From assembly GCF_964204645.1 (NCBI RefSeq), contig NC_134025.1, positions 19,314,001 to 19,374,000 of the forward strand: a stretch of 60,000 bases of DNA. Direction: 5' to 3'. Origin of the DNA: Tubulanus polymorphus. Lineage: Eukaryota; Nemertea; Palaeonemertea; Tubulaniformes; Tubulanidae. Numbering within the stretch: position 1 is the stretch's first letter; each line of letters opens with the position of its first letter. The notes beneath the pieces were generated by a model. It saw only the letters and a program-made list of their open reading frames with translations. It was not told the origin of the DNA and made no database searches. Both the position numbers and the translations under genes were made by a program. Of this stretch, positions 1 to 60,000 are shown one piece after another.

Positions 1-280
1 TCTTCTTACCCACGATCAAATGAAATCATACAAACATTTTCGAGAAGTGAACCAATTAAGTGACCTGGTATTAATTTCACCTCCTGTCCTTTACTTTATT
101 CGGGAACAGAATTCTACAGATGACTTCCGAAACAATGGCAAGATATGGCAACTGGTTAGAAGACATTAAACAGCTTTTGGGCTAAAACAATTTTGCACAT
201 TTCAAATGGCTTTATTGGTTGGTTGGCTGGCTGGCTGGTTAAGCACAAACTACATTTGCATATCTCTAAGGTAAAAAAAG

Positions 281-299
281 GGTTAGGTTTAGGGTTTAG
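281..299 (+). repeat. Short telomere-like string
   Basis: GGTTAGGTTTAGGGTTTAG is a 19-base interstitial TTTAGGG/TTAGGG-like run inside anonymous AT-rich sequence. Confidence 0.3.
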
Positions 300-1383
300 C
301 TAAAATATACATGTAGACTGAGATAAAAATTTTGAAATTTTTCAAAAGTCGGCCGTCTACCTTCCAGTGACCAAAAACCTTTTTATATTTTAAATCCAGA
401 TATACTACAGAAAGATATCTTATTTCTGTTTATAGTTTACATACATTCTTTTATGATGCCAGTGAGCATTTAGATGTTATTGAAGGTAGCTATTTGCTAT
501 TAAGGTTTATTTTGTATAGATTTTAATTTTTCATCCGTCAGTAAATGAATAGATCAATTCTTATTTCTAATTGAGCATATCAGGTAAATACATGTACTTG
601 TAATATTGTAATCTTTTTTTCTGTTAATTTTTATATTTCTTGCAGGACCATAGGTCAATATTATATTCGAATTCACTTAAGTTCATCTAATAAGTTGTTA
701 CACTTGTTACATTGTGTCACTATTTTCCCATTTTAGACTCGTAAAACGTAAGTCGTAATTCGTAAAACGTAATTCGTAATGTCGTTATTCAGGACTTCCA
801 TATAAAACAACTTAGTTAAATACGTACTAATTGAACGACCCCTTGTTGTTTTGCCAAAGTAGACGAACAGTTAAATTTGTCGACTGATTATATTTTACAG
901 TATAATGTGATCGGCCGAAGTTGATGTAAAATGATGTAAGATGACGTAAACCGTCGTTGTGGTTAGTGCATTGGAATTAGAAAAATAAAGCGAAATATAC
1001 CAATTATATTAGAATATATTTATGATTTTTATATATACAAAACAAGAGTCAAATTAATCTGAGACAAAATCACCACCAGTATCATACAAGACATATAGTA
1101 TTGCCTAATTCACAGTGACCTATTTACATACACACTGCGAAATTCAGAGACATTTCTCCATTCTTGTTATTTCAGCAAGTTACCCCAGAAAACTAATCAC
1201 GTGTACTAACAAAATAACCCACCTAGTTATGCAAATGAAAAACGGTTGCAGGAGCCAGTGATAACCAAAATAAGTATTTCGTTCGTAATCATCAAGCTTA
1301 AGAGCCATACGGCCAACCACGCTGAAATTCTGTCATGGTCCCCATGTTTGAATGACCTCGTTTCAGGAATATACAGCGGTTAC

Positions 1384-1960
1384 AGTGAAACCTCCTAATA
1401 ACGAATTCCTATGACATTGATTCAGGGGATCTTATACAGTCCACCCTACACAAGTCGTAGCCCTCGGGACTGGCGATTTTTCTACGACTTACGTGATGTT
1501 CGAGTCACGTGTAAGTCGTATTTTTATGAGTTATCTATAAGTCGTGGTTTTATACGAATTCCGCGAATAACCCGTGAAAATACGATATATACGACGCTCG
1601 AAGATTCCAGCATGGTTCGTTATGTTCACGGTCGTATCCCAAGCTGGCAGTCCAGAACCTATATCGCTAAAATCTACCCTCAATCTATCAATTAAAGCTG
1701 TCACGTGCACCACGTAGGCAACGTCACAAGAAAGTTACATTGTAACTGTCTAAACACTAACAACACTGACAATATTGTAGCTTTTTAATCTGCTGTTGGC
1801 ATATCGGACTTACGCTAGGAATTTTGAATGGAATCAGAATATTTGGCTTCTAAAATTAATACGACTTACGTGAAAATACGACTTATGAAGTACATGTACG
1901 AGTTATAAGCATAATTTTATAAGGTTCAAAGAAGAAAATCTGGACCAAAATAATACAAGA
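1384..1960. repeat. Repeat rich in AAGTCGTA/TACGACTT motifs
   Basis: Starts near CAGTGAAACCTCCTAATAAC, a pogo-like end. It has many copies of AAGTCGTA or its complement and TACGAATTCC. A similar text at 737-785 (CGTAAAACGTAAGTCGTAAT) suggests a related fragment. The right end was not located. Confidence 0.35.
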
Positions 1961-2639
1961 TATGATTATACGACATATTCCATGACTACTTGTGCGGGGT
2001 TGACTGCATTACAAAACAAACTTTCATTCTAGAAAAGCAATATTGATTAAATTCTTACAAGAAATATTAATCAAATCTATGTTTGATATATTCATGAAAA
2101 GATTTTTCAAAGGTTCCACTATATATGTACATATCCAACACACTGAACTTGGGGAGACTAGTTTCAATCATGACACAATATGTCCATAAAGGAAATTCCA
2201 ACTTCCCACTGCCACAGTCACAGTAATATGTAATTCAGTCCCATTTACAAGTACGGAAATGAGTCCAATGAAGATGCTGGCAATCATCAAATATCAAGAC
2301 TAATACACATGTTCTTAAAACCAATGGGGTACCGGCAACGCTACTTTGGAAAGCGGAATTCCACCATAATCCGCCAGGTTCGCTAGTGTACGATACGACA
2401 TCGACACTGGATTTCTTCTCAAACTCAATTAAAATCTCACGATAATTTCTCAAACTCTATGCATGATATATGAAAATCGTGGCACATATGAACTCTAAAG
2501 ACTAATAAGAGTTTATTTCGAAGCGTGATTTGCCCAATTTTTGGATTGGGAGACCAAAAATTGGGATCAAAGTTACTTGAAAATGAACTAATTTTGGTCG
2601 AGCGCGTCTGATATCTCAGTGGCGCAATCTGACGGGATA

Positions 2640-3480
2640 GCTGGTGTGCCGGCTTCCCATTGATATTTTCCTGAAAAAAAAAACTTTTATCACAGATGAC
2701 TTAGATGGCCCCTAATTGCGTAAAAAGTTAGTGATCGAAAGATTTAGGTACATTTATATGCACATTTAGTGAACAACGGAATAGCAATACATTGTGGACA
2801 CTTGTCATAGATCAATGTGGGGTGGAATATTCACCTGTGATTTTCAAAAGGGCATTTGGTCAGAAGGGGGGTTGGACACCCAGAACCCCCTTTGGGTCTA
2901 AGACTGTGAATGGAGTGAAAAAATATGCCTAGGTACCAATATAGGCTATATGGAAATACCATGAAACCAATTTTTTATTTTATTTCACTCAAAAATTGTT
3001 TGTCATTCGTTTCTTAACCGTTTGCTCTACGCGGGATTAAGCTCAAAATCAATGAGGTGTATGATGTTTCCATAACGTCATAGACACATCAGGTGCCCCT
3101 CGTATGACGTTTTCAAAGTTTCATGAGCTTCAATTCTGCAATCAAATGCAGTTGCAAAACATGCATATGTACCAATATAAATGGAAATTGTATAATTCAA
3201 CACTTAACACAATGATTGCAAAACCATAAGATGTTATATGGTCCCGTATACCAAGCGATTCCAGCACCTGTTTCTGATTTTTTTTTCATGCATAGAGTTT
3301 CCCTTGGCATTGCTAACATATACAACATAGATCGATTTAGGGGAAAACCCAGTTGATAATATATATGTTTTAGCATATTGAATGAACTGAAAATTTATGT
3401 ATCTTCATATATATTGCAAGTGTGATCAAAATCTACCAGTAGGGGGTTTATCACATTACCGCACGTGCCATGGGCTTTTA
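2640..3480. repeat. Decayed element B-like sequence downstream of STX5
   Basis: Scattered text shared with element B units (ATATGCCTAGGTACCAATAT near 2924, GCATATGTACCAATATAAAT near 3162) is embedded in AT-rich sequence without intact ends. Confidence 0.35.
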
Positions 3481-4009
3481 AAATGCATGGATAACCAACT
3501 ACAACAGACTCCTCTCTATTCAGATCATTTGGATTTTACACCATTAAAATGTGTCCAACTTGAGTAATTAATATCCAACTTGGATGTTATTTATTTCTTA
3601 CATCGTGTCACAAATAATATTTCAACAAACATTTGAGTTGATAGGATCTGACTTAAACGAGGCTAATGTTAGAAGTTCACTGTACTACTCTGCTATCGGA
3701 TCTAGTCAGATAACGTGTCAAAACGGACAAATTTTTAATACATTTCCTAAACTAAGCTCTTATACCATACAAAAATCAGCATCCAAGTCTGAATTGCAAC
3801 CAACTCAAATTTCTCCATCATATTCGTTTGGAGATCCGACTTGATGCTACTGTTTGTGCATAAGTGTTGGCAAATTTCTGTACACTTCCAACAGGTATAT
3901 ATATGTGGCTGGCAGTGAACCCAATTCCATGTGAGATGTATCCTATGACAGTGCTGAAAAATCTCAAATATCATCACTATTATTTAGAACCTGTTTACAT
4001 TTCAACTAT

Positions 4010-4190
4010 AACAACCAGTCAGCCATCTTGAATCTGATCGGCCAAGTATTTGGGCTGCAGATGAGTTTTAGTAAGAAGGTATCACATGTACATGTATAAA
4101 CAAAATATCAAGACAATCCATTGAAGCACCTTCAAAACTTCCCAAAATAACTGGATTCCATCCTACGGGTAGAAAGAAAGTGAATAAAAT
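4010..4190 (+). mobile_element. Element B fragment (3' half)
   Basis: Contains CAGCCATCTTGAATCTGATC, TTGGGCTGCAGATG, AAATATCAAGACAATCC and AACTTCCCAAAATAACTGG. All are in the order found in the 3' half of full element B copies, with many substitutions. Confidence 0.6.
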
Positions 4191-4642
4191 AGCGCCCCTC
4201 AGAAAGCTGCCAATGTACCATTATCAGGTTTGTAGTTTGTAGTGATCACAATTGGGTACCAATTATAAATCACATTAATTTCCAGCTCATATATTTTTGC
4301 CCACAATCCCCGATAAAAAATGAACAAAACCCACTTAATGCAGATAAAAATCGTGAGTATATATGCAGATAAAATTTCTGATGTTTGTAGTCCATCTATC
4401 AGTTCATTATTCATCAAAGATGTATCAGAATGCAGAACTTGGACGATAAATAATTGCAAGAACGGTGACAAAGCATTGAATATCTGGCTGCCAGTTAATA
4501 CCTGCGTCAATTGGTGAGAATAATTTAGAGGTTGAAAACCCTATTCCACAGATAAAAGCAAAGCCGTCCAAAGTAACAAAATTTGATAGTCCTGATATTA
4601 CACTGACATTTCTTGATAACTTAACAACTCATTAGTATTTGA

Positions 4643-4957
4643 GCCAGCGGTGTGGCCGAGTGGTTAGAACGTTCGACTCTGGGAAGTGAGGTCGTGGGTA
4701 CGAATCCTGTACATTACGGTAGTGTCCTCTGGCAAGACACTTATCCTCCTTGCCTCTCTCTTCCCAGGAGTGGGTACCTGGCCTGATAGATGACTCCTAC
4801 GCGGTTAGTAGCTGCTCAGATGTTACTTCTCCCCAGGGAGAGATGACTGATACATGGAATAGAGTAATAGGCTGGGGGTAATAATACCAAGTTGGAGCAC
4901 ATCTGAACTCACTCAGGTTAGCAAACCTGCGCTATATAAATGTCAATTATTATTATC
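4643..4957 (+). mobile_element. tRNA-derived SINE
   Basis: The head has a tRNA-like A box TGGCCGAGTGG (4653-4663, tRNA-Ser-like) and B box GGTACGAATCC (4697-4707). A body of about 220 bases includes TCTCTTCCCAGGAGTGGGTA and GCGCTATATAAATGTC, and a TTATTATTAT tail follows. No clear target duplication was found. Confidence 0.75.
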
Positions 4958-5182
4958 AATACTCTAACCAACTTTTGAGTAACTGGCCCCTGGTGTGTAT
5001 CAAAGAAAAAATAAGATAGATTCCTCACATATTAAAGCAAACATGAATGTCTATATCTGGTTAATTTGTTGGGAACTTCACATAGAACAGACAGCAGGCT
5101 GAACATACAATCTAGGGGTACTAATAGATCTGAAATTACATGAATATTAACCTCAATGTAATTTTAAATGCAATCTTGCTGA

Positions 5183-5188
5183 TTTATT
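5183..5188 (-). promoter_or_regulatory. Candidate polyadenylation signal for STX5
   Basis: Reading the minus strand, AATAAA occurs about 215 bases after the STX5 stop codon, a plausible 3' UTR length. There is no transcript support, and other AT-rich hexamers lie further on. Confidence 0.35.
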
Positions 5189-5399
5189 GCCAGAGATTAC
5201 AACGGGAGATGAAATGCTCATCAGACAAATTGTATAAAACGAAGGGCAGGATTGGATCAGAAAAATACAACAAGAGTTCCATCATTTCTTTCAGCTTTAA
5301 CAGATTCACATCAGTTAACTGTTGTAAGATGAGTTTTATCACATTTTCAATTCGATTTGAAAAAAGTTTTTCCTTCCATCAGTTATCACGGTTTTTTCA

Positions 5400-5559
5400 C
5401 TAGGCCATAAACACCACAAATATTATGAAGAATACTATCAGTACACCAAATATCTTGATCATTAACCATCGATTTGATGTCACCGATTGAAAATATTTCA
5501 GGATTTCACCATGTGCTGCTTCAACATTCATCTGAGCATCATCAACATTTGAGTCGATT
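5400..5559 (-). CDS. STX5: STX5 last coding exon (membrane anchor, stop codon)
   Basis: Encodes IDSNVDDAQMNVEAAHGEIL, then KYFQSVTSNRW and a hydrophobic tail ending IFVVFMA before TAG at 5402-5400. This block diagnoses syntaxin-5 rather than other syntaxins. Confidence 0.98.
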
Positions 5560-8500
5560 CTGTAAAAAAGAAACTCTGCTAGCATTAGGTGGTCGAATAA
5601 TCAAAAAGGAACTAGGGGTCGAGGGACACCATGCCCACTTGGAATGTGCTATCAAATGCTCAACAATCTAACAACTCATATTCAACACCCCTGGTGACCA
5701 TATACTGAAATCAATGACCTTGAATCTTATTCTACGAATCAACGCCCCCTGGTGACTCTTGAAACTCACCACAATCATATAACATGCCTTATGCTACAAT
5801 TTTGCAATTGATTGCTGTAACACACTATTCCCAGGAAATATGCCGAGGTACCAATATAATATGGAAATACTTAGTTATTGTACTATTCAACGCCCCCTGG
5901 TGGCCATATAAAACTAGGGGTCCAGGGACACCATACCCAATTGAGAAGTGGTTTCAGTTGCTCAACAATATACAAAATATGTAAAGGCACGAATATAATA
6001 TAGAAATACTAAGTTATTGTATTATTCAGCGCCCCCTGTGGCCATGTACAAAAACCAATGACCTTGAAACTCACCAAAATCATAGAACACGTTATGAGCT
6101 ACAACTTTCCAATTGATTGTGGTAAAAAATATGCTTAGGTATCAATGTAATGTGGAAAAACGTTTTTCCACCTACGAATGAGTACTGACGACACCAAGAT
6201 GGCTGCCAATTGCGTCATAATTGGCTGATCAAAAATACCAGTCTCAGGTATAAAAGATCCCTTACCAAAGAATACCCATCACTAATTGCAATGAAAAATG
6301 GCAAACCAGTAGGAAGCTACAGGATTCAGAATTCAGGCAAAAATTGACATTTTTGGGCGCCAAAAAGGTCCTAGACAGCTATCTTGAGTTCAATTGACCC
6401 AATTATCCTTATGCTGATGAGCCCTTGGGGAATTCAAATATATCCCAACGATCAAGATGATTTATCAATGCGTCTTCAAGATTTCCCTCCAAAATAAAGG
6501 ACCATGGGTCCAGTAGGATCAACTGAGTACGTTTTAGTTTTGAGCACAAAAATCGATTCGTTCTTGGATTTGCAATTACGTATAAACAGCTGATAACGAT
6601 GAAATAAATCATCATGGTGCACTGTGTAGTAAGCATGTTCAACTTAGTTGATATACATGGTACTGGGTTTTCCCTATGAGTCACAAGTACCTGGTAGAAC
6701 AGTTCTCTATAATGATGTCACTGGGAAAGCCCTTCTAGAGGGATTTCCAAGTGATGCCCTTCTGAAGGGCTTTCCCTGTGATGTCATAAAACTAGGTCAA
6801 GCATCAATTAGTAGAATCGGAAAAAATTTATTGAAATTGCACATTTTCTCCCAGTACTTCCAAACGGCTTAGAGCTGATGGACGAAACCGGCCATATTAA
6901 TTCCACCATCCATTTTCCACCTATTGACAAAAATATCAGCTGTGCATATACAGTGGTTACAATTTGTGCCACAAAGAGCTAACAGAAACTAACTAGGGGT
7001 CCAGGGACACCATGCCCACTTGGGAAGTGGTTTCAAATGGTCAACAATCTAACAATTTCACTATTCAGGAAATACTAAGTTATTCTACTATTCAACGCCC
7101 CCTGGTTACCATATTCAAAACCCAATAACCTTGTAACTCACCATAATCATAGAACATATCATGAACTACAATTTTGCAATTGATCATGGTAACAAAATAT
7201 GCCTAGGTACCAATATAATAAGGATATACTAAGTCATTCTACTATTCAACGCCCCTGGTGACCATATAGAATAACTTATGTCCTTAAAACTCACCACAAT
7301 CATAGACGATGCCATGAGCTACAACTTTGCAATTGATTGTGGTAACAAAATATGCATAGGTATGACTATAATATAGAAATACTAAGTTATTGTATCATTC
7401 AACACCCCCTGGTGGCCATATACAAAAATAAATGATCTTGAAACTCACTGAAATCGTAGAACACAATATGGGCTACAACTTTCCAAACAATTGTTGTAAC
7501 AAAATATGCTTAGGTATCAATATAATGTGGAAAAACTTTTTCCCAACTACGAATGAGTACTGATGCCACCAAGATGGCCGCCAATTGCATCATAATTGGC
7601 TGATCAAAAATACCGTTCTCATGTTTAAAATATCCTTTTCCAAAGAATACCCATCACAAATTGCGATGAGAAATAGCAACCAGTAGGAATCTACAGGACT
7701 CACAATTCAGACCAAAATTGACATTGTTGGGCACTAAAAAGGATCTTGAGTCCGATCGACCCAATTTTTCTCATGCTGATGGCCCTTGGGGGATTCAAAT
7801 ACATATGAAAGATCAAGGTAATTGATCAAAGCATCTTCAAAATTTCCCTCAAAAAGTTCAAAAATGTGTAAAAAGTGCTGATTTTGGCGAACAGTCGGTC
7901 ATCTTGATTCCGACAGTGCCAGTTTTTGGGCTGAAGATGTGTCTAGGGTAGATACATGTGTAACCCAAATATCAAGACATTACATTAAAGCGTCTTCAAA
8001 AACTGGATTCCGTCTACGGACGGAGGGATGGACGCTATGAAGGACGAACAGACAGACGACAGACGAAAAGTGAACGAAATAGCCCACTGGGACTAAAGTC
8101 CCAAGTGGGCTAAAAATATAGCTTAATAAATCTGGACTGAGTGAGTTTGACCATAAAAGGTGAGACATATGGTAATAACACAATTACCTTTGCACCATTT
8201 CTTCTTGTTCTTTAACCATATGTGCTAGTTGTTGAAAAATACCTCCTAATTCAACAATAGTCTGTTCTATATTTTGCATAGTATCTGCCCGACTCTGAAT
8301 ATAGGAATCCTAGAATGTAAAATCGTTATTCCTGTATCTTAAATTTCAGGTAATAAGGGTCAAAATCTCTTTGCTTCATTATATTGTAATGTTTTTTTAT
8401 TGTAATGTCTTTTTCTCTCCTTTTTACTCTCCATTTCCTGTATTGTCCACTTTATTGAATATTGCCAAACCGATGTTATGTAAATTGTTCAAAATTATTA

Positions 8501-11500
8501 AGGATCAATAAAGTTAATTTGGGTTGAATTTGGTTATCAATTTATTATGTATGCCAGGTCTGATTATATTGTATTCAAGGGGAGGGGGTCTAGGTGTGTG
8601 TCTCAAACCATCAGTAATCCAGCTTGAATAATGACGCTATATAGTTGCCAAGTTGTGAAAGTGGCATCACTGGTCCCGGAGTGCTCGCATGAAACATCAC
8701 GATAGGGATTTACCATTGACACAGAACAATAAAGAAACTTCTATCAAACCCATTTTTGTTTAAGCGAATATATTGACAGTGTATTCCACATGTAGAGGTG
8801 GTCCTGGAAAACTAAGTACTTATGCATGGGGGAGTTGTGTACAGAATTTTGCATACATAATAGATGGACGATCCTTTAAGATGAACATTATACAGGTACT
8901 CAATCACAGACTGTATCACAATCATTGACAACATTGCAAATCAAGATTGCTTCGTTAGATTTTGGACATTTATTTCATCCATGGAAATATCAGCAAACGG
9001 GAACCCCAGCTCCTCAAAAATCCACTAATCACCCCTAGTAATATTGTATTTTACTCAGTACCCTCAGTGTTTATGATAAACAATAGCTTTCCTAGACTGG
9101 TAACCAGTTTCTATTCTTAATTAGCATGTTTCATGATTTGTTAAAGCTTCTAAACTTTATCAAATCATGAAAAACACAATCCTGAATGCTCGCGGAGAAC
9201 ATCTTATTGAGAATCTAGTGCTTATCGCTAAGGGTGCTGATGAATTTCAAAGATCAAAAGGCAGCAGTACAATGATGTCATGGAGTGGGTGTTCCCATTC
9301 GCTCACATTTCTTTTCAAATATGGTTCTGACACAAGGGCTCAATTATATACACAGTGTTTCACTTACCTGTTCATCTATAAGTTGTAATTGTTGTTGATA
9401 TCTATCACGATCAACATGATCCATATCTATAGATACTTGGCCTGAATTTGTTGCTTCATCTTGAAGCAATATTGAACCTGCTGAAATGATAGAAACATGA
9501 TTAGTGATACAGTTAGCCCCTTGGATGCAAAAAATTTAGGGCTTTTTGAAATCGATCAACATCACTCAATGTTTGAATAATTATACCATTCATTCATTCA
9601 TGAAGTAGAAGTGTCTATGTACTAAATATTGTTAAGCAGGGACACTCAATACTGCTAAGTAAAAAATACCCCTAGGGGAATACACACATATGTGAAATAT
9701 CAAGGCAAGTGGTCAAAGCATCTTCAAAATTTTCCTTGAAAACTTCAGCTAGAAGATCAAAGGTCCTGTGCTCTTAAGCTCCTGCTTTAATTAACACAGT
9801 ACAATTGTGATTTTTTTGGAAGTAGGCCTAACACAGGCAGTAGCAAATAAATGCTTTGGATTAATTTTTCCTCTCAATGATATGCGATTAATTCATACTG
9901 AACAAAACTTAAATAAGATAGATTTGATGTTTTTGCTGAATAAAATAAAATTGGATTTGGTCGCTTTAATCAGACAAAATTTGATTTGAATTTGATATTT
10001 CAAGCGGAATAAAATACAATTGTCGAAGATAAATTTTCTGCTGTGTATTTGAAAATGTAATTCCATAAACTGATTCAATTCATATTATATACTGACTGCA
10101 TCAGTGATTTAAGATTTTGGCGGTATAAAATGGTATATCATCGGTTTATCTTTACTAGTTCCGATATGAAATCCAATTTTTTTCTCTCTGAAATATCATG
10201 ACGTTAGGCTAATCTCTTAGTAAGCTCATCACTTCAATTTCTACAGACTCATTGATTCAAGAAATTGAGTACACGCAAAATTATATTTCAGAAAGGATGT
10301 TATATTTTCTCTTACTTACCTTGGTTTGTCCTATTATACGGAGTCATCGTAGTTAATTCTGAAAACTGCTCTCTACGTGATTTTTGTTGCTTCAGATTCT
10401 GAAATAAATCCAATTATGACATTAGTTATGAATCTATATAAGACTACTCATGTAGCGTTGTTATATTCTCAATGAATATTTGTGATATTCCAATAATAAT
10501 ACTTACTTCAGTTCGTACTTCTAAAACGGATTTGAACTCATTTGACATCGAGGCAAGTTTCGACTGAAAAATATGTATGTTACCAGAGGCGTATTAAAAA
10601 TGGCATTCAGGTGCGAAGGTGTAGGGAACATGTATCTATGTAAAAAAGGTCACATGACATCATGTTCTCGAACCACACACCACCAGTGTGAAAAAGAACC
10701 TATCACATGAGATGGCCCTGGATAAATTATAGCTGTATTGTTTGTCAGCGCAATGATAGAAATAAATTGCCCATGGGCAGAGTGTGGTTTACCTTGAAAG
10801 CTAGAGGTGATTTGGAGTAAGGGCATTGCCTGAAAAATCTTTTTAATTCGTGACTTCAAAGTTCTACAAGTTTATATTGTATTTTATCTTTCTAACAGAA
10901 TTATTTTGTAGTCAAATAAGACCAAAGATACACATTTGTTACGGTTCACACGTACAACATTTCGTAGGGTACATGTAGGCGCGGCAGGGAAAGTATTTTA
11001 TATTTTCAAAAAAATATTTTCCACAATATGAACAAATATTCAAATAAAATTCATACAATGTCACATATCAGAGGGTGGCTGAATATTGAGTCCTGGAAAC
11101 CTCTTCCAATGTAAGGCCGCGGAAGCTAAAGTACCGGTACAGTTAGAAATCGGTGTATTAGATCGTTTTAAATCCTGGAATTTACCACTACAATATTCAG
11201 ACCTCGACCTATACCTATAGTTTGCTGCTTAGTATTTTCAGGTCACAAGAAATTACAATTTATTACAAATTCTATCAAACAGAAAACACAGCGCTCATCT
11301 TCAGCCTATTTCATGTCAAACGTGCATCGCCACATATGTAGTAGTGTATACTGTACGTTTTGTTTGTGTGTGTTTGTGTGCAACAGTCTAATGATAAGAA
11401 CTCCACGCGCATGGAGGCCTTGTTTAAGTGAATGTCAATCAAAACAATCACCAGGTTTTAAAATGAAACAAGACCTATGTCGGATATGTGAAATAATTAC

Positions 11501-14500
11501 ATTCTCACCAGCAATGAGCATTTGAAATTCGCACGTATATGGCACCTAGTCCAATAAAAAGTTTGCCATTCTATGGCTTTCCCATTGTATTTTAGTAGCG
11601 CCGGAATTCCCAGTATATCCCAAAAACAGCCAATCACATTCGCTCATAGAGACGACGAGGTCATTGCAATTTTATACGCAAGAGATAAGAATTTTTCCGC
11701 CAAAAAGATTTTCGCCAAATTTTAACAAAGTTGACCATCTCATCGACGGAGGTTCGCCATGTCTTCAATCTCATTGATTATGCGTTGTTTAAGCCGAGAA
11801 CCAATGAAACAAATGCTCACAAAAAATGTACTGCGATTTTACATGAATTGGCTCAATGCCAACTTCATATCGCTGATATAGGTAAACCAAAAAGTGACAG
11901 TCCATTCACAACTTGAGAACACAGTCTCAAGATCTCGGGACAGGAATGAATAGTTTGACTACAGCCATTCTTAAATCTACAAAATGAAGTCACACTCCAG
12001 GTTACACTACTTGTCCAGAGACACTTCACCTGACTAGGGAGGGGGGATTTGGGCAAAACTATTTGAGCATCATTATTCTAATTGACCATGTTTTTGGTGT
12101 ACAATGCCTCTCGTAAATTATAAGATTATGCACGTATCTAAAAAAAACCCTGTCACCCCCTATCCAGGAATATGATGATATGGCGTCGGAATCCTAGGGT
12201 ACTGAACTCAAAAAATGTCGTTTCTGAGTCAAATTTCTAACCATGGTTATCATTCATCTTCCGTATGAAAGTCATTTCCCTGCCGTTTTACCATCAGCAC
12301 AACGAAATAACAAATAAACAAGGGTTAGTTTTAATAAAATGCTCATGGGCAAAGTGGTCTACCTTGAAAACTAGGGCTTGTTTCCAAGGGCATTGCCTCT
12401 AAAGAGTTTTTAGCGTTCAGAGTTGTATCTTATATTCCATTATTATCTAAATCATTTCGTAGTTAAATTAGGGCAAAAATCTATATATTTGTTAGTGGTT
12501 TATGTCCAAAATTTGGTAGGGTAGCTAGATGATAATGATATGAATATTTTGAAAAATGAATATTGCGAAAAAATATTTTTTACAATCTGAAAAATATTTT
12601 TTTCTCAATTAAAGTTGGTGGCTGAATATTGTCCTGCCTCTTCAAATGTAACCGCAAACGCTGATCTACTGTTAAAACGGCAACATGAATAATATCTTTT
12701 TTCAAAATTAAATTTATATATCACTCATCAGAGGGTGGCTAAATATTGTTTTGGCAACCTCATCATAGCCGCGGATGCTGAGAAACGGTTAAACTGGCTT
12801 ATAAGTGGATCATTTTAAACCCCGGATTTTACCACCAAAAATATTGATCTCGACTTTGTATATATTATAAAGGACCAATGGTCCAGTGGCTCGCCAAACT
12901 GGTGTAAAGTAAAAAATCTGTCACGTAGGCTACTGGTATGCAAAATTTCATTTCATTGAAAATTCAACAAGAAAAAAATATAAAAAGGACTCAATTTTGG
13001 TCAGTGTGAACTTTTAATGGTCACTGACTTTAAACGAAAGTTCTTAGAAATCTTCGGAAAATTGATTATGGGCCTTTTGTAAGAACAAATGTTCATAATT
13101 TTTATACATCCCTAGAATGACATAAAACTACTAAAACTATGAGTCACCCGTTAAGATACGGTACAAACCTGGTGAGAGCCTAGGTTTAATCCGAAGTTTT
13201 TTATTATCATATAAGGACCAACAATCACGACAGAAGCTCCAAAGTTCTTCAAATTTGAGGCCAGTGCCGGTTACTGACGAAACAAAGTTTATCGACTGAC
13301 ATGGTTTTTAATAATTTCATGATAGAATTGCTTTAAGTAGCTTACATCTTCACTCAGACAAATGATCGTTACGCGCAATATACACCTTGCCGCACGTACT
13401 CTATTACTGATACATACACTCAGTGAACACGAGAGTATAAGGCGATATTGCCTACACGACTGTACACGACTGTTTTCAACGCGACCGCCCATCACTGTGC
13501 CGCAGTTAACGAACTAATACTAATAATCAGGATCCAAAACGGATCACTTATGCTTCAATTAATGATGATTAAACAAGTATTCCAGTCGTGTCTAAAAATC
13601 TGATGCTACAGTATATCAGCCGTGTGGCAAACACGTAGTAAATTTCCGCATATTGAAACCACATTTTCGTCAGATATCTTGATGCAACGTTACCTTATGC
13701 ATGGGATACAGGGATGTGATTTTTCCGGCTTAAACCGGATTTCCGGCCTTTGGTACCAAAATATTGACCCCCTGGGATTTGCACAGATCCGTTGAGAGAA
13801 GTGGGGGGGGGGGGGGTGAGGTACTCTGCTGACTGACGATTGGTACCGGTGAGCCATAAAAGCGTTCAAGACCGGACAATCAGAAGTCTTTTTTTGTGCT
13901 GGATTGTTGCGCTGTGTCAGAATTCGACGACGATCGACGACCCTCGAGCAAGTGTTGAGCTTTGTTTCTATGGAGAGATTGATCGATATAATTAGCGTTA
14001 TACATGCTACTAATAGAAAACGTGCCGTACACAGTATAGAAGTATAACACGAGATAGAAGAAGGTGCGGCAGTATAAAGGTAAAATTTTTAAACAATTAG
14101 ACTGGCCAGTAACATCATGACGGCCAAGTATTAGAACTATAGTTTTCAAATTGGATTAAAGACCTTAAAAAATACTCATGATGACTTTTTACGTAGTAAA
14201 AACGGGCGATAACCGGTAGATCAAAACGGCAACATCTGATGACTGAATTCTGAAATAAAATTTTTTCAATTTAACTATTAGACTTGATTTTGATTTTTAG
14301 ATGTGGTCCCATAAACGTTTTCTGTTACAAAATGATCCTTCAGTGAGAGAAATCGATGCCAAAGCAAAGAATAGATTCATTTGGTCATGGTTGAATGAAA
14401 AATCGACCGTAGAGAGTGGTGGAAAAACATACGATCTCAAGTGCGATTGTCTCGCAAAAAGCACTGAATGCGGACTACTTTGGTGCCGTATCTGCCAAGA

Positions 14501-17500
14501 CTCTATCAATTATGCATCAAGTGGGAAAAAGGCCTTGATTAAACACTTATAGCCCAAACATATTAGAAATTACGACGAACAGAAACAAAATATGAAAATA
14601 ACATCTGCAAGTGGCGTCGTTGCTGTTGCCGCGCCTACTAATACAGGTCGAAAGATATTGTCAGAGCGGATAAGTAATGCTCAGGGAATGGTTATCGGGG
14701 TGATAGCAGCAAATAGTCTACCACTGTTTGTAGCTCCCGTTTTGATTGATTTGTCCAAGGAATTGGCCAAAGACCCGGAAGTCATGTCCAAAATTTCTAT
14801 GGACCGTACATCGTGTGGTTATAAACTTAACTACGGTGTCCATCGGTATATGCAGGATTCGACAGTCGAAAAATTAAAAGCCGCTCCGTTTTGTTTGAAC
14901 ATAGACGAGGCCAAGTCAAATACCAAAAAGTGTGTACTGGGTATATTGGCCAGTTACCGTAAAAACCGGCGTATAAGTCGAGTTTTTAACCCTTGATTTT
15001 ACCACTAAATTATTGACCTCGACTTATACGCCGAGTACAGTTTTCTACTAAGTATTTTCAGGTCACAAGAAATATTGATTCTACCAGATAAAAAAGACAG
15101 TGTTCATCTTCTCACTGCTATAACAGTTTCAATAATTATTCATGATAAATAAAGCTATTTAATGAAAAAAACCTCTTTCATTTTGACACGGCTTCATTTA
15201 AAACGATGTATTCATATATGCGCGCTCATAGCAGCGCTTAATACATTAGGCTATATATAGGCTATATATAGAGTGTGACTCACACTACTGTATCACTGTA
15301 TGGTAGTGTATTATACCCGAGTGTGTGTGTAACAGTCTATTGATTAACACACAGCAGCAATCAGGCCAATGCACAGTGGCGTGCGTGAAGGCACACATCG
15401 TTATCAAAACAAACTATTCAATACAATGATACTAGTAATTATTCTTCTAAAAGAAGGGACTCGACTTATAAGCATATAAGGATATATGTTAAAATCATGA
15501 AATGTAGATCTAAAAATCGACCTCGACTTATACGCCGCGTAGACTTATACGCCGGTTTTTACGGTATTTTTCCGTCCAGGATGGAAAAGTCGTGATTGAG
15601 CATTTGGACGCACTTAGCTTGATATCCGTTAACACAGCTTCGATTCTTGGTGGTTTAGACAGCTTGTTTGAACTAGGGATCCAGGGACACCATGCCCACT
15701 TGGGAAGTGGTTTCAAATGCTCAACAATATAACAATTTCAATATTCAACGCCCTCTGGTGACCATATACAAAAATCAATGACCTTGAAACTCAATACAAT
15801 CATAAAACATGTCAGCAGCTACGATTTTGTAATTGATTGTGATAACAAAAAATGCCTCGTTACCAATTTAATATGAAAATACTAAGTTATTCTACTATTC
15901 AACGCCCCCTGGTGACCATATTCAAAACCCAATAACCCTGTAACTCACCATATTCATAGAACATGTCATGAACTACAACTTTGCAATTGATCATGGTAAC
16001 AAAATATGCCTAGGTACCAATATAATAAGGAAATACCAGGTTATTCTACTATTCAACGCCCCCTGGTGACCATATATAATAACTAATTTCCTTAAAACTC
16101 ACCACAATCATAGATGATGTCATGAGCTACAACTTTGCAATTGATTGCGGTAACAAAATATGTATTGGTACAAATATAATATAGGAATACTAAGATATTG
16201 TATTATTCAACGCCCCCTGGTGGCCATATACAAAAAACAATGAACTTGAAACTCACCCCAATCATAGAACACGTTATACGCTACAACTTTCTAATTAATT
16301 GTTGTAACAAAATATGCTCAGGTAACAATATAATGTCGAAAAACTTTTTCCCACCTACGAATGAGTACGAATGACACCAAGATGGCCGCCAATTGCGTCA
16401 TAATTGGCGGATCAAAAATACCTGTCTCAGGTATAAAACATCCCTTTACAAAGAATACCCATCACAAATTGCAATGAGAAATGGCAAACCAGTCGGAAGC
16501 TACAGGACCTAGAATTCTGGCCAAAATTGACATTTTTGGGCACTAAAAAGGTCATAGGATGGCCATCTTGAGTCAGATGGACCCAATCTTTCTTATGCTG
16601 ATGAACCCTTGGTAGATTCAAATATAATCGAAAGATCAAGGTAATTGATCAAATCGTCTTCAATATTTCCCTCGTAAACTTCGAAAATGTGTAAAAAGTG
16701 CTGATTTTGGCGAACAACAATGGCTGCCAGTCGGCCATCTTGATTCTGATAGGCCAGTTTTTGGGCTGAAGATGTGTCTAGGGTAGATACATGTGTAAAC
16801 CAAATATCAAGACGTTACCTTGAAGCGTCTTCAAAACTTCCCAAAATAACTGGATTCCGTCTACGGACGGACAGACGACGGACGAAAAGTGAACGCAATA
16901 GCCCGCTGGGACTAAAGTCCCAAGTGGGCTAAAAACTGTCAATTTCCTCGAGCAACCTTCTTGCAATTCTTATGGATTCGTGCTCTGTGATGAGAGGTTC
17001 GAAAAATGGTCTCGAAGTTAAAATACGCCAGGAAAAGAATCCGTTGCTTCTTGATGTAGATGGGGACATCTGCCACCATCTGCATATTGCTGCGAAACAG
17101 TTTGCTAAACCATTTGAAGGAAATGTTGATGGACTTTTCAGTGACGTCCATAACGATTTTAAATGGTCTGCAGACCTCAATGACTGGCTCAAAGAGATTT
17201 GTTTCTTGTTAGATGTACCGTATACTGTTCCAGAAAGATTTGTCAGTCATAGATGGCTGTCGGCTTATGACTGCGCTATTTTTACGATTAAAATGTGGGA
17301 TGCCTTCGTAGTTTTCTACTACGCATTTTTAGCGTCTGAAACGGCCACATATACAGATATGATATTGAGTATGTTCCGTAAACGCGGCACTAGTGTAGAG
17401 GCAAGAGCTCGTATCAAATCCATTTGGGAAGAGTTGCGAATTAAAGCCAAAAAGCTGACCGACGATGGCAAACAGCGTAAGAAACGAATCGTCGATAAAT

Positions 17501-20500
17501 TATTGTTTAAGCCGAAGGAAGCGAAGTTAATCATCAACTTGTATATATCGGTTTATCCGTTGTTATCCAAGTACGTAAAGTTGTTCCAGGGATCGGATCC
17601 TCTCATTCATGTACTTCATGATAAAATTGAAGAACTGTTTAGAGAATTTCTATCATGTTTTGTGAAACAAGAAGAAATCATTGATGCAGACGTCAATCAG
17701 CTGAAATCCATGGATTTGGATGAAAGTAGCTCACGCTTACCGAGGAAAGAGTTTTTCGTTGGATGAAAAGAACACTAATGTAGTAAAAGACCACGGTCGT
17801 GACTCCGTGGTCACAGCGTTTCTGGCCAACACTGAGACGGCATATGTAGAGTGTGGAAAAACACTACAGAGGAAGTTACCATTACAAAACCAATTCCTAA
17901 TGGCAGTTTCAGCCATAGACCCGGCATGCCCAAAGCACCACGCCATGATGAATAGCCTCTTACAGCTGAAGAATTTGGTTGGTATTCTGGAAGAGTCGGA
18001 ACTTGAACAGTACGACCTTGAAGTGCGAAGGTAAATTAATTATACGTGTACATCTATAACTATTTTTACGTGAGCTTTGATGCCAATTTAAAAAGAAATA
18101 ATTTGTATCCTTGTCCTGGGTCTATGTATTTTTAATAGATGAGTATTCCCGATGTTTTTATTTTGAATGGTTTCTGGTTGACAAGTCTTTGCCGCTATAA
18201 TATAAATTATATTATAAGATCGATGAAAAAACTGGAAAACCAACTCTGAGAGCGGATGTATATATAATATATATAATAAGTTTATTTCTTCACTAAAGAG
18301 ATACAATACAGAAATACAGTCATCACTATTACATAAAAGAAAAGTTACAGAAAGTACTTCTACACTGTAAAGCGTAGTAAAGAAAAAGGACAAAAAGGGA
18401 CCCCAAAGGGGGGTATACTTTTAATGAAAAAAGCCTAATGCCCTGGCGGAATGGATGGACATGATGTTAAACACAAGTATGATAAGTATTAATACAATCC
18501 TATTATATGTCTTTTCAAATTCCGCTTGAATATATCGATGTTGGATGCTTGCTGAAGTTCAGTTGGAAGAGAATTCCAGACTCTAATACAATTAATGTTA
18601 GGAGAAAACATCCTGATATTGGTTCTGTAATAAGGTAAACGAAATTGATTAGAGTTACGGGTGTTGTGGGAATGAAGATCAGAAATACGAATTAAACTAT
18701 TGGACAATTTGACAGGCAGCAACACATGGACAGATTTATACATCAGTACAGAATTTTGGAACACATTGATGTCTTGAAGTTTGAGTTGATACGACTTTTT
18801 GAACAGTGGAGTAGTGTGTTCTAGAAAATTTACCCCACTAGCAATGCGAATAGCGCGTTTTTGAAGCAAAATAAGGGGTCGTAACCTAGTTACATAATTA
18901 GATGCCCAGACGATATTACAGTACTGTAGATACGGAAGGATGAAACCGTTGAATAACTTGATGAGCGCGGATCTAGGAAAAATACGTCGTGCTTTTCTTA
19001 ATACACCAATATTTCTGCTAACAATAGAGCACAGCTTGTTTATGTGGGAGTTCCATGTTAGGCTGTCGTCAATTATTACACCAAGGAATTTTGTTTCTCT
19101 GTTTCTAGTTATTGAAACATTACCCATTACAAGGTCGATATCATCAAGAATATTGATCTTTTTATGGAAAAGCATATAATTCGTTTTCAACAGATTAGCA
19201 GATAGCCTATTGGAGTTTAGCCAGTTAAACAGTTTAGTGAGCTCAACATTAGTATTTGATTGCAGTATATTCAGATCGGAATGAGAGTTAATGGCAGTCG
19301 TATCGTCAGCAAATAGTAAAAAGTTTAAATTACAAGAATAAACGATGTCATTAACAAACAAAATGAATAGCAAGGGCCCTAAGATGGAACCCTGAGGTAC
19401 CCCTATAGGAATGGGACTGACATCAGATAAATAGTTCTTGAACGACACTTGCTGTAAGCGGTTAGTGAGGTAGGATTTGAACCATGAATGAGCAACCCCT
19501 CGAATTCCGTAACTATACAACTTGTCTAATAATATAGAATGATCAATAGTGTCAAATGCTTTTTTTAAATCAAGCATGATACTAACAGTAAATTTTCCAT
19601 TATCTAGATTCTCAGTGATGTAATTAGTAAATGCGATTAAAGCATGTGACGTGGAGAGACCTTTTCGAAAACCGAATTGGTTACATGAGAGAATATTGTG
19701 TTTATCAATAAAAGAAGATAACCTGTTGCTAACAGCTTTTTCAAAAAGTTTTGAAAATGCTGGTAAAAGTGAAATGGGGCGGTAATTGGACACATTATTT
19801 ATAACACCGGATTTATAAACAGGGACTACCCTAGCCATTTTGATACCCGATGGGACAATACCAGTAACAAATGAATTGTTAATTACATGCATTAACGGTT
19901 TGCAAATATGCTCGATAGACTGTTTAAAAATAAACATAGGGATTTCATCCCATCCAGATGAAGTTTTGCCTATAAACTGTGAAACAATGTCATGAATTTC
20001 TATTTCAGTAACCGGAAACATAAAGAAATTATCAGATATGTTAGTTACATGTGTTTCCCTATTGGGTTCTGGTTGCGGTATATCGCTAGCAATAGAGGAG
20101 CCTATAGTACTAAAATAATCATTAAATAGATTAGCAATAGCTTTACAATTATTTATAACAGTACCACAGGAGTCTAATAAGGCAGATGGTAATTTTGGAG
20201 GGCCCTTCAAGGCTAAGGTCTTTTTAATGACGTTCCATGTATCCTTTACCTTGGATTTAGAAAAATCAATGCAAGAAGCGTAATACGAACGCTCTGCGAA
20301 TCTGAGTAAGTGTTTAAGCTTATTATTATATATAGTATACTCAGATTTATCGTCAGAGTTACGAGATTTCAAATACTTTTTATAGAGGGAATTCTTACGT
20401 TTAATCGATATAAGAAGCCCTGGAGTTAGCCACTTATGGTTATTTTCCTTATTTCGAGCCGAGGGTTGTTCACACAATTTGAGGGGAAAGAAATGATCGA

Positions 20501-23500
20501 ATAATTCTTTGTACATAGATAAAAACACGGTATATGAAGACTCAGGATTAGGGTCACCAAGCACTGGATCCCAGTCAGTTTTTGAAAGCGCATCACAAAA
20601 TAATAAAATAGATTTTTTAGGATAATGGCGCCTGAAAAAAGAGTCTCTAGTGGGTTGACAGGTAGTAATATCAGAAAATACGAAAACAGGCAAATGATCT
20701 GAAATGTCAAAGGTGAGTAAACCCGGTACATGTTTACTCAATGGTATGTCATTTGTGAAAATATTATCTATGACTGACTGAGAGTTTTCAGTTATTCGAG
20801 TGGGTTTATCATTTAGCGGTAGAAATGATAAGGAGCACATAGAATCAAAGAAATGTTGTACTCGGGAGTCTTCGTTATAGTCAAGGAGGTTTATATTGAA
20901 GTCACCCAGTATATAAAATTTACGATTACTAATCAAAGGCCAGGATTCAAGTTTATCAATAAATGATTGGTTAAAAGAGTTGATATCAGGACCCGTCCTG
21001 TATACAACGCCTACAACTACATTCTTAATTTCAATGAATAAAGATTCATATACATTATTACAAACACATAAATCAGTAAGGATTTTATATTGAATGTTAT
21101 TCTTTATATACAAACAGACACCACCACCATTGCTAAATGATCGGCTTTGAAATTCACAGTTATATCCGTCAAGGTGATATAGCGCATTATTGTTGTCATT
21201 TAACTTAGTCCACGTTTCAGTCACTGCTATAATATCGAATACATGACTTATAGATTTTAAGTTACTTTTTAATTGACTAAAGTTTTTATTAAGACTGCGA
21301 GAGTTAATATGAATTAAACTAAACTTTCGATTAATAGGGAGGAACTTTTCGTTGAAGTCAGCAGAGCAAAAGTACTGACTAGAAGAACAAGAAAATTCGG
21401 TATCTTCAGAAGTATCAAGTGCTATTTTTTTTTTATTTAATACTGGCTTTTTTTACAGACTGGCTTACGCTGGGCGAGGGCGTAGACCTGTCACTACGAT
21501 TTCGTTTTTTGCCTGATTTCGCAGGAGTCACAAACGTGTCACCATCATCCTCTCTGGTGATTGATGATAAAAAGTTATCAAGAAGGGCGTTTTTTCCGCT
21601 ACGACAAATATGGATACCCGAACTATCCGACATCGCGTAATACTGCTCGAGTACGGTGCCCTGTGGCTTGAAGACGCGGTTATTATCAATGAATGGTATT
21701 CCTTGTTGTTCGCATAGTCGCATAGTGTACGAATTTACGAGTTAATTACTTCGTTAATTTCATTTGATTTACTGCTATTTCCTCTCTTTGGGAGTATCGA
21801 CGACACATGAATTTTAGCGTTTCGGAAGCGTTCCATTGTTTTAGCGATCGAGGTTGAGGTATTGACCTTCACCGAGTCGGGATCCTTTTTGTGCCTGTTT
21901 ACATCGCACGTACCCAAATGGATAATTACGGTATCGATCTTGTCAGGGTCTAGGACTGGTTCGCATAGCGATATCAGGTGTTTCTCAAAGTTTTCAAAAC
22001 CTCCACCAGGTGCACAGACGACATGGAAATCCTCACCAAACTGGATGTCTCTGATATTGGAGTCTCCGATTACTATTTTAGTTTTTTCTACATTTTCTAT
22101 AGCAGGTTGCCTTTCAGTTTCAGTCATGTTGTCAGGTAACAAAATATTCGGATTTTCCGGGGGATTATGATCTGAACTATCGATCAGCACGGGGCAGTCG
22201 CGCTTGATGTGCTCGACTGAACCGCAGTTAAAGCATTTGCGCGGTTCAATTCTAGGCGGTTTGAGAGCGCAATGATATGACGAGTGATCAGTGCCACCAC
22301 AGTGCGTACAATTTGTACGATTCTCATCACAGTATAATCTTATATTAAAATCTCCAAACTTTGTGTACGTGGGGATAACTTCAGACACATCACACAATTG
22401 CAAATATCGAGTCCCAGTAAATATTTCTGTCCCTTTGATTTTCCCACGTTTGATAGATCCAGCAATATAGGTCCCATATTTGCTCATGAATGAAACGATC
22501 GTTCTGTCATCGAGTTCGATTGGCGCATCAACCACCTTAATCGAAACTACGTTTTTTGTGACATCATGAAGGGAAATGTCTGTGTCTTTGATTATGAGAG
22601 GACCACTACACAGAGCTCTTTTCGAATCGGCATCTTTAACAGTTATTATGCACTGTTTCGGTGTCAGTTGAATAGCCAAAATGTTACTCACATCAATCCG
22701 AACATTTATTCCATTAATAATATCCTGATGAGCCAGCTTTCCCCTATACTGGGATAAGTTAAAGGCTATAGATAAATCCCTGTTGATATTAGACATTGCT
22801 GCACTTATAATACACCGAAAATAAGATAAATTCTGAAGAGCACGGTCAGTGAACGTGTCCACTATCCGCCATTTTGTGGATAGTCTGGTGGGGAATGGTA
22901 GATCGGTCGAAGTATCCAACACTTTGCAAGATGGCAACTACTCTGTTGTCTATATTCCACGGACCACAGGTGAGTTTAACATTTAATTTCATTCCATGAA
23001 TAACTGCTATTAACAAAGTCATTGTACGAAATCTAATTCAATTTTATTTCTACCGTAGGTCGAGTCCAGCTTTAATGTTATGGGTGACATTTTACACAGC
23101 AAGGCCAGTAACACTAGTATACGCACGTATGCTGCCTATCAAGCAATAAAATTTCGCCTTCATTCTCGTGAAAAAACGGCAATAGAATTCTTCAGAAATG
23201 CTCCTCAGCTAGTTGCAACAAACATACAGAATTCTTCGCGGATTTACAGAAATGAGCTAAAAGAGCTAAAAGAGGCAAAAGAAAACAGAGAAAAACTACT
23301 CAAAATAAAGAGAAATCTCGAAACAAAAAAGACACAAAAAGCTAAATGCCAGGAAGCCGCAAAAAGAGCACGTGAAATACACATCAAAGCCCAGAAACGA
23401 AAAAGTAGGGCGAGAGTGTTGGAAGAACTGGCGAAAAAGCTGAAAAAGAACTAGCCTAACTGTAGGCCTACTTCTCGGACTTTCCGTTCATTTGTATTGT

Positions 23501-26500
23501 GTATTATCTTTTAGTTCAATAAATGTTCAGCTGGAATTTCTATCAAAATCGCTGAGGAATTATGGTGGGATTCGAATCTACAGTCTGTCGCTGTGATCCA
23601 ACTCGCGCTGACCAATCGGCATCCTTCTTACAGATGAGTCTTACTGTCTGTCACACATGCTCTTCGTGCAACGTTTTGGTCCGTAATTTCGTTAATAATC
23701 GGTTGATCTGTAAATATTATGCATCAATTTGTTCAGTAAGGAAATTGCATGCAGAAATAAATCATGAACTGGCATAGATTTGTTTGTGTTTTCTTCTATC
23801 AGCGATAGTTAACGCTCGCGTAATGCTGAAAAACGGCTTTTATGGCCCGTCACGTGGCGCCACCTACTGTATTTTGATATGCTAATGAGCAGGTGATTTT
23901 CAGCATAACGCGAGCGTATGCTGAGTAAACTATCGCTCATAAATGAAAACAAAAACAACTTTAGTGAAAATTGTTGTTTATTTCTGAATGCGCATTCCTC
24001 ACTGAACAAATTGATTGTCTATTTCCTGGTTAGAATTAGGAACATCGTTTTTATCCGAAATGCTCTAAAATCGCTCTCAGGGCAATGAAAATTCAAAATT
24101 TTTCTGGGGGAGGGCCCCCAAAACCCCCACGAGTGACTTCGCGCCTACGGCGCTCGTTTGATTGCAGCTTTCCTGCAATATGAGATGAGTTCCGGATTTT
24201 TGATAAAAATGAAATCACATCCCTGGGGATATCAAAACTAGATGAATCATTGAACACATCATACACAATAATTCGTTTTGTCATACACCTTGAGTATCAG
24301 GATTCGCACTAGAAATAATGAATATCAACTTCTTCAATCGTGCCATCATTTTGTTTGTGAAATAACGCGCACCAGTTGATCCACCTCGTTCAATGTTATG
24401 ACGTCATGATGGAAGTCAAAACTGGGTCAACACAAATTTTATGTAACCAAGTTTTTGAGGGGTTTCGTCTTTGAAAGCCCATAACTACTGAACAAAGCGT
24501 AGGATCTTGGCGATATTAAGGTCTATCGATGCAAATAGCATTGGATTTTCACATGTGTGATTTTGGACAGGTAAAGATGCTGCATAAAAAAAGGCGCTCA
24601 AATAAATCGAATTTTTGAAACTGGTAAATTTCTCAAAAAATATGAAACCCACAGCTTTCAACTTTGCGCACCATAAAGAAAAACCAATTAGGAAATATAT
24701 TTTTGCTTAATCCGTTAATTTCGCCCAGTAGTAGTGAAATTACAGGCTACTGAAATTGCGTTTGAGTGTGCTTAAAATAGATTTGAGCGTAGTGTATTAA
24801 GCATACGAATGATTATCGAGCGGCCAGACCGTTGACATAAGCTCGCTAACGCGAGCCACAAATATTGACCTCGCGACGAGTATAATAGTTCGCTGCTAAG
24901 TATTTTCAGGTCAAAAATGTTAATCAACAATGTTTTATTACAAATTCTACAAAACAGAAATTAACGCACATCTTCTGCTATAACAGTTTAAATGATTATT
25001 CATGATAAACAAAGATACCTTATCAAAAAAGACTTTCATTTGAATGCCACTTGAAACAATGCATTCATACGCCGCTATAGCGTGCATTACTTTCTGTATC
25101 ACTGTATTATAATAGTGTATACTATGCGAGTGTGTTCAGCACTTGCGCACGTGATTGGATATAGAAGGCAATCAAAACAACTAGTCAATGAAACGATTAC
25201 CGACTGCGGATGTATGTGAAATGTATTCTATCAAATTCTCACAAACTGAAATTCGTTCTACACTATTTTATCTTCCAGTAATTCCAAAAAAAAATTTCAG
25301 TCGGCACCTTTTTGACAGGGTGGGTGGGAAACCATAAACAGGTATATTTCTTTGGGCTAAGACAATGACGAGATAAATCCCAGCCAGGCCACTATTGACA
25401 CTGCCAAATTCCCGGAATTTCCTGTATATCCCAAAAACAGCCAATTACATTCGTGTGTATATGTCCCAATCAAGGACATTGCAATTTTATATGCAAGGGC
25501 TAAGATTTTTCCCACCAAAAACAGATTTTTTGAGAAATTTTAATTAGGCCGACCATGACATCAACGGAGGTTTGCCATGTCTTCAATCGCATCAATCATA
25601 AGTCGTTTAGGTCGAGAACCAATGAAACAAATGCTCACATTTAAAAAATGTACCGCGATTTTACATAATAGGCTCAATGTTTCAAGAAATGACAAGTAAT
25701 TCATCTTATAGATGGTTTATGCCTCATGTAGCACATCTAGAAAAGTCAAATAGAATTAGAATGCCCTAAGGAAACCGTTTAAGAAATCGAATGGTAGTCG
25801 AATTGCTAGTTGTTAAAGCTTACAAATTTGTGAATGATATTGCTGATATTTCAGTGTACATTGCTGTATATTGTGACACAACATCCTGCAAACTATGAGT
25901 AATACCAAAGTTTTCTGTAACGGGAACACTGCTCCTACTCACCTGCAATGCGACAACAACAGAATTGGAATGCGTTTGTACATGTCGACCATTCAAACCT
26001 TTCTGTGCTTTTGAAAGCTGAAAAAATTGAAACATATAATGTATTTTTTCTGAAAGTACTACAGTTCAACACTAAATCACTAAACAGTTCATGTCTTTTC
26101 CTAAGAAATTATGACTCACCTCCTGTAATTTGGCAATCTGTTTATTCAAGTCTCCAATATCTTGTTTTATTATATAAGTTAGTTCCTGTATGTCCATTGG
26201 CTTATCATCAAATATTGATTTCCTCTTAGCAACTAAAATAGAAAGTCACAAAGTCCCATCCAATTTCTCCTGGTTTTCACTGCAATAACACATATGGAGG
26301 GAATGATGGGAATGAAATAATCTTTTCACAGGAACGAAAAGTTTTTTCGAAAGAATGAAATATTCTACAGGACGACTTATTGCAAAACTCACCTAAATTA
26401 GACAAATATTTTATCCCCCAAATCCCAAAAATAAAGGCAATTAAAATTTCTTACTCAAGCGCTTGTCATTTTATATGGCAACTTTCCTAGTGTAAAGAAA

Positions 26501-29500
26501 ACAGACTCGCCTGCATATCAAATGAATTATATTAATTCTAAATTGGTCAGTAAAAGTTTATGATTCGCCATGTCATGTATCTATAGTGTTTTTTAATCAA
26601 ATTTTTTCCAGTTAAACCCCTAAGTCTGACTTGTTCATAATGCCGGGAGAATCAATCGTAAGATTTTCATCCCTGAAACTTAAAGCAACAAGTGATGCTC
26701 ACAAAAATCCCAAGTGAGATTCATGGAATTGCCTTGATAACTTAGATGTATTGTTTCCACAACAAGTGTTCATGTTTGCCATCTCCAACTTTGCTATAAT
26801 TCAAGGTAAACAAATAACCCTTTCAGTACGCCTACACCGCAGTGCAATGTATGAATTGGTGATGGATTTTGCTAGTACACTTCACTGCGGCGTATTGATG
26901 TAATTAGTAATTAGTTTTATCTCTATTGAAAATTTAGTGAAATACTAGTACCGTAAAAACCGGCGTATAAGTCGAGTTTTTAACCCTTGATTTTACCACT
27001 AAATTATTGACCTCGACTTATACGCCGAGTACAGTTTTCTACCAAGTATTTTCAGGTCACAAGGAATATTGATTCTACCAGACAAAAAGACAGTGTTCAT
27101 CTTCTTACTGCTATAACAGTTTGAATAACTAGGGGTCCAGGGACACCATGCCCACTTGGGAAGTGGTTTCAAATGCTCAAAAATCTAACAATTTCAACAT
27201 TCAACGCCCCCTGGTGACCATTTACAAAACCAATGACTTTGAAACTCACCACAATCATAGAACATGTCAGCAGCTACGATTCTGTAATTGATTGTGATAA
27301 CAAAATATGCCTCGTTACCAATTTAATACGGAACTACTTAGTCATTCTACTATTCAACGCCCCCTGGTGACCATATAGAAAAACTTATGTCCTTAAAACT
27401 CGCAACAATCATAGATGATGTCATGAGCTACAACTTTCCAATTGATTGTGGTTACAAAATATGCAAAGGTACGAATATAATAAAGAAATGCTAAGATATT
27501 GTATTATTCAACGCCCCCTGGTGGCCATATACGAAATCCAATTACCTTGAAACTCACCACAATCATAGAACACGTTATGAGCTACAACTTTCTAAATGAT
27601 TGTGGTAGCAAAATACGCTTAGGTATCAATATAATGTGGAAAAACTTTTCCCCGCTTACGAATGAGTACTGGAGACACCAAGATGGCCGCCAATTGCGTC
27701 ATAATTGGCTGATGAAAAATACCTGTCTCAGGTATAAAACATCCCTTTCCAAAGAATACCCATCACAAATTGTAATGAGAAATGGCAAACCAGTAGGAAG
27801 CTACAGGACTCAGAATTCGGGCCAAAATTAACATTTTTGGGCACTAAAAAGGTCATAGGACGGCCATCTTGAGTCCGACCGACCCAATTTTTGTTATGTT
27901 GATGGGCCCTGGGGGGATTCACATATATCCAAAAGATCAAGGTAATTGATCAAAGCGTCTTCAAAATTTCCCTCAAAAAGTTCAAAAATGTGTAAAAAGT
28001 GCTGATTTTGGCGAACAACAATGGCTGCCAGTCGGCCATCTTGATTCTGACAGGGCCAGTTTTTGGGCTGAAGATGTGTCTAGGGTAGATACATGTGTAA
28101 CCCAAATATCAAGACGTTACCTTGAAGCGTCTTCAAAACTTCCCAAAATAACCGGATTCCGTCTATGGACGGACGGACGCTACTAACGCACGAACGGACG
28201 GACGACGGACGAAAAGTGAACGCAATAGCCCGCTGGGACTAAAGTCCCAAGTGGGCTAATTATTCATGATAAATAAAGTTATTTAATGAAAAAAACTTCT
28301 TTCGTTTAGACACAGCTCCATTTAAAACGATGTATTCATATATGCGCGCTCATAGCAGCGCTTAATACATCAGGCTATATATAGCGTGTGACTCACACTA
28401 CTGTATCACTGTATGGTAGTGTATTATACCTGAGTGTGTGTGTAACAGTCTATTGATTAACACACAGCAACAATCAGGCTGACTCGCAGCGGCGTGCGTG
28501 AAGGCGCACATCGTTATCAAGACAAACTATTCAATGATACAAGTAATTATTCTTCTAAGAGAAGGGACTCGACTTATAAGCCGGATATATGTTAAAATCA
28601 TGAAATGTAGGTCTAAAAATCGACCTCGACTTATACACCGCGTAGACTTATACGCCGGTTTTTACGGTAACTAACGATAAAACGCGCCGCGGTGTAGACG
28701 CACTATAGTGGTATTCCCGTTATTAAACACACTAGGGTGGAATTTTTCAAAATTTTCAAATTATCTCCAGCACTATAGGGTATTGATTAATCAGCACTGA
28801 AAGGGTTAAAAGTAAATTTGTTTATTTGTAATTTGTCCAGATAAATGTAGCGAAATCATTAGTCTGAATGGATTTGGCAAAAAATTGGGCGATCCAGTAT
28901 TTCATGACAAATTTTTAGTTGTCTGATTCTAACATGTTAGAAATATTTGCTTAGATTTGCTTCAATGAAGGCATTGATTCATGCAATTTGCATGATCCAT
29001 GGGCAATGTAAATCTAGTAACTCAGAACTAGGGGTCTAGGGACACCACGCCCACTATGAAAGTGGTCTGAAATGAATCTAACAATTTCAAAATTTCACGC
29101 CCCATGAAGCAATAAACCAGTAAACTTGAAACTCATTAAAATAACAGCATATCTCATGAGCTATAGTCCTTACTTAAAATTAAATTTGGTAACAAAATAT
29201 CCATAGATCCTAATACAATAAATGTATGAAGAAGCTAATAAGTTTAAAAATCACCAAAATCATTGAAAAGGTCATGATCTGCAACTTTGCTATGGATTGT
29301 GATTACAAAATATGCATGTACAAATAATTGAAAGATAATAATTTTGAATTTCCATTCTCAATTCCATGTGAGGAGATATGTCCTGTGATAGTGCACACAA
29401 ATCCATGAGAATTAATACACACACGCAGATGTCGAGACGCCTTCATGAATCTGTGTCGAATTACACCGTCATATAACCTATTGTAAGCCCTATACAGGGT

Positions 29501-32500
29501 TCATAGCCTCCAGGCCCAACTTAATTCAAGTACTTTCAAGGACCTATTTCAACAAAATTCAAGTACTATTTTCTGAAAAATACCATATAAACACTAGTAT
29601 TTAAGGCGAATTTATTGCAATGAAAATTCCTTTATTGCAGAAATTTAAAAGAAGTACAAACGCAAATCATCATAAAGAAACATCCACGCGTAGCAGAGCA
29701 CTTGATAACTTTGGAATCTTTCAGCTTTATTTTAAGAAAGATTTACTACATGTATCAGAAATTAATAACTTAAAAACAAGAAATGTGTGGGCCTTTCAAC
29801 GGAACTACAGGTAGACCTCGCCATCAAATAGCCATACTATCGAAAGCAAAAATAACAAAATTATACAAAATTAAATTACAGCTCATCGACCTATTTACAA
29901 TCGATTAATTTGCTCCTTTTGAGTTTCGATGGCTGAAATTACATCGGCCAACTCATGTGACTTGTCTTTAGCCAAATTTCTCATGGTCACAGATTTTAAA
30001 ATGAGCTCATGAGTTTCACTTTGTTTGCGAGATTTCACCTAGCTTCTGTTGAAATTGGTCTGCGTTGAATCAAACTTTTGTATGATTCATGCACTAACCA
30101 GGCGTCAGAGAAATGGCACTTTCCCATACTAGCCTATCTAATTTTGAATCCAACAAATTTCGATGACCGGCTTAAACGTCTAAATGATAACAGCTTAACG
30201 CTTAATCATGATCAGCTTGGGATACCCTGACATAAAAAATCACTTTTCAATAGTTAATGCTCCAAAGATCGTCAAAATCAAGAACGGTCTTTATATTAAT
30301 TTGAGGTCATTATTTACTACCAATAATCTATTTAGAATTATTTTGAAGTATTTTGTGTGTTTATTTCATCACAATGGCATTTGTATATACGCGGCGCGCG
30401 ATAGCGGTAGTGCCGCCACATGTCTACTAATAGATTTGTATACGCATTGTCAGCAGTGAGCCACGTGCCTAATACATTTGTACTGTATATATATACACAA
30501 GCCAGCAGTGTATACGAGTCTATAGCACGCTGACAGTACAGAGTCACAGCACTCTCACACGTGGTTGGCAGTGCGCGGGCGTATTGAAGTCAATACAACA
30601 AACTAATTGACAAAATTTGGACAACATTAAAAATTCAAGGACTTCCAATGATTTTTACTGAAATTTTGAAAATTCAAGCATTTTCAAGGCCTTGAAAACG
30701 CATTTTGTGATTCAAGCACTATTAAGCACTTTCCAGGATCGCTACGAACCCTGCTATATTAATAAGATATTCTTACAAATAATTTCCAAATGTTCAAAAT
30801 CTCACACAACACAGGCAGAACCACATCATTCACTGGTATATAACGTTGTCATGATATATTCATAGATGCTGAGAACAATTCAATCAGCACGTTGGAAGCA
30901 TTTTCATTGCTGCTGCCAGTTGCCGATTTTTGACAGGTTCTTATATTGCAGCAGTGAATTTACTTCAATGTTGTTAAAAACATTAGTATATATAAAACAA
31001 GCATCATTAAGTCAATTAATGCTGCGGCAGCAGTGGCCACAGTTCCAACGCCAATGTCAAAAATACATCATCATATACGATGATGCACTATACCGGTAGG
31101 CCAACATGTATGTTGCATCCTTTATAGGCCTATACACAAGCCCGTCGAAGGGGGGCCTAGGGGTTACCGAACAAACCCCCTAAAATTTGTCATAGTGCCT
31201 TTTCTTTCAAAATATTAGTGACAAGATTTTTCAAAATTTGGGTACAATTTTTTGGGGTATTTTTGGGAAATTGAAAGTATCCATTCTCAAATGATTTATT
31301 CAGGTTCCTGGGCACTTCGTATTAAAGATCGGTCCTTATTCATGGTAAAGAGTCCTTTTTCTTGAAACAGAACTGCCCCTCAAAAAAGCTCGGCACTGGC
31401 CTGATACATAGGTGTATTCCAAACAAAAGCCATTTTTACTTACGTATTGTCAGCTTCTCAAGTTTGGAAAACGTATTTGCGATGTCTTTGCCTATTTTCC
31501 TTAAAAAAAAAAAATGGAAGTCTAAATGAGATATAGAAAAAGTAAGATACGTAGAAAAAGTAATGGTATAGCCAAGATGAAAGTATAAGCAATTTTTTTT
31601 ATCATGGGATACAACTGAAGGAATACTTGGCTTGGAGTGAAAGAATGAAAGCATGATGTGATGACACAAGGTGACCTATATTTTGTGCTACACTCGACTT
31701 CGCTTAAGTCAGATCCATTTGATAGAATGAAGAAATTTGTCCACCTTTATCAATAGTAATCCTATTTCTAAGCTATATAGGGTCGGAAAAACATATATCT
31801 GTATCGAACGATACATATCGAGGAGAAACTACATGAAACTACATGTACTAGAATCTTATAATAATCTTGACCATTGTTTACACATTCCGACTCGCCATGG
31901 TTTACAACCCTGCCACATTAGCCCGTGTGCAGGTAAATGAATCCCTGCTGAGGACGCCTATCATGTAGCATCAGTATTTTTCAGGTGGTGAACAATCGAA
32001 TAGATTGTACAATGTTTTGTGTATTTATCCAACCCGTACTGTGTGGTGCAATAACTGAATGAATAACTTAATGTTTGTGAAACGGTACATAAAAGAAACT
32101 GACCTCGCAATCTGTGTGAATTCACTACGTTGCCGCAGAGCCCGGTGATTTTGTGAGGCCAATGCTCCATTTCCCTGAAAATTAAAGAAGTCTCCATTAG
32201 GCTAAACAAAAATGATACCTTGTTTCTCAGTGGCCGGGTCATTTTTGGAAAAATTTATAAAATTTGTAATCAGTTCATTTCTATAGCTGCTGGGTCTGTT
32301 ATGGTAAAATTGATTTAAAAAAAACTAATGTACAGGGCAGATACGCAGCTGGCCGGTTCAAGCTCAGCAGAGCGGAGAAACAAGGTATCAATTTCTTTTA
32401 GCCTTCTTATTTTTCTGGCACTGTGGCTTCAAGTTACAATTTCAAGAACTCTTCAATGAAAAATATAAAGATAAGATGAAAGAACCTGTCTGGACTGTAA

Positions 32501-32701
32501 TATCTTCACTGCTGACATGAATTCATTGGTTCTATCTCGGCAACTCATTTCTTTATCTGTAGGGGATGGTGGAGCCTTTGGCTGCGAACCACTGTAGTTG
32601 TTTGAGCTTTGATTGTTGTATGATCTGGGAGCTTGATTTTCTTTCTGATGTTGGTTGCTATCGAAGGTAGAACCTTGTATGTGACGACGCCTAGCACTCA
32701 T
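5400..32701 (-). CDS. STX5: Syntaxin-5, Qa-SNARE (complete gene, 10 coding exons)
   Basis: Syntaxin-5 is the Qa-SNARE for ER-to-Golgi and intra-Golgi membrane fusion; it is anchored by one C-terminal membrane segment in the Golgi and ER. Ten minus-strand exons join in phase with GT-AG junctions: 32486-32701, 32104-32174, 31444-31499, 26120-26232, 25943-26017, 10507-10563, 10320-10398, 9368-9480, 8188-8309, 5400-5559. The product is 353 residues, close to the 355 of the human protein as I recall it. In order it has a variable N-terminus, MSCRDRT at residue 52, the Habc-like N-terminal region, the SNARE motif (about 262-322) with the expected zero-layer Gln at about 295, the block EILKYFQSVTSNRW, and a membrane anchor (about 332-353). 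No exon is missing and no frame is broken. Intron 5 is very large because of transposon insertions. The neighbouring gene MTR is divergently oriented. Identification is from remembered family sequence; exon edges are read directly. Confidence 0.96.
5612..6510 (+). mobile_element. Element B copy 1 (rearranged, 3' end lost)
   Basis: It starts CTAGGGGTCGAGGGACACC and contains units of the 154-bp repeat. A second element start (CTAGGGGTCCAGG) lies at 5914 inside the repeat region, indicating a nested or recombined copy. It decays near 6510 without the terminal hairpin. CTCF-like motifs are at 5743, 5891 and, imperfectly, 6030. Confidence 0.75.
5743..5905 (-). promoter_or_regulatory. CTCF-like motifs in element B copy 1
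   Basis: The plus strand has CGCCCCCTGGTGAC at 5743 and CGCCCCCTGGTGGCC at 5891. On the minus strand the latter reads GGCCACCAGGGGGCG, the core of the vertebrate CTCF consensus. Binding is inferred. Confidence 0.4.
6717..6783. repeat. Hairpin in STX5 intron 9
   Basis: GGGAAAGCCCTTC (6723-6735) pairs perfectly with GAAGGGCTTTCCC (6764-6776) around a 28-base loop; the outer TGTCACT/TGATGTCA partly extend the stem. Confidence 0.6.
6993..8113 (+). mobile_element. Element B copy 2 (full length)
   Basis: It runs from CTAGGGGTCCAGGGACACC to a terminal hairpin (GGGACTAAAGTCCC within AGTGGGCTAA). Three repeat units carry motifs at 7096, 7250 and 7403. It lies in STX5 intron 9, sense strand opposite to the gene. 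No protein is encoded. Confidence 0.85.
7096..7417 (-). promoter_or_regulatory. CTCF-like motifs in element B copy 2
   Basis: Three sites at 7096-7110, 7250-7263 (one C fewer) and 7403-7417 (CACCCCCTGGTGGCC), spaced 154 and 153 bp. They are somewhat degraded compared with the copies at 15749 and 27204. Confidence 0.35.
8188..8309 (-). CDS. STX5: STX5 coding exon 9 (SNARE motif core, residues 261-301)
   Basis: Encodes DSYIQSRADTMQNIE, TIVELGGIFQQLAHMVKEQE and EMVQR, the central SNARE heptads. The zero-layer glutamine expected of a Qa-SNARE sits in HMVKEQ. It ends in phase 2. Confidence 0.97.
8320..9360. other. STX5 intron 8 sequence, no gene seen
   Basis: AT-rich intron sequence. I saw no splice-bounded exon, repeat with ends, or RNA gene. 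A short frame at 9167-9388 overlaps STX5 exon 8 on the other strand and is not supported. Confidence 0.4.
9368..9480 (-). CDS. STX5: STX5 coding exon 8 (residues 223-260)
   Basis: Encodes the variable linker, then DRYQQQLQLIDEQ, the start of the SNARE helix. The vertebrate counterpart ends QLQLIDEQ. Acceptor CAG, donor GTAAGT. Confidence 0.95.
9680..9780 (+). mobile_element. Element B remnant in STX5 intron 8
   Basis: AAATATCAAGGCAAGTGGTC and AAAGCATCTTCAAAATTTTC match the internal 3' region of element B. Only about 100 bases remain. Confidence 0.4.
10320..10398 (-). CDS. STX5: STX5 coding exon 7 (residues 197-223)
   Basis: Encodes NLKQQKSRREQFSELTTM and a short variable tail. The NLKQQ-SRREQFS block is the conserved linker between the Habc region and the SNARE motif. 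It ends in phase 1. Confidence 0.95.
10507..10563 (-). CDS. STX5: STX5 coding exon 6 (residues 178-196)
   Basis: A 57-nt exon encoding SKLASMSNEFKSVLEVRTE, nearly identical to the vertebrate block. Acceptor CAG, donor GTAAGT, phase 0 on both sides. Confidence 0.96.
10755..11180 (+). repeat. Dispersed repeat R, copy 1
   Basis: AAATTGCCCATGGGCAGAGT, AAGGGCATTGCCT, TTTTGTAGTCAAATAAG and CATTTCGTAGGGT recur in the same order at 12335-12850 in the same orientation with about 20-30% visible difference. Confidence 0.5.
11140..11870 (+). repeat. Dispersed repeat F, copy 1 (left of the hAT element)
   Basis: Blocks GCTTAGTATTTTCAGGTCA, TATATCCCAAAAACAGCCAA and AACCAATGAAACAAATGCTC recur in order at 24850-25690. 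The first part is also distantly like the interior of element A (GACCTCGAC, ATTTTCAGGTCACAAG), so this is an old relative of that family. A short open frame (11731-11916) exists, but its copy is broken. Confidence 0.5.
12335..12850 (+). repeat. Dispersed repeat R, copy 2
   Basis: Direct-orientation relative of 10755-11180. It shares AAATGCTCATGGGCAAAGTG, AAGGGCATTGCCT, TTTCGTAGTTAAATTAGGG and AATTTGGTAGGGT. No long frame. Confidence 0.5.
12890..13702. other. STX5 intron 5, left of the hAT element, no gene seen
   Basis: Anonymous intron sequence. A long frame on the minus strand (13289-13495) has no recognisable protein. No clear terminal repeats. Confidence 0.35.
14301..14956 (+). pseudogene. 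hAT transposase segment 1 (zinc finger, N-terminal part)
   Basis: The frame opens after TTTTTAG, possibly a splice acceptor. It reads through FIWSWLNEKS and LLWCRICQDSINYASSGKK, a BED-like finger, then meets a TAG after IKHL where a Gln codon would be expected. The same frame continues through AANSLPLFVAPVLIDLSKEL and FCLNIDEA to LGILASY, where element A interrupts. Confidence 0.75.
14957..15564 (+). mobile_element. Element A copy 1: 608-bp TIR element with TA target duplication
   Basis: Both ends carry CCGTAAAAACCGGCGTATAA as inverted repeats, and the element is flanked by TA at 14955-14956 and 15565-15566. There is no coding capacity. The TA duplication points to the Tc1/mariner/pogo group. 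It interrupts the hAT transposase between codon pieces that fit together when it is removed. An inner pair of GACCTCGACTTATACG motifs near each end gives subterminal inverted repeats. Confidence 0.85.
15565..15672 (+). pseudogene. hAT transposase segment 2 (between elements A and B)
   Basis: This 108-base stretch continues the segment 1 frame as VQDGKVVIEHLDALSLISVN, then TASILGGLDSLFE, and stops exactly at the left end of element B. The phase fit on both sides dates both insertions to after the coding sequence existed. Confidence 0.75.
15673..16932 (+). mobile_element. Element B copy 3, inserted in the hAT transposase
   Basis: A full-length copy with four 154-bp-spaced motifs (15749, 15903, 16057, 16211), a unique 3' half and a terminal hairpin before CTAA. 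The host coding frame rejoins without net duplication if the element is taken as CTAGGG to CTAA. An equally good reading is a 2-bp AA duplication. Confidence 0.88.
15749..16225 (-). promoter_or_regulatory. CTCF-like motif array in element B copy 3
   Basis: Four sites starting at 15749, 15903, 16057 and 16211, each exactly 154 bp apart. The last is CGCCCCCTGGTGGCC; the first has one change (CGCCCTCTGG). Confidence 0.45.
16933..18034 (+). pseudogene. hAT transposase segment 3 (catalytic region)
   Basis: It resumes in frame after element B as LSISSSNLLAILMDSCSVMR, then GDICHHLHIAAKQFAKPF (hAT CxxH-like), FVSHRWLSAYDCAIF (RW motif) and a helical region. The frame closes at 17764, but the protein continues one frame over from about 17725 (GKSFSLDEKNTNVVKDHG) to VR at a possible donor GTAAAT (18027). 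A frameshift therefore separates the two parts. Confidence 0.75.
18489..21454 (-). CDS. LINE ORF2: endonuclease and reverse transcriptase
   Basis: The frame is open from just after a TAA overlapping the end of ORF1 down to the stop at 18489, about 988 codons. No upstream ATG was found, so the start is undecided. The first obvious in-frame GTG is at 21224. The apurinic-type endonuclease shows TETW, GDFNINLLDY and SDHLPVF. The reverse transcriptase shows DLKKAFDTIDH, GVPQGSILGPLLFILFVNDI, FADDT (catalytic aspartates) and KFLGVIIDDSLTW. No RNase H domain follows. The frame has no stop or shift, unlike ORF1, so this copy is probably young. Confidence 0.9.
21433..22796 (-). pseudogene. LINE ORF1: zinc knuckles plus SGNH-esterase-like domain, frameshifted
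   Basis: ATG at 22796 starts MSNINRDLSIAFNL. A fold of about 170 residues (possibly RRM-like) is followed by two CCHC-type knuckles (CTHCGGTDHSSYHC, CFNCGSVEHIKRDC). A GDSL/SGNH-like domain comes next: VIGDSNIRD (block I Ser), VIIHLGTCDV (block III, usually GTND), and GIHICRSG (His of block V). Between VINS and MRLCEQQG, near 21735, an imperfect 8-base duplication (AACTCGTA AATTCGTA) introduces a stop and shifts frame. The parts at 22796-21735 and 21723-21433 are otherwise colinear. ORF1 ends at a TAA beside an A10 run where ORF2 begins. Confidence 0.8.
22815..23454 (+). pseudogene. hAT transposase segment 4 (C-terminal dimerisation region)
   Basis: After the LINE, the sequence around 22905-22969 encodes SKYPTLCKMATTLLSIFHGP and Q. 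It then splices (GT at 22970, AG before 23059) into VESSFNVMGDILHSKASN, the hallmark C-terminal hAT block. A 60-residue Lys/Glu/Arg-rich coiled-coil-like tail follows and ends at 23454. Reading frames shift between about 22850 and 22905. Confidence 0.75.
23518..23523 (+). promoter_or_regulatory. Polyadenylation signal of the hAT transposase gene
   Basis: AATAAA stands 63 bases after the transposase stop codon, as expected for the element's own transcript. Confidence 0.5.
23801..23937. mobile_element. 137-bp palindromic MITE-like insertion
   Basis: AGCGATAGTTAACGCTCGCG at the left is matched in inverted orientation by the right arm, which has a short extra stretch. The inner TGCTGAAAA pair is also inverted. 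It has no coding capacity and lies in the 3' flank of the hAT transposase. Confidence 0.6.
24850..25690 (+). repeat. Dispersed repeat F, copy 2 (right of the hAT element)
   Basis: Direct-orientation relative of 11140-11870, with GCTAAGTATTTTCAGGTCA, TATATCCCAAAAACAGCCAA and AACCAATGAAACAAATGCTC. Frame-breaking differences against copy 1 argue against a gene. Confidence 0.5.
25943..26017 (-). CDS. STX5: STX5 coding exon 5 (residues 153-177)
   Basis: A 75-nt exon encoding LSKAQKGLNGRHVQTHSNSV and VVALQ, matching the vertebrate GRHLQTHSNTIVVSLQ block. It is followed by the 15.4 kb intron that contains the nested hAT transposon. Confidence 0.95.
26120..26232 (-). CDS. STX5: STX5 coding exon 4 (residues 115-152)
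   Basis: Encodes AKRKSIFDDKPMDIQEL followed by TYIIKQDIGDLNKQIAKLQE, the second Habc helix; this aligns well with vertebrate AKRKSLFDDKAVEIEEL. The acceptor is TAG and the donor GTGAGT. It ends in phase 0. Confidence 0.95.
27129..28259 (+). mobile_element. Element B copy 4, inserted in element A copy 2
   Basis: A full-length copy with motifs at 27204, 27358 and 27512 and a (CGGA)-rich stretch before the terminal hairpin. Comparison with element A copy 1 shows insertion between AA and TT in the sequence AATAATTATTC. That fits a hairpin-ended Helitron- or Helentron-like element rather than a cut-and-paste one. Confidence 0.88.
27204..27526 (-). promoter_or_regulatory. CTCF-like motif array in element B copy 4
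   Basis: Three intact sites at 27204, 27358 and 27512, exactly 154 bp apart, with CGCCCCCTGGTGACC or GGCC endings. Confidence 0.45.
29028..29340 (+). mobile_element. Element B fragment (5' part, old)
   Basis: It starts CTAGGGGTCTAGGGACACC and keeps diverged repeat-unit text (CTTGAAACTCA, GTAACAAAATATCC). The CTCF-like core is lost and the 3' end is missing. Confidence 0.6.
29495..30753. mobile_element. hAT-like MITE in STX5 intron 3
   Basis: Left CAGGGTTCATAGC and right (inverted) CAGGGTTCGTAGC ends, with CTATA directly flanking both (29490-29494, 30754-30758). TTCAAG and AATTCAAG motifs recur near both ends, as subterminal repeats do in hAT elements. The interior is non-coding and 1.26 kb long. 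Confidence 0.65.
30760..31440. other. STX5 intron 3, right part, no gene seen
   Basis: Contains AT-rich sequence and a GGGGGGCCTAGGGG/AACCCCCTA pair near 31147-31190 that resembles short text at 33430; otherwise unrecognised. Confidence 0.35.
31444..31499 (-). CDS. STX5: STX5 coding exon 3 (residues 96-114)
   Basis: A 56-nt exon encoding KIGKDIANTFSKLEKLTI, the conserved helix a of the Habc region. The acceptor is AAG and the donor GTAAGT. Its last base combines with exon 4 to give Leu of LAKRKS. Confidence 0.93.
32104..32174 (-). CDS. STX5: STX5 coding exon 2 (residues 73-96)
   Basis: Acceptor CAG precedes 32174; the donor GT is at 32103-32102. It encodes the start of the N-terminal helical region, including ALRQRSEFTQIAR, a near match to the vertebrate ALRAVRQRSEFTLMAKR. 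It ends in phase 2 and joins exon 3 to complete an Arg codon. Confidence 0.93.
32486..32701 (-). CDS. STX5: STX5 coding exon 1 (start codon; residues 1-72)
   Basis: ATG lies at 32701-32699 and the donor at 32485-32484. The first residues are MSARRRHIQ, then a Gln/Asn/Ser-rich linker, then a second methionine at residue 52 starting MSCRDRT. That second methionine matches the start of the short mammalian syntaxin-5 isoform. The RRR cluster near the N-terminus resembles an arginine-based ER-retrieval signal. The exon ends in phase 0. Confidence 0.93.
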
Positions 32702-32803
32702 TTAGAGAACAAATAATTTGCAAAGCCTTTTGAAACTGCACACAAAGATTTTGACAGACTGAAAAAAAAATCATAACTCATTTTAGCAAGTCTTAGTCAA
32801 TAA

Positions 32804-33310
32804 CTAGGGGACCAAAGGTTCTGTGCTCTCAAGGCCAGTTTTCATGATATTAATGAAAACATATTACTACTCTTTTAATCATGCAGATCTTCCGTTAAAT
32901 CAATTACTGTAATAACAGTGTGCTTTTTTGAAAATCTGAAAATTTCAATAAATCTAAGAGCATGCCATGAGCAACATTTAAATAATTTATTGTGGTAACA
33001 AAATGTGATGCCAAGGCACCAATGTATGTAGGAATACCATGTTATTCCACTATTAAAGCAGAAAACAATGACCTTGAAATTCAGCACAATCGTAGAAAAT
33101 GTCATGACTCCAAGCAATTGCATTCTGAAACTATGGCTAGACCACTATATATGGAGGTAGCAAGTTTTTCGACCATTCAACCCCCTGGTGAACATATAGG
33201 TCTATAGAAACTAATGACCCTGAAACTCACAAAAATCAGTTATGAGCATCAAATTTGCAATTGATTGTGCTTACAAAATACGCGTGTGTACCAATATTAA
33301 TGGAGCAAGA
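32804..33310 (+). mobile_element. Element B fragment upstream of STX5 (old)
   Basis: It starts CTAGGGGACCAAAGG just upstream of the STX5 start. Diverged repeat units are recognisable by GGTAACAAAATGTGATGCC, TGACCTTGAAATTCAGCACA and a degraded motif CCCCCTGGTGAAC near 33182. Confidence 0.6.
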
Positions 33311-33731
33311 GGGTCTATGAACGTTGAGGCATATTTTTTGTTGATTATTTTGCATAAGACATGATTCGAAGATAAATTGATAATATTGCTTCGGAGAGTC
33401 TAAATCTGACTTGTCATATCATGGGCGTCCCTAGGGGGGTTCAGTTGTTCGAACGAACCCCCTTTTTGAATTTTCAAACGTCGACAAACGTCGGCACATG
33501 GTCTGCATTTGCTAAATTAGCGAAATAAAATCAATACATGTGAAGAAAAGGGGAACCAGTCTACCTATCGTTTCACAATTCCATGATCTCAGGGTAGAAT
33601 TAGCTCTGGTCTATCTCAATAAAAATGGCTGCCGACAGGTAGATGGGCCTGTGATCGGACGGCCTCAGATTGCACCAGAACACTTGCTTGCACGACCCTA
33701 CTTCTATTCCAAAAAAATCCTGGGGACGCCC

Positions 33732-34463
33732 TAGTCTGAATATTAGTCGTTGTTACCTACCCTACAACGTCTGACGCTAAAGTATCATATAGGCCTAGAG
33801 GTTAACTCCAGTTAATTGCAATGCAACAACTGATCTTAGTGTCAAATCAAACCTTTGTACTAAAATGAATTAATTGGTTACCTTGTTGACTTTGAAAACG
33901 TGTTTTATAATAATATTTTTGAGGATTTAAATCGCGAACTGGAGAATTTATTGATTTGATTTTAATTGAATTGATTGCCACAATCGGGATTTCCAATATG
34001 GACTAAATTAATAAAATGTGAAAATTCAATATGTCTTTTTAAAATTACTCTAAATGTTATTTTTTGTTGATAAAACGTAAAAATTTTGGTCAATTTTAAC
34101 CTTAAGAATTTGAAACAAGAATAATATCTGCATTGGCATCAATGTCAGTCCAAGTTCAAGTCCGAACCCTTAATTTACACTCCCCATCATGCACCACGAA
34201 AAGCCGCCATATTTGTTATGTTGCTTCACTTCAACGATTTTTTGAGGCGACTAGTCAAAAGTTTTGAGCTACTACGATTGTCAAAAGCTACTTAGGATAA
34301 CAAATTTATGCACAAACAATAGTTAACTTCCATCTGATTACAGAACAGTCAGTTTGAGGTAAGTTGATGGTGTTTTAAGGGGTGAAATAGACACTCAATT
34401 AACCTTATATGAGCACTTTTGCCCTAGACGTTGTTTGTAGAACGACGGCTAGATACTAGACTA
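33732..34463 (+). mobile_element. Mutator-like MITE, copy 1
   Basis: A 732-bp non-coding element with about 60-bp imperfect terminal inverted repeats (TAGTCTGAATATTAG against TAGTCTAGTATCTAG inward). It is flanked by 9-bp repeats GGGACGCCC and GGGACACCC with one mismatch. A 9-bp duplication is the hallmark of Mutator-like elements. Copy 2 lies inverted at 36795-39182. Confidence 0.75.
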
Positions 34464-34954
34464 GGGACACCCATGAATTTTTCTTGTAACAGACAGTTGC
34501 CTAATCAGAATTTTAATTTTAATTTTTCATCACTTGATTTCAGAATATAATTGAAATGGCACAATAGCCATTATTTTCCACTGAATAAGATTGAATTGGT
34601 GTCCTGTTCGACCACTACTTTCGTCTGCTACACATAAACAATTATACAGAGATTCAAATCAAATAGCTTATGATAAACACCCAAGTCCCCGCAATTCCAT
34701 ATAGAAATCAACATCTTCCTACTTGAAATTCTCAAGTACTTGGGGTATGAACATGACAGATCTGAGCGCTCACTCATAGGCCTATCCAAGTAAGTCTGGG
34801 TGAATATCAGGGAGCCAAAAAGTCACAATTTTGGTGGCCCACGTCATCAAATCTAATATCATATCAAAGCCTTGAATATTAGCTATAAAATAACAGGAAC
34901 TTGTAATAGGCCTACCTACATGACATAAACCAGGAATGAGCTATTAACGTTTAA

Positions 34955-35245
34955 CTGGCAGGTGGTATCCTGCCAATGCAGCATTATTCCTGTTAAACTA
35001 TTTTGCACTGCGGTTCTTGGAATTGGTTGGTAAGTTTTAACTACATATAGGCCTAGGACTCCAACTTTTACCCTAACCCTATTCCGACTAGCTGTTAAAC
35101 GGACCCTTATAATCCTAAACCTAACTCTCTAGACCCTAACACGATTGAAACCCAATATTTATTCATTTTCATTCTAATATCTAATTATCGTATAGCCATT
35201 GGCAAAACAACGTACACAAATGTCAAATTAGCCTAATCTGCCGCA
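34955..35245 (+). repeat. CCCTAA-rich interspersed repeat, copy 1
   Basis: Contains TGCCAATGCAGCATTATTCC, a TTACCCTAACCCTATTCC stretch, and a tail ending near GCCATTGGCAAAAC. The same order of blocks occurs at 35290-35760 and, inverted, at 41345-41645. Confidence 0.5.
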
Positions 35246-35289
35246 TAGGCATTATTTTCATTTCCAATTGTTACAAATCCCAAAATGAT

Positions 35290-35760
35290 TTGAGGATGGA
35301 TTTTTAGTTGGCAGGTGACATTTTGCCAATGCGGCATTATTCCTGTTAACGCTATTTTGCCAATGGCTTGTTCTGATTGACACTGCGCATGCGCACTGAG
35401 GTGCACAACTTGGAAAATTCAAAGAAAGTGTGGGGAACAGAGTCAGAGAAAATAGGAGCATAGAGCGGGATTCGAACCCGCACCAGCAGATTGCTAGCCT
35501 AACGTCTTTCCACTAGACCAACGGACTCACTGGAAACCACCCGTAAGTTTTCACTACATATAGCCTCACCTAACCCTAACCCTATCCCTAGGTGGTAGGG
35601 TAAAACGGACCCTAAACCTCACCCTAATCATAACTCTCTAGACCCTCACCCTAATCATAACTCTCTAGACCCTAACCCAAACGAAACCCTAAACCTAAAC
35701 CCAATATAATGATTTTATTGTTATATTTTATTAGATCAAATATGAAATTAAATATATATT
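35290..35760 (+). repeat. CCCTAA-rich interspersed repeat, copy 2, with tRNA-like insert
   Basis: TTTTGCCAATGCGGCATTAT is followed by a tRNA-like segment, then CTAACCCTAACCCTATCCCT, AACGGACCCTAAACC and a duplicated 24-base unit (CCTAATCATAACTCTCTAGA appears twice). It ends in an AT-rich tail. It resembles 41345-41645 in reverse. Confidence 0.5.
35465..35531 (-). repeat. tRNA-like SINE head (not a functional tRNA)
   Basis: The minus strand has an A box (TTGGTCTAGTGG) and B box (GGTTCGAATCC) at tRNA spacing, with a good D stem and T stem. The anticodon stem and the acceptor stem do not pair. I take it as the promoter of a tRNA-derived SINE embedded in the CCCTAA-rich repeat. Confidence 0.55.
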
Positions 35761-35780
35761 GTTGGATTTCTCTGACTAAT

Positions 35781-36794
35781 ATAGGGACTAATGTCCATTT
35801 CAACCTGACTTGAGAACATTAGGTGACCTAGCTCAGTCATTTTTGGTAGTACATACCTGATAAAGGTCTTAATAGGACCAGAAAGGACAGGCAGTCGACC
35901 TAAATCATCATTTTTTACGGAACCGAAGGTGTGAAGCCCCTAGAGTGGGGTTTGGGGGACCTCCCCCAAGAAAATTTTGAAATTTCAAGGAGTTTTTGTC
36001 GCACGTGAGGCCAATTTTCCAATGACAAAATAAGACTGCTGCCACGCGGTTGATCGTTCGTTGTTTATGATTGTCTGGAGTACATGAAAAGGATGGCTCC
36101 CACGAAATCCAAATCACTAGAACATGTTCATACTTAAATGAACTTGTCAATAAATAGTAGTCCCAAGAGGAGCCCCTATCTATAATCTTCCAATCTATCA
36201 CTCATGCCAAGCGTTTTGTGCCTGAATTAAAACAATGACTACAAATACTTTTATCGAGCGCATAGGCTTTCTTGCATGAATTGAAGCATGCCATCGCAGA
36301 TTCTAAATATAGATTTCCCGCGCAGCGCTATTGCATGTATATACGTGCAGGCCTATATAATTGTTCTAGACAACAGCGGTGTTTCGCAATGATGTTGTAA
36401 AAAAGATTTCAGAGATCGTAGCACCAGTTTTATGAGACGCTTTTACGGTCTGTTCTTTAAGTATCCTACAATCTAACTATCAACTTTCCCCCAGACCCTA
36501 ACCCCCCTATCATTTTCTCAACGGATCTATATCAATCTCAAGAATGATAAAATTGGACCTCCTTCCGCGGAAATCCGCGGAAGATTTTCATCCCTGTATT
36601 ATTGAACTTTCAAATCATGGAGTCTCTTTTCTCTCAGGAACCCCTTTCAATAAAGACTTCTTGGATATCCCTTTCAATACAACAGTTTCAAGTGGATTAA
36701 AAAGGATGTTTTAGGTCAGCTGCCAGTGCATTCTGGTCCTAGTAAGATTTTTATCAGGTATGTACTACCAAAACTAACTGAGCTAGGCCACCCG
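35781..36794. repeat. Inverted repeat pair (fold-back arms)
   Basis: Sequence at 35781-35912 (GGTAGTACATACCTGATAAA) recurs inverted at 36703-36794 (TTTATCAGGTATGTACTACC) and continues at 39192-39227 beyond MITE copy 2. About 790 bp separates the arms; this spacer holds GGGGGACCTCCCCC at 35950 and an hAT-like end (CATCCCTG) at 36596. Confidence 0.6.
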
Positions 36795-39182
36795 TAGTCT
36801 AGTACCTAGCCGTTGTTCCTGAAACAACGTCTAGGGCAAAAGTGCTCATATAAGGTTAATTTTCGTCCCTCATTTTGAGGGACGAGGCTTTGAGCGTCTA
36901 TTTCACCCCTTAAAACACCATCAACTTACCTCAAACTGACTGTTCTGTAATCAGATGGAAGTTAACTATTGTTTGTGCATAAATTTGTAATCCTAAGTAG
37001 CTTTTGACGATCGTAGTAGCTCAAAACTTTTGACTAGTCGCCTAAAAAAATAGTTGAAGTGAAGCACCATGACAAATATGGCGGCTTTTCGTGGTGCATG
37101 ATGGGAGTGTAAATTACGGATTCGAACTTAACTTGGACTGACATTGATGCCAATGCAGATGTTATTCTTGTTCCAAATTTTTAAGGTTAAAATTGACCAA
37201 AATTTATGCATTTTATCAACAAAAAATAACATGTAGAGTAATTTTAGAGAGACATATTGAATTTTCACATTTTATTAATTTAGTCCGTATTGGAAATCCC
37301 GATAGTGGCAATCAATTCAATTCAAATCAAATCAATAAATTCTCCGATTCGCGATTTAAATCATCAAAAATTTTATTATAAAACACGTTTTCAAAGTCAA
37401 CAAGGTAACTAATTAATTCATTTTAGTACAAAGGTTTGATTTGACACTAAAATCAGTTGTTGCATTGCAATTAACAGGAGTTAACCTCTATATGATAGCT
37501 ATATCCATAAAAAATTTAAATAGCTCCAATCTTACTGAAAGAAAGCTTGTTGGAATGGGGAGGGCTCAAATAACAATATGCTTTTTTAAATTTTTGAATT
37601 ATCTTCAATAGTTTTCGAGATATCGCAAAATGAAGTTTGAAAATTTGAGCGAAAAGTGTCTTCATGTTTCAATACACAAAAACTGTGATCTAATAAGGCA
37701 ATATTTCATGTAAACAAACTTCAATATCTCTTAAACTAAAAGAGATAGACTAGAAATTTAAAGAGCAATACACTCATAGCACTTTCAGGTGACAGTTGAA
37801 AGACCCAAAATTTTTATCTGATTCCAAATGCCTATGGTTTCCATGGAAACCAGCCGAAAAACGGTAAAATAATGAAAATATCGATGTTAGATCATAAGTT
37901 ATGATGTAGAAAGGGGATAGAATAACTAGTTATCAATAGTTTATGTTTGCCCTAAGTTTATCTAGGAATATCTATTATTATGTAGATTATTATATTAGGT
38001 TTCCATGATAACGGCAAGAAAAAATGTGAAATATTGAGAAATATTGATATGATTTCAGATGAAATTATTTTTTTCACTACATAATTTTTGAAATGAATTA
38101 ACATGATTATCAAGGCCTGTCAGTTAGGTCTATAGCCATAGGCTCCTATTGCAAATTGATTTAAATATACCAATATATTTTATATATTATTTGCTAGATG
38201 GATTTTAGTTAAGAAAAGCAGAAAATTAGGCTTGGCCTAGCTCAAAACGCTGAAATTTGAAATATATTCATGATATCATAATAAAATCAATCAGTTTAGA
38301 AACATAAACCAAGCAATAGTAATAATACTACTAATAATAACTAAATAATAATCCATTTGTTTTGTTTTGAGCTAAATTTCAACAATATTTTATATATATT
38401 TCAATTTTGCTGCTTTTGGAAAATCCCCTCGGGAGCCTCACTGTCCCATCACGCGCCTCTATTTTTGCCCGTCACAAGCCTCAATTCATCCCATTAGACG
38501 CCTCCCTCTTAAATGCCGATCATTTCGCTAAATCTGTCCTAATATTCAGAAATATAGCGATGAATAATTATGAATCGGAAAATAAATACAATAATTCACC
38601 GCTAGACCGATGAATAATTGTTGAATATTGATCTCATCACGAGCAGCGCGGAGCGGCGTCATTCAATAACAAGCGCCGGCCGCCATTTTGTATCGCTCGC
38701 TTCAACGCAAAACTTAGACATTGAATTTTCCGGCAGCGATCGCTCAGCACGAAATAAAATCATGCGGTCTTCAGTATTTGAATTTTAAGATCCTAAACCT
38801 TCCTATTCCTGATGATTCGTCGCTTATTCCGGGTCCTAAGCTGACGAATTTTGCTCATGAAAAAGGGTATATTTCGATTTCTATTTTCTTCGTCTAAAAT
38901 GCGGATTTATACACTAAACCAACCCCCAAGTGATTAAGATAGATCTTATTGGTTGATTCCAAAGATTTTAGCTCATTTGCATTGATAGACAGGTTTTATG
39001 AATGATTTTACTACGCGATGTCAAAACGCGTAGTAAAAACGCGCATCACACTTTTCCTAATCAATAATGGTCGTCACAATCGATAGTGGCGCCCCGCGCG
39101 GACATGAACATACCTATATATGATACTTTAGCGTCAGACGTTGTACGAAACGGAACCGTAACAACGACTGGTATTCAGACTA
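36795..39182 (-). mobile_element. Mutator-like MITE, copy 2, carrying a 1.6 kb insertion
   Basis: Inverted relative to copy 1 and flanked by a perfect 9-bp repeat GGCCACCCG (36786-36794, 39183-39191). It is interrupted by a block at 37498-39116 that has its own 9-bp repeat TATATGATA on both sides. A related empty site at about 35785-35890 on the minus strand shows the sequence without the element. Confidence 0.78.
37498..39116. mobile_element. Element D copy 1, inserted in MITE copy 2
   Basis: A 1,619-bp block bounded by TATATGATA on each side. Its first 190 bases and last 600 bases recur at 40283-41322; its middle does not. No terminal inverted repeat is evident and no long frame is present. 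The right part is GC-richer, with GGCCGCCATTTTGTATCGCT, and lies about 0.9 kb before the MTR start. Confidence 0.6.
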
Positions 39183-39881
39183 GGCCACCCGGAATGCTTT
39201 TAAGTCAGGTTGAAATAGACATTAGATATTAACAATAACAATAAACAAGTGTAACTCATTCGATTCCTGCTTCGGTAATAAATAAGAAGGATGACCGGCA
39301 GGGCAGGCCGGCCAAAAGTCAACACCCCGTCACAAGATTTGTGTAACATCTTCTGATTTCTTACAGAGAATATTAAAATCAGTTACATAGAACTACCAAG
39401 GTCGAGGAGATTCCATCAAATGTGAAACTTCAGTAAGAATATTTGACAGCGATTTTGACAGCCGATGCAGATTCGTACACGCAAACACTTCCGGGTTTGA
39501 GAAGGTGGGATTACGCGCCGGACATAGGCCTACGGACGAATCGTTGAATATGTCCATCAGTTCCAAGTTTTCCAGAGCCGGCTTGCATGTCACAATGCAT
39601 CACCCCACTCTCTTGCAATAAATTATCGGATCAGTTTCACAAAGAGGTTTCACTTAAAAATCGATCTGAGAGTTATGCCTAATAACGGTAGTAATCTGAG
39701 TTTGGAAACTGCGGGCGCGAAGTTAGTCTAATCCTACGCCTAAGTTTTCTTTAATTCAAAAAATAGCTTTGGCAAGACGACCGTCACTTCCACCAAAGAA
39801 AACGAATATGAAAATGCGAGGGTTGTTTTTGTAGAGGCGCAATTGTGTCCGATTCGGTGTCCGTTCCGCGTTGACGCTCTA

Positions 39882-39889
39882 TATAAATA
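39882..39889 (+). promoter_or_regulatory. TATA box of the MTR promoter
   Basis: TATAAATA stands about 105 bases before the MTR start codon in a locally GC-richer stretch. That spacing would put transcription start near 39910-39920 with an 80-base leader. The position is read directly; its function is inferred. Confidence 0.5.
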
Positions 39890-39990
39890 TGCGTGCAGCC
39901 GACTGTAATCTGTCATTTGTAACTGTCGGTCGCGACGATTAACTTGTGATCGTTCCTATCTTCTTCACGATTATCCACATAAATACCACA

Positions 39991-40051
39991 ATGGCTCCTG
40001 CCGCTGCAAGTACCGCTACTACTAATTCGACTAATTCATCAGTGGTGACAG
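39991..40051 (+). CDS. MTR: MTR coding exon 1 (start codon)
   Basis: ATG follows CCACA, a good Kozak context. The exon encodes [20 protein letters not shown] and ends in phase 1 at donor GTATGA. The next exon restores the frame exactly, which supports this as the true start even though the residues are not conserved. A TATA box lies about 105 bases upstream. Confidence 0.8.
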
Positions 40052-43000
40052 GTATGAGAAATGAACTAATTTTTCAAATTCAATTTCATAATAGGTAAAT
40101 CGTTTTTGTTGTTATTCTGAATTCCGCTAGATGGAGAAAAGGTCGATAAGTTTGAGCACCCACATCGTAATCCCTAAATCTACTGTCAAGTTAAATTGCA
40201 ATTCGTCTATAAAACATGTGTTCCAAATCCGCAGATCCGCTCCTCTCATGAATGGTGCAATTTAGCCAAGTTGTATTAAACTGCTCCAATAGCTCCAATC
40301 TTACTGAAAGAAAGCTTGTTGGAATGGGGAGGGCTCAAATAACAATATACTTTTTAAATTTTTGAATTATCTTCAGTAGTTTTCGAGATATCGCAAATTG
40401 AAGTTTGAAAATTTGAGCGAAAATTGTCTTCATGTTTCAATACACAAAAACTCACAGGGGTTTGGCGATGGGCTTGGATTTTATTTCCGGGTTGTTGATA
40501 ATCTCGCGAGAATTGCGCTAAATATGATTTGCGAATAAATTCAAAATATCACGGAAATACCTTGTGTTTATATTGTTTATTTATCCGCTATAAAATTCTG
40601 ATAAACAATTGGTCGTTAAGAATCATTATCAGACGGTCGTCAGACGGCTATATAAAATAACAAGAGATGACGGGAGCGTAGTGGCGATCTGCCCGGAAAA
40701 AAAAAATTTTTTGCCTATCATTTCGCTAAATCTGTCCTAATATTCAGAAATATAGTGATGAATAATTATGAATCGGAAAATAAATACAATAATTCACCGC
40801 TAGACCGATGAATAATTGTTGAATATTGATCTCATCACGAGCAGCACGGCGCGTCATCATTCAATAACAAGTGCTGGCCGCCATTTTGTATCGCTCGCTT
40901 CAACGCAAAACTTAGACATCGACTTTTCCGGCAGCGATCGCTCAGCCCCGACACGAAATAAAATCATGCAGTCTTCAGTATTTGAATTTTAAGATCCTAA
41001 ACCTTCCGATTCCTGATGATTCGTCGCTTATTCCGGGTCCTAAGCTGACGTATTTTGCTCTTGAAAAAGGGTATATTTCGATTTCTATTTTCTTCAACTA
41101 AAATGCGGATTTATACACTAGACCAACCCCCAAGTGATAAAGATAGATCTTATTGGTTGATTCCAAAAGATTTTAGCTCATTTGCATTGATAGACAGGTT
41201 TTATGAATGATTTTATTACGCGATGTCAAAACGCGTAGTAAAAACGCGCATCACACTTTTCCTTATCAATAATGGTCATCACAATCGATAGTGGCGCCCC
41301 GCGCGGACATGAACATACCTATCATAATATTAATAAATAAATGGAAGTGGATATTTTGCCAATGCGGCATTATTTTAGTAAACGCTATTTTGGCAAAATA
41401 TCGTTTACTAAAATGATGCAAAATTTTTGCCAATGGCTATATATAATAAGATATAGCAATAAAATAATTATAAATAAAATCATTATATAGGGTTTAGGGT
41501 TAGGGTTTCGATGGGCTAGGGTCCAGAGGGTTAGGTTTAGAGGTAAGGGTGAGATTTAGGGTCCGTTTTTACCCCTAGGGATAGGGTTAGGGTAAGGTGA
41601 GGTCATATTTAATGGAAACTTACGGGTGGTTTCGAGACATGGTTATTGTAATGTATGTAGACTTGTTAGAAATGATGTGAGGAGGCCGTAATTAGGCCTG
41701 GTGCAAGTAATCACATTTCAGTTCAATTGGCATTTTTTTAACACTTAGCCAAATTGTCTGATATGGTTAAAATTTAGATTAGAAAATTTCGCTGTTATAT
41801 AGGCCTAAGAAAATTTTATTTTTCTTTCAGAGTGTAGAGTGGATCACAAAAAAATTGTTTCAGGATATTTTTGACAATCTCTACTCTACTGAAAAGTTTC
41901 TCATTGCCCTACCTGAAAGTTCACTCTACTGGACGTATCGGCCACACTCCGCGCGGTTGTGCCACCGCGCGGGATTTGCACGAAGCAGCAAACACAAACA
42001 TGGCCACTCTCAATTTTCAATGATAGAAATCGTGTACACGTGCATTTCAATTATTTCGGCTGTTAGGGTTTTAAGGCACAATATAAGTTGATGATGTGAT
42101 GTGGCGATGTTAGTTAATGATAATTCCGCAGTGAAGCTAGTCACGAACGGTGCCGATTGAGTGTACAGCTGCCAAAAACACTGAAATGTGCGTAGTTGTA
42201 TAACTATTTGCAGTGAATTGCAGACGAAACATGAAGCCTTAACAGCCGTTTAAAAAAAAATTATACTAATCGCAATTGTAAAATAAAAATGAGATAGAAC
42301 CTAAGTTAAAATTCTGGCCATTTCTAAAATGTTATTACTAATTTTTAGTCAGTGCCGAACGTTTAGTTTTCCAACAATAATGAGGGGTGGTAGGTAGTCA
42401 TGCAATTCAAGTCATCATTTATTACACGTTACTTCCGTGTTGTTGAAAATCTCGCGAGTCCTGGATCAAACCCCATTGAACAATGTGATGTGTGTGCTGG
42501 CCACAAATGCACACAGATCACACTACACTACCCATTACACACTCCAGTACCCACAGCTTTCATCCATCCAAATATTTAGAGTGTCTTTCTTCCTGGATTC
42601 CTGGATGACATTCTAAGTAAGATTTATATGTACAATTGATTGCACAAATCTATGAGTGCGGATCTGCAATTTTTGTTTTACCAAGATACCTGTTAGGTTC
42701 TCCAGTTTAATGAAGAACTGCAAATGCACTCTTCTCAGTTAACATATTGAAAATTAGACTGAGTCTACTTTTAGGCTCCCCTATCAAACAAATTAATGAT
42801 TGACTGCCACTGCCTGAGTGATTAGATCTAACTATTGAGGGAAAGTGACCTTTACTTTACTTTATTTGCAAACTCTTGGTCTTAATACAAAGACAATTTG
42901 AGTGATATACAGTAAAAAAGAGCAACACTGCTAATCTGGCTGAATTCTAACTTGCCACAATTAGGCCCACCTCATTGGCCTAATTTTGATTGGTATTCAA

Positions 43001-46000
43001 TTGATTAATTACTAATTAAAGAATTTGACTTGACAAATTTGTATTAGAAAATTGGTCGCTTCATATGGAAGAAAACATGAGACCAAAGTGCAAGTTTTAT
43101 AGGCCTATCTGACTACTAAGCCCCCTGCTTTAATGAATTTGTAATTTTCCTACATGGTCTTTTTGAATGAATACTTACTATTATTGTAGATGAAAGGTCA
43201 GTGATCATGGACTTGAGTGTAGGTTACATGGTAGATATGTAGCTTTGACATTTTGATAAGACTAGACATGAATTAGTTCTGACACATGGTTTAGCCAAAG
43301 GTTTGTCTCTAGAGACAAAACGCTAGGACCTAAGGTCAAGTGTAAATGGTTTAATTGTCATTTCATCAGACTTTAGCCCTACTGGGGTTTTTTTTATTTG
43401 ATACCACTGGTTTAGGCCTACAAGAGTTACATATAGTAAATTTAAAAGTTGAAGGTTATGCGTTGCTAACACTAAGTACATTGTATTAAGAAAATAGGAA
43501 TATAGCACAGTAGGACTCACTTAATTCGGATATGGACTGTCCAGATTTCTCCGAAAGTAAAATCCAAACTATGAATAATACCTTGGTTCCAAGTTAAATT
43601 GACCAAATATTTCATCAAGTTAAGTGAAAGTTTGGATAGAAAATTCCGAATTAAGCAAGCTTATTACTGTAAATATGTTGATTGCTTTCGCCCTTTGCTA
43701 TCCTCCAAATCAATTTGTACCATATACCGTTTTGTCCAACTAAGGGGCATCTTTTATTTCAAAAACAAAGGGAAACTACTGCACTGGTCCAGTACAAATT
43801 TAATGCTATTTTACAGATATCTTCCAAGAACTAGATGCAACGCTGAAGAAAAGAATTATGATCTTCGATGGGGGAATGGGAACAATGATTCAAAGATGTA
43901 AATTAGATGAAGCAGCATTCCGTGGCACTGAATTTAAAGATCACGCTAAACCTTTGAAGGGAAACAATGATATTTTAAGTTTAACTCAGCCTGACATCAT
44001 TTATAAAATTCATAAGGTTAGTAACAATCAGTGTGACAATTGTTTTTCAAAAGAACCAGTGCGCTGCTTTTTGGATTGGATATAAAAATTCACAAATAGA
44101 AAAAAATAAAGAAAAAAAGTAAATTCCAAATTAGCTTCCCACGATGCATTAGTTAGTCCTAAAACATGAACAAAATTTTGACATGAATTTACAGTAAAAT
44201 CTCCCTTAGTGAACACCTCCCTTAGTGAACTCTTTTTGGCCGGAACCAAATTTTCCCTACTCATTTTCAATTAAACAGAACCTCCATTTAGTGAACACCT
44301 ATCTATAGTGAACAGTGAACACTTTTTCGGGTACCAAATGAGGAATTATACCCCTCAATAGTGAACAGTGGTCCCATCACAGAATATCTAAACAGTCAAA
44401 GTTTGCTAGTAGACTCATTGTTATCAGTTTCTAGGTGTTCATCATATACCATATGTATACAAATCATGGTCATTCAATGGCTAGTTGTCTTTAATAGTCC
44501 TTAGGCAGTACTAATTAGGTTAATTGGTGACTACAATTATGAATGGACAGCTGTTATTGTTTTTGATTAATGCTTAATATTGGGGGTAGTTATTCAAACT
44601 ACTAGTAGGTGGCGTGACACAAATATGTACTACCTCTATTTAGTGAACACCTTTCTATAGTGAACAATTTGTTCAGAACCCCAAGTGTTCACTATAGAGA
44701 GGTTATACTGTAATCGTTTTGTTTTTTCATTGAATTAAATTTCTCGAATGAAATTTTCAATTCTGAGAAAAGTTATAGGCGTGATAAATTTGTTCATTAC
44801 TCAAGTTTTCAATTTAAGTTCAAAATTTTGTTGTTATTCGGGTTCAAGTCTGGCTCCAATTTCATGGTAATTAATTTGAAATTAGCCGATTTAATCCTAA
44901 ACTTTCGACAAAGTTATTTCACATTTGTGAAACAGGTGTCAAAAATGAACCCGAAAATTTTGATTCAAATCCACAGGGGCTTAATCCACATTTGTGAAAC
45001 CGGGCCCAGGGTTTTGTATCTCAAAGATCCCAATTAGAATATACATTCTAAAATAGCCGCTCATTATTGAGTTTTGTTCCTTCATCAAATTTATTGCTAT
45101 ATCTTGCTAAAATTGGGTAAGAGTTAACTGGACCATATATGCCATGATAGATTCCTCTCTTTAAAGCCACATCAGTGAAACTATTTGCTCACGAATTTGA
45201 CTCTTCTCAGAGGGGAGGCCAAACACCTATTGCAACCCATTTTTAGTGCATTCGGTTTCGACAAGGGGAACATAACCAGCATGTCTAAGCCCCTTGCCCA
45301 ACTTATAGTTAGTGACCGTGCTAAATTTCTAATCATTCAAACCATCAAATGCTACAACTTAAGTGAGTTTGCGACTTAGAAACTTTGACTTCAATAGGGA
45401 AATATAGGCTTATATATGAAATATATGAAATATATATTGAAAATGGGAAGAAAAATCAGACTTGCACATGTTCTACTGTACTGTCAATCTATGAAAACAG
45501 TTGTTCATGATATATATTTGCCCCTTAGGATTATCTCTTAGCTGGAGCTGATTTTATCGAAACCAATACCTTCAGCGGGACAAAGATTGCTCAAGCAGAT
45601 TATGGAATGGAACACATGGTATGTATCCTATATATAAGTACAGTTAAGTACGCGTATGTTGTAGTTGTTTGAAAGAAAGATTATTTACAATGGGAACATT
45701 AATCCAGGTCTACAGGATCAATCTTGAATCAGCGAAGGTTGCCAGACGTGCTGTGGATGATGTCACCAATGAAACTGGGGTTAAAAGATATGTCGCTGGG
45801 GCTTTAGGACCAACAAATAGAACATTGTCCATTTCACCATCTGTTGAAAGACCAGATTTCCGTAACGTCAGTAAGTATTTCAGAAAGTAACAACACCAAA
45901 ATAAAATGGTATTGTTTAAAGATGAGCTTTTTTACTTTCTTTAACTACATGTATTCTTAAATCGTGAAATTTTCTATTCCTGAATTATTATGAAGCTTCA

Positions 46001-49000
46001 AACACCTACCCAGGGTTCGATCTAAAAGCCACAAGCTTATCTGAAATTTCCCTTGACCCCAGAATCAACTTGCCCTACACTGGCAGTCCGATTAGTGGGT
46101 GGCACAATCATCCATTGTATTGAGTGGGAAAAAAGCTTTGATATAAAGTATTGCATTAGCCCGTTGGACAAGTGATAATGATAACCTACTTGCCCTATTG
46201 AAAATATAGGCCTACTTTTCCTGGGCAATCGGACAAGTGCTTAGATCGGATCCTGCTTCCTCACGTATGCCATGTAAAACCCTCTTTAAAGTAACAGCCC
46301 TTTTTTCCTAAATCATTGCAGCATTTGATGAACTGGTCGATGCATACAGTGAACAAGCTAGAGGATTGTTAGATGGTGGTGCAGAAATTTTACTAGTTGA
46401 AACTATATTTGATACAGCTAATGCAAAGGTATTCATAACCTACATCTCTCACATACTGCGTCTACATAGGCCGAGTCTGGGGCCTGTTACAATTCCAAAG
46501 GTATCTTTTTGAAACCTGGTTTGTTTGTCAGATGAAAATGAGTTTCACCCCTGTCGTTGATCGTTGTCCATTCAATACACCACCCAACTTGAACTTCTTG
46601 TTAGCACATTTGTCCTATTATGTGCATGTCCTGGGGAGATACACGTGGCATTCACCACATTTTGGTTTTAATTCCTTTCAAATGTTTACCTATGAAGCTA
46701 TTATTCTCTTGTTTCATTAATAGGCTGCTCTGTACGCTATACAGCTTCTATTTGAAAACACTTATCAACCTGTACCTATATTTGTAAGTATGAGATTTTC
46801 TATTGATATTCAATCATTAAGAACAAAGAGAGCCAGATTAAAAACTTTCCTTGCATGTTTTCAGATTTCTGGAACGATTGTTGATAAGAGTGGAAGAACT
46901 TTATCTGGACAAACTGGTGAAGCATTCCTCATAAGTGTAGGACATACAAATCCCTTGTGGTAAGTACAGTACACAGCTAATAGTGGCATTCACCGCTCTT
47001 AATTTGGACGGTTCCATTTAGGAGAGAGCAAGTGTTTGCGCTAGAGAGTCTGTTATGAATTAGTCTGTTCCATAGACCATACCAATTAAAACACCTAAAA
47101 GACTGATCCAGCATTTCTCTGTGTGTAAACAGAAATTGGCTCAGAGTCCGAGATAAATTGTAATTGTGAATCTCTGTGGTATGACCCAGGGATAACTATC
47201 TAGCAAATTCAGCAATGTGCACCCTGGTTTTGTCCATTCTAAAGCAACTATCAATCTGTACCCACCCCCTGAGACAATCGACCAATTATCACCATCCTTG
47301 TAAAAACTGATCATCAAGATTTACCCAGAAAGAGCACCAAGCTTCGCTAGGATATCTCCAATGTGCCGAGGATTCCAGGTACAGACAACAAACGGTTTAT
47401 CACAAACATCAGAAGATCTCCAGGACTTAGACTAAACAAGATTGAAACAGAAGCCTGAAGTTATTTTATTTTGAGCAAACTGGCAAATGTAAGTAGGCCT
47501 AACAGATATCCTTATTGATCTAATATCATCTTAGTATTTATTATTTAATATTGAACAATAAACTATTTGGAAAAAATACCACAAACATTTGGTAAAAAAT
47601 AAAACGAGAAATTCTTAAGTTCCTGATTCACGATTCATATCAATTCCAAAAATTTTATTGACAACATTAAACATCACACAGACAGATCAACACTTCAACT
47701 GCAATATCCGCCGGATGCCATCCTACCCATTTCGAAATGTTAGACATTCAAAATACAAGCGATGCACCTTTACACATTTAAATTGCCAGCCGGACAAAAA
47801 CTAATCATCAGGATATCAACAAAGTCGAGTTTGATTGGCTGAGGGGTGAGCACAGAGAGTAGATTGATAGCTACATGAATTTGGCACATTCCAGGTGGTA
47901 CTGTGAATGCAACTTATGTTCTGACAAATTACTTTACTTACGTGTTTTCTAGTGAGCAACAATTTTCATATTTTCAGTGTTGGGTTGAACTGTGCTCTCG
48001 GTGCTAACGAAATGAGGCCTTTCATTGAAAGAATTGGACAGAATACAAAATCTTATGTCTTGTGTTATCCTAATGCCGGTAAGTAGGAGATTGGATCTGG
48101 ATAACACATCTAAAGCCTAGTGTACATCGACACTGCGATTGGAGACAACTAGTTGCTTGGCAGTTTTCAGCGCATGAGAGGAACTCTGGATACAATCAGT
48201 TGCTCCAATTTGTCAATGTGGGTGAGCTTACGACTGGTTAGCGTCCATCTATCTCCAGTTCCAGCCAGTTGCCCACGTTCTACTTTTGAGCAACTAGTTG
48301 TAATCAGTTAATGTCATATCCGTCGACGTGAGGGCTCCATAATCAACAACACATGGTTGCAACTGACTAAAACAAATCACGTGATTAGGGATGCCCTCTA
48401 GAATATTTGCTAGATAACACACTCAGTCGCTGGCGCTATGGACCTAGCAACCTTCTTTTTAGATATATGATCAATTACGTATATAAGATTTCATTCTTAT
48501 CTTCAGTACTATATAATAAGTCTTGAACTTCACCTCTTAAACTTGGAAAGTATTTGGCTTGCCTAATCTGGGTTTGTTTAACCCAGAGATGCTAGTTTTC
48601 CGGAAATATCCAGTATTCCGGAAATTTAGGATCGCCGATGTCAATTCCTGAAATTTGGTGAGAATTCCTCGCGGCGACCAGTAATGGCGCGGACCGTAAA
48701 AGCGTTCGTTTGTTTGTACTCGTCGTCGCTTCTGTGTTATTTTATCTTGGTCTCTGTTTCCGAGGACGTTCTGCTACAATGTATATATGTGTGCTTGTTG
48801 TGGTATCTGTGCGTGCGTAGGCGGAGCGCCACTGTTGTGATGCCATTTCCACTTAAAAGTCAATAATCTTTACGCGCCGTTGTACATCGTCCCGCTGACG
48901 GCCAACAATGTGAAGATGCACGTGGTAATAATTAACATAATATTTAATAAATATCATCTTAATTATTACCACGCGCGTGCTATGTGCTGAGGCACGCAGC

Positions 49001-52000
49001 TTTGTAACTTTCTTTTTGCGGGATGGTCTGCAAAATGAGCACGCACGGAAAGATTCAGTCGGGAGTCGGCCGATATAAAGGCAATTGACAGCGGTATAAA
49101 AAATAAATTTAACTGGCAATGGCTAGAGTGTGAGGACAGTAACGGGGACTACTTATCGAACTACATTCGTGAGATAGACTTAGCTGGCGTGGCGTACTGC
49201 GTCGTTTGTAAAGACCAGGTCAAATACGGTAGTGGCGGGAAAAAAGATATTCTTCGTCACCCGGATAGCGCGGGGCATAAGAAGGCAGGGAGGGATGTGA
49301 AGCACAACGAATGCCTGCCGTCGTATTTTCAGATGAAAGATGCCGATCGTGACACTGCATCTCCGGCGATGCAAAAATGCCCGTTCTAAATTCCGGAATT
49401 TTGGTACTTTGGCCCTAGCATCTCTGTTAACCCATTAGCACTATGTAGTGTCAATTTCACTAAGCCTATGTACCGGGATAGTGTCAATTGCTCCTCAGAA
49501 AGTTCAAGGGAAAATCCAAGTTTATCACGATACCGAACCCGAATAGCTCATTTACGGTACTGTTTATTTTCATGCATTACAAGCTTGTGTTATTTGTTGT
49601 AAATAGTCAAGGCGTTCATATGATAAGATTTGATGAGGTGGGCCACCAACATGGTGTCCTTTTGGCCCTCCGAAATTCATCCAAAGTTACTTGGATTTGA
49701 AGTGAGCGCTCAGATCTGTCATGTTCTTACTACAAATACTCAAGAATTTCAAATACGATGATGTTGATTTCTCTACGATATTTCAAGGACTTGGGTGTCT
49801 AGTTTATCATAAGCTATTGGGTTCGAATCCCACTAAAACCGTTTTTGTACAGCATATGAAAAAAGTGTCAGAGCGGCTTGAGTTTTAGGCAGGACGGATA
49901 CGGGCGGCTTGAGTGCTAATAGGTTAATGTTTGTTTTTTTTGTTTTACATAGATATGTTTAACATGTATTATTTTCAGGTTTACCGAATACATTTGGTGA
50001 TTATGATGAAACACCAGAGATGATGGCAGCTCAGTTGGAGGTATATATATATATATCATTTGATCTCCCTTGTTTTTCCCTTTTAAGCCCACTTCAGACT
50101 TGAATCCGAGCGAGTTTTTTTATTTCATTTACTTTTTATCCGTCCATCTGTAGACAGAATCTTCATCACACATGATAGTATGGTCTTGATATTATTGCTC
50201 TGTTCAGTAATCTGCCTTATTTTGTAAAATTGACTTCATTTCCGTTCATTCTGCACCTAAACTGGTAAACCATGACGGTTCGTCACCAACAATAATGTAT
50301 TATACTATCAATCTTCTATCTCTGTTGAGGATTCACATTAGGCTTCATTTCTTCTACTGTACACTCATGACCTAGATTGGCCATAGTTTTTATTACACCA
50401 GTGCATCATGAGTGACCCCAAATGGAGAAAAGTGTTGTGGAATTTAAGAGAAACATGAAATATTAAGTCTTCAATGACTCGTGTCAATTATATTATATAG
50501 GGAAGCAAACCATCAGTGATTCGCTACGGTCTGATCGTATGAAATAGAACAAAATAAGTAAGCCTAATGCCATTGGACTCAATAATTCCCTATTTTTGGC
50601 CATTGATTTAGTGTGCGGATCTTCAAACCAGTAACGCCTAATTCATTAGGAAATGAATGAAAGTACCGACTTCATTGGTTTAGGCGGAGTCTACTCTACT
50701 CTACAATTTCAATCTATATTGGCAATTATACATATTTAGTAACCACATATGATTGCAAAGTTGTAGCTGATGACATGATGGCCAATGATTTTGGTGAGTT
50801 TCAGGGTTGTTGGTTTCAGTATATGTTCACCAGGGATGTTGAATATTGAAATTGTCAGAGCTTTTCAAACCACATTCACAGTATGCATGGTTTCCCTGAA
50901 ACCCTAGTTTGACAAAAATCATGTTGCCGGGAGTCTTGTTCTATAATTTATGACATTGTGTAAATGCTTTTTCAGTCTTTTGCAAAAGATGGATTATTCA
51001 ATATAGTAGGTGGTTGTTGTGGTACTACCCCGGAACATATACAGTATGTATCAGAGGTTTAATGCATATGATTTTGTAATTCATTGTTTGAACCTAGTGA
51101 AGCACTGACTGATTGTTATTATGAATCTTTCAGTGCTATTGCTGAAACTATGAAGCGACATAAACCCAGAGTACCACCTAAGGAAATGCATGAAGGACAT
51201 ACCTTGCTAGCAGGTAATTTGTTTTAGCTCAACAAACAATGCTCAATTTTATAAGTTTATGATACATTTTAATGTCGAGGAGTTTCCATTATGAGATTGA
51301 AAGGCATGAGCTGGTTACAGCATTCAAATGGAATCAGTGGTGGGTAATCCACTTGCACCAAATCATATCAATATAAATCACTTCTGTGATAGTTTAACAG
51401 GTCACTAAATCAATTTGCATTAACTCCAACAATTGTGCCAATTAGGTAAACCAAGTGGCAAACAAATATGTGATTGACTGTACTGTCCTACTTAACTGTC
51501 TAAACTGCAGCGCCTGAAATAAAGATGCCTCCAAAATACTACTGCAGGCATTATGTGAATTACATATTGGTACTTAAAATGCTTGAATATTGGCGAATAT
51601 GAGACAAGTCACAATCTATGAAGTGTGAATAAAAGACCTACGAAGATTTTATTTCTGAAATATCAGTGTAACAGATTATTGTGGTTAAATCTTCATAATA
51701 GCGATTTAACCTCTGAAACTGGACTGCTTCCTATGGTGTATTTGCAACATTTTACTTGACACTTCATGTTTGATTGCTTTTGTTTTTATTAAGGATTGGA
51801 GCCTATGTATATGGGACCACTTTCATTGTTCGTGAATATTGGTGAACGTTGTAATGTAGCTGGTTCTCGGAAATTTGCACGACTGATTGCAAATGGTGAC
51901 TACGAGGTGAATATTGAGTTGCTAAACATTTCAATGTTTGTCAAAACAAGACCATTTTCATTAGAATTTGGAATGCTGATAGGTTTTGATGATTGTCAGC

Positions 52001-55000
52001 TTACTAAAGTGTCCAACAATTAGAAAGCTTTTAAGATTGTGGGAGTAAGCTTTTTTCAGCCATTTAGATTGCTTTAGGCAATGGAATAATTTTCATTGAT
52101 AGTCCAGTCAACAGTATACTAAGCATTAGTTGGAGTTTTGAATGTTTTTCTATGGGTGTTGTGTCAATTTATGTTTATAGGAAGCTTTGAGCATAGCTAA
52201 GACTCAAGTAGAAAATGGTGCCCAAATCCTTGATATCAACATGGACGAAGGTATGCTGGATGGAAAAGCTGCCATGTCTAAGTTTCTGAACCTCATATCA
52301 TCAGAGCCTGACATTGCCAAGGTAATTATTAACGGACAATCATTAAACATGCTTATAGGGTTTAGACTATAAGTGTGCTTAAATGAGTCGAACGATTAGT
52401 TGAGCTCGTATGACTAGTTGCTAAGTACGTGTGGCGCAGAAATTTTGAACAATCAGTATGTGCATAAGTAGAAATAGTGCATGGAATATTCAACAGGATA
52501 AGCCTGCTCATTGCCTCTGTTGTATTTCTATGACTGATGAATTCCGACTGATTTTGTAGATGGTTCTAATTACTTGGATAACGAGAAAGCGGCATTTGAG
52601 TACAGGCTTTGATACTAGAAAACATTAGTAATGTACTAGTGATACGTAGTAGAATAACCACGTGGAGAATCAATGATAAGTTTAAAACCTATTATATACA
52701 AGATTTAAATGATTGAAAACGAATGATATCTATTAAAAATTGAAATAAATAGACACAACATTACAGACTATCTCTCTTGACACAATCAACAATCATCTCA
52801 GGAGTGGTGTAGATGAAATCTTCTAAATCCTGTATATTGTGGGTTTTAAGTTTATCAGTGATACATATTCCTCATAGAATGTGCCACCTTTGAAAAATTA
52901 GCTTGATATATTATGAATTTATCCATGATCCAAGATACACCCTTCTATCTAGACTATGTTATGCAGAGACACAGGATACACTCCTATCTCTGCAATGCTT
53001 AGATATTACTAAGGCAAACTCTGATCATGGGAAAATTAATTGACAACTATGGTAGATGATCGAAGTAGGATGATAATCAATAGTGGTTTATTTTTTTCTG
53101 GTATGAAAGCCGATAATAAAGTTCCTGTGGTTACAATATGGCTGAATCAATTGTCTCCAAGATTAAAGCGTGAAATCATGTTTTGGTTGTCATCAATACC
53201 TGGGTGGTTCAATCCAAGTTGCAGCATTCTGAGGGTTGCTCCAGATGGACTCGGTGAATAATGTCCATCATGTGGTTGCAATTGCATTTGACCTTATTCA
53301 TTATATAATCAATTGTATAAGTCTACCATGAATTTTCTGTTTGTCTACTTAGGTACCACTGTGTATTGATTCGTCAAACTTTGCAGTAGTAGAAGCTGGA
53401 TTAAAATGTTCACAGGGTAAATGTGTCGTGAACAGTATCAGTTTGAAGGAGGGCAAAGAAGATTTTCTCAATAAAGCTAGAATAATCAGGCGACATGGGG
53501 CAGCTGTTGTAGTCATGGCATTTGATGATGTTGGCCAAGTATGTATTTCACTTATTACTCAATCTACACTCCCAGCCAAAAGCTCAATGCATTTATGTAA
53601 GTTTTCTTTGGAAATTTGATCCTCTTGAAACATTTCAAGTTTCAAAGTCGTTATGATTTTTTTCTGCCTTTCTCTTCAAGAAGGGCATTTCAGAATTTTG
53701 AGTGCTTTATGTGGCACCCTGTCCCACCTATGGACTGCCTTTTGTTTCATGAAGTCATAATTATTATATCACTGATAAATTTTCTGCTCCTTAATTATCG
53801 AATCGTTCGAGATGATATTATATTGGCTTTTCTACTGAATGTTTATAGGATTTTGATTGATATTACCGGTAGTTTACAACTTCAAAAAATGTTTTTTCAA
53901 TTTTATGTGTAATGTAGAAAAAAAATTAAGTGTGGTAACCAGGTAAAAACTTAGCAGATAAGTTGCCATATATTCTTAATTCAGCAAAATCAAGACGGTT
54001 TTCATTTTACATATGGTAATTTAGCATTGCTTAATTGTCCCTGGTGCAGTGTTGGAAGAAAAACTTATGAAGTTTGATATGAAGCGTATTTCTGCTGAAT
54101 TGAAGAATTCATTTCATGCATCGTTTTACAGCATATGTCTTGTCCTTTTTAGGCCACAGACATAAAGGGAAAAGTTGATATTTGCACACGATCGTACAAT
54201 CTGTTGGTCACTGAAGTTGGCTTCGACCCATCAGATATTATCTTTGATCCAAATATTTTGACTATAGCGACCGGAATAGAAGAACATAATGATTATGGTG
54301 TCAATTTCATCGAAGCTACACGCATAATAAAGGTAAATTTCGCGGTTGTGTATGGTAATACCGGGGTCAGATCCAGAGGCCAATTTTAAAGGACTTGCAA
54401 CATCCCAAAAGGCCACTTTAATGTCCAAAAAGTTAAGGTGTACTCCCACACTGAAATGTTGCTATTGTCTTTGTGGACAAAATGAAAAGGGCACTAGAAA
54501 CATTTGATGGAAATCTCACTAGTCCCGCCTGGGTCGGCCCCTGAATACATCCTGTATACTCCGGCTAATAACTCAAGCAACTTTTTGACCTTGGAATCCT
54601 GGCATTTTGCCTAGCATCTCCCAATAAGCCGAGGCCTTAAAAAAGTTAAATTACGTATTTGATTTGTTAATAAGTTTGTTAACTTCATTATTTTTTTGTC
54701 CGTCATCTGTCCGGTTGTTTGTCTGTCCGTTTATAGACAGAATCTAGTATTCTTGGGAAGTTTAAGATACACTTTGATCCATCGTTTCAATATTAGGTCC
54801 ATGTATGTATCTACCCTAGCTGCATCTGCAGACCAAAAATTTATTCCAAAATATTTAAGTAGGTCTTCGTTTTAAAAAGTTGTCCTGCTATATAATGTCA
54901 ACTAGATAAACTTCAAAACTTTTCCTCCCAAGAGTATTTTTCATTGTCGCTGCATGTATGCCTCCCCAGCAAGCCCGATTCTTAGGGATTTCTTTCTACA

Positions 55001-58000
55001 AGGTAGTTGAAATTTTGAAGGCACTTTGATCAATTGCTTTGAGGTTTGGTATGTATCCCCTAGGGCCTAGCATCACAAGAAAAAGTGGGTCCATCGAAAA
55101 TAAGTTTACTTTTTGTTCGAAAAAGGTCATTTTAGATCTGAATTCTTATGCCTAAAGTTTCTACGTGTTTTGTAATTAGGGTTTTCTGTTTCTTCACAGA
55201 AAACCCTATTGAAATTCGCGTGATTATTATTATTTTTTTTTAACCCTTTTCCACACAGTTTTTGTTAAAAGTGTAAAGGCTTCCTTACCTTACCGCTGTC
55301 GCCGATACAATCCGTATGATATCCTTCAGCCCACTTCAATCTCCAGATACTGCATGGGAATTTTGATAAATCCACGTTGTAAAGGCACTGTCGAGCCGTA
55401 AACATCGGAAATTTGGCTCCGTTCAATTAGTAGCCATGTTGTGTTTTCTTTCCGAAATTTCTCTCTTCTTTATGAGGAAGAGCTATCGAATTATTCCCTC
55501 TCTTCTCCACAAACATTTCAAAGTCAATTTTATGAATTTATTGCTCAGCGGGTCCGAGTCCAAGAGTTTACGAGTCCGGCGTTCGCGTGTCTGACAGGTT
55601 TACGGGCATTTGTTGGTTACCTCTTTAATATTTTTGATTGGTTGTTATTCGGGTTATTTCATTTAAGTATATTGCTGATCAGTTCATGTAACCAAAAGCG
55701 TCAATAAACAGATTTTGAATTGATCAAGTTTAAATCAAGGTCGTTGAGTCGCGGAGGGCTATTAGAATTACGTTCGTCTCAGAGAGAGAACAAACAACAG
55801 AAAAGTATCAGGTGATTATCAATAGGCTAGGCTATTTGTAAATCAAAATTTTTCTAACCTGCAGTTACGTTCTGTGGCACAGTGGGTAAATCACTGGACT
55901 ACAACTGGATTTTTTTTTTTTTGTTTGGTTTCAAATCCCAATATTGCATGTCTGAGCGTCAACGTACTCACATATGGCTAACCTGTAGTAATCGCCGTAC
56001 AGTCACATACAGGTAACAACAGCGTTTTAAGTATTAAGTGAGTGCGACAAGCCTACCATGCCTATGTGCTACAAACACAACTTTTTCCCCTCTCGTCGGC
56101 CCTACAGTGATGTTACTAATAACTGGTGCCATTATAACATGGATAGGATTTGGTCAAGACTAGCCTAAAGTCTAATTCAGTCTATGTACTAATTCACTCG
56201 ATAGGCCTATTTTTAGCCCACTTGGGACTTTAGTCCCAGCGGGCTATTGCGTTCACTTTTCGTCCGTCGTCCGTCCTGGACGGAATACAGTTATTTTGGG
56301 AAGTTTTGAAGACGCTTCAATGTAATGTCTTGATATTTGGGTTACACATGTATCTACCCTAGACACATCTTCAGCCCAAAAACTGGCCCTGTCAGAATCA
56401 AGATGGCCGACTGGCAGCCATTGTTGTTCGCCAAAATCAACACTTTTTACACATTTTTGAACTTTTTGAGGGAAATTTTGAAGACGCTTTTATCAATTAC
56501 CTTGATCTTTTGGATATATGTGAATCCCCCCAGGGCCCATCAGCATAACAAAAATTGGGTCGATCGGACTCAAGATGACCGTCCTATGACCTTTTTAGTG
56601 CCCAAAAATGTCAATTTTGGCCCGAATTCGGAGTGCTGTAGCTCCCTACTGGTTCGCCATTTCTCATTGCAATTTGTGATGGGTATTCTTTGAAAAGGGA
56701 TGTGTTATACCTGAGACAGGTATTTTTTATCAGCCAATTATGATGCAATTGGCGGCCATCTTGGTGTCATAAGCACTCATTCGTAGGTGGGAAAAGTTTT
56801 TCCACATTATATTGTTGATATTTCAGCATATTTTCTTACCACAATCAATTGGAAAGTTGTAGCTCATGACATGGTTTATAATTGTGGTGAGTTTGAAGGT
56901 CATTGGTTTTTATATATGGCCACCAGGGGGCGTTGAATAATACAATATCTTAGTATTTCTATATTATATTCGTATCAATGCATATTTTGTAACCACAATC
57001 AATTGCAAAGTTGTAGCTCATGACATGATCTATGATTGTGGCAATTTTTAAGGCCAATAGTTATTCTATATGGTCACCAGGGGGCGTTGAATAGTAGAAT
57101 AACTTAGTATTTCCTTATTATATTGGTACCTAGGCATATTTTGTTACCATGATCATTTACAAAGTTATAGTTCGTGACATGTTCTATAATTGTGGTGAGT
57201 TTCAAGGTCAGTGGGTTTTGAATATGGTCACCAGGGGGCGTTGAATATTGAAATTGTTAGATTGTTGAACATTCGGAACCACTTCCCAAGTGGGCATGGT
57301 GTCCCTGGACCCCTAGTTAAAACAATACAGTGAAGTATTCACACGCAGAAAGGCCAATTGATTTGAGCCATGTGATTAAATTTGGCCAGGCCTTCTCTGA
57401 CCTGCTGACATTAATAGTCAAACCTAGATCCAAAACGTTCATATGGTCACGGCTTGTATACCAGAAATCATTGTAGGCCTGTACATTTTGCTGTTCGTAG
57501 GTTTGGTTTACCAATTTCTCCATTCTTGACTGATAAGTGTACGGTACAGCTGTATGCATTATACAATTGTTCCAATGGGAATAGGGCCTATTGATTGGGC
57601 TTATTATTTCCTGCTTTAGAATACTGAAATAAGCCTAACGTTCATTCAAATATCCAACATCGGTGAAATTTTGATTACTGTATACATGTACTGTAGGTTT
57701 TTCATGTTGTATGAATATTTTGCAGTTCAAATGAGTATGATGCTGATTCCAATGTCAAACGCATGAAGTTAGATGGACAGTCAACACCAAGATATCTCTC
57801 TTCGACCGATGTTGCACCATAGAAGATCTGATTCTTTCAACTCAAGCAAAGTGATTCAACACGATCGACATAACACTGGAATAGGTTTGCAGTAACTAAA
57901 CGGTTCATTTCATTTAGTCCTATTTACTTTTTTAGCCAATTTGAATATTATTGTAATTGAAACTCTGGAACTGTTAACAAAAGACAAGTTAAAAAAACAC

Positions 58001-59584
58001 AAGTTATGCCTGATTCTCATGTTCAAATTTAATTCAAATTCTAATTTATTTTATTACATCATATTTACAAAGCATATCATTGGTTCATACAGTAATAAAA
58101 ATTAGGAAAGAACAAATATTATTACAGAATTTTAAAAAAGGCAATGAATTTCTATAACTAAATGAACATTATTTTTCTAATAACTCAGAACAAGAGTGAC
58201 TCTCCCGTTTATTAGGAAACACACGCAACTAGTGGAATAGGTTTGATTTACACACATGTTGCAGGTATCAATTGTTTATCACTATAGAATTTGTAATCCA
58301 TAAAAGCCAAAATCAACATCAGCCGGAAACCCAGACCAGATCAATTCATAATTTATTGATTGAATCTACACTACAATATATGTACATGTATTTATTCAAA
58401 TATTTCAATACAAACATTAACTTCTTCAATCTATTCTAAATCATAATACGTTCTTATCTGTAAATTCACTCAATCTATCGACTCAGCAGGTGCGAGATGA
58501 GTTCTTAATAGGACAGATCCATTTTTAAGCATGGTGATGATACAGTATCATGATGTTTGAATGCCAAAATAAATGCCTGGTCAAATAGATTAATATTTGT
58601 TGATTGTACATCCGCGTATGTTCGGTTTCAAAGCTGAATCATATTGACGTTTACACAGTGGTAGCATATTAGGTTCGAATCTGTCAATGCATTTTATTCT
58701 ATGTATCGATATTTCAATTTACTACACCGATCTTTCTGAATGGCTTTGCAGAAAACCCGTCATCGCTGCTTGGCAGCTATATTTATTACATTTAAGTTTG
58801 ACAGGTTTTTGGATCAGTCGATTTTGGATTGCACCCAGCATCCATCTCAGTTTCATCATCTCTCATGCATATCTGGAGAATTGTTTTATGAGGAAAATAT
58901 CAACATGTTTTGACTTAAAGTCTTGATGTATTTGATAATCTGTGGCTAAAAAATCAGCTGATTGGCAAAAATGTACAGTATGTGATGTGATATGGTAGCA
59001 CCTTTTGAAGAAAACTGAAAAATTTACTTTTTCAGCCGCAATCTATTTTCAGGGTTAACTTCTGTCTTCATAGTTAGTGGTTGAACTTATAATCAAGGGC
59101 ATTAATGTGCAATCTGGTTTATTTTGCTTGTCCACCATATTAGACAAGGTTTGAACCAAAGTGATAGTACTAGTTTGCTTTACGTATTTGCACTTAAGTC
59201 TGGACTAGTTGACATTTGGTTTTACTTGGTCCGTTAATATAGGTACTCAATAAATCATGATTACTGAAATTCACCCAGTTTGAGTATCACTAGAAGGGTT
59301 AACTCCTAAAATAAATTTTGTCAAGGTCAAATTTTAAAACAGAAATGTGGAACTGGATCTAAGGACTCTCTAAAATTTAAACAAAATTCAACCTATTTTG
59401 GTTTGTTTGATTAGGCTACCATGTGGTTTATTCTATCATATGAAATACAATGCCTATTCATTTGCAGAATACGTTACCAAAATGTCGAGTTAGTGGAGGA
59501 GTTTCGAATGTATCATTCTCATTCCGTGGCATGGATGCTGTTCGTGAAGCTATGCATAGTGTATTCCTTTACCACGCTATCCGG
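39991..59584 (+). CDS. MTR: Cobalamin-dependent methionine synthase (5' part, 16 exons, continues past the window)
   Basis: Methionine synthase transfers a methyl group from 5-methyl-tetrahydrofolate through cobalamin to homocysteine in the cytosol, linking the folate and methionine cycles. Sixteen plus-strand exons join in consistent phases: 39991-40051, 43817-44016, 45529-45618, 45708-45870, 46322-46428, 46724-46783, 46865-46959, 47978-48078, 49979-50040, 50976-51043, 51134-51213, 51794-51906, 52181-52321, 53353-53538, 54153-54332, 59468-59584. They encode 608 residues, about the first half of a roughly 1,265-residue enzyme. Residues about 35-340 form the homocysteine-binding barrel, with [21 protein letters not shown] and the zinc-ligand cysteines in LNCA and GGCCG. 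Residues about 365-608 form most of the pterin-binding barrel, with [14 protein letters not shown] and DPNILT. The cobalamin and reactivation domains must lie beyond 60000. No frame is broken. Confidence 0.96.
40283..41322. mobile_element. Element D copy 2 in MTR intron 1
   Basis: Shares AATAGCTCCAATCTTACTGA through about 40455, and TCATTTCGCTAAATCTGTCC through GGACATGAACATACCTAT, with copy 1. A different 260-bp middle contains ATCTCGCGAGAATTGCGC. The two copies bracket the MTR promoter and exon 1. Confidence 0.6.
41345..41645 (-). repeat. CCCTAA-rich interspersed repeat, copy 3
   Basis: The plus strand shows TTTTGCCAATGCGGCATTAT, a 20-base-scale inverted pair around ATATCGTTTACTAAAAT, then GGGTTTAGGGTTAGGGTTTC and GGGATAGGGTTAGGGTAAGG. 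These match the inverted middle of copy 2. The telomere-like strings are part of a dispersed repeat, not a telomere. Confidence 0.5.
41650..43500. other. MTR intron 1, right part, no gene seen
   Basis: Intron sequence without recognisable exons. The text near 42420-42460 (GTTGTTGAAAATCTCGCGAG) resembles the middle of element D copy 2. The frame at 41855-42091 has no recognisable product. Confidence 0.35.
43508..43669. mobile_element. 162-bp pogo-like MITE in MTR intron 1
   Basis: The ends share CAGTA and an inner CTTAATTCGGA in inverted orientation (CACTTAATTCGGATATGG against GCTTAATTCGGAATTTTC). TA follows the right end; the left flank is CA, probably mutated. CAGTA ends with a TA target are typical of pogo elements. 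Confidence 0.6.
43817..44016 (+). CDS. MTR: MTR coding exon 2 (homocysteine domain start)
   Basis: Encodes [38 protein letters not shown] and [13 protein letters not shown], near matches to the N-terminal barrel of animal methionine synthase. Acceptor TTACAG, donor GTTAGT, phase 0 at the end. Confidence 0.97.
44192..44710. mobile_element. 519-bp pogo/Tigger-like MITE in MTR intron 2
   Basis: Ends CAGTAAAATCTCCCTTAGTG and CAGTATAACCTCTCTATAGT (inverted) are flanked by TA (44190-44191, 44711-44712). AGTGAACA recurs about eight times, mostly near the ends. There is no coding capacity. Confidence 0.75.
45529..45618 (+). CDS. MTR: MTR coding exon 3
   Basis: Ninety bases encoding [18 protein letters not shown] and [12 protein letters not shown]; the GAD-IETNTF block is conserved in the homocysteine-binding barrel. 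Acceptor TTAG, donor GTATGT. Confidence 0.97.
45708..45870 (+). CDS. MTR: MTR coding exon 4
   Basis: Encodes [18 protein letters not shown], then [20 protein letters not shown] and [15 protein letters not shown] is a conserved barrel motif. Ends in phase 1 before GTAAGT. Confidence 0.97.
46322..46428 (+). CDS. MTR: MTR coding exon 5
   Basis: Encodes [20 protein letters not shown] and [16 protein letters not shown], a close match to the vertebrate [10 protein letters not shown] block. Acceptor GCAG, donor GTATTC. Confidence 0.97.
46724..46783 (+). CDS. MTR: MTR coding exon 6
   Basis: Sixty bases encoding [20 protein letters not shown], colinear with the animal enzyme. Acceptor TAG, donor GTAAGT, phase 0 both sides. 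Confidence 0.95.
46865..46959 (+). CDS. MTR: MTR coding exon 7
   Basis: Encodes [20 protein letters not shown] and [11 protein letters not shown]. The [15 protein letters not shown] block is invariant in the family. Ends in phase 2. Confidence 0.97.
47000..47970. other. MTR intron 7, no gene seen
   Basis: No repeat ends, RNA genes or conserved coding text recognised. Confidence 0.35.
47978..48078 (+). CDS. MTR: MTR coding exon 8 (first zinc-ligand Cys)
   Basis: Encodes [20 protein letters not shown] and ending VLCYPNAG. The Cys of GLNCA is, by family knowledge, one of the three zinc ligands that activate homocysteine. Ends in phase 1. Confidence 0.97.
48584..49426 (+). mobile_element. 843-bp hAT derivative with a retained zinc-finger exon
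   Basis: Ends CAGAGATGCTAG (48584) and its inverted copy (ending 49426) are flanked by a 6-bp repeat TTAACC (48578-48583, 49427-49432). Both ends go on to a CCGGAA motif, as in the large hAT element. The interior near 49100-49389 encodes a BED-like finger with [16 protein letters not shown] and [10 protein letters not shown], similar in pattern to the N-terminus of the 14301 transposase. The rest of the transposase is gone. It sits in MTR intron 8. Confidence 0.8.
49185..49389 (+). pseudogene. BED-like zinc-finger remnant of an hAT transposase
   Basis: Reads [20 protein letters not shown] then [16 protein letters not shown] and ends at TAA 49387-49389 after KCPF. The Cys-X2-Cys and His spacing parallels the finger at 14490-14560. 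Upstream in the same frame (from about 49100) similar text continues without a clear start. It is a leftover exon of the host element, not an independent gene. Confidence 0.65.
49979..50040 (+). CDS. MTR: MTR coding exon 9
   Basis: Encodes [20 protein letters not shown], a conserved stretch between the two groups of zinc-ligand cysteines. Acceptor TTTCAG. The donor GTATAT leads directly into a short (TA)n tract. Confidence 0.96.
50084..50907 (-). mobile_element. Element B, old copy in MTR intron 9
   Basis: The left end resembles the 3' terminal region (AGCCCACTT, TCCGTCCATCTGTAGACAG). The right end is a degraded 5' start (CCCTGAAACCCTAG on the plus strand). One repeat-unit motif near 50830 is decayed (TTCACCAGGGATG). 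It is more diverged and shorter than other copies. Confidence 0.65.
50976..51043 (+). CDS. MTR: MTR coding exon 10 (paired zinc-ligand Cys)
   Basis: Encodes [20 protein letters not shown] and HI. The adjacent cysteines of GGCCG complete the zinc site of the homocysteine domain. Ends in phase 2. Confidence 0.97.
51134..51213 (+). CDS. MTR: MTR coding exon 11 (interdomain linker)
   Basis: Encodes [20 protein letters not shown] and GHTLLAG, the linker between the homocysteine and folate barrels. Acceptor TTCAG, ends in phase 1. Confidence 0.96.
51794..51906 (+). CDS. MTR: MTR coding exon 12 (folate domain start)
   Basis: Encodes [20 protein letters not shown] and [31 protein letters not shown] is the signature opening of the pterin-binding barrel. 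Ends in phase 0. Confidence 0.97.
52181..52321 (+). CDS. MTR: MTR coding exon 13
   Basis: Encodes [20 protein letters not shown] and [20 protein letters not shown], then SEPDIAK. The D-NMD-GMLDG segment is conserved in the folate-binding barrel. Confidence 0.97.
52330..53340. other. MTR intron 13, no gene seen
   Basis: AT-rich intron. The frame at 53040-53261 has no recognisable protein similarity and no splice context. Confidence 0.35.
53353..53538 (+). CDS. MTR: MTR coding exon 14
   Basis: Encodes [33 protein letters not shown] and [16 protein letters not shown] and NSISLKEG are folate-barrel motifs; the exon is colinear with the vertebrate enzyme. Confidence 0.97.
54153..54332 (+). CDS. 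MTR: MTR coding exon 15
   Basis: Encodes [20 protein letters not shown], then [20 protein letters not shown] and the end [14 protein letters not shown] is conserved in the pterin-binding family. Ends in phase 0 before a 5.1 kb intron. Confidence 0.97.
54690..55170 (-). mobile_element. Element B fragment in MTR intron 15
   Basis: The plus strand reads through the complement of the element's 3' half, including GTCCGTTTATAGACAGAATC, TTGGGAAGTTT and GTATGTATCTACCCTAGC. The 154-bp repeats are missing. Confidence 0.55.
55178..55207. repeat. Perfect 12-bp hairpin in MTR intron 15
   Basis: AGGGTTTTCTGT pairs with ACAGAAAACCCT around a 6-base loop. On the minus strand the stem ends in CCCT followed by AATTAC, the same hairpin-then-CTAA arrangement as element B. 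It may be the 3' terminus of another hairpin-ended repeat family. Confidence 0.5.
56213..57316 (-). mobile_element. Element B copy in MTR intron 15 (full length)
   Basis: The minus strand reads CTAGGGGTCCAGGGACACC from 57316 to the hairpin and CTAA at 56213. Three motifs at 56918, 57072 and 57226 are exactly 154 bp apart. This is the best preserved minus-strand copy. Confidence 0.88.
56918..57240 (+). promoter_or_regulatory. CTCF-like motif array in the minus-strand element B copy
   Basis: Three sites at 56918 (GGCCACCAGGGGGCG), 57072 and 57226 (GGTCACCAGGGGGCG), exactly 154 bp apart. They point opposite to the sites in the plus-strand copies. Confidence 0.45.
57726..57822 (+). other. Possible terminal exon of unknown gene inside MTR intron 15
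   Basis: After TTTTGCAG, one frame encodes [20 protein letters not shown] then [10 protein letters not shown] and TAG. Codon use looks gene-like, and AATAAA occurs at 58094-58099. It is out of phase with MTR exon 15: the phase 0 reading stops after two codons. No upstream partner exon was recognised. It may be chance. Confidence 0.2.
57830..59460. other. MTR intron 15, right part, no gene seen
   Basis: AT-rich intron sequence. The frame at 58687-58926 is hydrophobic but lacks recognisable similarity or splice context. Confidence 0.35.
59468..59584 (+). CDS. MTR: MTR coding exon 16 (last one in the window)
   Basis: Encodes [20 protein letters not shown] and [19 protein letters not shown], the conserved SGG-SN-SFSFRG segment near the end of the folate barrel. 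The donor GTAAGA at 59585 shows that the gene continues to the right. Confidence 0.97.
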
Positions 59585-60000
59585 GTAAGAATAAAGCTGT
59601 CATTGACTAGATCTTTGAGCCCTATCAGCAGTTATGATACTCGGTGTTATCACTGGGAATTATATGTGCTAATACAAAATGTACTGTACATAGATGAATA
59701 TGTCCTACAACTGGTAATGTAATCATGACGCTCTAGCCTTTAGAGCACTCAGTGACCTCTGACTCCTCTTGAATGGATTGGGCTGGGCACGAAGGTTAAA
59801 TCTGGGCTTAGTTTAATCATTAATCTCCTAGCAAATCATTACATTTATGTTATTGCAAGAAACCATTATTGTAGGAAATGAAACTTTCATGTAGGCCTAC
59901 TTAGGAAACAGCCTTGTAAGCTGGTCAGGATAGGACCTATGTACAAATGAAATCTATATCTTTTCAAATACTACTGAAGTAAAGAATGTAAATGTCAATA

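Follow-up and report, generated by a model that had tools for sequence, protein, structure and literature searches.

Introduction

The features of HINEs, the non-autonomous Helentrons, have been published (PMC4067079, PMC7492417). The elements HINE/Cg_HINE, pearl and DINE-1 are described there with subTIRs, an inverted repeat, a GTCY microsatellite and a 3′ palindrome, with short central arrays of monomers of mostly 140-180 bp, and with TT insertion without target duplication and dispersal in both orientations. Thirteen monomer clusters, mostly of 140-180 bp, were carried by 11 Cg_HINE elements (PMC7492417).

Clustered or dispersed CTCF sites are known from other systems. Among mammalian retroelements, transposon families disperse CTCF-type sites, and young retroelement expansions add lineage-specific ones (Schmidt et al. 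2012, PMC3368268). CTCF sites are repeated in tandem at D4Z4, DXZ4 and the tRNA VNTR (PMC2639723, PMC3491370, PMC4041453), the D4Z4 and VNTR units being 3.3 kb and 7.3 kb long and located at fixed loci, and several nearby sites at TAD boundaries have been studied by experiment (PMC6945661, PMC10497529). The role of CTCF in the chromatin of bilaterians that are neither vertebrates nor insects is a debated question which bears on the genome studied here: the spiralian evidence on CTCF chromatin organisation is described as fragmented and conflicting (PMC10658181), and echinoderm boundaries as carrying CTCF motifs without an orientation pattern (PMC13317027).

Here, a repeat termed element B is described from a window of the nemertean Tubulanus polymorphus genome, the window being the whole stretch of 60,000 nucleotides that was analysed. 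Element B is likened to HINE/Cg_HINE by structure and shares the features listed above, whereas each of its monomers carries a CTCF-grade site; the passages of PMC7492417 and PMC4067079 that were consulted mention no link to CTCF. It differs from the mammalian retroelements in being an invertebrate rolling-circle DNA element with three to four co-oriented predicted sites per full insertion, from D4Z4 and the VNTR in its 154-bp units and its mobility, and from the TAD-boundary clusters in that its sites are predicted from sequence. A sequence-only reading of the window had regarded a satellite-like carrier of CTCF sites with fixed spacing as notable; HINEs with satellite-like monomers were, however, already published (PMC7492417). 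The present HINE is distinguished by having CTCF-grade sites as its monomers. A literature search, in which the Helitron papers were judged by title and the start of the abstract, found no report on CTCF together with Helentrons.

Element B is a non-autonomous Helentron

By its structure, element B is a HINE, that is a rolling-circle transposon. Its parts in the window are as follows.

15673..16936, minus strand: element B, full-length HINE (profile match 1-1269; match extents at other loci)
16901..16936, minus strand: 5′ end with the 12-bp subTIR GCCCACTTGGGA at 16918-16929 and its complementary inverted repeat at 16901-16913 (exact inverted match, fold)
16863..16884, minus strand: GTCY-like microsatellite with the sequence CGTCCGTCGTCTGTCCGT along this strand (read from the sequence)
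15673..15710, minus strand: 3′ end with the subTIR TCCCAAGTGGGC at 15694-15705 inside the short palindrome CCACTTCCCAAGTGG at 15696-15710

Read along the minus strand, element B starts with a run of Ts, the subTIR, its inverted repeat and the GTCY-like microsatellite, continues with a body of approximately 500 bp and the monomer array, and ends with the subTIR in its palindrome and CTAG-TT. The 5′ end lies at approximately 16936 and the 3′ end at 15673, with an uncertainty of a few bases caused by the terminal A/T run. The subTIR GCCCACTTGGGA was present exactly at both ends, with a hairpin at the 5′ end, and the 3′ palindrome formed a short stem when the last 60 bases were folded without a shuffle control. 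No open reading frame of at least 120 aa was contained in 15673-16936; one listed frame begins at 16933, at the extreme end of the element. An empty site for the HINE copy at 27129..28260 was found in the same host repeat at 15085-15145 and reads AATA/ATTATTC (the slash marks the junction), with no target duplication. AA precedes the plus-strand start in all 26 full-length copies and may belong to the element itself.

Three CAAGATGGC words, at 16378, 16562 and 16734, are located in the HINE body and are kept in the copy consensus; further ones in the window are found at 27679, 27863 and 28035, at 7570, and at 56399 and 56755. We take this word to be YY1-like (CAAGATGGCCGCC and similar), and thus a second architectural-factor motif beside that of CTCF. 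Element B sits between two frames (14553-17766) without a Pfam match at E≤0.01.

Copies, arrays and spacing

Apart from element B, the window contains the following HINE copies or pieces.

5612..6492, minus strand: older, rearranged HINE pieces with cores within 3 mismatches at 5685, 5743 and 5891
6993..8116, minus strand: HINE copy with three cores at 7096, 7249 and 7403
27129..28260, minus strand: HINE copy with three cores at 27205, 27358 and 27512
56210..57316, plus strand: HINE copy in the opposite orientation, with the CTCF consensus on the plus strand and cores at 56918, 57072 and 57226

When 3 mismatches or fewer were allowed, CGCCCCCTGGTGRCC matched at 17 places in the window, compared with 0.38 expected from shuffles, and Tandem Repeats Finder reported period-154 arrays at 7068-7537, 15742-16342, 27199-27635 and 56826-57247. 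The coordinates and the 154-bp arrays of the sequence-only reading were thereby reproduced, except that the core it had put at 27204 starts at 27205, which makes that interval 153. In the genome (267.8 Mb in 77 contigs) the exact core occurred 3429 times, 1770 and 1659 times on the two strands, and its reversed control was absent (n = 0); many of the 100 matches listed lay 154 bp apart. The 3′ end word of the element had 2027 matches with at most 2 mismatches (control 0).

Copies were sampled with a non-array flank, blind to the core, and the best 40 of 3064 candidates were scored, so that the sampled copies are those most like the one in the window. Thirty were taken as loci, one of them being the window's own copy. 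Of the other 29, 25 matched from reference base 1-3 to 1262-1266, and the remaining four (L023, L029, L033 and L035), which do not span the element from end to end, were left out; the statistics below refer to these 25 plus the window copy (n = 26). Outer flanks were common to 5 of the 26 copies, and L010 and L031 had flanks similar to one another, so not all 26 are independent insertions. The spacing, previously given as exactly 154 bp, was so in 66 of the 78 intervals and ranged from 147 to 162 bp in the others. Nor can the copies be counted as independent witnesses of this period, as had been supposed, since a single master, in which dissimilar units follow each other in a set order, is the source of them all. 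The arrays reach four units at most in the 26 aligned copies and in the window.

Twenty sampled 5-kb stretches (100 kb) contained no monomer at E≤1e-3, the single weak partial match having an E-value of 0.026. The element body, by contrast, was matched five times in this 100 kb, in three stretches (L055, L062 and L063), each time without monomers, and four of these five matches begin near the array end. Related elements thus lack the array or no longer have it, and the body can spread without monomers. The monomer-free matches recall published HINEs that have common flanks and other monomers.

CTCF-like sites in the monomers

The monomers were scored with the vertebrate CTCF matrix MA0139.1, which has a maximum of 31.3 bits. 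In element B, the consensus is on the minus strand throughout.

15749..15763, minus strand: CTCF-like site of unit 1, 19.5 bits
15903..15917, minus strand: CTCF-like site of unit 2, 21.0 bits
16057..16071, minus strand: CTCF-like site of unit 3, 21.0 bits
16211..16225, minus strand: CTCF-like site of unit 4 (GGCC type), 26.2 bits

The exact p-values per position were 1.8e-7 for unit 1, 6e-8 for units 2 and 3 and 7e-10 for unit 4. The monomer motif is therefore CTCF-grade by the score of a vertebrate matrix, and the resemblance to the CTCF consensus on which the sequence-only reading was built is borne out. At least three sites at p≤1e-6 were held by each of the 26 full-length copies and all four by 23 of them. 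Twelve sites of at least 19 bits were present in the window, every one an element core, and the sole site outside the cores below p 1e-5 (simulated null) was at 23855. The best agreement with TGGCCACCAGGGGGCGCTA was 17 of 19 positions, as reported earlier for a single unit; it is reached equally at 5888, 16208, 27509 and 56917.

CTCF was expected in the host, and the species does encode it, with 11 fingers, on C3. Fingers 1-4, 5-9 and 10-11 lie in three separate stretches, whose identities with the vertebrate query are 65, 52 and 44%. In a PDB search CTCF was the best solved relative of the stretch with fingers 5-9, and for fingers 1-4 a many-fingered ZNF568 chain scored 231.2 bits against 230.4 for CTCF. 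As read from the alignment, fingers 3, 4 and 5 have the same contact residues as in vertebrates, and those of fingers 6 and 7 are partly changed.

The reading we favour, with a probability of about 0.58, is that element B is a HINE with one CTCF-grade site per monomer and that the host CTCF would bind the best sites in its young copies. In this element, up to four monomers of 154 bp form a satellite-like array, each with one such site and all in a single orientation. The GGCC site of unit 4 would be bound in young copies and units 1-3 less surely, and each bound insertion would then amount to a ready-made, co-oriented CTCF cluster. The chance that CTCF binds at least part of the young copies appears somewhat better than even; insulation and a benefit to the element are likewise hypothetical.

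Conservation of the core

The main alternative is that the likeness to CTCF is a passive coincidence: the block would be kept by shared ancestry, by homogenisation of the array or by a need of the transposon, e.g. a Rep/helicase or replication site, and CTCF would play no part. We regard this as a serious possibility, about half as probable as the favoured reading, and its strength lies in how the core has been kept.

Between the four monomer types, 61 of the 154 columns vary, only 3 of them in a 26-bp block around the core; any such block was found in 744 of 20000 permutations. Within the 15-bp core 2 columns vary (483 of 20000 permutations), so the conservation between monomers reaches only p ~0.02-0.04. 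Among 188 monomer matches, in which the window's own copy enters twice, the core window took rank 10 among 138. Each of the 15 best windows overlapped the core; the best-kept 15-base windows were displaced by 3-6 bases to one side of it, a displacement that fits passive coincidence. After insertion (26 copies), changes were found at 16 of 1560 core positions and at 202 of 14844 positions elsewhere in the array (Fisher p 0.35). With CpG positions set aside, the figures were 10 of 1352 for the core against 414 of 29966 (p 0.053), for CpG decay 6 of 208 against 68 of 1378 (p 0.22), and in a phase scan after insertion the core ranked 33 of 150.

The motif had been held to be the best kept part of the units in old copies. 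The oldest units in the window contradict this: those at 50754-50892, 33126-33259, 32989-33108 and 29084-29164 have indels in the core or have lost it entirely, although CCTGGTGA is still present in two of the four. Retention of the core at individual insertions is rejected on the basis of these losses and the Fisher test. The proposed comparison of the core with the rest of the unit thus came near to the outcome that had been named as a refutation, with no significant excess after insertion; between monomers, however, the core block was conserved best. In the old monomers at 33126-33259 and 50754-50892 the word reads GGTGAAC, and in young ones GGTGACC or GGTGGCC; the word may have turned more CTCF-like in younger subfamilies, as seen from two old copies only.

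A second dispersed repeat, family F, carries CCACCAGATGGCG. In 39 copies found by a motif-free flank, and thus sampled blind to the motif, the word was kept no better than the neighbouring columns, which rules out preferential retention of the CTCF word in this family. A transposable element can thus carry the word passively, and genome-wide word counts are inflated by repeats. Together with the absence of significant retention after insertion and the broken cores of the oldest units, family F indicates that any constraint acts in the master lineage. Under the favoured reading, the site would be kept, if selected at all, in the lineage of the element, between the monomers of the master, and not at single insertions.

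Against a passive coincidence stand the scores, whose p-values lie between 7e-10 and 1.8e-7 for all monomer types, and the several unrelated repeats of this genome that carry the CTCF word (below). A match this strong is unlikely in one 1.3-kb element, though less so across all repeat families. The monomer-free copies of the element body argue against a need of the transposon in particular.

CTCF-like words outside the element

The canonical word CCASYAGRKGGCRS, which is unmatched by the consensus monomers, occurred 1240 times in the genome and 16 times as its reversed control. The shorter word CCASYAGRKGGCR was found 3900 times (control 35) and the element's own extended word CCACCAGRGGGCGTTGAAT 714 times (control 0). 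To allow for inflation of these counts by repeats, 60 of the 73 sites lying within the first 10.83 Mb of C1 were collapsed by flank similarity, the 13 left out being element cores. These 60 non-element sites fell into 45 flank classes, 42 of them singletons, where ~1.4 were expected from the reversed control; the 40-base flanks used cannot expose every old repeat. None of the four bases was preferred at position 17 of the 60 sites (T 23, C 13, A 12, G 12). A T at position 4 was found 779 times against 27 in the control, a 29-fold enrichment, and a C 1693 times against 25, these counts including repeats. The two departures of the element from the vertebrate consensus thus look acceptable in this genome. 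In the 20 sampled stretches (100 kb), no excess of matrix matches was seen at 10 bits or more (13 against 9 in the reversed control), and the best control match (17.9) exceeded the best forward match (16.8); an excess is thus seen only when strong words are counted over long stretches of the genome.

The word is carried by several unrelated repeats, namely the HINE monomer, two dispersed families and tandem repeats of 61 bp and 81 bp, so that at least three dispersed families (HINE, F and G) contain it. By chance ~0.13 such families would be expected, given the control density of 35 per 268 Mb and an assumed ~1000 families of 1 kb. This difference, which depends on the assumed family numbers, is the basis for a wider proposal: unrelated repeats would have gained CTCF-grade sites independently since recruitment of CTCF would aid their spread or their escape from silencing, and the HINE would act as a mobile architectural module which, through its four CTCF-like and three YY1-like sites, supplies most of the strong CTCF words of chromosome interiors. 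We consider this wider proposal rather unlikely, and offer it tentatively.

At L041 (G000:C1:31732000-31736500), a 61-bp tandem array of approximately 20 units contains 21 CTCF-like sites of at least 15 bits in one orientation; of three further sites in its vicinity, two are oriented likewise and one the opposite way. A repeat with CCACCAGATGGCG was present at L138-L141 in inverted pairs together with further internal repeats.

Position and orientation

On C1, the element-type word was found in 98 of 98 places between 6.3 and 23.8 Mb and was absent from both chromosome ends, whereas the canonical sites were concentrated at the ends, with 49 of 74 outside this interval and 25 inside (Fisher p 1e-24, although neighbouring sites are not independent of one another). 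In the interval from 6.3 to 10.83 Mb, 49 exact cores compare with 14 non-element CCASYAGRKGGCR and 9 TCASYAGRTGGCR. By this count, the HINE family would contribute more strong CTCF-like words to the C1 interior than any other single source.

From 5.7 to 27.5 kb of the window the motif lies on the minus strand, and from 56.9 to 57.2 kb it lies on the plus strand, a divergent layout. The vertebrate convergent rule would not join divergent pairs of CTCF motifs. The suggestion that the repeats seed loop anchors in both orientations is thus not supported by the window, in which both strands are used but the motif pairs are divergent. That the arrays serve as insulators or loop anchors of host genes, selected at individual loci, is improbable in view of this layout, of the lack of locus-level retention and of the interior location of all element-type sites on C1, where canonical sites are few. 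In its favour, a co-oriented cluster without repeat homology does exist at L040 (G000:C1:31230500-31234000), where five CTCF-like sites lie within 384 bp near a 60-bp minisatellite, with flanks 24-36% alike and words 74-100% alike; as L040 was chosen for being clustered, it is an example and not a rate. That the arrays are ordinary, non-mobile satellite DNA in short arrays, to which the 154-bp period and the up to four units might point, is ruled out for the full-length copies examined by the subTIRs, by the empty site and by ends that stay sharply defined although the flanks are in many cases unrelated, and is in general extremely improbable.

A genome with approximately two thousand recognisable element ends and up to four co-oriented CTCF-like sites, almost evenly spaced, in each element constitutes a natural experiment. 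Any CTCF binding, insulation and dependence on direction could be measured there by comparing loci with and without an insertion, units that differ at a single CTCF position, and copies in the two orientations.

Other features of the window

On the minus strand, a non-LTR retrotransposon occupies 18489-22937, with an endonuclease and reverse transcriptase frame of 987 aa and a CCHC zinc-knuckle ORF of 400 aa. Duplicated blocks, 96-98% identical and mostly ~2.2 kb apart, are found at 37583-41322 and adjoin inverted repeats at 33796-34398 and 36890-37490.
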